From NCBI RefSeq assembly GCF_026151205.1, contig NC_087076.1, positions 20,702,828-20,766,827 on the forward strand: 64,000 nt of DNA, written 5' to 3'. The stretch's first letter is position 1; each line of letters starts with the position of its first letter. The notes beneath the pieces were generated by a model, which had not been told where the DNA came from, did no database searches, and saw nothing but the letters and a program-made list of their open reading frames with translations. Positions 1 to 64,000 of the stretch are shown here, in pieces. A program made the translations under genes and the position numbers. This stretch comes from Bolinopsis microptera (lineage: Eukaryota; Ctenophora; Tentaculata; Lobata; Bolinopsidae).

Positions 1-34
1 AGTCAGAACAAATGACAATGTTAGGGGGACACGT

Positions 35-1231
35 TCACTTTACGATCTGCTCTTCACAGAGCCCACATGTGTTTTTACAGTTCTTAGTCATGTATCTGTA
101 ATACTTGCTACTTTTCTGGCAATGATCGTCGAGCTTCTTGCAGTATTTCTCCGATTTCAAGTTCCTGCATTCCTCATCGATCTCCTTCTCTTCTTTTTCC
201 TCCTGCTTGTCAAACTGTGGAGGGTTGCAGTCTCCAGTACATTCCATGATCGGACGGTAGATGTGATCGGAGATCCTACAGTTGTTGGGTACTTCTCTGG
301 ACATCCTGATGTAGCCTTCATCTCCCCAAAGTCTGCCCCAACTGTTTCTCACTCTCCAGTAGTTCTGACCCTCAGTGTTTCCGTATCCTACCACTGAGAC
401 TGCGTGGTTTGGTTGTTCATCCTTGCACCCAATGACGTCCTGGTAAATTCCGCTATTGTACGCGCGGAAGGATTTTCCAACATATAAAACCACGGACACA
501 ATACCTTTGTTAAGACCTGAGATCAGTCCTGAGTCTCCCTTGTAGGTCTGGTATCCGGTAACTCTAGCTTTTGTGAGAGAGTTAGCAATTCTGGAGTACG
601 AACAAGTGCCGTCCTTTCTGTTGTAAACTTTGTCTTCACTGCTGGCGAGGCGGCGGGATTGTTGGACGTACTTGATAGGCTTACTCAACCATCCTCCCTG
701 ACACCCGTCCTTACCACTCTTTTCTTCGTAAGTACAATCGAGAAGCTCCTGTTCGGCGAAGGAAATCATGTCCCCGGTGGTTTGGAAATAAGCACTTTCG
801 ATAGCAGAGTTTGCGCCAAATGCCCAACAACTGCCACAACCTCCCTGGTCTTTCGTCGGAGGGTTCGCACCTCTGGACACCCAGTCAACGAACGTTGGCT
901 GAGCGCTAGCCGGAAGGGATGATTCATAAGAAAAGTACATCTCCGTCTCCTCGTATGAAAACTCGGAGATGTTCAGACCAGTGTACTGCCTCTGTTCTGC
1001 CTCGGTCATGATACTGAACATGTTCACCTCTGCACTGTAAGGGACACTATCATCCATGTTTATCCGATCAATTTCTGTTTTGTACTGCTTGAAGTTCTGA
1101 AACCTCTTTCGTTCTGAAACTCCTCCACGTCGGGTTCCATCGTACTTTTCCATCGTCTCAAAGAAATCATCAACCAGAGAGCCAGTGGCAGCAAAGGAGA
1201 TAGTGAGAGTGAGCAGGAGTATGGTCTTCAT
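35..1231 (-). CDS. Cathepsin L-like (papain family C1A) cysteine protease with C-terminal ShKT domain
   Basis: Intronless 398-codon frame. Residues 1-18 form a hydrophobic signal peptide, so the product should be secreted or lysosomal. Residues about 24-90 resemble the I29 inhibitor prodomain. The mature enzyme starts near 110. Catalytic Cys135 lies in QGGCGSCWAF, His276 in NHAVSVVGYG and Asn296 in RNSWG, so the triad is intact and the enzyme is predicted active. After the protease (end about 330) comes a Lys/Glu-rich linker and then a six-cysteine ShKT module at about 355-392. ShKT modules are common in cnidarian and nematode secreted proteases, and here it is read as a binding or structural module. 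The ATG lies about 60 bp downstream of a TATA box. The single-exon structure could reflect retroposition. Neighbour is the opposite-strand transporter gene. Confidence 0.93.
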   Translation of the reverse strand: MKTILLLTLTISFAATGSLVDDFFETMEKYDGTRRGGVSERKRFQNFKQYKTEIDRINMDDSVPYSAEVNMFSIMTEAEQRQYTGLNISEFSYEETEMYFSYESSLPASAQPTFVDWVSRGANPPTKDQGGCGSCWAFGANSAIESAYFQTTGDMISFAEQELLDCTYEEKSGKDGCQGGWLSKPIKYVQQSRRLASSEDKVYNRKDGTCSYSRIANSLTKARVTGYQTYKGDSGLISGLNKGIVSVVLYVGKSFRAYNSGIYQDVIGCKDEQPNHAVSVVGYGNTEGQNYWRVRNSWGRLWGDEGYIRMSREVPNNCRISDHIYRPIMECTGDCNPPQFDKQEEKEEKEIDEECRNLKSEKYCKKLDDHCQKSSKYYRYMTKNCKNTCGLCEEQIVK

Positions 1232-1292
1232 GATGGTTGTAGCGCTGAGTCGGTTATAGTTTCTGTGAACTGATATTGGAGGGGGTTTCTAA

Positions 1293-1300
1293 TTTTTATA
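1293..1300 (-). promoter_or_regulatory. TATA box of the cathepsin-like gene
   Basis: Reads TATAAAAA on the minus strand, 62 bp upstream of the ATG at 1231. A start site about 30 bp downstream would give a short 5' leader near 1265. Position and sequence are seen; promoter function is inferred. Confidence 0.55.
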
Positions 1301-1688
1301 CTATAACTGGGATACGGTGTGAAGTGTCTGTTCTATTGTTTATTCTACTAATGAGGGCTGTTTGTTGGGTCATTAGATTCGAATAACTTGTTCTTATTGT
1401 TTGGCACCTTGAACTATTAGTTTTTTTGGCTCATTACGCTCATAAATTAAAAGCTTATCAAGTGCAGTTAACAAATGAGATGATCTAAGGAATTAACAAC
1501 AATATAAAATGTTGATCAAATTGCTAAATGAGTTATGGTTATCGTAAACACAATACGAACAGTGGAGACAAGTGGGCACGGACTTCCGTGCATAATTTCT
1601 CACTTCGATCATTTAAAACTACTATTTAATTTTCTGATAAAATGTTGGTCACAGTAACTCCCCAATTTCGACTCAAACGACTCCCCAG

Positions 1689-2810
1689 AGCACTGCAAGA
1701 GTGAGAACGTCTCCAAATACTACATCTTCAACGCAGTACGGAACGTCCTGTACGTGATCGGGTTCGCTATCGGCATACTTCTCGCTCAGTACACGTCCCG
1801 TAAAGATGCCTTTATTCACCTGGCTTTCTACATCACTTTTATTAACGGTGAGCGATTATGTTTCTGTCTTACGTCCTCACTTTTTTATTCTTTAATGGAA
1901 TATGAAACTTATTTAAGTATTTAGTATGCCATTACGTCTAAGGAAGGGGTAATGTTCTTACCTAGGAATCTATTTATAAAATATTTGTTTAACGACGTCC
2001 CTCCGACAGGATTATTGTTTGCTGTGTGCAGGTTCCTGCGAGGCACTACTTTTCTCATATTCGTTACCTCACTCGGTTTTAATACAGTTATTGGAGCTGT
2101 TTATTCCCTTTCTTGGCTCTACATGGTATGTATATTATACTTTCACGTGATCCTTGCTATTGTTCATGACACGTCACAATATATAACCTTCTACTCCAAA
2201 CTTCAGTAACCATGACTACGAAAATTCAGATCCCTTCCTTGATCAAACTTAAACCAGCTGTGAATATCTTTTCTCCCAGTTGGAGTACTACCCAACCTCT
2301 CTGCGTTGTTCAGGAGTAGGCTACCTGGCGGGTATGGGACAGCTAGGTAACGGTGTGGGGACACTAATCAGTAAATATACTCTAGAGTACGAGTTAAACG
2401 TTAACGGCAGGTAAGAATGAGAGATGGGGGGGGGGGGGGGGGGCAGTAGTTATATTTACATTACTTGTAGCAAATTGACCAGTATGAGGTGGTGAATTGA
2501 AACAACGCCACCTCCTCGTCACTATTTGGTGTTATGAACCAGGAGCGGTCTTTGTTTTATGATGTAATGCATGCGCGCATGAAAGTATAAAAAATCTTAA
2601 TTGAAAAATACGTACTTTATGGACACAACTGTTGACTAAACGTCTCTATTTTCCAGGTTAACAATCCACCTGTTCCTGTCCAATCTATTGACGGTGCTCT
2701 CCTTCATGTTGGAACTTGAGACAAAACGACTTCCAATGTCAGACAGAAAGAGAGTGGACTGTTTGGACCACAAACTCAGCACCAAGGCAGCCAATAAAGC
2801 ACCTAATTGA
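1689..2810 (+). CDS. SLC22-like (organic ion transporter family) MFS protein, 3' exons only
   Basis: Four exons with compatible phases: 1689-1847, 2010-2125, 2280-2410 and 2657-2810 (TGA 2808-2810), each bounded by AG acceptors and GT donors (gtgagc, gtatgt, gtaaga). They encode roughly the C-terminal half of a major facilitator transporter: helices around RNVLYVIGFAIGILLA and FLRGTTFLIFVTSLGF, then LEYYPTSLRCSGVGYLAGMG, which matches the E-x-(F/Y)-P-T-x-x-R motif preceding TM11 in SLC22 carriers, a last helix, and a hydrophilic tail. The N-terminal half is not visible. It either lies left of the window, which would put the cathepsin gene inside an intron, or has been lost. Family assignment is by motif recall, so another MFS family is possible. 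Confidence 0.6.
2426..2443. repeat. G18 homopolymer 15 bp after a splice donor
   Basis: An uninterrupted run of 18 G begins 15 bp downstream of the exon end at 2410 in the SLC22-like gene. On the transcript it is G-rich and could form a quadruplex next to the donor. Confidence 0.85.
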
Positions 2811-3417
2811 GTGTGATTTTATTAATTATAATTATAATTTCATTGACTTCCCCCAAGTCAAATATCTAGTGGTCACTCGAAAAGTAAATCTTATATGTTT
2901 TAGTATTACTTTTAGGTACCATAACAATATTTATGTCGCATTTAAAATTTATTCTTTGTTCAGAATCATATAGCTTTTCTGACTCAAACCATTGAATTTA
3001 ATGGTGACCTTTAAATTTGTATAATTATCGGGTTAAACTAAGAACTTGTAGAGGTAATTGTAAATGTTTAATGTTCTACTTTAATAGATATACAACTGCT
3101 TGTATAGTTTTCAATGCACAGCCGGAATGTAAGCTGAACCACTTTCATTTTTTAAATTACATCAAATCGGCAAAAATGAAAAACTTGGAATGTTTTCTGC
3201 AATTTGTTGAAGTACTGAATTTGTCGTCTTACGCACAAATTATTTCTGAATTCCGAATAATAGCCTGGAATTTATGATAGGCAATGGATTTGAATTTTAA
3301 CAGATGAGTATTTCATTCGGTATTTGTAATTTTTATTGGATTCTATTTTTACATGACAAAACATGAAGGATTTTACTTTCGCAAATTTCAGGACCAATTC
3401 ATTTATACCTATCCAAT
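2811..3417. other. Non-coding AT-rich stretch downstream of the transporter gene
   Basis: Presumed 3' UTR and spacer of the SLC22-like gene. Short open frames here are compositional and I see no conserved motif. Confidence 0.4.
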
Positions 3418-5200
3418 TCAAAGGGGTAACAAGAAGGAGTTACAAGCGTTACACTTACAAGCAGATTTGCCGGCAATAACCACTGGAAGCTTAATCTGAC
3501 CGAAAGTCTTTATGTTATTACCCGAAAAGGACTTAAGCTTGAGATTACACGACACAACCTTCTCAAATTTATCTATAAATCTGACAAACGATTCAGCAAT
3601 TATAGAAATAGACGATCCCGTATCCACAAAGAAATTTGCTGATCTACCAGCACAATTTCCTCCAACCAAAATGCAGTTTCCCTTACTGCCACCAATCTCG
3701 TTACAATCCTCATAGTAACGTGTGTTTTTGACCGCGGGCGACCTCCTCTTAAATCTAGGGCCGCCCTTCAGAAGTTTAAAGGCGCCTGATTGTTAGGTCT
3801 ATACGCTCTGTTCCCGCTCTGTTGGCCATAACCACTCTGATATAAAGACCCTCCGTCTTGATATCTCTCTCTATTACCAGCAAATCTGCTCGGACAGTTT
3901 CTCTGAAAATGCCTTCTATCACCACACTCCCAACAACCTTCTAACTGAGGGCGAACGTTACGTGATCCCCGATTATTCGAATTACCCACGTAATTTCGAG
4001 CTGGCTGATAACGTGACTGAACAGGCGTGTTTCTACGATCATCATTTCTCATGCCACCCCTAAAACTATTGCTAACTAGATTAGGAGTCCATGAACGGCC
4101 AGTGCGCTGGTTAACTTCCGACTGGGAAGGAGGACATTCATGATGATAACTCTCCTGGCTTGTGCTCGTCATCAAGTTGTCACGTGTTTGCCCAGGTGCT
4201 GGAACCCTAGCTCTCTGGCCATCTAATCCAGAATTATTAACAGCGAAGATCGTATCCTGGGCCTGAGTGAAACTCCCTGGTTCCCCACTAACAGCTAACG
4301 TAATACGCTCAGTATGAATTGCAAGTTTAACTGCTTCTCTATAGGAATGCAACTGGGACTCATAAAGCTTAGTCCTTACAGCTACGTCACGAGCTCCTAC
4401 AACAAGAACATGCAAACAACTCTCGTCCTTTTGGCCTCGCAGTCATACCCAGCCTTCAAAGCAAGCTCCTCAATGCGTGCAATGAACTGCTGGAGGTTCT
4501 CACTAGGTAACTGACGCAACGACATGAGCTCAGTTCTAAAGGCCCAAGATTGAGTAGAAGGAAACATTTCCTCTGAGTATCGCTTAACGAGAAGATCGAT
4601 ATTACATTTCTCTTCCGGCCTGAGAGAGATTTTCTGCAGTGTTTCCCAAGTGGATTCACAACGAATGTATGACAACATGTACGTACTAACATCCGAACCA
4701 CCACTATGCCCACATAGAATCAAATGCTCCTTGAATCGCCTGGCAAATCTGATGAAATTAGATCCAGTTTCAAAATAAGGAGGCTTGGGAGGCCTGGCAC
4801 CTGTCAAATGTGGACCAGCTACTGAACTATTCAATGGGGTTATAATACTGTTACCAAAATCATCCTCGGTGTTCGCGTTTCTAAACTGAACCTGCTCGGA
4901 TTTAATAACAGGATTCATAACGTGCACGTTCTCTTGAAATCTACTGCTAGAACTAGCTGGAGGGGCGTTAGTAACTGTGCTAACTGGTTTAGGCCGTACA
5001 TTATCAATCTTATCCTGCAGGCATTCTAAAGCTGAATGTAAGTCCTTCAACTTATCTTCTAATTCGGAAATGCTATTGCTATCTGCACCAGAATCTAAAC
5101 CATCTATCTCCTTCATTATTTCATCTATGCTAGACTGAATCTTACCCCTTTCTAAAATCAACGTCGCCCACTCCATTTCAGCTTCAATACTATCACACAT
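3418..5200 (-). pseudogene. LTR-retrotransposon gag and aspartyl protease, frameshifted and lacking pol
   Basis: Read right to left. A gag-like frame starts at 5200 with an acidic coiled-coil N-terminus, followed by a capsid-like helical region (residues about 150-260). The frame shifts near 4397-4415 and continues to 3768 through a single CCHC zinc knuckle (CWECGDRRHFQRNC, C-x2-C-x4-H-x4-C). A further frame, 3669-3418, carries the retropepsin catalytic motif VDTGSS. No reverse transcriptase, RNase H or integrase follows, so the element is truncated after the protease. This order is typical of Ty3/Gypsy- or BEL-type retrotransposons and I cannot decide between them. Frame breaks and missing pol indicate a dead copy. 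Confidence 0.8.
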
Positions 5201-6260
5201 GCTAAAAAGTGAATCTAAATGTAAAAATACACTTACAAATAGAGTAGATAAGTACTGGAACAGGCGTACTCTTCACGTTGCTGGAAAATCTTCTAGTCAA
5301 GACTTTACTGTGCTTTACTGGAACTGTAACTTCTACGTCTATCACTCCTGAGTAGATGTACGAAAAGTAAGGTTGCTAAAACTTACGCAAATCTCACTAA
5401 CAATCTAGGTAATAACGTACTGAAGTCTACAAGCGGCTGTAAACTAGGTGCTCGTCAAAACGATCGCACTCAACTGGAATATACAGGTACCACAAAATGG
5501 GTAGCTACACTTACCAAATCTAGTAGGAAGTACTGAAAGATCTCGAACAATCTCCACGTAATTCTTCTGCACTTCGACGTATACCGAACTTAGCTTATCA
5601 AATGAGAAACGTTAGGATCTTAAACGAAACTATACTGAATATAGGTGATACTAGAAGGATCACGAGCAAAAATAGCAACACTAAAAGTGGCCTCCAGATA
5701 TAGAAAACGGAGTTCTCTTGGTATTTAGTGTATGCTAGTCAAGCTCTAGTCACGAAGCACGAACGGCAGGGCGTACCGTAAGGTAGAAATGAAACGAGTA
5801 TATTAAAATGGATAATTAATTAAAAGGAAAAGTAATACAAAGTGAACGTCAACAGATAAAACTTCCAAGTGTTCGCTCCAAACAATTGACGTGAATATAG
5901 ATCACTCGACGTGTCTAATCACAAAAGATAGTGCTCAGTCAGACTGGCTATCGTCAATTAGAATCCCTTAAAAATGATTAAGGGGCAACTAAGAAGTGAG
6001 CTCTCCACATCCGGCTCTCCGGGTATACTCTCAAAACTTCGTCACGCCACACTGCGTGACGGCACAACGCATCTGCTTGTACCACGTGACACGCCGTCTC
6101 GCCAATGAGCACTCCACTAGCAGTCACGCTGTGGTCGCGAGGACCAACTACAGGCCTGGCTGTAAGTCAGGTGCAAAGTGAGCGGACGGCTCGTTTCAGA
6201 CAGTTAGTCTGACAGTAGTTCTGCCAGCCAACCGACTTACACTCAAAATGTGTAACTCCC
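5201..6260 (-). mobile_element. Probable 5' leader/LTR region of the gag-protease element
   Basis: About 1 kb directly upstream of gag on the minus strand, without credible coding frames. It is where the 5' LTR and primer-binding site would lie. No second LTR copy is present for comparison because the 3' half of the element is missing, so boundaries are not defined. Confidence 0.3.
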
Positions 6261-6872
6261 AAATACGAACATATAAAAACATTGGTTATTATATACCCGG
6301 AAATACATACTAAATTCTACGTCCCTTAAACGTTATACTAAAACTAAGATATCCTAAAAGATATCTCTAAATACCATATTACAACAGTTACAACTTTACA
6401 AGGGTTACATAATACAAAACGTCCATCGCCTCTTTCTTCCATGCTGAGCAAAACCGCCATGTTAAAGTAAAAAAATTTACCCTACCTCCTCACGAGAATT
6501 CACATTTATAAATATCCCAATTATGTGTCACTGTCACATAAATGAATACGGACATATGTCGAATACGTTGCCTGTTTTATACGATACCTTTCAGTTAAAT
6601 CTTCGCCGTTCTTCATCGTTTCAAGTTGTTCTGTTTCACAACCCGATTAGAGCTCTGCCTGAATCTGCTTCTGACATAGTTTATAGTCTATAAATTCTCC
6701 ACCAAATGCAACGTCGCACAAAAAAAAATCGACTAGTTCTTTTACTTCAACTTGTTAAAGTCCCTCATACCATTATCACTGAATATCTTGCTAGGTTACT
6801 GCCGCAATCTTAGAACATTTCCGCTTCACTATAATTATAATACCTGTGAAGTGTGATCAATTCCATATGGTA

Positions 6873-6887
6873 GTTCACTTTGCATCA
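6873..6887. repeat. Left target-site duplication of the LINE copy
   Basis: GTTCACTTTGCATCA matches the right copy at 8321-8335 (GTTCACTTTGCACCA) with one mismatch. Confidence 0.85.
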
Positions 6888-8320
6888 TCTGATCATTGCA
6901 TCTCTGCATTGCTCCAATAATAGGGGGATCACTCTAAGATCTACAGCATCTAAACTGTATCAAATCATCATATTACAACGCATGAGTGACGGTTTAGAAT
7001 GTTCGCTACGAGACAATCAGTGTGGGTTTAGAAAGAACAGATCATGCATTGATCAGATTTATTCACTCCGCATTATTATTTATTATACATAACTGCCTTG
7101 AATATAATCTCCCCCTGTATGTAAATTTTGTGGACTTCAAGGCAGCTCTTGATTCTATCGACAGGAATCATATTTAGAAAGCTTTCAGTCATTATGGCCT
7201 GCCATGTAAATACATTCGAATTATACAGGCATTCTTTAATGGAACTGTTAGTGCTGTTAGACACAATGGTGAATTGTCAGAATGGTTTGAAGTAAGTTCA
7301 GGCAGTGGCCAAGGAGACATTCAGGGTTTCCCTCTTTTTAATGTCTGCCTAAATGTGGCTGCTGAGAGAACAGAAAGCAACAAAGTGGTGTCCCACGGAG
7401 CGGTTCTTCAAAGATCTATCAGTCCGCTTGTTGATGATATCACTGTGTTAGATACAGACTATACAGATGACATGGCTGTACTGGATAACAGCGAAGAAGG
7501 TCTTCAAGAAACAACTGACCTTTTGTGTATGTATGGTGCCCAGGGAGGTCTCAGAATCAATGGTAAAAAGACTGAGGCTATGGTCATAGGTAAAGCAACC
7601 TCTCAACGGCCATACACGAAAGAAGCCACAGTGAACATTACTGTTGAAGACATGCCAGTGCAGCAAGTTATATTAGTGACTTTACGTACTTAGGTACAAT
7701 TATTTCCAGCGATGGTACTATCAATCGTGAGCTGTCAGCTAGGATTCAGAAAGCTTCCGGAGCCTTCAATCAACTGAGTAATATATGGAAAAACCGCAAC
7801 ATCCAGTCTTATACAAAGATCAGGATTTATAAGGCAGCGGTTTTGACAATATTGTTATATGGTAGTGAGGTTTGGAACACAACCAAAAAGCAGCTACATC
7901 GCTTTGAGGTGTTCCATCAGCGTTGCTTGAGGAGAATACTTAGGATAAGATGGCTCGATCGGGTTAGAAACACTGAAGTGCTGGAGCGTGCAAAGATAAA
8001 TCCAGTAGAGATGTACATAGTCGAGCAAACCACCTGCATTGGTTTGTCACCAGAATGCCAGACACTAGGCTTCCTAGGTACCTGCTTAACTGGACCCCTG
8101 CGCATGGGAGGAGATCTAGGGGTCGTCCAAGAAAGAACTGGATGAAATATTTGCTGGAAGATGCTGCAGCGTTTACAGGAAACACTGACATAGACCTAGA
8201 AGGAGCGAGTGAGATGGCTAGTGACCGCAAACTTTGGAGGGAGATGATACGTCACAAACGGGAGTTCATTGGTGCAGGCCACTCGAATGATTGAGGAGAC
8301 CTAATCAAGTAAGTAAGTAA
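6888..8320 (+). pseudogene. 5'-truncated, decayed LINE reverse transcriptase
   Basis: Broken frames in order encode RT finger/palm pieces: NNRGITLRSTASKLYQII (about 6911), NFVDFKAALDSID with the motif A aspartate (about 7125), a degenerate motif B around SGQGDIQGFPLFNVCLN (about 7300), and motif C as YTDD (about 7462). The thumb/C-terminal region is TILLYGSEVWNTTKKQLHRF, then FHQRCLRRILRIRWLDRV. In-frame stops and frameshifts interrupt it at about 7090, 7174, 7690 and 8145. It ends with an (AAGT)n tail at 8307-8320. A 15-bp target-site duplication flanks it. The endonuclease domain is missing, so it is a 5'-truncated dead copy of a non-LTR element, clade not determined. Confidence 0.85.
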
Positions 8321-8335
8321 GTTCACTTTGCACCA
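8321..8335. repeat. Right target-site duplication of the LINE copy
   Basis: Follows directly after the (AAGT)n tail and pairs with 6873-6887, fixing the insertion at 6888-8320. Confidence 0.85.
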
Positions 8336-8976
8336 CAAGGTGAGGCTTCAGTGTAACAGAGCATACTATTTAGTAACGAATGTAATTACTAGATTACAGC
8401 TGTACTGAGCAATGAACGTGTAAACTACTACTGGTCCTTATCGTTCCTATGGGATAGCAGCTCTTTGTATTTCAATACCCATGATGGTGTCCTGCAGTCC
8501 TGAGCTTTGATCGTGTCGTAAATCCTTTTTTTAGTCGTTCCTAAAGGGTGCTGCAGATAACTTTGAAGAAAATTGATCATGTCTCCAATTATACCGCTTT
8601 CCGTCCTGACTCCTGGCCTATCATCCGGCAACCTGTATACATAATGAGATTGCAGTACTTGTGGCCACAAAGGGCACATCGAGCATTGCTCGAATACTTC
8701 CAGAGCTTAAGGTTGGCTGGCCTATGTAGCTGATCCAGTACAGTGTCAGGAGTAGCTCATCTTCTGAAATTGAGGCTATCAGTTGTTTTAGCCTATCCAT
8801 CTCTAAGCCCCAGCCCTTTCTATCTGATTGTGCAGACTTACCTGGGGACTCCAGGCTATTATGTTCATAAACATAATAAAGATTCGGCGGAATGACAGGC
8901 TGAGCGCCGCCCAGTAAGTGCAGACCTGACAAGTTCTACGAAGTATAAAGCACTCTTTCTTTCCTTCCACTCTCAC

Positions 8977-9441
8977 TTAAGGGGGGGGGGGGGGGGGGGG
9001 GGGAGGGGTTCACCCTGATTTTTTCTGTGAAACTTGTTTTCGAGATAGCAGTTGACCAACAAACTAAGACCGGTGACCGAACTTTTGAGGGGGTCCCGGA
9101 CCCCAACCGCCAAACGGTGCCCGCGGGGCAGCCACGCCCATATTTGGTCCAAATCAGGCCCAATTTAGCCAAATACCCTGAACATGCCCAAAACCCAGAT
9201 TTTAGGTGCTCTACTTGTAGCTAGTGGTCCCTTGAACTCGTATATGAATTGTCATCAAGATTGGACAAAAAATGACTGAGTTATGAGCTAAAAACTATAT
9301 GCCCATATTTGGGCATACGCACTAAATTTGATCGATTTTGGCCCATAAATTGGTCAAATATCAATATTTTTGAATGAAACTAACTTTATATGAAAGGTAA
9401 GCCTAAACTACACATCCCCCCCCCCCCCCCCCCTCCTTAAG
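8977..9441. mobile_element. MITE-like repeat bounded by poly-G and poly-C
   Basis: The left edge reads CTTAA followed by G23 (8981-9003). The right edge is C18 (9416-9433) followed by TCCTTAAG, so the two ends are inverted copies of TTAAGG plus a G tract. The interior repeats the GGGCATA and TTGGTCAA themes. A related segment with a GC-rich core and a poly-C end lies at about 34780-34890. No coding capacity. It may be a short non-autonomous DNA element or a composition-driven repeat. Confidence 0.4.
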
Positions 9442-10905
9442 ATTTAAGTTACGTTCAGATAATATAAATATAAATTATAATTTGCAGGCATTTTAGCTTG
9501 TTGCGGGACCTAATATAATAAAATAACAACTTTACAATACTGTATACCTTGCCTTAATTATGCTCAAGACCAGCTCGACCCATCCAAAGATCTAATCACA
9601 AAAGCTTCCATGAGGGTAATTGTAACATTTTACGTCTTGAATTGTTAGAAAGCTCGGTGTAAAACTAATGCAAATCCTTGTAAGTTATTTGATGTGTTAA
9701 ACTAAACAATCATCCTCTTATTTCTTAACCATATTAATCTTTATACAAATTCGCAATTTCTGTTGCACGGAGATTGTAATAAGTTTTCTCCACTTTCAAT
9801 AATCTTACCTTTGATGCATTGTTTTGACCGTAGCAATTATAACCCATCAAATAAGCAACAGTTTTATCCTACTTATAACGGAAATTGTAACTTTCATTGT
9901 CTATCGGAGGAATGAGTTTATAAATGATAGTTTCGCTTCTGATAATTCACACGCAAGTTTAATAAATTGCTTCACTAATTATAATAGGTGGCAGGTGCCC
10001 GATGTCATTGCTATGACCAGTTTACTGGTCATCTGGTGTTTCGTTGTCCCTGATTTTGCTTACACTAGGTCACTTGATCAAGGCCATATATAATAGGTCT
10101 TTCGGCGAATTTTTAATGATACAATTTGAATTATTTATTTTGTGTAATCAATTTGAAAGTTTGTTAATAACAAAATTAGTAATTATTAGTTAGCTACACA
10201 AGACACATAGTTACAATACACATAACATGAGTAGACACACCTTGAGGAACACTGCACTAGAATGAGTATGACATTAGTATGAGGTCGAACGCGTGTTATA
10301 TACACAATTATGTGTACATACAATGTGAGTAGTTCTAGTTTGTGTACCTCTCACAAAGTTGATCGATCATATTCTCTAGAATGCTGGAGTGGGTTACATG
10401 ATCCCTGTACTTACGATCTGCGTGTACTCACCACTTCACCACAACAGACTGTGATCTCCATTTAGGTTTCAACTATTGTTGCTCACTAAAATAGACGAAC
10501 ATTCGTTTATTGATTTATAGTCGGTTTCAAAATCGGTGCAGTAGTTTAGTTGTTTGATGCAAATGTTTGATGATTGATCTGGTCTGAGGAGGAGATTTTA
10601 TCTTAGCAGAGCGTGAAGGTTAGCACTTGTTATAAATAGGACGAGTATCAGGTACGTGAGAGAGCTGTACGCTTATCTGAAACTCCGAAAAGCTGTAAAG
10701 AACAGTCATATTATGCTCTATTATTATTCCGCTTCTAGACTTATAAAGATTAAAGATACTTGCATTTTGCATTAATCATTAATGGGTATATTACCTATAT
10801 ATTACCTATATTGCCTATATTACCAAATTTTATTAATATATAAGGGTTAAGGTTATGAATATATCACTGAATTTTGGTGAGTGAATCTTGATTAAATTGT
10901 CACAA
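9442..10905. other. Non-coding AT-rich stretch
   Basis: No exon-like frame with flanking splice signals, no RNA gene and no clear repeat recognised. The 89-codon frame at 9824-10093 has no recognisable domain. Confidence 0.4.
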
Positions 10906-11245
10906 TTATGATCAATCAGAACTGTTCATTCTTAATGGGATATGATAATTTATATTAAATGCTATTATTAGTTCGTCTCTTTATAGTTAGACTAAAACCA
11001 CATAAAGTGACATCCTGCCACACCACGCGTGAACCAATTATTTATCCATTAGTAGTTTATTTATTCATGAGTTTATTTATTTATCAGACCAATCAGAATT
11101 GTTCGTTCTTAATGGGATATGATAATTAACATTAAATACTGTTTGTAGTTCGTCTCTTTATACTAAAACCACATTTAAAGTGACATCCTGCCACACCACG
11201 TGAACCAATTATTTATCCATTAGTATTTTATTGATTCGTGAGATT
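10905..11245. repeat. Imperfect tandem duplication of about 170 bp
   Basis: 10905-11078 and 11088-11245 share long blocks, including TTCTTAATGGGATATGATAA, TAGTTCGTCTCTTTATA, TGACATCCTGCCACACCACG and GAACCAATTATTTATCCATT. Small indels and substitutions separate the copies. Confidence 0.85.
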
Positions 11246-11470
11246 TTATGCTTTTTGCATATTATATTGCTTCGCTCCAATCTAACCATTATTCATTACT
11301 TTTTGCTTGTCTTTTCAGAATCTTTCAATTCGTATACAAATTTAAAGTAATTATTAACAGGATAATGATATGACAAAGGAGCCGTTGCTTATTAACCAGA
11401 TAACAAAGGAATTGTTAATCCGGCTCAACGGTATAGATGCCGGTCACAATGATTGAAACACCCACGGAGG

Positions 11471-12150
11471 GTAAGTGTGTGAGTCCGCACGTGTCATTGT
11501 GTGTAAGTGTGTGAATCCGCACGTGTCATTGTGTGTAAGTGTGTGAGTCCGCACGTGTCATTGTGTGTAAGTGTGTGAATCCGCACGTGTTATTGTGTGT
11601 AAGTGTGTGAGTCCGCACGTGTTATTGTGTGTAAGTGTGTGAGTCCGCACGTGTTATTGTGTGTAAGTGCGTGAGTCCGCACGTGTCATTGTGTGTAAGT
11701 GTGTGAGTCCGCACGTGTCATTGTGTGTAAGTGTGTGAGTCCGCACGTGTTATTGTGTGTAAGTGTGTGAGTCCGCACGTGTTATTGTGTGTAAGTGCGT
11801 GAGTCCGCACGTGTCATTGTGTGTAAGTGTGTGAGTCCGCACGTGTCATTGTGTGTAAGTGTGTGAGTCCGCACGTGTTATTGTGTGTAAGTGTGTGAGT
11901 CCGCACGTGTTATTGTATGTAAGTGTGTGAGTCCGCACGTGTTATTGTGTGTAAGTGTGTGAGTCCGCACGTGTTATTGTGTGTAAGTGCGTGAGTCCGC
12001 ACGTGTCATTGTGTGTAAGTGTGTGAGTCCGCACGTGTTATTGTATGTAAGTGTGTGAGTCCGCACGTGTTATTGTGTGTAAGTGTGTGAGTCCGCACGT
12101 GTTATTGTGTGTAAGTGCGTGAGTCCGCACGTGTCATTGTGTGTAAGTGT
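11471..12150. repeat. 32-bp minisatellite, about 21 copies
   Basis: The unit begins GTAAGTGTGTGAGTCCGCAC and continues GTGTCATTGTGT, with a period of exactly 32 bp. Variation is mostly T/C (GTGTTATT or GTGTCATT), G/A (GAGTCC or GAATCC) and GTGTGTAAG or GTATGTAAG. Blocks of variants recur, suggesting higher-order duplication. Each unit holds a CACGTG palindrome and a GTAAGT donor-like hexamer. There are no spacers, so this is not a CRISPR array. Confidence 0.95.
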
Positions 12151-13610
12151 GACATGCTGATTCTGAAACTTTTATTAATTTTATACGTTTACCTAAGTTA
12201 CAGAAAAAAGCATACTAAAAAGCTATATAAATAGTTAGCTCCTCTAAATGCTATCCTGCACTAAATCTTTGATGAAAACAAATTGAATAGATGCAGTTTG
12301 CAGTTTGGTATAATTTTAAAAAATCTGACCTCTGACTTTTGTTATTTAAAAAATGCACAAATTTTCAGAAGGTACATTTTAGGAGATAAGTTCATTAAAA
12401 TGTACAGGTTTAAACCCTCCTGTCACGATGAAAGTCGAACCCAGAGTGAGTTGCACTCGTCACTCACTGCAGTGACTATATCATACCCACAATTCAAGGG
12501 CTACATTTTCTTCCATCAGCTTGATAAGTTGAATCAGTAATAAAATGACACATAGTTTTTGAACGCCAAGGATAGGAACCGACTGGTCTGAGATTTTGGG
12601 TGCCGGATCGGAAATGTATTTTTGAAATTTCTAACCTTCGATCAAATATGAACGAATTTTTCATTTGTCCTAAAAGTTTTGAAATATCCAATCGACGGTC
12701 ATTTAAAAACTTGAAGTCTCTTCGTTCCTTTTTTTCCCACTTATCTCATGCTGTTCAACTAATTAACAACAACAAGAACAACAGCATAGCATAAAAGACA
12801 TGTGAATGTAATCTTGATGGAGCCATGATTGAGACAATTGATCAATGTTTAGCTTACCTCAGACTCCATTGTTAGTTAGCACAATTCATGGAGACTTTAG
12901 TCTATACGGAGATGCAAGAAACTTAAGAGGCTGTTATGGTGACTCGATAACTCGTACTCCGTTTTAGTTATACATACTAATTGCTATAATGAGTACGTAC
13001 CGTACGTATTTCGACTAATTGCAGCTTGTTTTGCGGTGCTATGCCGCTACTTTCATGTGTTATGCATATACTGATATAGGTCATATTCATATATTCAATG
13101 AATATAGGCACTACTTATTGTCTAATACACATAAACCGAAAACATAGATTGCATATTATACATAACAGTGGAAAAAAGAAATGCTGCCTCATATATCTTT
13201 TATAAATTGTGTAGGCGGCCGCTCAATCGCCTGATACATCAACATGGTGAATGGTCCTCAACCATTTATTGTTACCCATTTACATCTCTCAGCCCTATGC
13301 AAGACTTACTAGGATCTGTTCATAGCGATTATTGTAATCATTATGATTTTACTTAATTACCTTCTCGGACCTTATTTTTGGGACATTACGTGAACGCTGA
13401 TAGGAGCCCTTTAGCGTTCACATATTCATATCATCCTATTAAATACTTAAATATATTCTGATAAGGCAATTAGCTGTAGTGCCCTATATTACTTTATCAT
13501 AAACCATGGACTAAAAGCAATTCAGCAACGATATATTTTGCATTTCGTAGCAAATTTTATCACGATCTACGTGGTGTTTCGAGGTCTCAAGAACTAAAAT
13601 AAAACATTTA
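12151..13610. other. Non-coding stretch
   Basis: Short frames at 12283-12540, 12600-12794 and 13168-13356 lack domains and convincing splice context. Nothing else recognised. Confidence 0.35.
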
Positions 13611-14868
13611 GTACAGGGAAATCCGTCTGAAAAAATCGATTTGCCGACACACAAAGCTTACAAAGGATTTTTGACGTTTTTGAGTCCTAATAGGTGTCCT
13701 TTATGGCTGACCAACTTTTCCAAACTTTTCCACGTGTCTTAAGGCCACTTTTTGCCACTTTACCACTTTTTACCACCTTTCTTGTTTGTCAAATATCTTT
13801 AGTTGTGAACATCGTAGAAAGTTGCAAATTAAACGAGGGTGTTCATATTATCAAGAAGAAAAACTTTTTTTTTGAGACAATTTTTTCCTCAGATAATCAA
13901 TTATTTGGATAATTATCAATTAGCTAATCAGCAAAAATTTAAAAAATTTTTATTGGCTCTAAATGATTGGAATAGCTTAAAACACGGAGAAAAGTAGTTT
14001 TTAGAAAAACTTCGAAAATTGTTCACTTACATTTTTTTTCGAAATTTTTTTTCGCCAAAAGTTATCAAATTGCATGAAACGTAGAGAAAAATGCTTTTAA
14101 AAAAACTTCGTGAATTTTTGTTTTCAAGAATACTAAAATCACTTATATTTGTAGTTGGAGTTCAGTAAATCTCGGCAGATTTTAGTAATCAGGAATTATT
14201 AAATCGAAATAGATAAAAGGACTGAAACTGAAAAACGTTAACCACAGGATATGAGAGTTTTATAATTAACTAGAAAACCCGTGGTCACAGGGAGGAATTG
14301 CTAATAGTATTTTTTTGTTAGTAAGTTTAAATCGCGTCAAAATATCCTACACAACCGAAGATACAGCCGATTAAAATGTTGCTCGCAACGTAATATTGAA
14401 ACAAAACCGATAAAAATGACGTTAAAACAATCTTTGCACGTGCACGTGCGTGCAATAACCCCCGTTACCATGGTTACTTTGCAACTTCCTATTTCTCATC
14501 TGATTTGCACGTGGGCGGTCGTACAGAAATAATTCTTTGAATTATAGTAGAGATTACAGTATATCCTTATCGATTTTTACAGAAACTGCACCAAAGGCAC
14601 ATTTAAGATCGAGCCGATAGCCTGCTGTACTACGATAATATGTAATAAATAAGACATCTCTGAGTCCGTACCGTCAATCGTGCTAATCTGAACCAGCCTA
14701 CCTGGATTACCATCTACCTCTTCTTTTGATCATCAATAATTAGACCGAGTTGTGCAAGAAATATGATTCATCATAGCTCATATTGCATTTAGTGGGTGAT
14801 GTAAGTACTTATCGAGCTGTATTCAATCACAATAGTAATATACGACACAATACCTTTGTATTAAATGG

Positions 14869-16047
14869 CCCTTAATGCGGTATTTTTTTTTTTTATGTTG
14901 GGGCACCCACTTTACCTCCCTATTGGGAGGCTACGTCCGTCATTAGTGACTAACGTCTATTGGGGTTCCTCTGGTTGTAGGTGTCAGTAGGTTTGGGTCA
15001 CTTGGCATGGGCTAGTGATCCCGCCCCTCCAGAGGATAAAGCCTGGTGAGCGACGTTTCCCGTTAGGGAAACTGTCATAATGCTCGTTCACGGGAGAACA
15101 CCACCCATGCCTAGATGTTCTCCCGGGTACTCGATAGAACAGGCTGCCCCCTGTCATTCTAGTGGGCTGACAGGAACCTACCAGGCATGCCTGAGCCTCC
15201 GATGGAATTCACCCATATCTTTGTTGTTTTTGTGTTATATCTTTGTCTTTGCGCGGCTCAATTTCCGCGCTATACTAAAGTGCTGATTCACGAATTTACA
15301 TGCGATATTTGAATTTTGAGTAGACCCTTTTTTGTCGCAATTTGGCAATTTCTTTGTTCACGTAATTATTGCTAATTTTAAGTTTGCTGGTAATAATCTA
15401 AGTGCTATATCTCCAATAGCTGGCAGTTTGTCTGATTGTTAGATCCCCTCTAACTGGTAGCGGCCCTAAGGCTGGCAGTTTGTCTGATTGTTAGATCCCC
15501 TCTAACTGGTAGCGGCCCTAAGGCTGGCAGTTTGTCTGATTGTTAGATCCCCTCTAACTGGTAGCGGCCCTAAGGCGGCATGTGAGTGAATGAGTGAGTA
15601 ATAAAGTGAGGTGTAGGAGAAGTGGGGAAGAAAACATGAATATGAAAGTATGGTACACTGTTGCCAGCTGACTCACCAGCAACAATGCAAGTCCAAGAAG
15701 AAAGAAGGAGAGACACTGTCCGTTATCTGGGTGTGCCACCACCGACAGTGCTCCCACTTCTGTGGGGCCGAGGGTGTTGGCTCCAAGAACCAGCCGTGAG
15801 CGAACAGCGCCTGACCCCCTCTATGGTTAACTTTAGAATGACAGGACTATGCTTTTCTCCAGGCCAATCCGTTCAGTAACCAGCTGACCCAGCACCACCT
15901 CTGATGGAAGATGTGGTTCGGATTGGACTTCGCTAGGATTTGTCAGTTTTTCTGTAGACACTAATGCTCCCTCGAGGAAAGACATGAGCCCCGGCGAAGC
16001 TGACCAAAAACGTGGCAGGGATTCTCACCCTACCCTTAATGCGGTAT
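14869..16047 (-). mobile_element. 1.15-kb retroposon inserted in the foldback element, with 15-bp target-site duplication
   Basis: CCCTTAATGCGGTAT occurs at 14869-14883 and again at 16033-16047, a perfect 15-bp duplication. The insert begins with T11 (14884-14894), the poly(A) tail of a minus-strand element, so its 5' end is at 16032. It has no coding capacity. A 52-bp unit is repeated three times inside it. Its 5' about 370 bp are closely matched by 49975-50345 on the plus strand, so it belongs to a dispersed family, SINE-like or a LINE-mobilised non-autonomous element. Confidence 0.85.
15421..15576. repeat. 52-bp tandem repeat, three copies
   Basis: The unit starts TGGCAGTTTGTCTGATTGTT and recurs at 15421, 15473 and 15525 without visible differences, inside the retroposon. 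It could be a recent internal amplification. Confidence 0.95.
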
Positions 16048-18355
16048 ATGAAACGCTTTATACCTCGATAGACCCGGTATAGTTTATCACGAAAACGTCT
16101 ACTTGGCCTCATGGCTCATTTACAGCTCGAAGAAGGCAAGAAGAGACCATGGATACCAAGGAAGAGCTAGGAAGTAGGAAACAAGTGTAAATACACCTTC
16201 CAACATCTATTGTGACTTGTTTTCTATTGTTCTGCATACCACTTCATTCGCTATGCGAGATACCTCATACCTCAAATCACCCCCACATATGTCAGGGTTG
16301 GCTAAATTCAAAAAGAGTAATATACGGGCAAAGATAAGATCTAGATACGAGCGTCGGACATGGGCAAGAGCCGTGGGGTAGTCAAGAAACGGTAATGATT
16401 ATGCTGGTTTGCAATCCAGATGTTGTGAAGTAAAAAGACAGGTTCTTGCCGCAGGATATTTGGGGGCCATGATGATAAGCTCGGGATCAATGTGGGACGG
16501 ATCGAAGAACATTAAAATGAGCGAGTTGACATTTTAGGCTTTCTGATGTTTTCTCGCCTTCTTCGAGCTGTCAATGAGCCATGAGGACAAGTATAAGTTT
16601 TCGTGATACAGTAAAACCTCTCTATACCGGCCTTTCGCGGGAGAAACGAGAAGTGTACGGTATAGTCTATAGATTTATAGAAACACCCCGATAAAATTGA
16701 AATAGATGTGAATAAACGGCGAGCAAAATTTCAACCCGATACCGCAAGAAATGATTAACTTATAGCGTCTCAACCACAAAATAATTTTTTCCGAAAATTG
16801 CACTCTTAACCAGGAAATGCTCGATTACAAAAATGGGTATTCTCAAAATAATTTTTTTTGGTGTGGAAACGGTGCGCTAGAAGGTCACTGAACTGCCTAT
16901 GAGGTCATTTGGTCTGGACGGCACAAACCACTGTTTTGGTGTATGCCCCCTTAAGGGCCATATGATGTACACGTATTGTGTTTTATTGTGATAGTGTGAT
17001 TGAAAACAGCTCGATATTATTTACAGACCCATCAAATGCGATATGACTCATATTGCATTTGGTGGGTGATGTAATTATTATGAGCTATAATAAATCACAT
17101 TTCTTGCACAACTCGGTCTAATTATTGATGAAAAGAAGAGGTAGATGGTAATCCAGGTAGGCTGGTTCAGATTAGCACGATTGACGGTACAGACTCAGAG
17201 ATGTTTTATTTATTACATATTATCGTAGTACAGCAGGCTATCGGCTCGATCTTAAATGTGCCTTTGGTGCAGTTTCTGTAAAAATCGATAAGGATATACT
17301 GTAATTAATTATAAAACTCTCATATCCTGTGGTTTTTCAGTTTCAGTCCTTTTATCTATTTCGATTTAATAATTCCTGATTACTGAAATCTGCCGAGATT
17401 TATTGAACTCCAACTACAAATATAAGTGATTTTAGTATTCTTGAAAACAAAAATTCACGAAGTTTTTTTAAAAGCATTTTTATCTACGTTTCATGCAATT
17501 TGATAACTTTTGGCGAAAAAAAATTTCGAAAAAAAATGTAAGTGAAAAATTTTCGAAGTTTTTCTAAAAACTACTTTTCTCCGTGTTTTAAGCTATTCCA
17601 ATCATTTAGAGCCAATAAAAATTTTTTAAATTTTTGCTGATTAGCTATTTGATAATTATCCAATTAATTGATTATCTGAGGAAAAAATTGTCTCAACAAA
17701 AGTCTTTCTTCTTGATAATATGAACACCCTCGTTTAAACTGCAACTTTCTACGATGTTCACAACTAAAGATATTTGACAAACAAGAAAGGTGGTAAAAAG
17801 TGGTAAAGTGGCAAAAAGTGGCCTTAAGACACGTGGAAAAGTTTGGAAAAGTTGGTCAGCCATAAAGGACACCTATTAGGACTCAAAAACGTCAAAAATC
17901 CTTTGTAAGCTTTGTGTGTCGGCATGGCAAATCGATTTTTTCAGACGGATTTCCCTGTACTAATTGTATTACGACATGCTTCAACTTGTTCAATGTTCCA
18001 GGTAGACTGCAGTTTAGGCTAGTCGTACGACTGAAACAGTCTGGAAACCTTAGCTAACGAATAGTTGACATTATTTAGATAGGGCGTGTCTGTTTTACAA
18101 ATGAGCTTGATTTGGACTGCAGTTATAGACTGTTGACTAAAATCTGCAGTGGCAATGATCTGAATTTTAGCTAAGGAAAATATGACCTGCAAAAACACGA
18201 TTACTAGTTCCTAAGCTAATGCGATGGAAAGACAGAGATTCAAAACGGACATATTATGACAAAGAGCAAGGACGATTAAATGTCATTTTGCAACACTTAA
18301 TTTGTATGGTTTTGTAAATAGCACACTTTTGTTTTTACACACTGCTACCATCGTG

Positions 18356-21300
18356 ATGGATAACATTCCAAATCTTCGCGGAAACCAGCGAGTTATGAAA
18401 GATTATGCTGAGTTGAGGGCCAAAGAACAGGGTAAGTCTGTTTTGCTGCATAACTTGTGCCAACGTAGTGTTTGCGGTAATCGTCCCAAAAATCAAATTG
18501 ACCTAATAATGGACGACTGGGAGTTTCATAGCAATTGATGAGAGCTATTACATACTAGATTTTCTATGATAAGGCAATGCTGCATTGCCGTAATACACAA
18601 TATAATTTATAACACCAAAACTAGAAGCGTGAAGTTATGCCATATACGCTAGTAAAATTTTACTTTCGGCTTATTTGACGGCCACTGAAATTTTAACCTC
18701 ACCGGATTTATTTCAGTTTTTTGCTCCTCCTGCAGGCTAAACATAAGTTTTGAAACGTGTGACCTGAGAGGAAGGATTATACAAACTAATCGAACTGAAT
18801 TAGAATAACACTGCACCAGCAGCGTGAAGTTAAATACGCGAATCAAACTGCATGTAAAATACGATTACACCAGTTCGGCTGCACCTACGATTAATAATGT
18901 AATCGCATTCAATTTATACGCAGTTAGACTAACGTATGGGACCCTTACAACTCACGTTATAAACTCATCCAACTCCAAGAATAAACAGTATATATATACA
19001 CACACAATTTTCTTTCTACACAATAAAAGAATATATATATATTCATATTGGGGGAGGGCGAGGACTGAGGAGGGCCTATCTTAACTTCTTTAGATGGGTA
19101 TAATGGTTCACATGAAAGTTATGTGGTTCATGTTATGAAGCAGTCATGAAGATGATCAATTCCAAGGTTGTTAACTCTAAGTGGACTAAAATACACTCTA
19201 ACGTTCCATGGCTGATCTCTAAAATAGTAAAAGGAGTCCTTGCTGTTACACTGTATAACTATATGGTTTAAAGGTCACGTGTCACCAGGTCACGTGTCAT
19301 CGCATCAAAGCCCGCGCCCGGAATATACAAGCAATGTTTGTAAACCCTAATTACCGTACAAAGTCTCCACCCTCAAATATATATCTCATGCTGTCTACAC
19401 TTTTACTCTAGTTATGTCAATTTGACTGCATGTGTTGGACAATGTCATGACAGTTGCTTCTTCAATTTATTATGTCTTTTTGATCGTTTATTTTTTATTC
19501 TTTACCACTCTACTCTCTCACATTGGAAATTCAAATAAATGTTCATTTATTTGTGTGTTTTTAGTTTTACTATATTTGAAGCTGATGATGCTAATTTTTC
19601 GCTGCAAAATAAGATAGCAGTAGCACCTTACAAGCATTTCAGTTTGATACCTCATCGGACGTTATTTGAGCGGACATTGCGTGAACGGACATAATTTTGA
19701 GCAGACATTTTTCCAGTTAGCAAATTATTTTTTGATCGAATTTAATACAGTAAGGAAGATCAAGAAACTGAAAAGCAATCGTATTAAACAGTAAAAATGT
19801 TGACACAATTTAGTCCGATGATAGAAATTGAAATTGAACGAAATTAAAAAGTTGTCATATCCTAAACAATAAGTCCGTAGTGAAATACGTTTGCGTTTGG
19901 GGAAACATTTTAACGGACTTGGACGACCCTAAGACATAAGATAATACTACTACCACTTCATCTAATTCTAGTCCTACTCATCATATATCAATATGTACCG
20001 TCAAAAATAGACTGGATCGTATTAAAATTATCGCGATAGAAAATTCGCTCAGCAATTGGAGACCAATTTTTGTTTGTTTGATGTATTATGCAAAATTGTT
20101 AATTGTTGTACAATGTGCATTGTACATTGTACAACAATCTGATCACGTACAGTATTAAGTGTCTGGGTGATTATGATTGGTCATTGTGCTTCATCAGAAT
20201 TTAAAATAGTGATAGACTGTTGAATTGAATATGCCATGAATATCTACCCTAATGTTTACACTTGTTGGTCGGGACTCGGGCTTCTCTATGATGTCATTGT
20301 CAATATTTTTCTTCGTAAAATAGGGTCATCAAGAATTCGTAACATTTCTAAATTATTGTCATTCTCATATAATTCTTTAAGCAAATTAAACATTATAAAC
20401 AAGTTCTAACAATTTGATTTTCAGTAATGATTCTCGATGCTGGCGGGGAGACGGCTAAAGAGACAGTGCTCGTTACAGTCATGAAATCACTGTGGTATAC
20501 CGTGGCACTGTGGCTTCTCATCTGTTGTAGCTCGGTCATATTTATGGGAATTGAGGGAAACCACCAGAAACTGGTCCAATGGAGGACCTTGGAGGAGCTG
20601 GAGCAGTTTAACAAAAGTCTTTATAAGGTTACACTTACAGTTTCAAAATAAAGTATTCATTCAATCAATCCTTGCAACTAAATCTTTAGCTAGACAATTT
20701 TAATGCATGCTTTTGTCATTTCCGAGGAAAATGATAGTACATGATGGCAAATTATATATACTTTTGAACATACTTAACAACCAACAACATCATTAGTGGA
20801 TAACTAAAAATGAAGGCCCCAATGCTAAAAGTCTGCGAAATACAATAGGCCTACACGAGCACCTTGAAGAAGCAACTTACGTGAAGATAGCTGGGGCCCA
20901 GATGGATTTGAACTTCACAAACATACACAATCGGATGAAGGCTAACTGTAGTTTGGCGATTCATGATCTGAAGTCATGGCACAATATGACCCAATCCAGG
21001 GGTGATTCCTTTATGTATGCTGTCAGCATCTTATCAACAGTAGGCAAGTAGCTATTTATAAGGACCAGGACCAGGACCAGGACCAGGACCAAGACCAGGA
21101 CCAGGACCAGGACCAGGACCAGGACCAGGACCAGGACCAGGACCAGGACCAGGACCAGGACCAGGACCAGGACCAGGACCAGGACCAGGACCAGGACCAG
21201 GACCAGGACCAGGACCAGGACCAGGACCAGGACCAGGACCAGGACCAGAACTAAAATCTAAATATATCAATCTATGGTAAACATTTTTTGTCCTAGTTCT

Positions 21301-23307
21301 GGTCTTGGTCCTGGTCCTGGTCCTGGTCCTGGTCCTGAGGACCAGGACCAGGACCAGGACCAGGACCAGGACCAGAACCAGGACCAGGACCAGGACCAGG
21401 ACCAGGACCAGGACCAGGACCAGGACCAGGACCAGGACCAGGACCAGGACCAGGACCAGGACCAGGACCAGGACCAGGACCAGGACCAGGACCAAGACCA
21501 GGACCAGGACCAGGACCAGGACCAGGACCAGGACCAGGACCAGGACCAGGACCAGGACCAGGACCAGGACCAGGACCAGGACCAGGACCAGGACCAGGAC
21601 CAGAACTAGGACAAAAAATGTTTACCATAGATTGATATATTTAGATTTTAGTTCCATTATCACTTTCACTTTCAGGTTGGGGTGTTCACGTTCCACCGAA
21701 TCATTATTTGCGAGTAGGCACGTTAATCTATGCTATATTAGGTTTACCTCTCTTCACCGCATTTATAGGTATGTCACTTTTACGAAGCAGTTCATTGCTG
21801 ATCCCATTTTCCACAATCGTTATTCAAATTTGTATGTATATAATATGTACATATGATTTCTACATACAATGATTTATATTGATTTTTATTGTCGAAGATT
21901 CAATGCGAGATTTATCATGGAAAATAATTAGTAACCAATATGTCGGATTAATTATATCATTATTCTTAACCAGGTTATCAAATAGATTTCGTAAAACATG
22001 TGGAGAACTGCATGAAGAAAAATGAATTTGTAAAAAACTACTTGGGAGGCGGCACTACAATAAATGCTTGCATGGGCGTAGTCATGCTTACTGTCGCTCT
22101 AATCTACAGTAAGTGTACACTTACGTACTGATAAGGGATAGTTCACATATTACGTAATCAATATTTTAGCAATTTTTACCCCCCTCTCCCCTCCTGACAG
22201 CAATATTACGTAATCATGGCCTGACCCCCCCTCAGTCTCTAAGTCTACGTTTCATGCTACCCTGATGCTATCGTGATGAGCCGAAATAATTGTTATCATA
22301 TCCGGCCAAGCTGAAGCACCTTCTAACCTATTTACTTTATAGCCGGATATTCCGATATTCGATCAATTTCTAAATTTTATCATTATATCATAGTGAAATT
22401 GAGTGGAATTTAAATTAAAATATTGTCAAATTGTTATTATTCTAGAGAGTAAAAAATATAATTTTGATTACGTAATCAACAACCAAACCCAACCCCCCCC
22501 CCCCCCCCCTCCGTAATCAACCGTAAGCATTTGGAACCCCCCGGCCCCCCCCCCCTCGGCTGATTACGTAATATGTGAACGACCTCTAAATGTATAGACC
22601 ACTGATAAATTTAAAAGAGCACAATTCTGATGGATTGTGGTTACCAAATATATGAAAAATAAATTGAATAATTCCTATAAACTTCACCAAAAATGCAGGC
22701 AGGAGCTTTTTCCTCAACATTTTTTCGCTTAGGCAAAATAACTTTGATAATGGTTAACGAGGAGAAGAAAAACCCAGAGATACACCACGATCTAGCAGTT
22801 ATAGGAGAACTAGATCACTGGGACTACTTTACAACGATCTACTTCACCTTCCAGACCGTGTCCACCATAGGATTCGGAGACGAGTTTATCTACAGTCCTG
22901 AGAAAGGCACTATGAGTTTTATTAAACCTATCTTCATCATCTTATTCACGGCCTTCCTCATCGCTTTATTCGCTCACATATTTGGCAAAATACAAAGACG
23001 GATGGACAAAAAGGCAGCGAAAAAGAGCGTGGAATCGTCAATAGCGCTGCAAGGTATGTCCAAAAGTGTTAAAAAGGCGTCCCAAGCGGTAAACCACAAA
23101 ATGTTGTTTGGGTCCGACGAACCTTCCGAAATTCTGAAACGATTGCAAGCCCTTAGAGACGAGAATGGACAAAATGACGGTTTTGATGCAATGCTTATGG
23201 GGAGACACCGTGTACTTGCGAATAAAATTCACGAGGAGGGGGATGGAACGGACAACTCCCAGCCGAGTGATTCTCAACCAAGTTCTTCAATAAATACAGT
23301 AATTTGA
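18356..23307 (+). CDS. Two-pore-domain potassium (K2P) channel, six exons
   Basis: Exons: 18356-18431, 20425-20627, 20797-21043, 21676-21768, 21974-22108 and 22703-23307, total 1359 nt (452 aa) with consistent phases. Exon 2 holds TM1 (SLWYTVALWLLICCSSVIFM). Exon 3 holds the extracellular cap region and the first pore helix (SFMYAVSILSTV). Exon 4 completes filter 1 and TM2 (GVHVPPNHYLRVGTLIYAIL). Exon 5 is TM3. Exon 6 holds pore 2 with filter TIGFGD, TM4 and a basic cytosolic tail. The product should be a plasma-membrane leak K+ channel working as a dimer. Filter 1 reads TVGWG, unusual at the aromatic position. Intron 3 (21044-21675) uses a GC donor (AG/GCAAGT) and splits filter 1. Exon 1 rests only on frame and splice fit; translation could instead begin at 20427. 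Confidence 0.85.
18432..20424 (+). other. Intron 1 of the K2P gene
   Basis: Starts gtaagt and ends tttgattttcag. It contains a short palindromic run at about 20103-20137 built from TTGTACAATG and CATTGTACAA, and otherwise AT-rich sequence without recognised elements. Confidence 0.5.
21059..21654. repeat. Inverted hexanucleotide (AGGACC)n arrays filling K2P intron 3
   Basis: An (AGGACC)n array of about 31 copies (21059-21247) is followed by a unique 56-bp spacer (about 21248-21303), about five units in the opposite orientation (TGGTCC), and then about 44 more AGGACC copies (to about 21602). The spacer reappears as its reverse complement at 21599-21654. The transcript of this intron could fold into a very long GC-rich hairpin. 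The array starts 15 nt after the GC donor. Confidence 0.95.
22141..22580. mobile_element. MITE-like element in K2P intron 5
   Basis: GTTCACATATTACGTAATCA at 22141-22160 is repeated as its exact reverse complement at 22561-22580 (20-bp perfect terminal inverted repeats). Further ATTACGTAAT palindromes and poly-C tracts (about 22492-22510 and 22545-22555) lie inside. No clear target-site duplication seen. About 440 bp, non-coding. Confidence 0.6.
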
Positions 23308-23655
23308 AGAAAGAAATTTCATTGTTTCTAATCGAACTTATCGAAATTTTTTTGAGACGGTTTAAGTTTAAGTTTAAATCAAACACGATTTTTATTTATT
23401 TATTTTGTATTATAAATTTAGACGGATATTTTGTGACACTTCGAAAATCAATGTTAAACGATTTAAGGCTTGGGATGATCAGGATCAATTATAAATTCTT
23501 AAATTACACTAAGTCGATTTTGAAACTAAATATGGCAGTTTTTTCTTCTACACGAAAAGCTGCACTGGTTACACTTACTGTTAGTACAGTTAAGATCATA
23601 CTAATTCCTTCAAATAGAACGCGAATCAGCCTCCTTAACAACAATTATGAATTAG

Positions 23656-23661
23656 AATAAA
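23656..23661 (+). promoter_or_regulatory. Polyadenylation signal AATAAA, probably of the K2P gene
   Basis: Canonical hexamer about 350 bp after the K2P stop codon; it would give a compact 3' UTR. Confidence 0.45.
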
Positions 23662-24526
23662 CCCTATTCGTGCGAAAAGTCTTTATTTTATTAATTATTA
23701 AACAAATCTGATAGTTTTAATTTTGATAAGATCTCATAAACATGCTACAGCTGGCACTGGTACGTAGGTTTTACAAAACCCGAGTTCGTTAACATGCACA
23801 CCATTCGCTTAAATGTTAAATTTACGGTTCATGCCACCGATTGCTACGATCATGATCGAATCGCACGACAAGGCATTTTGATTCCATAAGATTAAGAATG
23901 AAGAATGATACACAAATATCTGCTGGTGATCAATCAATATTTATTCGTTCTTATAGGTACAGGCCCGCCCAAGTAACCACCGGTAACGGGTAATATCAGT
24001 ACTAATATCAGTAATACACGGTCACAGGTTAGTTTGATAACATTTTATTATAATCAAATTTATAAATAACCTTTATTTTGAAGTACGAATTGAGAATACC
24101 ATTTGTACACATAAGATGAGTGAACCATAAACAATACATAATTGGCTGTATACCTAATACAAAATTAAATGATTGGCTAGCATGTCGAAAGTGATTACAT
24201 TAATAACAGTAAGTTACCGTGGTTACTGGGTAACCACTATGGTCATGATGAGATGAGCATCGGAGAGAACTGGTTAACATAATAAATAAAATAAACTCAC
24301 GCACAAATAAGCTATATTTAACACGTGCAAGCTCATTACTGATGATTAATCCTTCACATGTAACGTGTAAATAAAATAGAGCTCTAGGATTGGTCAGATA
24401 TTATCATACCAGGAAATGACTGCATTACCCTCTTTATCATACTCTCCCTTCATCTAAGCAAACTCTCATAATCCTAATCAACATCTTTGCCGTTTGTTTC
24501 GCTAAATCTTCAGCAGTTCAGCCAGC
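23662..24526. other. Intergenic sequence upstream of the first acidic gene
   Basis: AT-rich, no exon recognised. A TAAATAAAA stretch with a nearby ATTGG box (about 24368-24395) could be a promoter for the gene starting at 24527. Just before that ATG is an acceptor-like cttcag, so a 5' UTR intron is possible. Confidence 0.3.
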
Positions 24527-24907
24527 ATGGCAGACGACCAGGTCCAAGTGCTTAATGACCACGTTGAGGTACTTGCTATCCATGCGGACGAGAAGGAGGC
24601 AGAAGCTGCTGAAGCTAGAGAACGGGTATATGAGGCTATGGATGAAGCGTCAAAAGCTGCCAATGCAGCAGACGCCGAAGCGGCAGATAGTGATACCGAT
24701 TTAGCAAATTCAGCAGAATCCGAAGATGCAGTAGATTCAGAAGATTCGGACTCAACAGATTTCGAAGATTCAGCAGGTTCGGATTCAGCAGATTTCGAAG
24801 ATCCAGTAGATTCAGCAGATTCGGATTCAGCAGATACGGATTTAGCATATGCGGATTCGGATTCAGCATCTGATGAGGCGTATGGTGAGGAAGCATCGAC
24901 TGATTAA
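24527..24907 (+). CDS. Small acidic Ala/Asp/Ser-rich protein of unknown function (126 aa)
   Basis: A single frame, MADDQVQVLN to a TAA stop. The N-terminal half (residues 1-55) is Ala/Glu-rich and predicted helical. The C-terminal half is low complexity with Asp-Ser-Ala and Asp-Phe-Glu-Asp themes (SADSDSADTDLAY), extremely acidic and likely disordered. No signal peptide, cysteine or membrane segment. The frame is supported by the clean MAD start, length and a partner gene 1 kb downstream of identical length that also begins MAD. I do not recognise the family. A role as a charged scaffold or ion-binding protein would be pure inference. Confidence 0.6.
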   Translation: MADDQVQVLNDHVEVLAIHADEKEAEAAEARERVYEAMDEASKAANAADAEAADSDTDLANSAESEDAVDSEDSDSTDFEDSAGSDSADFEDPVDSADSDSADTDLAYADSDSASDEAYGEEASTD

Positions 24908-24926
24908 TAACTCAATAAGTTGACTG

Positions 24927-24968
24927 CAAATCACCGAAACGGATAATTTGGTAAACTTCGGTGATTTG
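24927..24968 (+). other. Perfect 12-bp stem-loop just after the acidic gene
   Basis: CAAATCACCGAA (24927-24938) pairs exactly with TTCGGTGATTTG (24957-24968), with an 18-nt loop, starting 20 nt after the stop codon. Likely in the 3' UTR. It does not match the histone stem-loop. Confidence 0.55.
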
Positions 24969-25919
24969 TTTTTCCAATAGAGGTTTACTTAAAGAAAAAG
25001 GACATTTTGAGAACTTCAAGTTAGCTTTTAACTTTAAGAGCTAAACCAATCCGACTGCTGATCTGGTCAGATACAAGTCATAATGGTTAGTAAAGTCTCA
25101 ATACACAAAAAGTAAATAGTGATCCGGCCCAGGCCTGAGAATCGTAAAAGAGTTCAGCCCCAAGGTGTGTGCTGGACAATATAAGGATGCTGCTCTAAAG
25201 AGCAGCATTAGAAACGTTGAATGAAGTTTTGGCCGATGACGTTTATGAAATATTATTTTTGTTTTGATTTTGAAGCTTGTTTATCCCAAAGTTTGGCTTA
25301 TGTTCCACGTATCATATGAACAATCCCCACCTTTGCCAAAGAAAGCCTCGCTGAGCAGCTTTGGGTAGACTCAAGTGGAACGTTTTTGTTTTGGCTAGAA
25401 CAGCTGGGATCATCAGCTCATGTTCCAACCGCCTTTTGGCTTAATCAATCCGGTCACGTGACTACCCTAGCTTTAAAATGTAGTCCTTTTGATCTCAGTG
25501 TCAAACATTTCTATGATCTCAGCTGTTCTAGTTTTGATATTTTTTGTGATTAGCGACTAAATATTCTCAAAGGATCGGCTGGAAGGTGTCCAGCAGGGAC
25601 TGTTTTTGTTTTGATCAAGTGTTAGCATTATGTACATTGTACAGTATAACTATACATTGTAGTTATACATTATGTACATTGTACAACTTCAGTTCAACTA
25701 GCAGGTGTTACTGTTGGACATTTTTACTATTTACACATCTCCCGTGTTTTATTGCATTTGCATTGAATTTAATTGAGGATCAAATTTCAGGTCCAGGACC
25801 ATTAATGCTACCTATTTAAAAAAATTATATTTAAGTGATAGCATTACACCATACACGAATTAATTGATTTACCCAGCTGTAAATAACAATCTATTTACTT
25901 TTAGCAAGTAAACGACAAA
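24969..25919. other. Spacer between the two acidic genes
   Basis: Contains nested short palindromes built from ATGTACATTGTAC (about 25628-25690). No exon recognised. An acceptor-like ttttag lies 15 nt before the ATG of the next gene. Confidence 0.3.
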
Positions 25920-26300
25920 ATGGCTGATGCTGGAGTAGACAAAGTGGTGGAGCTGACAGAAAAGGCGGAGAAGCTGTGCATAGAGGCGGAGAAAAAGTCG
26001 GAAGCAGCTTCAGCACTGGTTGATAAGGCTACGAAGAACGAAGAGGAATCGGATAAGAACCTTGCCGAGGCGGACAAATTGGCTGATGAAGCTGATAAAA
26101 TCTCGGAGGAGGCGGATAAGTTGATGGAGGAGGCTGACAAAATAGCTGTAGCCGAGGATGCTGCTATCCAGAAAGAGATTGAAGAAGATGAGGCACAGAT
26201 TGCCAAAGATGAAGTGGAATTGGCCAAAGCGGAAGCGGAATTGGCTGAAGCTGAAGCGGAATTAGCCAAAGAAGAAGAAGTGAAGAAGGTTTCTGTGTGA
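25920..26300 (+). CDS. Acidic Ala/Glu/Lys-rich coiled-coil protein of unknown function (126 aa)
   Basis: MADAGVDKVV through to a TGA stop. The sequence is almost entirely Ala, Glu, Lys, Asp and Leu with heptad-like spacing (EADKLADEADKISEEADKLM, then AEAELAEAEAELAKEEE), predicting one long coiled coil. There is one cysteine (about residue 20) and no aromatic residue. The 126-residue length and MAD start match the acidic gene at 24527, suggesting a tandem pair, although alignable identity is low. Function unknown. AATAAA at 26475-26480 could end the transcript. Confidence 0.65.
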   Translation: MADAGVDKVVELTEKAEKLCIEAEKKSEAASALVDKATKNEEESDKNLAEADKLADEADKISEEADKLMEEADKIAVAEDAAIQKEIEEDEAQIAKDEVELAKAEAELAEAEAELAKEEEVKKVSV

Positions 26301-27294
26301 GTGAACTGAGGCAGACAGCATTTATTTTTAAGGTTGTACTGATTTGTGGTTTATAACTAATTCATGTTTGTTTGAATATTTCATAATATTTTCCGATTCC
26401 GCTTAAAATTTAAGTTTCAGTGTCCTTAGAATTATAGATTCTTGCTTGTGGGTCAGTTTTCTGCAAAAGTTATTAATAAATTATTAAATTGTAAATCAAG
26501 CATTGGTAAAATTTGTATATATTTGTTAGTTGACAGTACATATTTGTTAACCAGCAGTTTTTCTTTGCCCTCCACTCTGGAGTCTATAATAACATGTAAA
26601 TCATCATTTAGTATAGAGGTCTGTTAATTTTCATCTTTCCTGTGCACAAGATGGTATATTACGCCGTGGCCCTACATAGCAACTAGTAATCACTTGCATT
26701 ATATAATACATGAATCCTAACAAAATGAAACAGTGATATTCATTAGTAATTAAATATAACTCAATCATATCAGGAATTATCCGAAAAATCCAAGTCTTGC
26801 ACAAAGGTACACAAAACTTGAAACTCAGCTCAAGTAAATATCTTCAAATAATAAACGGGAGCTCAACTCCTGCTGTTAATTTTCATCCAAAATTTTCTGC
26901 TCCGAGAAAATAAAATCTTCATCATCGTTAAATAAGATGGCATTGCAAAGAACAATTTCCCATTCCTAAATTTAAATCTGTAAATTAGAAACACAAATCA
27001 ACACAAAACAACAAGTTACTTAGCAAATATCGATACATATAAAACTATTCGACTGTGAGCCGGAGCCTTTGAGAAAAATAAATTGACCGATGGATTTCAA
27101 GAAAGGATGGCAACCACATGATAATACTTTGAATGGAAAAGCAGTAATTTTATCAGCAACCAGCCGGTTAACTAACATAACTATTCATAAATTACTCCAA
27201 CCTGAATAAAGTTAATAACAATCAACATAACTAAATAACTAAAACATGTCCGAACGTTATTTCCTGGTTGATACCTTCTTTCCTCTATTTACTA
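26301..27294. other. Convergent intergenic spacer between the coiled-coil gene and STT3
   Basis: Holds the 3' ends of two convergent transcripts. AT-rich with no recognised exon or repeat. Confidence 0.4.
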
Positions 27295-30200
27295 TTACTG
27301 TTTTTCCCACCGAACCTTTCTCTCCTTTCCTCGTCTTCTGATGGAAAAAAGAAACCATTAACCTCCGACAGTAATTTTTCTCAATGAATGATTGATTCTC
27401 TTATTTTGATATATTGTTTGATGTAATACCGATCAATATAGTGGAAAGCCTAGAAATATTTACTAACTCGAGGACGTTTAGCTTTTAGAGGTCGGCTTCC
27501 TTTCTTTATCATCCGGTTATCAAGTTTCTTAACTCTGTGAAAGTTGGGCAGGTTAACTAATTTGAATTTGAATAAAGATTGTACTTCGTTTACATGAGCC
27601 AATATCCAATAAATAATCTCTCTATTGTATTGAGAGGCGCCCTTACTTGTATATCCGTACGAGCCAGTTAGTAGTAGTGAAAGCCTCCTCGATATACTCT
27701 AGCTTTACATCCCGGTCCCCTATCACCGACTCCCGGGTCCTATCAAAGCCTGGCGGTTGACGGTGATCCACTGTGACTTCCCCGAACCGGTAATAACACA
27801 TCTTGTACATCATGCTATCCAACATGGTCTGAGAGGCTCGTCCGTCAACTCTGTATTCTCCTTCCGGCGTGAAATAGCGTCCTTCCTGTGACACAAATAT
27901 AAATAAGGAACTTTCTATCTCGTTTCAAAGTCGAGATGTGAGGGGATAAATAGGTAAAATTGAAGAGAACTACTTCTCCTTGACTTGTTAGGGTTCGTTT
28001 CGTGACAAGGTTAAAAAGTGACACACTGGCACTGATTAATGATTTGAGAAGATAAGTTTACCTGAATATCTTGCGGATGTTCACCTTCAGCGATCCTAAC
28101 CATCCACAGAAACTTGTTAATATCATCGCCAGAGTACCCAATCATACCACCGAATATAACTGCAATGGTAAACACTATAACTATTGTTGTGATGCCTAAC
28201 AATGGTGGAATGAAGCACCAGAGTGCCATTCTAGAGCTGTCTTGGTGATGACAGGACACAATTATAAGTCTCCCGATTAAGGATTATACAGACTAATAAC
28301 TCCCGTTCCTTCAATACTCTTGTGAATTGAACTAAGGGCCCAACATAACACAAAGCGGATATATATAAACATGAATTGGAGAATAATTGTACCCAGGGCC
28401 AGGGAAACAATCATGACGTGATCTTTCGGAACTTCATACATTCCCATGATCTCGACTGATCGTTCCTCTTGATAAAATGCAACTATTTATTCCCTTTTAC
28501 CGGGTTCTCTTTCAATTCCATACCTAAGATATAGTCGACATCTAGATCCTGCATTATCTTGTAGGCGTTCTCTTCCGTGCTGGCCATGGCTTTACCCACC
28601 AGAGCTATGTGACTGTTATTCCACGTGTTGTTATCCACTAGTGTTGTCCTGAAGTATATAATCAATAATTAATAAATTCTAACATTTACTACACGCTTCT
28701 ACATTAACACTTTTACATTCGTTGCTAAATTGTAGCTCTCTTATCAGTAGTTCTGTGTGCGCGTTGAATTATCTCTCTGGCTTTGTAGATTTGTATACAT
28801 TGTTTGTACATTTTCTGTACAACGTGTACGATGCCTTATCCGCTACAGAGTGAACATATTGAGATGGTAGATGATGCTATGGTTGAGAATGGCCAGTTCC
28901 TTACGGAATATGTGAATCAGATACACATGGCGACGGACAGTATTTTCAAGGAGATTAGAAGTAAAATCGGAGTTGAACACAACGATGATGTGCGATTTAA
29001 TAAACTGAACCAGAGAAGTGTGCCTAGAGAAAGGTTATCAGAATGGTTAGAAACAATGTGCTGGATACTGAACAATTATTGTGGACCATTGTTACAATCC
29101 GCCTCAGAAACAGCTGGCGACAACCGAATGTTCAGGAAAGAAAAAATAGCAGATGCGACCAAAATCATAGAACTACAAGAGAAGTTACTCACTAAGCAAG
29201 AAGAAGATATGGCAAAAATCAATGATTTACAGGAGAAGTTAGCTTTGAAGAAGGATGACGAGATTGGAACTGTGAAAATTGCAGCTCAGAAAGAGATCAA
29301 AACCTTTTCGTCTCTGTTGAAAAACACGTGCAAAAACGCCTTTGCACCGAAGAAGATCCAAGCTGCAGTGAAAAGGGTTGCCCTAGAAGATGATCGAAGT
29401 AAAAGTCTGATTATCTTTGGGCTTCCAGAGACGGAGGAAAACCTGGATGATAAGGTATCTGGTATTTTGTTGGACCATCTCAACGAAAAACCGAAAATTT
29501 TGAGATGTAAACGAGTTGGAAAGGACACAAGTGAACGAGTCAGGCCAGTGAAATTCATTTTGTCAAGCTCAGATCAAGCTCGTACCATCTTGAGCAAGAC
29601 TAAGCTACTAAGACATGTAGACGGGTTTAGTTCAGTTTACATCACTCCTGATAGATCAGCTGCAGACAGGATGGCCTACAAGAAAGTTGTCGACCAGCTA
29701 CTCAACAAAAGGACAGCAGAGCCTGACAAAGTTCATGTTATCAGGAACTTTAGAGTCATTAGCTCGGAGAAGGAGCCTTTAGAGTGATATATTTTCTATA
29801 AGTACCATATTATATGTTTTAATTCATTGATTAATTAATTTTTTGCTAGGGCCCAATGTTATTGCGGGTGTGGTATTTCTTACTGCACACTACTGTGTTT
29901 TGGTTACCCCTCTTTCAATACATAATTTGGGTTTCATACTGGGATAGTGGATTTTAGGGCTATATCGGTTTTCTCCTTGTATAACTGGGTTTATTTAGAA
30001 GCATTCAATTCTGTATAATTATGTATTGTTTGAAAAGTTTAAGATTAAAAAAAAAAATACACCCGACAAAGATGTACATTAAGTCATTCAAGCGAGACTT
30101 GTATTGTGATTAAACAGCCAGGTTCATTGTGTAATGTAAAGTTGGGAGTTTTGATTCGGATATGGTTTATTAATGACAGGTATTGATTGGGAGAACATCT

Positions 30201-33200
30201 TTAATTAATGATCACTACTAAGGGTAATGTTTTATCAGACAGGGAGTTTTATTGTTATTCTTCAGGCTCTGGTTTATGTTTTACGCGGTTACATCATTCA
30301 TTTAATACAATTATATTTGATGTAATGTAGGCGGGAAATGTTTATATATCTTTTATTAGTGTGATGATACTTTGTTATAGAGATATATCTAGTAGAGGTT
30401 GACACTTGACTTTAAGCCCGCAGGAACCACTTATATTACCTTTGAGCGTACCGGAGAAGCTGTTTTCGGTACCTCAAAGTAATAATCAGTAAATAAAGCT
30501 GGCCAACCCTAAACGAAAGCGGGGGTTTCATGAGATAATTTGGCAATCAGCCAAATAAACGGATAATCAGTAGAATTACGAACCTATTAGCCATACCCGC
30601 TATCTGATACCCATAATCCCACCAACTCATAACTCTGCTCAAATCGTGGGTGTTCTGATTCAGCCAGAAATACGCTTCTCTAAAGTCGTCCAGAATATGT
30701 CTTGTCCTGAAAGGAGGCTTTATAAGAAATCACACATTCGTCTGCTGTCGGATCAACTCGAATCAGATGTACAATTTCGTCTAAATTGTACAGGTCAAAT
30801 TTTCCGAACCCCTCCGTTGAAGGTGACGGAGATGCGTCGGGGAAGCGACAATAGTCACATACACAGCAGCACTTTCATAACAATTGTCAATTCACGCGCT
30901 CCCTTCTAGGTCCGAAATTTATAAACACTAGCCTAGTGGGCTTGAAATATATGTTATCATATTAAATAACAGTAAATGCAACTTATTCATGCAGCTTCAG
31001 CTAATATAAGATAAGGTACGTCTCTTAAATTAAATTGCATGCATTATGTGTACGCGCGGAACCGGCGCGCGCGACCTATTTATCGTGAAACCGGCGTGAT
31101 TCTATAGAAAAAGTTACTCGCGCGTAACAATAATTAGACATTTTAAATGTGTCCGAAGTTGGCAATTTTAACCCATCTACATGACGTGTACTCTGAAAAT
31201 TGGACCAATTTTCCTAACGAAGTGTTAAAATTATCTAAAACATTCTCCTGCAGCAAAACATTTCCATCAAAACGGTTTTACAAGACATGCCAAATATGTA
31301 GAGAACTCTTAAGACACTAAATTCAAAGTTTTAAAATTCGTATTTACCCGCCGCTTCCGCCGGTAGAAAGAACAATTGAAGGAGAGCTGTAAGCAGAGGA
31401 GGTGATCCAGGTACAATGGAATGCAAAGAGTGATAACAGGGCCAGGATTGTCATGATAATAATACTCGGAGATCCCTCTTCTTGCTTCGTCACGATTGTT
31501 CCGTCATCATTCTGTTCCTGAAAATATGTGTGAAGAATTTGACAATCATGATGTTGTTCCGTGGTTAAGAAATAATACATACTGCATAGCGAGCTATGTA
31601 AGGATTTGTTGAAAACCTATGTGACAATGAAGAAATATGTTATCCTATTCAATCCTGACTATGAACTGTTTATAATACCATCACAAAGCCATATCACGTG
31701 AGAGCACACCACGTGACATGACTATCCTCATTCCTCAGTCTATATTACCATCACAAAGCCATATCACAAATTCAGACCCTCAACACATATCGACAAGTTC
31801 GCTAGATCTTTATCGCAAAATATCAGACCATCTTTGAAGCCATACCACACATTTTTTGTGTTCAATCTCATCACGAAGATTAAAGGTGGGGTGGTGAACA
31901 CTTTTCACACTGCTATATTTAGTAAACAATCTGCTCTTACTGAATATTAAAAACAGGGTGGGCTTCACAAAATCCTCGTAATATTAACACTAGCCTCCCC
32001 GAATTAACTGTGTGTCACGTGACCGATACTTGACGACGCTTTGAAGGGTACTTCAGGGAATGTTCATGTTTTTTGACTGGACACTTGTAGGTATAAGTCT
32101 GTAATGCTCTCCCCTCCCTCCCTATATATCGTGATGGGACGTGGTGTCCATCAACACTGTCACACATATCGGCTATATAGTACACTGTCACATATAATGA
32201 GGTGACGGAAGTTTGACAGCTGCTCCTGACAGGATTCAGCACATTGCTGGAACACCTCGTAATAACACACACACACACACTCATACACTAATTATTCAGT
32301 CACAAACTTGGACCCACAAAAAGTGGGTGTTAGTGATAGATTGATATTAGTCATGGTAAATACGAGCTAGTGTAGCTGGTATTGGAGGGATATAGTCCCA
32401 GGAGAACATGTTAAACAATAATATGATATCTTGTATATATTACATCTTCAGTTTAACACCGTGGTACTGATGCTAAATATTCAGTTTAAATAGAACTACA
32501 AGGTGCTCGCCATCTTTGCAAACACAGCGTACTCTTAAATGCAATATATAAAATATATATCACAATTTACATGCAATATGAATATATAAATAATGGATTT
32601 ATGGTTGGATTGTGGTCTGCTCTGTAATAGCTTTATTTCCAGAACATCGCTTTAAATTCAAATTTGATGATTTTTTTAATTTAAAAAAGATACGCCTCAT
32701 GAGTCACGTTATCTATAATGTCACATGTTCATTACTCCTTGGTGTTAATTTACATACACTAAGGTTTCTCTTTCAACTAAATGTAATGATAAATTTTAAC
32801 TTAAATTTTACAACACTTTTGTCTTTAGTCCAGACATAACCTGACTCAATTCTACACACAATTCTACATACAATTCTACACACAAATCTTCAAAGTTTTC
32901 TTGCCCAAACAAGTCTGAATTTCCTGCCCAAATTTTTGGTACTCAAATTTATTTAGTCCAAAGTTTTGGCACACATATTATATGTTTGGGAATTAAGGTA
33001 TTCCACGTATAATCGAACCATTTTTCTTAAGAAAATTCCTTATCACGAGAAATTCCTTATCAAATTCCTTATATGGGCTTGGTACAAAAATACTTTTTTC
33101 CGTAAACTTCCATTGGATTATTTACTTCATGGAGACAGGAAAAGGAAAACCAAGACTGAATTAAAAATTACATTGAATAATTTCTGCCAATTAAATTTTG

Positions 33201-36200
33201 AACAAATAAATATGATAAATCTTCTTCTGTCCATGTCGCTCTGAAAGGTTCTGCAAATTCACTTCTAGATATGATGGTCACAATCATGGTCATCATGGTG
33301 ATGGCAATCTGAGTCGCAATCATGGTGGTCACAGTCATGGTGACATTCATGGTCATCATGGTGATGGCAATCTGAGTCGCAGTCATGATCCCCGTCACCA
33401 TGGTCGCAATCATGGTCGCAATCTTGGTCACAATCATGGTCATCATGGTGATGGCAATCTGAGTCGAAATCATGGTGGTCACAGTCATGGTGACATTCAT
33501 GGTCATCATGGTGATGGCAATCTGAGTCGCAGTCATGATCCCCGTCACCATGATCGCAATCTTGGTCACAATCATGGTCACAATCATGGTCATCATGGTG
33601 ATGGCAATCTGAGTCGCAATCATGATCCCCGTCACCATGGTCGCAATCTTGGTCACAATCATGGTCATCATGGTGATGGCAATCTGATTCGCAATCATGG
33701 TGGTCACAGTCATGGTGACATTCATGGTCATCATGGTGATGGCAATCTGAGTCGCAGTCATGATCCCCGTCACCATGGTCGCAATCATGGTCACAATCAT
33801 GGTCATCATGGTGATGGCAATCTGAGTCGCAATCATGGTCATCGTCATCGTGCTTACATCGCTTCACAAAGTTCATGTCCTCTCCATCAGCAAATCTAGT
33901 AGATCTGGATATAATAATATCCTTCTGCATGTGGGCCTCTACATCACCCACACCCACATTTCTAGCATAGCAACTGTAACATAGCAACACTAGCGTGACA
34001 GCCAGGATAAGACAACTAGTCGACTTCATGACTTGGGAATTATTTGGTCTGAACGGTAGATTATCAAAAAGATAGAATATCAAAATGAAGATTGTTTCTC
34101 CTTATCAACGAAACCAAAACAAAGAGGTTTAAAGGCTTAGTTTAAACGGTGCCGCATAGTCGCAACGAGAGGTCCAATAACAATAACACAATCAAAAAGA
34201 AATCAATCTAACTGTTCGGCAACAGAGCAAATTCGCTAGGGAAAGGAAATATAGACTAAATTACCTTGAAAAGATGTTTTTATTCACTTATTGAGAATTG
34301 CCTTAGACAACTATTAAAGATCTTTAATATATAATTTCACCCCGACAAGAAAGGTGTCACCTATAAGAAAGGTGTCAAGATGAATATGTAAATATAGTAA
34401 GGGCAGTAAAACGACAAAGAAATGGTTTTAATACAATTACAACCGCTCGATTGGCGATAACAAAAATCTTTCCGGGGGCATCGTGTGTCTAAATCTAGTA
34501 TGATTATGTTCCTGTTTCAATAATAACAACACCAAATATGATTCAAGTACTAATGTCATGGTGTTGTCCTTCAACCCTGTTTATCATCTTGAAATCAGAT
34601 TGGCATAATTTTTTGTTAAAGTTATATATTATTATATGATTTCTGATTTGACAATAGTACAAATTTTAACAGCAGATATACCTAGAAATTTAGTAGGTGA
34701 TTTGGGAGGGCTTCACAAGTTGGGGTAATAGATGCTGATTATATATATCATATTATATGGTGCGAACAATAAAGATGCTTTTCTGGTGAACCAATGGACC
34801 ACGTATGGGCATGGCTGTCGGCTGCCCTGCGGGCACCAGTGGGCGCCCGGAGCCCCCCAGTTGGTCGACTGCCCCCCCCCCCCCCCCCCGCCTTAGCGTA
34901 AATTGTTCACCACTTTTGTCTTTGGTCCAGATATAACGTTACTCTACACAGTAATTGTACGTCAACCCAGGCCACACACCTGTGTACTGTGTACACTAAC
35001 TTCACACATATTCTATAACTTAATTAGCTTAGTTTCTACTGATCTCCAGCATTTGAGTTGTGAGTAGAGGCCAGCGTTCAATAAGTGTGTAGTTATTGAG
35101 AACAGATGGCTCTAGAAGCTGGAATCATAGGCCACAAGTAGTCAACTCAGATAACAAAATTTACACTTTACAGTTCAACAGACAATATTGTACATGTACG
35201 ACTTATGACTATGTATATATTATTATTATTCTATTGTATACTAGTATACTATAACAATATAATCTATATTATATACGATCGGCTTGTAGCCATTATAAGA
35301 GCTGGTCATTGATAAGTACACCATTCTGAGTATAATTACTTAAAGACATTTGTAGGGGGGGGGTGTCATGTCCGTCTATGTCCGCCTATGTCCTGTCCTT
35401 TTTGGATTCTATGAGACAACGGACGTGTTTTTTGGGACATAGGCGGACACGGACGGACATTGGCGGACACGGACGGACATTGGCGGACTCGGACGGACAT
35501 TGGCGGACTCGGACGGACATTGGCGGACCCGGACGGACATTGGCGGACTTGGATGGACATTGGTGGACATTAGCGGACATTGGTGGACATTAGCGGACAA
35601 ACATTTTGAGGACTGAAGAGTACTGAAGAGTACTGAGGAGGATGGCTGAGAAGGATGGCTAAGGAGGATGGCTGAGGAGGATGACTGAGGAGGATGACTG
35701 AGGAGGATGACTGAGAGGGAGGAGAAGGCCCAGTGGCAAATAGTCAGGCGTCCAGGTATTTAACACCTAGTCAAAATTTGTTGATAACCGGTAAAAAAAG
35801 ATTCTTGTGGAAAAAATATTCACATTAATTTAAAATTAAATCAAAATTGGTCGCTCTCAGGGCTAACGCGATGTTACATCATTTTATCGACTCGAAGTTC
35901 GAATCGAGCGCATTCCTAGATTCCATGACTATTTCTTACCTATAAGATTGCTTGACTATTTTTTGCGCATTCAGACACCAAAAAACGCGCAGAAAACGCG
36001 CGCTATCCATTCCTCCTTCCTCAACATCCCGGAATATGAAAAAATAGTCATGTAAAATAGTCATTTAAAATAGTCATGCAAAATTTCAGCTCTGATACGC
36101 TAAAATATCAAGTTAATCTTAAACAATCGACAATCTAATATGAATCCTCCCAATCCTCCCAGCCATATTAACTGGTGAACGGTGTAAATATAGAGCGGTA

Positions 36201-39200
36201 TTTTAAAATGTAGCATTCAAAATTTTATGGATTCAAGTTGGCTCCTTTAGTCTAGATTCATTTAGAAAATTCTCGAAGTTCGAGTAATACAGTATTCTCA
36301 GGGTTTGGCGCTTAAGGAAGCTTCACATCCGAGACCGATTTCCACGAATCAATTTAATATTGTAGCTACAAGTCAACAACAGTGCAAGTGGGAAGGAAGT
36401 GAATCTAGCCATTGCTACTATATCAGGGGAACTCGTGTGTTCTAGGCTTAAGCAAGCTTCACATCCTAGATCATCTAGAGTACAGTGCAGACAACCCCCT
36501 CCATTATACATCCCTGTCCCGCTTTAAGTCCGAAGTTTATCATTGTTTATTGTCCAATATTGTATCTAGCCTGGCAGAAGCAAGCTTCAGATCCAAAGTC
36601 AGGCCATAAATATCGACACAAGGTCGAAGTCACTTTCAGAATAGCGAATCGTCTATCATGCTGATGAGAGTCAAATCTTAGAATTCGATCTACCGAGTTG
36701 GTATGAAGAAAAGTATAAAGATGTTTGTGGGCTAGGCTGTATACTTCTTTTAAAAAATATTTCCTTGCGTTTCAAATAAATTAAAGAATTCTCAGAAATT
36801 TTTTATTTAATTTCAAAATTTGCAATTGCATATTCATCCGGTAATTATTCTAATGGATACGCTAAGCATTTCAAACTAATCTTGACCTGGGAGAAGAGCT
36901 GACCAGTGACAAGTCGGCCGCAAAGCGGCCGAAAAATATATAGCCTTTTTTTCTTCCCAAACTGGATTCCTAGTCATATTTAAAATTTATTCCACTGGGG
37001 GAGAAGGATCAGGAAGACCCAGGAGGAGGAGGACCCAGAAGGAGGACCTAGGAGGAGGAGAAGGAGAACTGAGGAGGATGACTCAGGAGGAGGAGGACTC
37101 AGGAGGAGGACTGAGAAGGAGGAGGACTGAGGAGGATGGCTGAGGAGGATGGCTGAGGAGGATGACTGAGAGGGAGGAGGAGGAGGAAGAGGAGGAAGAG
37201 GACTGAGGAGGAGGAGGAGAAGGACTGAGGAGGAGAAGGAGGACCCAGGAGGACCCAGGAGGAGGAGGACCCAGGAGGAGGACCCAGGAAAAGGCCCCAG
37301 GAGGAGGAGGAGGACTGGGGAGGAGGAGAACTGTTGAAGACTGATGAGGAGGACTGAGGACGAGGAGGAGTAGGAGGAGGACTGAGGAGGGGAGGAGAAA
37401 GAGGACTGGGGAGGATCAGGAAGACCCAGGAGGACCCAGGAGGAGGAGGAGGACCCAGGAGGAGGAGGAGGACTGAGGAGGACTGAGGAGGAGGACTGAC
37501 GTCTGACGATGACTAAGAAGGAGGAGGACTGAGGAGTACTGACGAGGATGGGTGAGGAGGATGGCTGAGGAGGATGACTGAGGAGGATGACTGAGAGGGA
37601 GGAGGAGGAGGACTCAGGAGGAGGACTCAGAAGGAAGAGGAGGAGGACTCAGGAGAACTGAGGAGGACTGAGGAGAACTGAGGAGGAGGAGGAGGAGTAG
37701 GACTGAATAGGAGGAGGAGAAGGAGGGGGACTGGGAGAGGACTGGGGAGGAGGAGGACTGATGAGAAGGATGAGGAGGAGGACCGATGAGGAGGAGGACT
37801 GAGGACCGAGGAGGAAGAGGAGGAGGATGAAGAGGAGGAGGAGGACCCAGGAGGAGGAACACTGAGGAGGAGGACTGAGGAGGACTGAGGAGGATGGCTG
37901 AGGAGGATGACTGAGAGGGAAGAGGAGGAGGAGGAGGAGGAGGAGGAGGAGGACTCAGGAGGAGGAGGAGGACTGAGGAGGACTCAGTAGGAAGAGGAGG
38001 AGGACTCAGGAGAACTGAGGAGGACTGAGGAGAACTGAGGAGGAGGAGGAGGAGTAGGACTGAATAGGAGGAGGAGAAGGAGGGGGACTGGGAGAGGACT
38101 GGGGAGGAGGAGGACTGATGAGAAGGATGAGGAGGAGGACCGAGGAGGAGGAGGACTGAGGACCGAGGAGGAAGAGGAGGAGGATGAAGAGTAGGAGGAG
38201 GACCCAGGAGGAGGAACACTGACTGAGAGGGAAGAGGAGGAGGAGGAGGACTCAGGAGGAGGAGGAGGACTGAGGAGGACTGAGAAGGAGGAGGAGGAGG
38301 AGGACTGAATAGGAGGAGGAGGAGGGGGACTGGGGGAGGACTGAGGAGGAGGATGGAGGACTGAGGAGAAGGATGAGGAGGAGGACTGAGGAGGACTGAG
38401 GAGACACTCCGGCTGAGGAGGATGGCTGAGGAGGATGACTGAGAGGGAGGAGGAGGAGGAAGAGGAGGAAGAGGACTGAGGAGGAGGATGGAGGACTGAG
38501 GAGAAGGATGAGGAGGAGGACTGAGGAGGACTGAGGTGACACCCCGGCTGAGGAGGATGGCTGAGGACGATGACTGAGAGGGAGGAGGAGGAGGAAGAGG
38601 AGGAAGAGGACTGAGGAGGAGGAGGAGAAGGACTGAGGAGAAGAAGGAGGACCCAGGAGGAGGAGGACCCAGGAGGAGGAGGACCCAGGAGGAGGACCCA
38701 GGAAAAGGCCCCAGGAGGAGGAGGAGGACTGGGGAGGAGGAGAACTGTTGAAGACTGATGAGGAGGACTGAGGACGAGGAGGAGGAGTAGGAGGAGAACT
38801 GAGGAGGGGAGGAGGAAGAGGACTGGGGAGGATCAGGAAGACCCAGGAGGACCCAGGAGGAGGAGGAGGAGGAGGACCCAGGAGAAGGAGGAGAACTGAC
38901 GAGGATGGGTGAGGAGGATGGCTGAGGAGGATGACTGAGGAGGATGACTGAGAGGGAGGAGGAGGAGGACTCAGGAGGAGGACTCAGAAGGAAGAGGAGG
39001 AGGACTCAGGAGGAGGACTCAGGAGGAGGACTTAGGAGAAATGAGAAGGAAGACTGAGGAGAACTGAGGAGGAGGAGGAGGAGTAGGACTGAATAGGAGG
39101 AGGAGTAGGAGGGGGACTGGGAGAGGACTGGGGAGGAGGAGGACTGATGAGAAGGATGAGGAGGAGGACCCAGGAGGAGGAGGACTGAGGACCGAGGAGG

Positions 39201-42200
39201 AAGAGGAGGAGGAGGACCCAGGAGGAGGAGGACTGAGGAGGACTGAGGAGGATGGCTGAGGAGGATGACTGAGAGGGAAGAGGAGGAGGAGGAGGAGGAC
39301 TCAGGAGGAGGAGGAGGACTGAGGAGGACTGAGAAGGAGGAGGAGGAGGAGGAGGACTGAATAGGAGGAGGAGGAGGGGGACTGGGGGAGGACTGAGGAG
39401 GAGGATGGAGGACTGAGGAGAAGGATGAGGAGGAGGACTGAGGAGGACTGAGGACTGAGGAGGAAGAGGAGGAGGATGAAGAGGAGGAGGAGGACCCAGG
39501 AGGAGGACCCAGGAGGAGGACTCAGGAGGAGGAGGAGGAGGACTGGGGAGGAGAAGGACTGTTGAGGACTGATGAGGAGGACTGAGGACGAGGAGGAGGA
39601 GTAGGAGGAGGACTGAGGAGGGGAGGAGGAAGAGGACTGAGGAAGATCAGGAAGACCCAGGGGGAGGAGGAGGAAGAGTAGGAGGAGGAAGCATCTAAAT
39701 GTTATTTCCATTTTTGTCCGTTTTTGTCCATTTTTGTCCGTTTTTGTCCGCTCTATTTTTTGTCTGTTTTGAAAATATAGGGTACCGAACGGACAAAAAA
39801 CATGATCCCCCTATAACAGCAAAAATTGAACATTTTATTTAACAATTTAGGTGTCCATTAATGTCCGCCTATGTCCGCCTATGTCCGTCTATGTCCGCCT
39901 ATGTCCGCCTATGTCCGCCTATGTCCGTCTATGTCCGCCTATGTCCGCCTATGTCCTGTCCTTTTTGGATTCTATGAGACAAGCGGACATAGACGGACGT
40001 GACACCCCCCCCTTTGTAGTAATCTGCCTGTTTACTACTCTTTAATCCATACAATTATAATACTTAATACCTAATATGTAATATTAAGTGTGTTTATACA
40101 CACGGTTCTGTGAGGAACTAGTTATCTGCACAGGATGTTGATCATAAAGCTCTACTACCCTCCAGTTTCAAACAAACTACTCGATCTTTGAAATAGTAGC
40201 TAACATTGCATTCTATTTGTAAGTTAAAAATAAAATAAATAAAATAATAGTACTATATCAAACAGTTAACCGTATTCTAACCTCTTGAGGGGGAGGTTTA
40301 GCGAGGTATTTCTCCATGATAACAGAGAGAGCGATAGCGGAGAGTATACACACAACCGGAGTAAGTGTTAACATCAGTCGAACCATCACCCCCGCGAAGT
40401 AGGACGCGAACACTGCGTATAACAGAACTGAGAGTGTTACTTGGTGTTACTTGGTGTTACATGGGAGTGTTACTTGGTGTTACTTGGGAGTGTTACATGG
40501 GAGTGTTACTTGGGAGTGTTACTTGGTGTTACTTGGGAGTGTTACTTGGGAGTGTTACTTGGGAGTGTTACTTGGTGTTACTTGGTGTTACTTGGGAGAG
40601 TTACTTGGTGTTACATGGGAGTGTTACTTGGTGTTACTTGGGAGTGTTACTTGGGAGTGTTACTTGGGAGTGTTACTTGGGAGTGTTACTTGGTGTTACT
40701 TGGGAGTGTTACTTGGGAGTGTTACTTGGGAGTGTTACTTGGGAGTGTTACTTGGGTGGTTGGCTACTCGCCAGTTCTAGTGCCAACATTTCAGAGTATC
40801 GTTTTGACGGAATTAAAGTCCTGGAGCCTCAATTTTATTTCTCAGTGAAAACTGAAGTCCATATTTATTATCCATCAACTAGAAAGAGGGGGTAATTCGT
40901 AAATAGAATTGAGCCGAGAAAAGCAATTTAGATAATCCCTCACTTTTAAGGAACTTACCTAAGACATTTCCTTTCCCCAAACTTATCAATAAATTTGTAG
41001 TATAGTTTGTGGTCAAGGTGCAAGTTCCATGTAAAATTAACTTTATCAACTTGCGTTTGTGCACGTTAAAATCCCAACTTTGCGGTCTCAATATTAACTT
41101 AGAAATTACCATATCACATTTAACGCCATTAGATTTATTTTACCACTGACCCCATCAGCCCCTCTGTCTACTTGATAGGGACTATGATTATCGTTTTGAC
41201 ATGGAATTTCCCACTAAACTATAAATCTTAAAATTACCGATGCTAAACTTTCAGCGTTAAAGTTGTAAAACAACGACTAAAAGGAAGTTAAAATGACATA
41301 TTTTAACAAGAGACTCACTAAAAACACGTTCGGTAGTGAGGTTCTTGAAGCAGATCCAGGCTCCAGCAGGGAAGAGAGGGACCATGATGTGGAGATCGAA
41401 GAAGAATGCTACCCAGGTGGTAGGTTGGTGCTCTGATACTGATGCAATGATCGGTATGTGGATCTTTGCATACCTGCAGGGAGAGAACGTGTCACAACGT
41501 GTCACAACATGTTACAACATGTTACAACGTGTCAAAACATGTAACAACATGTTACAACGTGTCAAATACATGTTACAACGTGTCAAAACATGTTACAACA
41601 TGTCACAACATGTCACAACATGTCATGTCACAACATGTCACAACATGTTACAACATGTTACAACGTGTCACAACGTGTCACAACATGTTGCAATATGTCA
41701 CAACATCTCAGATATGAGACGAGAGGGTGCTCATGCTGCTTGAATCTAGATACAGATTATTAAAAATGATTTGGGACTGAGTTAAGATGTGTAAGGTGAC
41801 ATGAGTAGGACCCAATCACCTTTTATGTTTCTTTCATTACAATATCCACGGTGCGGTGGAAAATGGATCAGTCATCAGCTTCATCTGTATTCACGATATG
41901 CAATGTCCATTTATTTTGGTAGCTTTAGTACTTGAAAAGGGTGTGCAGGGGCGGATTGTACAGCTTGAGCAGAGTGCTACAGATTTTGCAACAAATTTTC
42001 CTGCTTTATTTAGTTACTTAATTCAAGCTGTTCAGAATCCAATCATTTGAATTGCGTAATGTACTGTGGCTCAAGAGTATAGTGGACACGGGAGCTTGGA
42101 TAAATTGAAAAATGAGAATACTGACTCACCAAGTGTCCCACAAAGAGTAGAATCTGCCACTAATTACTCACCCAGTGTGTCACAAAGAGTAGAATCTGCC

Positions 42201-45200
42201 ACTAATTACTCACCCAGTGTCCCACAAAGAGTAGAATCTGCCACTAATTACTCACCCAGTGTCCCACAAAGAGTAGAATCTGCCACTAATTACTCACCCA
42301 GTGTCCCGCAAAGAGTAGAATCTGCCACTCATTACTCACCCAGTGTCCCACAAAGAGTAGAATCTGCCACTAATTACTCACCCAGTGTCCCACAGAGAGT
42401 AGAATCTGCCACTAATTACTCACCCAGTGTCCCACAAAGAGTAGAATCTGCCACTAAATACTCACCCAGTGTCCCACAAAGAGTAGAATTTGCCACTAAT
42501 TACTCACCCAGTGTCCCACAAAGAGTATAATCTGCCACTCATTACTCACCCAGTGTCCCACAAAGAGTAGAATCTGCCACTAATTACTCACCCAGTGTCG
42601 CACAAAGTGTAGAATCTGCCACTAATTACTCACCCAGTGTCCCACAAAGAGTAGAATTTGCCACTCATTACTCACCCAGTGTCCCACAAAGAGTATAATC
42701 TGCCACTCATTACTCACCCAGTGTCGCACAAAGTGTAGAATCTGCCACTAATTACTCACCCAGGCCAGTGTCCCACAAAGAGTAGAATTTGCCACTCATT
42801 ACTCACCCAGTGTCCCACAAAGAGTAGAATCTGCCACTAATTACTCACCCAGTGTCCCACAAAGAGTAGAATTTGCCACTCATTACTCACCCAGTGTCCC
42901 ACAAAGAGTATAATCTGCCACTCATTACTCACCCAGTGTCGCACAAAGTGTAGAATCTGCCACTAATTACTCACCCAGGCCAGTGTCCCACAAAGAGTAG
43001 AATTTGCCACTCATTACTCACCCAGTGTCCCACAAAGAGTAGAATCTGCCACTAATTACTCACCCAGTGTCCCACAAAGAGTAGAATCTGCCACTAATTA
43101 CTCACCCAGTGTCCCACAAAGAGTAGAATCTGCCGCTCATTACTCACCCAGTGTCCCACAAAGAGTAGAATCTGCCACTAATTACTCACCCAGTGTCCCA
43201 CAAAGAGTAGAATTTGCCACTCATTACTCACCCAGTGTCCCACAAAGAGTAGAATCTGCCACTAATTACTCACCCAGTGTCCCACAAAGAGTAGAATCTG
43301 CCACTAATTACTCACCCAGTGTCCCACAAAGAGTAGAATCTGCCGCTCATTACTCACCCAGTGTCCCACAAAGAGTAGAATCTGCCACTAATTACTCACC
43401 CAGTGTCCCACAAAGAGTAGAATTTGCCACTCATTACTCACCCAGTGTCCCACAAAGAGTAGAATCTGCCACTAATTACTCACCCAGTGTCCCACAAAGA
43501 GTAGAATCTGCCACTAATTACTCACCCAGTGTCCCACAAAGAGTAGAATCTGCCGCTCCAAGGTGCCACATATCCAGCCCACGTCAGGCCGGTCAGCAGC
43601 ATAAAGCCCAGTACTGATGAAATAAGGAATCCCGTCTTGAACAGCACCTGATCGGAAATACTCTTACAGTTTCTTGTACGAGTTCCTTTGAAATGTTAGG
43701 TCTAGAGTAAGAACAATTAGACGACCTTGTCACTAACACATCATACAGTAATATCGGCATTTCCAATCTTTAAAAGGGTGAATCTGTCGGATGATAATGA
43801 CACTGGGTTTAAAACAAATGGGGGATATTTAACCTCAAACTGCTTCTTGGTAGTAGCAGCTTTAACGTAGTGTAGAAAAGCCACGATCTGGAGTAACCCG
43901 AATACGCCGAGAGCGGCCATGTGCTCGCTGGTGCGGAGCGGCTGGAATCCCACGAAGGGAACCTGCATGCTGCAGATCAGACCAACTATGTAGAACGTGC
44001 TGTATGCTGCGGAGAGTAGCTGTGTGTCATGTTGATTGAGGGGGGGGGGGGGGGGGAAGTAAATACAGTAATTTATATGTTTTATAGTTGTGTCGTTGTT
44101 CTTGTGAGTTGCGATGATGTAAGAGTTAAGTTTAAGGAAAGTAAAGGATTTTGTTTATACTTTTTAACGCTAGACTATATAAGTCATACATAAGTATTAC
44201 CACAATTAGTATACTATGGTCTATGATACTGTTATAGGTAGCCAAAATTCTAAAGTATTTGCTATATTTTGTAAGATCTTGGCTATATTTGGAATGAAGC
44301 CGTACAGCAGCTGACAAGTAATGTCGTAATGCCTATTTTATGTACGGCTAAAGTGAATTTGTATAAAACAACAGGCTCCATTATAACCGAACATGCATAT
44401 AATCAAACTTACAAAATTTCCAAATAACTTACAGATGTATATTTTAGCGCTGAATTTGCCCATGAGCAGGACAACGAGGACGTGAAGGGGCACGAGGTTG
44501 GTGATGAAGACATACCCACCCCAGGCTGAGACCATGTAGAAATAGCTGAGAGCAGCCAGTATCGCCCACGTTACTGAACCCTTCTTCATTGCGCGGATCT
44601 GGGAATGGCAGTTATTTGGGTTATTTAGTGGAAATATTTTAATCTTTTCGGGTTCTTTAGTTTTTAAATATCTGGAATGGAATGTTTTAAGGTGAAATAC
44701 AACCACAGGAGCATTTAATCACCAGAAGGTCTGACAAAATGTAAGGAATAAAATATAAGCTGACCTATCGAACTCAATATCGTATACAAGGCACAAGCTA
44801 ATATTGTTATAATTAAGTTAATTGTTACAAATATAATTAAGCTAATTGTTATAATTAAGCTAATTTCTCTAATGTAACTTACCCACAAGAAGAAGGTGAG
44901 CATGAGAGCGAAGATGGCAATACCTTCGTTGTCATAACTACCAGCAACAGATCTGGATATGTAGCCGGGTGCTGTAACATTACCTCAGTTAATAACATTG
45001 TCATGGTGATCACACAGTTGTCATGGTCATCACTATCTCTCCACCGCATTACACAGAGTATATTACAGGTATTTAAGTATGAAGGTAATACGGAGGTCTC
45101 AGTATTCTAGAGGAGATTGGTATAAATTCATTTATAATGAGTCGCGTAGTTCAGGGCTACTACTACTACTACTACTACTACTATTACTACTACTACTAGT

Positions 45201-48200
45201 TCAGGGCTTCTACTACTACTACTACTACTACTGTAAAATCCGGATTGGAGTATTATTTATGAGTCGCATTGTTGTAATGTATTCTGGGTAAAAATTATCT
45301 TTATCCCGGTTGTTGCGACAAGTAAAAATGCTCTTATTAGGGAAAGGAGATTACTCGACGTTTCAATGTAACTACATCGTATTCATGATCTCAAATTATT
45401 TGTTGTATAGTAGTGTTGAAAGTATTTTAATACTTTCAACACTACTATACAACTACTATATAGTAGTGTTGAAAGTATTTTAATACTTTCAACACTACTA
45501 TACAACAAATAATTTGAGATCATGAATACGATGTAGTTACATTGAAACGTCGAGTAATCTCCTTTCCCTAATAAGAGCATTTTTACTTGTCGCAACAACC
45601 GGGATAAAGATAATTTTTACCCAGAATACACTACTACTACTACTACTACTACTAGTTCAGGGCTACTACTACTACTAATTATAGTCCCGCAGACGGACTA
45701 AGCTATAAATATAAGTCACTAGTTAAAGTTTCCCATCACTAGTCCCGCAGACGGACTAAGCTATAAATATAAGTCACTAGTTAAAGTTTCCCATCACTAG
45801 TCCCGCAGACGGACTAAGCTATAAATATAAGTCACTAGTTAAAGTTTCCCATCACTAGTTCCTAATCACATTTACTCGAGTATTTGACCCGACCCCGGCC
45901 CCGGATGAGTGCCTCAATCTGGGATTCCCTCCCATTTCCATATTAAAATTAAATGCCTATTCCTAGTGCGTGTATCATTTATAATAAACCAACAGGATAT
46001 ACTACTGCTACTGCTACTGCTACTGCTACTGCTACTGCTACTGCTACTGCTACTGCTACTGCTACTACTGCTACTACTGCTACTACTGCTACTACTGCTA
46101 CTGCTACTGCTACTGCTACTGCTACTGCTACTGCTACTGCTACAATGGGATCTATACCAATCAATAACTTCAAAATATGTTATAATTTATGTGCCGATCT
46201 GTATCATAAAAGTAAATAAAGCGATGAAGCTATGTGTCAGACGGGTCAGACACCTATTTACATAATATACAGAAAGTGTTTTTACGCTGCATCAAGTTAT
46301 TAACGTAATGTAAATGATGGCCAGTATTAACACCCTCAGGGGATAGATTCCGTTCTGAAGGGCAGGGAGGATAATGGACGAGATTTCCATTTTATAAAGC
46401 AATGGTAAGCTTATGAGAAAAACTGGTCGGAACATCTAACATACAATAAAGTGCTACTGCTTTTTAAAGGTGATGGTCAGCTTTTGACTGTACACTGTAC
46501 AGTATACAACTTAGTCCAGGATAAGTCTTAAAGACGTTTCATTTCACAAAGTAATGCGCTAGAAACTAAGAATTCCAGGATAAAAATTCCACCCGGTAAA
46601 TTGCAATCTTAAAATATCGATAAATTTTGACTTGTCATTAGTTATTCTCTCGATACATAATCTTTAAAAGTTTAGTCAAATGACAATAATGTATTTCCGA
46701 AAAGTAAATTTGACATAGATCATAAGTATTAAATGTTTTTACGTGTTACTATCCAAGTTATACGCAATTAAGAGAATAAATAACCATTATTATTTAATGA
46801 AGTCACTAAGCTACACTTCAGCAAAGTACACACTCCTAGAAAATGAGAAACCAAATTTCAATCTACCTGAACATGTTGATTACAATGTTTTACCTATAGC
46901 GATGAAGCTGAACATGTTGATTACAATGTTTTACCTATAGCGATGAAGCAAGCAGCCAGCAGCCCTGCTCCAGTGCTCCACAGTTCACGTGTAAGGAGGA
47001 ATGTTGTTATAGCTGTCAGACCACTGGAAAATGGGTAATTAGAATAATTAGCTTGATGGTCATTTATCATATTTATATTAATAAGAATACAATTTGAGAG
47101 AGGTAGAAGTTGTATTATAACTTTATAACAATAAAATTGCGTGTTTTTTCAATGTAGCTTGATTTTAGTTGATTGTTGTGTTGTAAGTGTCAAGGAAGCG
47201 TGGTAGATATGGTATAATTGTTGTACGTTCTGAATGATTTATTTTTGGTCAAAGCTAAGGCAAGTGCAGACTGCAGCTGTACTCCTGACCATTTTTCTCG
47301 AATTTCAGTTTTTGAGAAAACTACATAAAAGAATATTACATATGATACAGCGCCAAGGGACCAATGAGATTCTGTGAAATTTTAAATGCACTCGACGACA
47401 ACATATAAAAGTTTAAGTATCCGTAGTTAAAAGAAATCTCTACCAGTGTTGTCATTACGAGTGACAACTACATTCGGTAATTATGAGATACACGATTGTC
47501 ACGTGCCTTAATCGCAAGAGTGAGATTAATTAAAATAACTGTCACGTGAGCAGTCTGACAACCAATCATACCAGTTTCTAACAGCAACACTGGATAGATT
47601 ATAGAAATATTAATACACAAGCCAAATAATCATTATATATTCGACAATATATAATCTGAAATCAAAGTTAACACAGAGAGCTGGTGTTACCTGAAGATAG
47701 GAGCCAGGAAGACACATATATCTCTGATGTGGAAGGGTATGTTGAGGGAATGTAGAATCCAGTGTATAGTGCCCGAGGTTAACATCAGGCCTGGATATAC
47801 CTGTATGTGGGGCGTCAACTAGACCCCTCATTAAACACCCAGCAAGTATAACACCTTGTACAGACAAGGTGTTATACTTCTTCACTTTATAATGCTATCG
47901 GTAAACAATTAAAAAAATGTGGATCCTTTTAAGCTGGCCCCTAAGATCTTAGTAATAAACTCGATTATTTTGTAACTTTAACACAATGTGCTGATTTACA
48001 GCTTGATAGTGTTATTAAACTATTTAAGACTTACGGTGCCACCGACAATGCGACCAAGGGGGTACCATGCTCTAGAGTCGAACCAGTTTAGGAAATTGTA
48101 GAAACCATTCTCAACCATGTGGTGAGTTGCACGGTAGTTAAACCTGGGGTGTCATGCTGACATCTTCTAGTTGTTCAATGGCTTTGGGTTTATTTTCGGA

Positions 48201-48646
48201 CTGCTAAGAGTCCTACCCAGAATAATTTCAATGATATCTAACTTGTAATTTTAAAATACTTGGAGACGACAATTTGTGAACCATTGCTGCATAGAAACCT
48301 ATGATGTATACATTATATTATATTATAATGTATATAATTGTACATGCAATTTCAAGGTAAAATATTCTTAAAAATAGATTAACAGAACTCACCATGGATC
48401 GAACTCATGGATGATACTTTCGAACCGGATGACTGCAAACAATCTCGAGCAGAAAGCTACAAGATAGGCAGAACCAAGGATAATGACAGCAAGAAGACTT
48501 AATGCACCTTTAGCACTACGATCTGCAGCTTCAGCTTTCTTTGCTTCCTCCTCAGTAGCTACTTTTACTTCTAGTACATCTTTTTCTTTGGCTTTTTCAT
48601 CCATTTCCCCATTTGGAGCCACTTCCGTGGTCACTGGTTCGGGCAT
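27295..48646 (-). CDS. STT3: Dolichyl-diphosphooligosaccharide-protein glycosyltransferase, STT3 catalytic subunit (16 exons)
   Basis: STT3 transfers the lipid-linked oligosaccharide to Asn in N-X-S/T sequons in the ER membrane. Exons in transcript order: 48646-48393, 48143-48035, 47800-47691, 47023-46935, 44971-44883, 44598-44433, 44006-43834, 43647-43526, 41473-41319, 40427-40282, 31517-31348, 30706-30584, 28648-28524, 28159-28062, 27885-27647 and 27337-27295. Total 2211 nt, 736 aa, every phase consistent. Motifs: HEFDPW with FNYR (first acidic motif, exons 1-2), GSYDNEG (second acidic motif, exon 5), [10 protein letters not shown] (exon 9), [10 protein letters not shown] (WWDYG acceptor-binding motif, exon 12) and [17 protein letters not shown] (exon 13). 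All key motifs are present. The N-terminus is acidic/Lys-rich; the C-terminus is a short basic tail. Introns 10 and 12 hold nested genes. I cannot firmly assign the STT3A or STT3B type. Confidence 0.95.
28804..29787 (+). CDS. LINE ORF1-like RNA-binding protein, intact, in STT3 intron 12
   Basis: 327-codon frame (an internal start at 28831, [10 protein letters not shown], is also plausible). Residues about 110-170 form a Lys/Glu coiled coil ([20 protein letters not shown]). Residues about 200-300 resemble the RRM-like domain of LINE ORF1 proteins: [16 protein letters not shown], then [16 protein letters not shown] and [18 protein letters not shown]. Such proteins bind LINE RNA in ribonucleoprotein particles. 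No endonuclease/RT frame follows. An A11 run at 30047-30057 could be the tail of a truncated or retroposed copy. The intact frame opposite to STT3 may mean a young insertion or a co-opted gene. Confidence 0.75.
   Translation: MYIFCTTCTMPYPLQSEHIEMVDDAMVENGQFLTEYVNQIHMATDSIFKEIRSKIGVEHNDDVRFNKLNQRSVPRERLSEWLETMCWILNNYCGPLLQSASETAGDNRMFRKEKIADATKIIELQEKLLTKQEEDMAKINDLQEKLALKKDDEIGTVKIAAQKEIKTFSSLLKNTCKNAFAPKKIQAAVKRVALEDDRSKSLIIFGLPETEENLDDKVSGILLDHLNEKPKILRCKRVGKDTSERVRPVKFILSSSDQARTILSKTKLLRHVDGFSSVYITPDRSAADRMAYKKVVDQLLNKRTAEPDKVHVIRNFRVISSEKEPLE
32285..33264. other. Part of STT3 intron 10 without recognised genes
   Basis: AT-rich. The 68-92 codon frames here show no domain and no splice context. 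Short TTCTACACACAA-like direct repeats lie at about 32850-32890. Confidence 0.35.
33265..34029 (-). CDS. Secreted His/Asp/Cys-repeat protein, possibly metal-binding (254 aa)
   Basis: Chosen start [19 protein letters not shown] gives a clear signal peptide of about 22 residues; an upstream in-frame ATG would add 18 residues before it. A short propeptide ends at the dibasic KR of NFVKRCKH. From there to the stop the protein consists of His, Asp and Cys repeats with themes [13 protein letters not shown] and [10 protein letters not shown]. Cysteines are mostly spaced C-x3-C, with His/Asp between them. The composition suggests dense metal coordination or disulfide crosslinking. Processing at KR before a Cys-rich repeat resembles cnidarian nematocyst structural proteins, but homology is not shown. 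It lies inside STT3 intron 10 on the same strand. No family recognised. Confidence 0.8.
   Translation of the reverse strand: MKSTSCLILAVTLVLLCYSCYARNVGVGDVEAHMQKDIIISRSTRFADGEDMNFVKRCKHDDDDHDCDSDCHHHDDHDCDHDCDHGDGDHDCDSDCHHHDDHECHHDCDHHDCESDCHHHDDHDCDQDCDHGDGDHDCDSDCHHHDDHDCDHDCDQDCDHGDGDHDCDSDCHHHDDHECHHDCDHHDFDSDCHHHDDHDCDQDCDHDCDHGDGDHDCDSDCHHHDDHECHHDCDHHDCDSDCHHHDDHDCDHHI
34780..34890. repeat. GC-rich segment ending in poly-C, related to the 8977-9441 repeat
   Basis: GTATGGGCATGGCTG followed by GCCCTGCGGGCACC resembles the reverse complement of 9085-9145, and C17 (about 34873-34889) is followed by GCCTTAG, as at the other copy's edge. Diverged. Confidence 0.4.
35430..35598. repeat. 20-bp GGAC-rich minisatellite in the left terminus
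   Basis: Units of the form GGACGGACATTGGCGGACAC, about eight copies, with decay to GGACATTGGT units at the inner end. Confidence 0.9.
36990..39700. repeat. 2.7-kb GGA/GAGGACTGA polypurine minisatellite
   Basis: Almost pure purine on the plus strand: GGA and GAGGA runs broken by ACTGAGGAGGA, GGACCCAGGAGGA and GAGGATGGCTGAGGAGGAT motifs. Blocks of several hundred bp repeat (for example 37610-37860, 37980-38220 and 39000-39240), so there is higher-order structure. Ser/Pro/Leu-rich minus-strand frames are compositional. Such polypurine tracts can form triplex DNA. Confidence 0.95.
40437..40758 (-). repeat. 10/13-bp tandem array running into the exon 10 acceptor of STT3
   Basis: On the minus strand the units are AAGTAACACTCCC (13 bp) and AAGTAACACC (10 bp), about 27 in total. 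The last unit before exon 10 reads AAGTAACACTCTCAG, so the functional AG acceptor at 40428-40430 is itself a variant of the repeat unit. Confidence 0.9.
41485..41705. repeat. 10-bp tandem array next to the exon 9 acceptor of STT3
   Basis: Units ACAACATGTC, ACAACATGTT and ACAACGTGTC, about 21 copies, beginning about 10 bp upstream (in transcript sense) of the exon 9 acceptor ccctgcag. Confidence 0.9.
42124..43553 (-). repeat. 42-bp minisatellite made of STT3 exon 8 end plus splice donor, about 34 copies
   Basis: On the minus strand each unit contains GGCAGATTCTACTCTTTGTG and GGACACTGG, the 29 nt that end exon 8 (encoding [10 protein letters not shown]), followed by 13 intronic nt starting GTGAGTAATTAGT. 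The copy nearest exon 8 is continuous with the exon and uses the donor at 43525. Period 42 bp; two copies have a 5-bp GGCCA insertion (about 42763 and 42976). Two inner copies carry the exon-like GCGGCAG variant and others TGGCAAATTC, and variant blocks recur. Reading past the first donor hits an in-frame TGA at once. Confidence 0.95.
44040..44056. repeat. G17 homopolymer upstream of the STT3 exon 7 acceptor
   Basis: Seventeen G on the plus strand (poly-C in the transcript), 34 bp upstream of the exon 7 start at 44006. Confidence 0.85.
45157..45232. repeat. CTA trinucleotide repeats left of the palindrome
   Basis: Two (CTA)n runs separated by GTTCAGGGCTT. The same GTTCAGGGCT link occurs between the CTA runs to the right of the palindrome at 45631-45677. 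Confidence 0.9.
45279..45629. repeat. 351-bp near-perfect palindrome in STT3 intron 4
   Basis: TGTATTCTGGGTAAAAATTA at 45279 is answered by its reverse complement ending at 45629. The arms (about 170 bp each) appear identical through to the centre near 45454. Within each arm a smaller palindrome of about 52 bp (GTTGTATAGTAGTGTTGAAA and its complement) occurs, so it is a palindrome of palindromes. Both flanks are CTA microsatellite. It is either a foldback insertion or an inverted duplication. Confidence 0.9.
45685..45858. repeat. 58-bp tandem repeat, three copies
   Basis: The unit begins TCCCGCAGACGGACTAAGCT and starts at 45685, 45743 and 45801, with no visible differences between copies. 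Confidence 0.95.
46001..46143. repeat. (ACTGCT)n/(ACTACTGCT)n microsatellite
   Basis: About 140 bp of tandem ACT/GCT triplets in STT3 intron 4. The poly-Leu and Ala-Thr frames through it are artefacts of the repeat. Confidence 0.95.
46868..46949 (-). repeat. 41-bp tandem duplication of the STT3 exon 4 splice donor
   Basis: The two copies, 46868-46908 and 46909-46949, are identical. On the minus strand each contains GCTTCATCGCTATAG (last 15 nt of exon 4) followed by the donor gtaaaac and intron sequence. The upstream copy supplies the donor that keeps frame with exon 5. Use of the second donor would insert 41 nt and shift the frame. Confidence 0.95.
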
Positions 48647-49628
48647 GCCTAGATGATTATAAATTCAATTATGAATCTTGGCATAATTTGATGGCATTTT
48701 TGGAAGCATGAGCAGTGGAAACATGCAAGACCCTAATTCTTACTACAAATTGGAATTAGCAAATATCATATTTTTAAGTGACCAATTATCCCATTTGTAT
48801 TCTACACAGTTTTCTTTTAACAAAATCCAAGATAAGAAATTGGTGAGGAGCGTGATAAATACTAATGTGTATATTGTGTAATAGCAAAGGTGGTTAGCAT
48901 ATCAAAGAGCCCAGCTGACCCTGCACCCTTTTCTCAGATTTAATACATTTTCATACAGAAAATGTGATATGTAGGGGTCAGGTAGGAATAAAATCAGTTT
49001 GTTGACAATAATCTGAAAAGCTATTTATGACTTGGGGTTTCTGTAAATATTAGTGTGCTACAAGGACAAAAGGAAATCGCGGCACGGAATCGCGATTTTT
49101 CCCATTCTCAGCAACAAATCTCGATTTTTGATGTTTGCTGTGAAAAATTGCAATTTTCTCAGATCCTCGCGACAAATCGTGATTATTTCAGTTCTCCACG
49201 ACAAATTGCGCATTTTTCTTTAAAATTGAGAACCAAATTTGCGCATTCTCCTTTAAATCTGAGTGCCAAATATCACGTTCTTTATAAGTTTATGGAACCA
49301 ATCACATCCACAGCCTTTCGAATGTATGTACTTCAGAAGCTCATAATAATCAGGGTATCATAAAACATAAACAAAAGTAGTTTCCAGAAAAAATTTGAAA
49401 AATTTTGAGCTCCCGCCTGCATTCCGAGATCGCATTACAAGTATCTTGAGAGTTGAGGGGAAGCCTCAAATCGTATATCGAGAGGTAGGTACAATTACTA
49501 AGTACGGACTTCAGTAAAGTAAACAGAAAAAATATGTTAGACTCATAGTGATCAATGAGATACAATTTGTAGATTACTACTGCAAATATCTTAAAAATCG
49601 TATTCTGTCTGAAATAGCAAAACAATTG
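48647..49628. other. Upstream region of STT3
   Basis: Presumed promoter and 5' UTR of STT3 (minus strand) plus spacer. It includes a run of related pieces with ATCGCGATTTTT-like and ACAAATTGCG-like motifs (about 49075-49215). No TATA box stands out and no gene recognised. Confidence 0.35.
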
Positions 49629-49700
49629 GAGAAAGGGTCATTCGTCCCCCTTGTAGTTACCACTACAGGAGGAATGGCACCTGAGGCCAAGCTTGTGGTG
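49629..49700 (+). pseudogene. Fragment of the endonuclease region of a REL-type retroelement
   Basis: Translates as EKGSFVPLVVTTGGMAPEAK, closely matching the TPLVFSTTGGMATEAS region near the C-terminus of the element at 51363-59975, but on the opposite strand and diverged. Only about 70 bp are recognisable. Confidence 0.6.
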
Positions 49701-49974
49701 TAACGTTACGTTGTGCCGCCCCCCTGCTGATTGAAATTTGCCGCCCCTTTTCCGCCCCTAAAATTTTGTGTCCCTAAAAAAAAAAGGGTCGGGTACTTTT
49801 TTTGCCGCCCCCTACACCTTTTTGCCGCCCCCTGAAGCAACAATGGTACCCCAAATATTTTTTTCACGTCGACCGAACGCTAAATTCGACAGGGTAGTAC
49901 ACCAATAAGGCGCTTTTTCCGTGAAATCAGACCTACAATCCAGGGAAATGCCGCCCCCCTAAGGTGCCGCCCCG

Positions 49975-50600
49975 TAGGGTGAGAATCCCTGCCACGTTTT
50001 TGGTCAGTTTCGCCGGGGCTCATGTCTTTTCTCGAGGGAGCATTAGTGTCTACAGAAAAACTGACAAATCCTAGCGAAGTCCAATCCGAACCACATCTTC
50101 CATTAGAGGTGGTGCTGGGTCAGCTGGTTACTGAACGGATTGGCCTGGAGAATGGCATAGTCCTGTTACTCTCAAGTTAACCATAGAGGGGGACAGGCGC
50201 TGTTCGCTCACGGCTGGTTCTTGGAACCAACACCCTCAGCCCCACAGAAGTGGGAGCACTGTCGGTGGTGGCTCACCCAGATAACGGACAGTGTCTCTCC
50301 TTCTTTCTTCTTGGACTTGCATTGTTGCTGGTGAGTCAGCCAGTAGCAATGCAGCATCTCACTCACTCAATCACCTCAGCAGTTCGGTCCCTTTTCTGTT
50401 TGATTATTAGTCTCACCTGGTTCTTGACCTGTCGCCCTCAGAGTTCAGACCTACAGAGGTGGGGTGCACTGTCGGTGGCCTGTCACCCAGGTTGTCGGTG
50501 GTATCTCTCCCTCTGCCTCCCCTTTGGACATGCATTGTTGCTGGTGAGTCAGCTGGCAGCAGTGTACCATACTATTGCGTGTTTACTAATCCCCTCTTAG
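49975..50600 (+). mobile_element. Second copy of the 1.15-kb retroposon family
   Basis: Starts TAGGGTGAGAATCCCTGCC and closely matches the reverse complement of 15660-16032 up to about 50345. Then it diverges and contains an extra partial duplication of the segment around GCACTGTCGGTGG and TTGTTGCTGGTGAGTCAGC (50345-50560). The short frames are shared with the first copy only because the DNA is. The 3' end is not defined. Confidence 0.7.
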
Positions 50601-51362
50601 CTTCCAGGCTAAACTAAAATTATAAACTAACAGAAGCAGGATAGAAGCAAGAAATCATCAGTAGCCCCTCAACTTAACGAAGACTGATATCAACCGCTCT
50701 GGTACAAGCAACTCTGATAAAGTACGACACTGCTGCTTCTCTGGGAAGTCAGCACCAACAGAAATGGGGACACTCTCTGATATGAGTGCTGGAATTCTCA
50801 GCCGTTTTACTCTACAGGCTAAGTTTCTTGTTATAATTCTAATGCTCTGTTCTTTCATTTGTATTCTGTCTCACTCTACTGCATATTGTAGATCGTCAGC
50901 TTTCATAGAACCAGGGTCTCAGTTACAGTCCTTCTGTTTGTTGACTAGACACACTTTTTGCATCATCTTTCGGTTTTTGACGGCGTTTAGAACACATCCT
51001 GTTTTCTCGATCGTTACTTGCCTCCGTATTGGCTGCTAAACTAAAATTATAAATTAACATCCGTTCCACCCCCTTGTGTGTATACTAACACCCCTAGATT
51101 CCCAGGAACAGGCATAATTATCTACGGAAATCAAAGCCAAACAGACAGACAGCTACTCAGCCATAATGCAGGACAACATATAACAATATACACATAATAT
51201 AGCAATGACCCTATATAAAATTCTGTAAAAATGGTACAAATTTAGAAACTGAGGTAAAAATAAAAATAAAACCCTTTGTAATAATATATATAAAAACCAC
51301 TAAATCACATCACAACAAAAAGTAGTTTAGACCCCCATCCAACTAGAGCACTCCATGACCTT
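50601..51362. other. Repeat-derived non-coding stretch
   Basis: Contains GCTAAACTAAAATTATAAA at about 50608 and again at about 51032, and probably the 3' UTR of the minus-strand retroelement that ends its frame at 51363. No gene seen. Confidence 0.35.
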
Positions 51363-52903
51363 TTAGGGTTTAAGAGTGTTGATCAGGTTAAGGTCCAAAT
51401 CACTTATTGCCGTGGGTGGAAGGGTTCTGGTACCTCTGTACCCCCTGATAGAGATTATACAGGTTCTGAGTAGATCAAAACGCAGTCTGCGTCTGACAAA
51501 TGACATCACATCACAATACCGTTGGCCTTTCTTTAGGCTGATCTTTTCAGCGAGATGTTTTAGAAACTGTGAAGCCTCAGTTGCCATTCCTCCTGTAGTA
51601 CTGAACACCAGTGGCGTGAAGGTAGCCTTTTCAACATTGAGGACTCTGTCATTGTACTCACGTTTTTTGCTTTTCTCGTGAGATTGGTACATCTGTGAGA
51701 TGCTCTTGTCACTGTTGGACTGGGCTTGAGGGTGAAGTACCCTTACATCTGTGAATGCCCTGTCCAGCGGCGACCAAAACGATCTCGCACTGATGTCCAG
51801 TCTTGCACCATCCTGTCTATTTGTTCCATTAGATAGTTCAAGTGTGTGAGGAACGGAGAGAAGCTGGGGTTCTGTTTCAACGTCTTTGCAAACAGTGGTT
51901 AGGAGTTCAGCTATTGTATCTCTTAGTGAATTGTGTCTAAGTGAAACGTAGCCTCCGATTTTGCAGGTTAGAGTATGGTTGATATGATTTTGATTTCCAC
52001 ATACACATAGGGAACTTCTGTTAGCTGTAGACAGTGTAAGATTATATCTGAGTGAGAGGGCATCAAAGAATTCTTGTTTGTTAAGGACGTACCCACATGC
52101 TTTTAGAGGGAGTGTGGATAACCAAATGGATGCTCCTTTTTCACTAAGGAGTTCTAATTGCCTTTGTGTTGATGGGGATACCTCATTCATAATAGTTTCA
52201 CGTTGGTGTTTGTAAAGCTCTTCCTTACGCTTCTTTACTTCACTTATGATGTCATGCTGCAGTTCTTCGTTTAGTTGGAAAGTAGTAAGCTGTTGAAAAA
52301 CTGCTTCTGTGAGCTGTTTTGTAGCATTTACTGAGTTAGTGTACTCCATCTCTGCTGTTGATGTGCAGTCTGGAATGCTCAGCCCGCCCATTCTTGCAGG
52401 AAGTGAAGCTATTTTTCTGATTTGATCAGGCACAAAACTTTTGCCCATAATGGCTGGTATAAAGTCTTCCTTGACACAATATTCCAAGTGTTTCAGATGG
52501 TCGGAAATCCCTGGGGTTGTACGGCAAACAAAATTCCATCTTTTGGAGGTTCCGTAGATGAAAGCGGAGTAGGCTAGCTGGGGTTCGTTTGCAGCTATTT
52601 CGACGAGTCCAAGAATGTCTGCTTTCCAACTTTCGGTCTCCTTTAGTATGAACTCTTTTACCCCTTCTTCTGATCCAATATATGACCCAAGATAACGGTG
52701 GCCTTTGGTAGTGATCTGAACATCTGGAAAGAGTTCCTTAGCTTTGGTTGCATGCTCTGGTTTCACTATCAACCATGTCTTGCTGGGTTTTGGGTAATAC
52801 CCATACATGGGACCATGATCTTTAAGGTCCTCCCACCATTTCGTGAGTTGATCAAGTTTACCCCCTGCTGCTGAGTCGTCAGCATACCAAACTTGTTTGG
52901 GAT

Positions 52904-55149
52904 AAGGCATTTGGAAAACTATCAAACATGCTTCAAACTTACCTGGAAAAATAAGTAGCTCTTCCCCAAGCAACTTAAATGTTAACGGAGTTAACCTGCA
53001 TTTTGCCACAGTTGGTACAATAATACAAGAATCGATTAAGGAAAAGGATTCAGACGACTTCCTAGAATATATGCCGCCTCCAACAGAGTGTAAACTCTCT
53101 GTATTCGAAGAGGTGACTGTTGAACAAGTAAAAGAATATATACTCAGTATACCATCAGATAAATCGATTAACGATATCATGCCCATTAAAATATATAAGT
53201 ATATTATTCCCCAAATCATCGATCCAGTAGCTCATATTATAAACCTTAGTATGAAAAGTGGAACAATGCCGTTGGCATGTAAAATTGCATCAGTCACTCC
53301 AATTCTTAAAACTGGTGACCCTAATGATCCAAATAACTACCGGCCAATATCCATACTCCCCCTACTTGGAAAATGCATAGAATATTTTGTTAACCAACAG
53401 CTTACAGACTATGTTGAAACAAATAAACTGCTTACCAACCATCAGTATGGTTTTAGAAAAGATCATTCCACCACTTTTTTAATGCTTAATCTGTTTGATA
53501 AAATATTTACGTCTAAGGAATCACAGAAGAAACCTGCAATTGTATTCTTAGATATCAAAAAGGCCTTTGACACAGTAAGCCATAATATTTTATTAAAAAA
53601 ACTTAAGTATTATGGAGTTGATGGCTTTGTCATAGAGTGGTTCAAAAGCTACCTGGGGGACAGAAAGCAACACACCAAAATACGTGGTAATGTAAGCACA
53701 TCACTCCCTGTTAAAACAGGTGTGCCACAGGGTAGCATATTAGGACCAATTCTATTTAGTTTATTCATAAATGATCTCAGTAGAAATTGCACACAATCTA
53801 CTGTTTACTTATTTGCAGATGACAGTGCACTATATTTTGATAACATTTCCCGAGGCATATATGAGAATGTAATTAAGGATATGAAAATTGTGTATGAATG
53901 GCTTAGAATCAACAAGCTGAGACTAAATGCTGCAAAATCTTCATTCATTGTATTTGATAGATCACCTAATCTGGACACGTTGTCAATCCCTCTGGATTTG
54001 GAAAAAGAATGCCTATTTATAGAAGAAACTAAATCTCAAAAATATTTAGGTCTCATGATAGACAATTTTTTGAACTTTCATGACCATATTGATTATGTGA
54101 AATCAAAAATTGCTAAAAGAATAGGGGCACTATACAGGTCGAAAAATCTTCTTCCACTGAAATATAGAAAAATGTTTGTAAATGCTCTTATGCTCCCCCA
54201 ATTTGACTACCTGGATATAATATGGTGCAGGGCTGCCAAAACCAAACTTAATTCTCTTGATATATTATACAAGAAAGTAGCAAAAATTGCTCTGGATGTT
54301 CATTGGCAGGAACCATCAGTAAATGTATATCGAAATATGAAGTGGTTACCCTTACACTTAAGAAGACAACTCCATCTGTCAACGTATATGTATAAAATTC
54401 TTAATGAGGCTGCACCATCATCATTCACAGATAAATTTTCTTATGTATCCGGAGGATCACGTGATGCTGAGAGGTGCAACCTTTATATTCACAAATCCAG
54501 AACACACAAAACCTTTACATATTTAGGTGCAAAATGTTGGAATACAATTCCAGAGAACATAAGGACTATAGAATGTAGTGTAAAATTCTCACAATGTATG
54601 AAATCTAAATTTATGTCAGATGTAATTCAAGGAGTCTCATCCTATGAAATAAACAATAGTTTCGACTATTTCTACACTCTAGCTAAGTGACAACTGAAAC
54701 AAATTTTATGGGGCTGGAGTTTTTGTCGGGTGGAAAGGCCCCCTGTGTTATATATGACCTAGGTATTTCCAGAAGTATAGAACTTTAAACATCTCCTTTA
54801 TTCGTTCCCATTTTTTATCATTGCCAATCTATTATTGTTCTATACTTCTCTGTATATAACTGTAAATAACATTACTAACGTTATCCCAAAGTGGGCATCT
54901 ATGTAATCTTAATTGTTACCTTCATGCCCACAGTTCACTGTTAAATCATATCTTATTTTATCACTCATTATTTTATTACTCATTATGTTTACATACTATA
55001 TCCTTATGTCCCTAGAAGGGTGTTCTGCTAACAGTTTTCGACTGACTTGAATGTCCTGCACAGCAGATTGAAGCTTCTTAAATTATTTTTATTCTTATTG
55101 TATTGCTGTGTAAATTTGATTCTAATTCTAATAATTCTAATTCTAATAA
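52904..55149 (+). mobile_element. LINE copy 1 (CR1/L2/Jockey-like), 5'-truncated, inserted in the REL element
   Basis: From 52904 to its 3' end this copy matches 57117-59351 with about 15 differences noticed by eye. The frame at 53071-54690 (539 codons, extending upstream in the element's own frame) encodes RT motif A FLDIKKAFDTVSH, motif B GVPQGSILGPILFSLFINDL, motif C YLFADDSALYF and the thumb (FDYLDIIWCRAAKTKLNSLD). The tail is made of TTCTAA units (55130-55149) rather than poly(A), as in CR1-like LINEs. At the 5' junction AAGGCAT is shared by element and target. The endonuclease domain is lost. Confidence 0.9.
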
Positions 55150-56241
55150 GTGTTGGGTTCCCTGTCTGATTCTGGTTCTGTTTCAGGTTCTGTCTGTTTA
55201 ACCTGGACTTCTCTGAGCAGAGGCATTAGGCTCAGTGCATACCATCCGAGTGCACAGGTATCTCCCTGTGTAGTTCCTTCCTGTGATTGTAAGTGGTCAT
55301 CACTGTTGGAAATGAATAGGTTAGCTTCTTGTCTGTATGTATTTAGGATGTAAGTGAATAGCTCTGGACAGGTGTATCGAAGATTCCTAAGGGCTGTGTT
55401 GCGATTTAATGCATTGAAGGCGTTTTCAGCATCAACAAGCAGGATCGCTTCTGTGGATTCCTCTTCAAAGATCTTTCTGACTGCATGAATGGCCGCTTCC
55501 ACTCCTCCTTGTAAGCCACCACACAGTTGCATGGGTGCTGTGTTCATGATAATGTCCTGTTTCAATGTGGTCATCACTGCTTTTCCGACTATTCTTCTAA
55601 GGACTTCACCAATCCCAATGGGTCTAACCCCTGGGTCTTTATCAAGGGGGATGAGGCGACCTGCTATGTATGTTTTCAGGTGATCGGGCTGTATCTTTTG
55701 GCAACACAGCTTTCTGGCCAAAACTGCAACTGCTTCTTTTAGAAGTTCAGGCTTTTTCTTAAACTGCTTAGAGCAGAGAATATGCTGCCATGTCTCTGCA
55801 TCAGTTCCTGAGGGCCCACCAGATCCACTGAGGTCTCTTGCAACCTTTTCAATTCTGATGGAATCAATGGAATCAAATATGACGTTGTCTACTTCTTCAA
55901 TGGGTCCCTTCATCAGACTAGATTCGAGTGATGGGCTGCTTTCAGGGTGTTTCTTTATGAGTTCCTGTATGACAGTAGGGCTTGTGTCCAGGAGTTTACT
56001 TCTCTGGCTCCCATTCCATCTTAAGGCTGCGGATACTTTTCCTAGTAACATGAGTCGTGTAAAGACTTTGTTGTGATGTCCAGGGCTGTACTTAGATTTG
56101 AGTAGGCGATCTTGTATTGATTTACATTCCCTAGCGAGCTTCTCTATTTCGCCATCTTTCCATAGTTGGAGTCTTCTTTCCAGGTGTGCTACATGGTCTT
56201 TGGCTTTAGAGGATTTGGAGGGCTTCTGGAGCAGGAGGGGA

Positions 56242-59200
56242 AAATTATAAGCGTCATAGTAATTGCATTACATTTGCTGCTTCTACAGATCACAAAACTT
56301 TTGTCACCTAGATACTTTCCTTGATTATATGACTGAATGTATGATGAAACTTCAAGGTAAGAAAGTAATATGGATTGGCGATGTTAATGTTAACCAAAAC
56401 TCTTTATCTGATCTAGATTATAAAAAGTTAGATATAACAATGAAGCTCTTTGGAATGATACAGACTGTTACAGGAATTACTAGAGTTGCAAACTTAGATG
56501 GTAGGATAACGCAGAGCACAATAGATGTTGTCATGACTAACTGTTACTCTAATTTCATAGAGTGTAAAGTACTTGATGATAGAATAGGAGATCACCAAGC
56601 TCTCAAATGTGTTCTCGACTTTAAAGTAAGTAAAGCTAGTAAATTCCAGAAGGTTCTTATCAGAGACCACTCCTTAAACAATCTGAAAGCCTTAAGCTAT
56701 TTTCTGGGATCCTGCAGCAACTACAGTAATATTCTAAGCTGTACTAATGTAGACCATGCCCTAGATGGACTTAATCATCACATCCAGGAATGGTATGATA
56801 ATTACTGTCCACCTAAACAGATAAAATGTAATAGTAACTTTCTCTGTAATCCCTCTAAAGAACTGTTGGCAGAAATACGGAAGAAGAAGATGCTTTTCAG
56901 AAAGTATAAAAAGTGTTTAGGACAATTAAACAAATTCAAGTGTAATTGTATTAATGGAATATGTAAATGCAGAAAAAGTGAACTACATAAGAAATGCTCT
57001 ACTTCGTGGGATAACTATCGTCCCCAAAGAAACTATGTGACAAAATTATCCAAAGAAAACAGACGTACAAATATTGTTCAGGACCTTACTGTGAAAAGTG
57101 CAAAAAACGATTTAAAAGGCATTTGGAAAACTATCAAACATGCTTCAAACTTACCTGGAAAAATAAGTAGCTCTTCCCCAAGCAACTTAAATGTTAACGG
57201 AGTTAACCTGCATTTTGCCACAGTTGGTACAATAATACAAGAATCGATTAAGGAAAAGGATTCAGACGACTTCCTAGAATATATGCCGCCTCCAACAGAG
57301 TGTAAACTCTCTGTATTCGAAGAGGTGACTGTTGAACAAGTAAAAGAATATATACTCAGTATACCATCAGATAAATCGATTAACGATATCATGCCCATTA
57401 AAATATATAAGTATATTATTCCCCAAATCATCGATCCAGTAGCTCATATTATAAACCTTAGTATGAAAAGTGGAACAATGCCGTTGGCATGTAAAATTGC
57501 ATCAGTCACTCCAATTCTTAAAACTGGTGACCCTAATGATCCAAATAACTACCGGCCAATATCCATACTCCCCCTACTTGGAAAATGCATAGAATATTTT
57601 GTTAACCAACAGCTTACAGAGTATGTTGAAACAAATAAACTGCTTACCAACCATCAGTATGGTTTTAGAAAAGATCATTCCACCACTTTTCTAATGCTTA
57701 ATCTATTTGATAAAATATTTACGTCTAAGGAATCACAAAAGAAACCTGCAATTGTATTCTTAGATATCAAAAAGGCCTTTGACACAGTAAGCCATAATAT
57801 TTTATTAAAAAAACTTAAGTATTATGGAGTTGATGGCTTTGTCATAAAGTGGTTCAAAAGCTACCTGGGGGACAGAAAGCAACACACCAAAATACGTGGT
57901 AATGTAAGCACATCACTCCCTGTTAAAACAGGTGTGCCACAGGGTAGCATATTAGGACCAATTCTATTTAGTTTATTCATAAATGATCTCAGTAGAAATT
58001 GCACACAATCTACTGTTTACTTATTTGCAGATGACAGTGCACTATATTTTGATAACATTTCCCGAGGCATATATGAGAATGTAATTAAGGATATGAAAAT
58101 TGTGTATGAATGGCTTAGAATCAACAAGCTGAGACTAAATGCTGCAAAATCTTCATTCATTGTATTTGATAGATCACCTAATCTGGACACGTTGTCAATC
58201 CCTCTGGATTTGGAAAAAGAATGCCTATTTATAGAAGAAACTAAATCTCAAAAATATTTAGGTCTCATGATAGACAATTTATTGAACTTTCATGACCATA
58301 TTGATTATGTGAAATCAAAAATTGCTAAAAGAATAGGGGCATTATACAGGTCGAAAAATCTTCTTCCACTGAAATATAGAAAAATGTTTGTAAATGCTCT
58401 TATGCTCCCCCAATTTGACTACCTGGATATAATATGGTGCAGGGCTGCCAAAACCAAACTTAATTCTCTTGATATATTATACAAGAAAGTAGCAAAAATC
58501 GCTCTGGATGTTCATTGGCAGGAACCATCAGTAAATGTATATCGAAATATGAAGTGGTTACCCTTACACTTAAGAAGACAACTCCATCTGTCAACGTATA
58601 TGTATAAAATTCTTAATGAGGCTGCACCATCATCATTCACAGATAAATTTTCTTATGTATCCGGAGGATCACGTGATGCTGAGAGGTGCAACCTTTATAT
58701 TCACAAATCCAGAACACACAAAACCTTTACATATTTAGGTGCAAAATGTTGGAATACAATTCCAGAGAACATAAGGACTATAGAATGTAGTGTAAAATTC
58801 TCACAATGTATGAAATCTAAATTTATGTCAGATGTAATTCAAGGAGTCTCATCCTATGAAATAAACAATAGTTTCGACTATTTCTACACTCTAGCTATGT
58901 GACAACTGAAACAAATTTTATGGTGCTGGAGTTTTTGTCGGGTGGAAAGGCCCCCTGCGTTATATATGACCTAGGTATTTCCAGAAGTATAGAACTTTAA
59001 ACATCTCCTTTATTCGTTCCCATTTGTTATCATTGCCAATCTATTATTGTTCTATACTTCTCTGTATATAACTGTAAATAACATTACTAACGTAATCCCA
59101 AAGTGGGCATCTATGTAATCTTAATTGTTACCTTCATGCCCACAGTTCACTGTTAAATCATATCTTATTTTATCACTCATTAATTTATTACTCATTATGT

Positions 59201-59351
59201 TTTACATACTATATCCTTATGTCCCTAGAAGGGTGTTCTGCTAACAGTTTTCGACTGACTTGAATGTCCTGCACAGCAGATTGAAGCTTCTTAAATTATT
59301 TTTATTCTTATTGTATTGCTGTGTAAATTTGATTCTAATTCTAATTCTAAT
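56242..59351 (+). mobile_element. LINE copy 2 (CR1/L2/Jockey-like), 5'-truncated within the endonuclease
   Basis: The frame 56263-58902 (879 codons; the first codon is TTG, so no true start is present) encodes the end of an APE-type endonuclease (VIWIGDVNVNQN, STIDVVMTN, IGDHQAL), a Cys-rich linker (CNCINGICKCRKS), and a complete RT with FLDIKKAFDTVSH, GVPQGSILGP and YLFADDSALYF. A stop codon precedes the frame at 56260-56262. The 3' end is TTCTAA units at about 59334-59351. No intact promoter or ORF1 is present, so the copy cannot move autonomously although its RT frame is intact. It interrupts the minus-strand REL element. Confidence 0.92.
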
Positions 59352-60599
59352 TGCAACACTCTCCAGGTTAGAGCCACTGTTAAAGAGATTGATGGTATTG
59401 GCAACTTCCTCAATAAAACTCTCTCCTATCTTGCCTTTCGGTACCTTAAACATGTTCTTCTTCCAAAGGACTACCCTCTTGTAGATAGAGTCTACAGCTG
59501 GCCTTATCTGTAAACCTTTTAGGACTCCCCATTTTGCATTGTTGATCGATGCGATGACTGCATCCGGGGGAGGTAAAGTGGATGTAGTAAGGCGTTGTTT
59601 TTCACAGTTACCACATACAAATGCTATGTCAAACTTTTCATCTTGGAGGTGTTTGTATTCTTTGGTGTTGATTTCCTAACAAATGGGATGGTGCCAAACA
59701 TTGCACTGTTCACAAAGGAGCCCATCTTGTTCAGCAAGAACACCTAGGTGGCATGTTGGACAGATATCTTCTTGGGTGCTGTGGTCTGTGTTAGGAGCTT
59801 GGATTTCTTGTGCTCTTTTGTGAATGTGGATAGGGAGAGCATGCTTTTCACTTAAGGAGGTGGGATTTTGAGATTTACGGCTTCTAGGAGGGGGTATAGG
59901 AGCGGTAAGTGTGGATTCTAACTGGGGAACTGTTTTAGATCTGGTGTTCATTACCAACCCAAAAACGGGGACCACTACTGTTTTCCGAGTCGATTACCAG
60001 CAGGAGCTGTAGCTTACCGCCAACAGTCCCTACTGGATGCGGGTCTCCTTAACAGTAGTGGATCCAAATTTGGGATCTGATGGAGTAATCTCGACACCAG
60101 AGGGTTTTACAGAATATTAAGGTAAGATTAGTGTCACAAATATATCACAAATATATTGGCTTTTCATATATTTTGAATCCGTCACTGTTTACAAAGCAAT
60201 TTCTATTTAAATTATTATCATAGTGTACCACTGTCTCCGTAATGAAACAGGTGTATGATTTGCTAACAGTGTCTGGAAGGAACTATTGTTCTACACTAAA
60301 TGAATTATACGTCAGATAAAACAATGCCTTTGGGGTCGATATCTCACAAGTCTGGAAATTTGATCCCGCTAACAGGCCTTGTCAGTCCAATTATGGTAGT
60401 GCACTTTGATTAATTGAACACCTGGGGTCAACCAATCAGACACAGCTTTTTGACCCACGTGATATGCTCCTTGGTCACGTGACAGGTTTCAACAGCCAAC
60501 TAGACACTGTTCTGCAGCTCACGTGACGGTTTTAAACCAATCAGAAGGTCGAGCAGAATATATACTGTTTCGGGGTGAGATTCAACCCTGATATACTAT

Positions 60600-61452
60600 T
60601 GTAGCGCGATGCACTACTGGGTCGCGCGCGCATCAAATAATGCTTCTCGCAACCACAATCTTCGGTAGATCGGCGAGATGCACCACTGTGCCTCACCGAG
60701 CTGCGAAGGATTGACATCGTGAATCAAATATACTACAATTGTTATAATGGACTAGCCCATTGCAAATGTGGAATTACCGGTGCAATACACCATTGCAATG
60801 TGTATTTGGTATTAAGCTGGTTGGGCGACGCTCAACCTATCATTCTGCATTCCCGAATATTTTAGTCAGTGTCATGTAATAAAGGACCGAGCATAAATTT
60901 TTTGTAGCGCTATGCGTTACTGTGCCGCGCCGCGCACTCAATGAGGCTCCTCACAGATCTCTCTAAATCGGCGAAATGCGCTACTGTGCCGCGCCGAGCT
61001 GCGATGCAGATGGATTAACATCATCAATTAAATAAATTTGGTACTAAAAGTTTTCTAAAAATGTAAATAAAACAATTTCACTTTGTACATTGTAGCAATT
61101 TTTTAAAACCTAAACACAAAGGTCCCCTATATGTAGCGAGATGCGTTACTGGGCCGTGCCGCGCACACAATTACATGGTTCTCGTAGTTAGATAGGCAAC
61201 ATGCGCTACTGTGCCGAGCTAAGTCCTACGATCGAAAAGTTGACATCGTCAATTAAGTTTCCTTTTGTTGCTTGTGTGAAATTTTTAACAAATTTTTGAA
61301 AAATTTATTTCAAAATATTCGATATTTAATATAAAAAGATATTTGTAGCACGATGCGTTACTGTGCCGCGCCGCGCACTCAATGAGGCTTCTCACGGCGA
61401 AATGCGCTACTGTGCCGCGCCGAGCTGCGATGAATTGACATCGTCAATTAAA
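60600..61452. repeat. Four diverged copies of a GC-rich motif of about 120 bp
   Basis: Copies at about 60600-60735, 60904-61030, 61134-61255 and 61345-61452. Each starts TAGCGCGATGC or similar, then TTACTGTGCCGCGCCGCGCA, and has a second half with GCGAAATGCGCTACTGTGCC and CGAGCTGCGA, ending in TTGACATCGTCAATTAA. The AT-rich spacers are unrelated. They look like a decayed satellite or dispersed structured element; no tRNA or protein match seen. Confidence 0.85.
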
Positions 61453-62476
61453 CATAATATAAATACTTGTATCACGTGGTGACCCTCACTGTTGCTTCAC
61501 TGTAGAGTTTTTACGATACAGGGAGAGCCTTGCTCTAACCAGAGCCCTCTCGCTTGCAGTAGCGCGCGACCGCCGAAACAAGGGATTTTACTAATTCACT
61601 CGCCAGCGCGCTATCACGTGTTTTAATGCCGTGATTTCATTGGTCACCTCTATAGCGCGCATTATTTGTGACAGCATAGTTGTTTTTACACAATTTGTCC
61701 ACCGCGCGTGCAATAAACTCAATCTTAGCTCCGATTTGTGACCGAAATCAGAAATGGGCCATAATATGGTTTAAGAAACGCATTGCCTGTAATTAGCTAA
61801 TTGAATTATCAATTATAGGCACTATATAAGGTTGCACGAATTCACGAATTATCAATAACATTGCAATAACATTATTCCTGCAAGTTTTGATTCAATTTCA
61901 TTTAAGGTTTGCTTGATTCAATTTCATTTAAGGTTTGTTTTCAGTTTTGCATCGCGAACAGATACCACAATTTGAAGTTGTTACACGGCCAAGGATTAAT
62001 CTCACAATTGTTTAGATTTGTAGCTTTGTTTATCAACGATGATATTTATGAAAGGGCAATTGAAATTGAGATCGATTTGCCTCTTAAACGACAAACGTGC
62101 CTCCAACTGTTAAATAGATCAAAATTCTACATTCTACCAGATTCTTATCTACCTAGATTCTACCTAGATTCTACCATAATAGTCGATATATTATATACCA
62201 GAGCACGTCACATTTCAATAATTTTACAATATGTTATTATATCACTATCAGCTACATATGTTTGAAGGATTAAAACACTTTTATAACGGTGCTGTTAGAA
62301 TAACAGAATATTTACGCTATAAAACAGTTGACATCAAGATTATTATAACATTACCAAACTAAGTAAAAAATAACAACTGTCCAATGTTCTAACCATGAAC
62401 CTAACCAAAAATGTCAATAAATATCAGTCTATTCGAAATCAAAGTCATATCACTATGAAGACCCGTGTTTTAGCCC
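61453..62476. other. Spacer right of the GC-rich repeats
   Basis: Mostly AT-rich. A 118-codon frame at 61909-62265 has no recognised domain and no flanking splice signals. Confidence 0.3.
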
Positions 62477-64000
62477 GGTAGGTGAGGTATGATAGAGCCG
62501 GCCAGCCCGGTAGGTGAGGTCCAGTAGTTGCCCGGAGGCGGCGTAGATTTGGGTGATGAGGTCTCCTCCTGCCACGTTGTACATTCCTTTGTGTGGTTCC
62601 TCCTTCTCTCCTTCCTCTTCTTGAATATCTGAGGGGGGAGGGTGATCACAGAGTAGAGAATATATAATAAGGGATATTTTATAGTAGTGCTGTCACGTGA
62701 CAAAAATGAGCTCTCATTCGTTCATTACTTAGCCACGACTCGACCTGTCAAACGTTTTTGGAGAGGTTTATCAACTACTTCTATCTTACTCACTATAATT
62801 ACTGCAGTATTAGATCAGGATCAGAGACGGGTTCAAGATTAGGATATTATATAAGCTACAGGAAAAGAAGATTATTTTTTATTAACGGCACTCTTCCCAC
62901 AAACACCACATACCGGGAAGAACAAGTCTAATTTTAGAGGCTGGATTTCCGTCCAGCCACATCAGTGCTCTGAATAACAGCAGGACGTTGATGTTCCATG
63001 GTCTGGACTAGCGTACCAACTTTCCACCCAGGGATGGAACAAGAGCTCCAGCTCGTACAAACTGGTCTTGACCAGCGGACGACCAGGACAGAGGAGTTCT
63101 CTCAGTTTCTCTATCAGAAGGATTAGGTCCTCGTAGGAGCTGGAGCTAGCAGGGAGGTCTCCGTACATGCCTGACCATTATGTTGGTTAGAGAAATACAC
63201 CAAACAATCATTAGTTTAACAAAACAATTATTACACCAAACAATTATTAATAAAGTGAGGTTATAACTGTAAACTTGTTACACCCCGCAATATCACTACC
63301 GTCCGGAACAATAATTATTTTAAGTTATGATTTTAAGTTTAACATAAGTTAATAGAATATTATTATATTAGTTACGATCGATTGTAACAAACCTGCAACA
63401 TGACATTATTACAGGGAAGCCTCCGGGTGGGAGGACTCCGTACCATGGGGGACTTCTGGCAACGTTCCAGGAATTTCTTTTCTCTTCTCGAACCTTCTTC
63501 AAGTGCCGCTGAATCACTTTATTAAGTTTAACTTTAGTCCAAGAGTAGATTCATAGAAAAAGTAACCAGTAACTGATTCCAATTAAACTAAAAAGTCATT
63601 AGGTTCTAGTTACTAGTTATTAGTTACTAGTTACTACTTACTATAGTAGTTACCAGGATACATAAAGTTAGTTACCCTGTCCCCGCCAGAGAAATTTGCT
63701 TCCTCATTTCTTGATGAGATGAAATCTTGACAAGATCTTATCGCAATAATATATCTTTAGACTTAAATCGATGTTTAATATTTAAAGAGATTTATAAGTT
63801 TAACAGTGTAACAATGTCTAATTCTCTCCAAGACGCAGTTTACCGAGTAAAGTGAAAGCTTAACTTGCCTGGATAACAACGAAGTAGGGAGCATAACTGG
63901 TTGCCGGGGTAATTTCATTGGATCCTCCTGCCCGGACAGTAATAATGTCATGTTGCAGGTTTGTTACAATTAATGATTGAGTCAATTTTGTTTTGAGCCT
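62452..64000 (-). CDS. 3' exons of an unidentified gene running off the right edge
   Basis: The two best exons are 64000-63869 (open to the window edge, containing QHDIITVRAGGSNEITPATS, ending at an AG/GCAAGT donor) and 63508-63413 (RHLKKVREEKRNSWNVARSP, phase 0 on both sides). Further candidates are 63170 to about 62954, with a 68-codon frame MYGDLPASSSSYEDLILLIE that is not in phase with 63413, and 62628-62452, frame GMYNVAGGDLITQIYAASGQ after a cctcag acceptor. I do not recognise the protein and the joins after 63413 are unresolved. The strand call rests on splice signals and open phase. Confidence 0.4.
63381..63970. repeat. Perfect 32-bp inverted repeat linking an exon to the next splice donor
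   Basis: 63381-63412 is the exact reverse complement of 63939-63970. On the minus strand the upstream arm is coding (VTNLQHDIIT region) and the downstream arm starts with the GTAATA donor after the exon 63508-63413. Confidence 0.9.

Follow-up and report, generated by a model that had tools for sequence, protein, structure and literature searches.

A splice-donor minisatellite of 34 GTGAGT copies at exon 8 of STT3B in the ctenophore Bolinopsis microptera, with junction-straddling arrays in other genes

The window analysed, a stretch of 64,000 nt from Bolinopsis microptera, sits on contig C5 of the 264.65-Mb genome, and a profile search of the genome contigs gave Pfam STT3 matches on C5. The gene was traced from exon words and borders as 12 exons separated by GT-AG introns, giving 568 aa, and the named relatives among the matches listed for this query were mostly STT3B. 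Ab initio exon finding was also tried and was dropped, as a codon model from 39 ORFs gave the known STT3B exons poor scores. The features of the gene are as follows, in window positions.

30584..48646, minus strand: STT3B-type gene, traced as 12 exons by means of exon words and GT-AG borders, 568 codons, running on past 30584
46935..47023, minus strand: exon 4
46867..46949, minus strand: 41-bp perfect two-copy duplication spanning the exon 4 donor (TRF)
43526..43647, minus strand: exon 8, 122 nt, ending in GACACTGG
41474..43525, minus strand: intron 8, 2,052 nt
42124..43554, minus strand: array of 42-bp units, each with 29 nt from exon 8 and 13 nt from the intron, holding 34 donors (TRF)
43520..43525, minus strand: first donor GTGAGT, which yields the normal protein
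42124..42129, minus strand: last donor GTGAGT, in the context TTG/GTGAGT
41486..41710, minus strand: 10-bp array of 22.9 copies which stops 12 nt short of exon 9, adjoining the acceptor and leaving it outside the array (TRF)
41319..41473, minus strand: exon 9, following CCCTGCAG
40432..40756, minus strand: 13-bp array adjoining an acceptor, stopping 4 nt short of exon 10 (40427) (TRF)

TRF reported the repeat at exon 8 as a single array of period 42 with 33.8 copies, 93% matches and a score of 2520, and it occupies roughly 1.4 kb of intron 8 (2,052 nt). The array is a tandem unit carrying a splice donor, and it starts in a coding exon and continues into the intron. A preliminary description of this DNA had taken the unit to be the final 29 nt of exon 8 joined to 13 nt of intron 8, and this was borne out by TRF and the traced exon borders. 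It had also put the number of near-identical donors in a row at about 34; exactly 34 GTGAGT donors were counted on the minus strand, with the first G at 43525 for the first donor and at 42129 for the last. Successive donors are 42 nt apart in 31 of the 33 intervals and 47 nt apart in the other two, which contain an additional CCTGG. The 9-mer TGG/GTGAGT, where the slash marks the exon border, is common to 33 of the 34 donors and the exception, TTG/GTGAGT, is the donor most distant from exon 8. Compared with CAGGTAAGT, the exon 8 donor agrees at 7 of 9 positions. This is the top score among the 12 traced donors, tied with four others. Exon 8 breaks off after the second base of a codon (GAC ACT GG/GTGAGT) and reading on past it gives TGA after one intron nucleotide, the immediate stop that had been claimed. 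The repeat supplies only the donor side of intron 8, the acceptor at exon 9 falling outside it. In the STT3A paralogue this position is without an intron.

Variants of the unit, lettered in order from exon 8, run AABACAABACAADEFBADEFBEAFGHIAJAAKL. On the exon side there is a higher-order repeat of five units (AABAC twice), and variants G to L occur once each at the far end. An exon-side higher-order repeat with singletons at the far end is as expected if minisatellite turnover had shaped the array.

The best protein match to the traced gene was P0001, a protein of 771 aa with 99% identity across all 568 aa. P0001 stands for a cluster of ten members and comes from a 2,799-nt contig; the junction was read in P0001 alone. 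Given that the traced gene extends over 18 kb, the contig most likely derives from spliced RNA. Exon 9 begins CCCTGCAG/G TAT GCA, and joining exon 8 to it gives W-D-T-G-Y-A-K; across these exons P0001 reads WDTG-YAK, which is normal. The record therefore agrees with the originally proposed end of exon 8, an end elsewhere not being observed in it, and indicates that the exon-attached donor is used.

The array had been presented as a lone oddity of STT3, and this did not hold, as it belongs to a class of arrays in the genome which includes acceptors. Twenty loci of 10 kb, sampled at round-number coordinates, yielded EDC4 (locus L023, EDC4_C match 3.7e-12) and GMP synthase, GMPS (locus L021, GMP_synt_C match 1e-23). 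A second STT3 gene, on contig C11, was fetched solely as the paralogue of STT3B. Its named relatives are STT3A, and its nearest protein records are identical at 94% or less and so probably belong to other species. In all, five arrays were counted at donors and two at acceptors, spread over four genes (STT3B, STT3A, EDC4 and GMPS). The STT3A donor array has a 28-bp unit, consisting of the exon end (ALAYFYM) and its donor, in 13.1 copies. In EDC4 the donor array measures 30 bp x 69 and the acceptor array 46 bp x 4. For GMPS the corresponding figures are 54 bp x 11 at the donor and 43 bp x 8.4 at the acceptor, the acceptor array lying in the 10 kb upstream of L021 that was fetched for completion of the gene. 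Units in EDC4 and GMPS are in frame and largely stop-free. Three further arrays halt 4 to 15 nt ahead of an acceptor, the two in STT3B listed above and one in locus L016, where the exon after the array gave a protein kinase match under the Pfam cut-off (22.3 bits) and is presumably CDK8-like. The 20 loci contained 12 arrays with units of at least 25 bp and at least four copies. Three of these straddle a junction and one (L016) ends 15 nt before an acceptor; the other eight (L010, L013 and L028) were tied to no junction by scans that are unable to show absence. In the unselected gene NRAP (L031) a single 2.5-kb open exon is present, offering no junction test.

GMPS allows the choice of donor to be read from protein records. 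Its 54-nt units keep the frame and contain no stop, so that use of a downstream donor would lengthen the protein. Among the records listed, the five nearest (P0241-P0245) have a single RTVGVQ-GDG, and behind the acceptor array they have the normal KRVDCAYRFLNGKTW. Of these five, two come from NCBI annotation and the other three from contigs measuring 2.1 to 2.9 kb; P0245 may belong to a close relative and not to the same species, and P0244 is labelled isoform X3, with X1 and X2 outside the records compared. Within the lengths searched, up to 712 aa with the products of donor 4 or later (~730 aa and more) beyond this range, the GMPS records listed use the exon-attached copy at both the donor and the acceptor array. 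Choice among donors is described by an intron-proximal rule and choice among acceptors by scanning for the first AG. The GMPS records point to site choice that fits neither of these, and the use of the exon-attached copy at both ends points to a fit with exon definition. Exon definition is described for sites in long introns in the consulted part of a survey of alternative sites (PMC9225289).

Taking these results together, the STT3B array is probably an ordinary minisatellite, founded by a duplication that by chance fell across the exon 8 donor. The founders of such arrays would be tandem duplications with arbitrary breakpoints: the exon portion of the five donor units is 29, 14, 13, 22 and 50 nt, a variation which argues that the breakpoints ignore the splice site. 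Expansion would then proceed through slippage or unequal exchange. Exon definition would pair the sites bounding the real exon and leave the surplus copies to act as intron, and because the true exon's sites are paired in this way the arrays would be nearly neutral. Errors at STT3B donors 2-34 would all lead to an identical immediate TGA and their transcripts would probably be degraded, nonsense-mediated decay being the process which removes transcripts with an early stop. Since the products of donors 2-34 all carry this TGA, they would be difficult to detect among stable mRNAs. The arrays look like mostly harmless repeat expansion. Neutrality had been one of the original suggestions and it is now the best supported, given junction-straddling arrays in other genes, an exon share of anything between 13 and 50 nt and protein records that are normal. 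Another suggestion, slippage acting on splice junctions, was half right: a duplication process does appear to be involved, with the look of general tandem duplication, and the preference for junctions is only suggestive.

That preference is at the heart of a second reading, in which splice junctions are the preferred birthplaces of minisatellites, either by something about transcribed exon-intron borders promoting tandem duplication or by arrays with long units surviving best there. It was examined by placing the unit of each array randomly in the non-coding parts of the four genes, with arrays collapsed to one unit; some EDC4 exon bounds used in this test are approximate and one GMPS exon was not located. 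For all 31 arrays 7 straddle a junction vs 2.75 expected (P=0.013). When the three arrays that led to STT3B, EDC4 and GMPS are left out, however, 4 of 28 straddle vs 2.33 expected (P=0.20), and with the same exclusion score cut-offs of 40 and 80 gave P=0.20 and 0.07. A three-gene version of the test found 5 vs 2.24 expected (P=0.06). Filters on copy number and unit length sharpen the excess, though their limits were set after the data had been seen. For at least four copies, 6 of 14 arrays straddle vs 1.34 (P 0.0003), or 3 of 11 vs 0.92 with the exclusion (P 0.044); for units of at least 25 bp with any number of copies, 7 of 14 vs 2.02 (P 0.0014), or 4 of 11 vs 1.60 (P 0.056). With both limits applied the figures are 6 of 8 vs 1.21 (P 0.0001) and, after exclusion, 3 of 5 vs 0.80 (P 0.024). 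The three additional arrays ending within 15 nt of an acceptor also favour a link with junctions, whereas the motif GTRAGT was not enriched in 122 units from the 20 loci (ratio 0.70, resting on 2 hits). The excess of arrays at splice junctions is suggestive and a junction preference may exist; as the explanation of the arrays, we consider it doubtful.

A wider version of this reading can be stated tentatively, though we think it a good deal likelier to fail than to stand. It holds that junctions are minisatellite hot spots in Bolinopsis microptera, that the genome contains hundreds to thousands of such stacks, made up of near-identical donors or acceptors, and that exon definition alone selects the exon-attached copy. 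The sampled loci gave 3 straddling arrays (units of at least 25 bp, at least four copies) per 200 kb, two of them in one gene. A rough extrapolation by hand would put about 4,000 such arrays in the genome (Poisson 95% about 800 to 11,600).

It has also been proposed that the 33 extra donors act as decoys, which would tune STT3B by sequestering U1 or by diverting splicing to a poison TGA product. In favour of this, GTGAGT is kept in all 34 donors and every later donor leads to the identical TGA. The donor windows also vary slightly less than expected: in the four larger donor arrays, counted by hand, variable columns fall in the 8-nt donor windows in 2 of 25 cases vs ~5.4 expected by length, a deficit which is not significant (P about 0.09) and gives no more than a weak hint of conservation and no significant sign of selection on the donors. 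Units of odd length were excluded from this count (5 of 69, 1 of 11 and 2 of 13). However, similar arrays occur at acceptors and in unrelated genes, and the EDC4 and GMPS units, being in frame and largely stop-free, would give no poison product. The predicted RNA fold of exon 8 plus three units was no better than that of shuffles (z 0.46), which rules against a decoy working via RNA structure. A decoy function is thus very unlikely. That the array is an artefact of assembly is scarcely credible, as the 1.4 kb lie within a 23.6 Mb contig, the unit variants are ordered, two intervals are of 47 nt and like arrays are present on other contigs.

A minisatellite giving multiple splice donors was reportedly found in human IFI6 (6-16) in 1995. 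The STT3B array is of this already described donor-bearing type: it sits where a coding exon ends, and each of its tandem units has a splice donor. Two of the downstream units in IFI6 serve as donors, according to the part of the account consulted (PMC4526556). In contrast to that part of the account, the STT3B and GMPS records listed use the exon-attached copy only (GMPS searched to 712 aa). Copies here also reach 69 and, unlike in IFI6, there are arrays at acceptors as well. For segmentally duplicated human genes, the excerpt of PMC2812944 describes internal tandem repeats at exon-intron boundaries, again with minisatellite expansion at the boundary and a changed gene structure. Many of the human cases are said in that excerpt to form novel introns or alternative transcripts, whereas in Bolinopsis the expansion lengthens an intron that is already present and the records listed are normal. 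Partial accounts of intron gain by tandem genomic duplication (PMC4974935) and of repeat expansion in Cryptococcus (PMC2395259) are also relevant. As in these accounts, the duplicated stretch includes splice-site sequence; the duplication described there makes a new intron, whereas in Bolinopsis it is a single donor or acceptor, already present, that has been copied, and its partner site lies outside the repeat. No description of such arrays in ctenophores was found among the literature matches listed, which give a partial view, nor was their recurrence in one genome together with matching acceptor arrays found in print among the same matches.

The arrays stack between 2 and 69 near-identical donors, which within a stack have an identical exon context of 13-50 nt, or 4 to 8 acceptors, and they occur naturally, in conserved genes of an early-branching animal. 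They bear on the choice among identical splice sites and on whether exon or intron is the unit of recognition, questions for which small constructs are the usual test. Should junctions prove to be hot spots as well, such arrays would let introns grow by a route that has had little notice. In GMPS, use of a wrong donor would leave a readable trace in the protein.

The STT3A paralogue lacks an intron at the position occupied by intron 8 in STT3B. Arrays were also present at or near acceptors in other genes. The features concerned in the paralogue locus (L009), the EDC4 locus (L023), the 10 kb carrying a kinase-like exon (L016) and the 10 kb fetched to complete the GMP synthase gene GMPS (L030) are as follows.

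L009, to 4161: exon of the STT3A paralogue
L023 3808-3991: EDC4 array straddling the acceptor, 46 bp x 4
L030 8597-8955: GMPS array straddling the acceptor, 43 bp x 8.4
L016 3902-5049: 52-bp array, 22 copies

The last of these ends 15 nt short of the acceptor of the kinase-like exon.

Further repeats and open frames were located.

Window 11471-12151: 32-bp array, 21.3 copies
Window 33265-34101, minus strand: open frame of 278 aa, lying within intron 10 of STT3B
Window 51363-58899: open frames of 622, 594 and 879 aa
Window 35435-39956, L009 5194-6940 and L030 3634-5826: composite of short arrays

The unit of the 32-bp array opens with GTAAGT, directly behind CCCACGGAGG; the array is donor-like and is at most a candidate donor array. 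Similar parts of the composite recur at all three loci and this composite may be a dispersed repeat element. Its parts are 10-20-mers of GGACA/TGTCCGCC, 10-mers of GGACAAAAA type and an AGG/TCC tract that extends over 1-2.7 kb. The three long frames, which judged by eye resemble reverse-transcriptase genes, are probably retrotransposon remains. The 278-aa frame is possibly a nested gene encoding a secreted repeat protein; its start is signal-peptide-like and Asp/His/Cys repeats are numerous.
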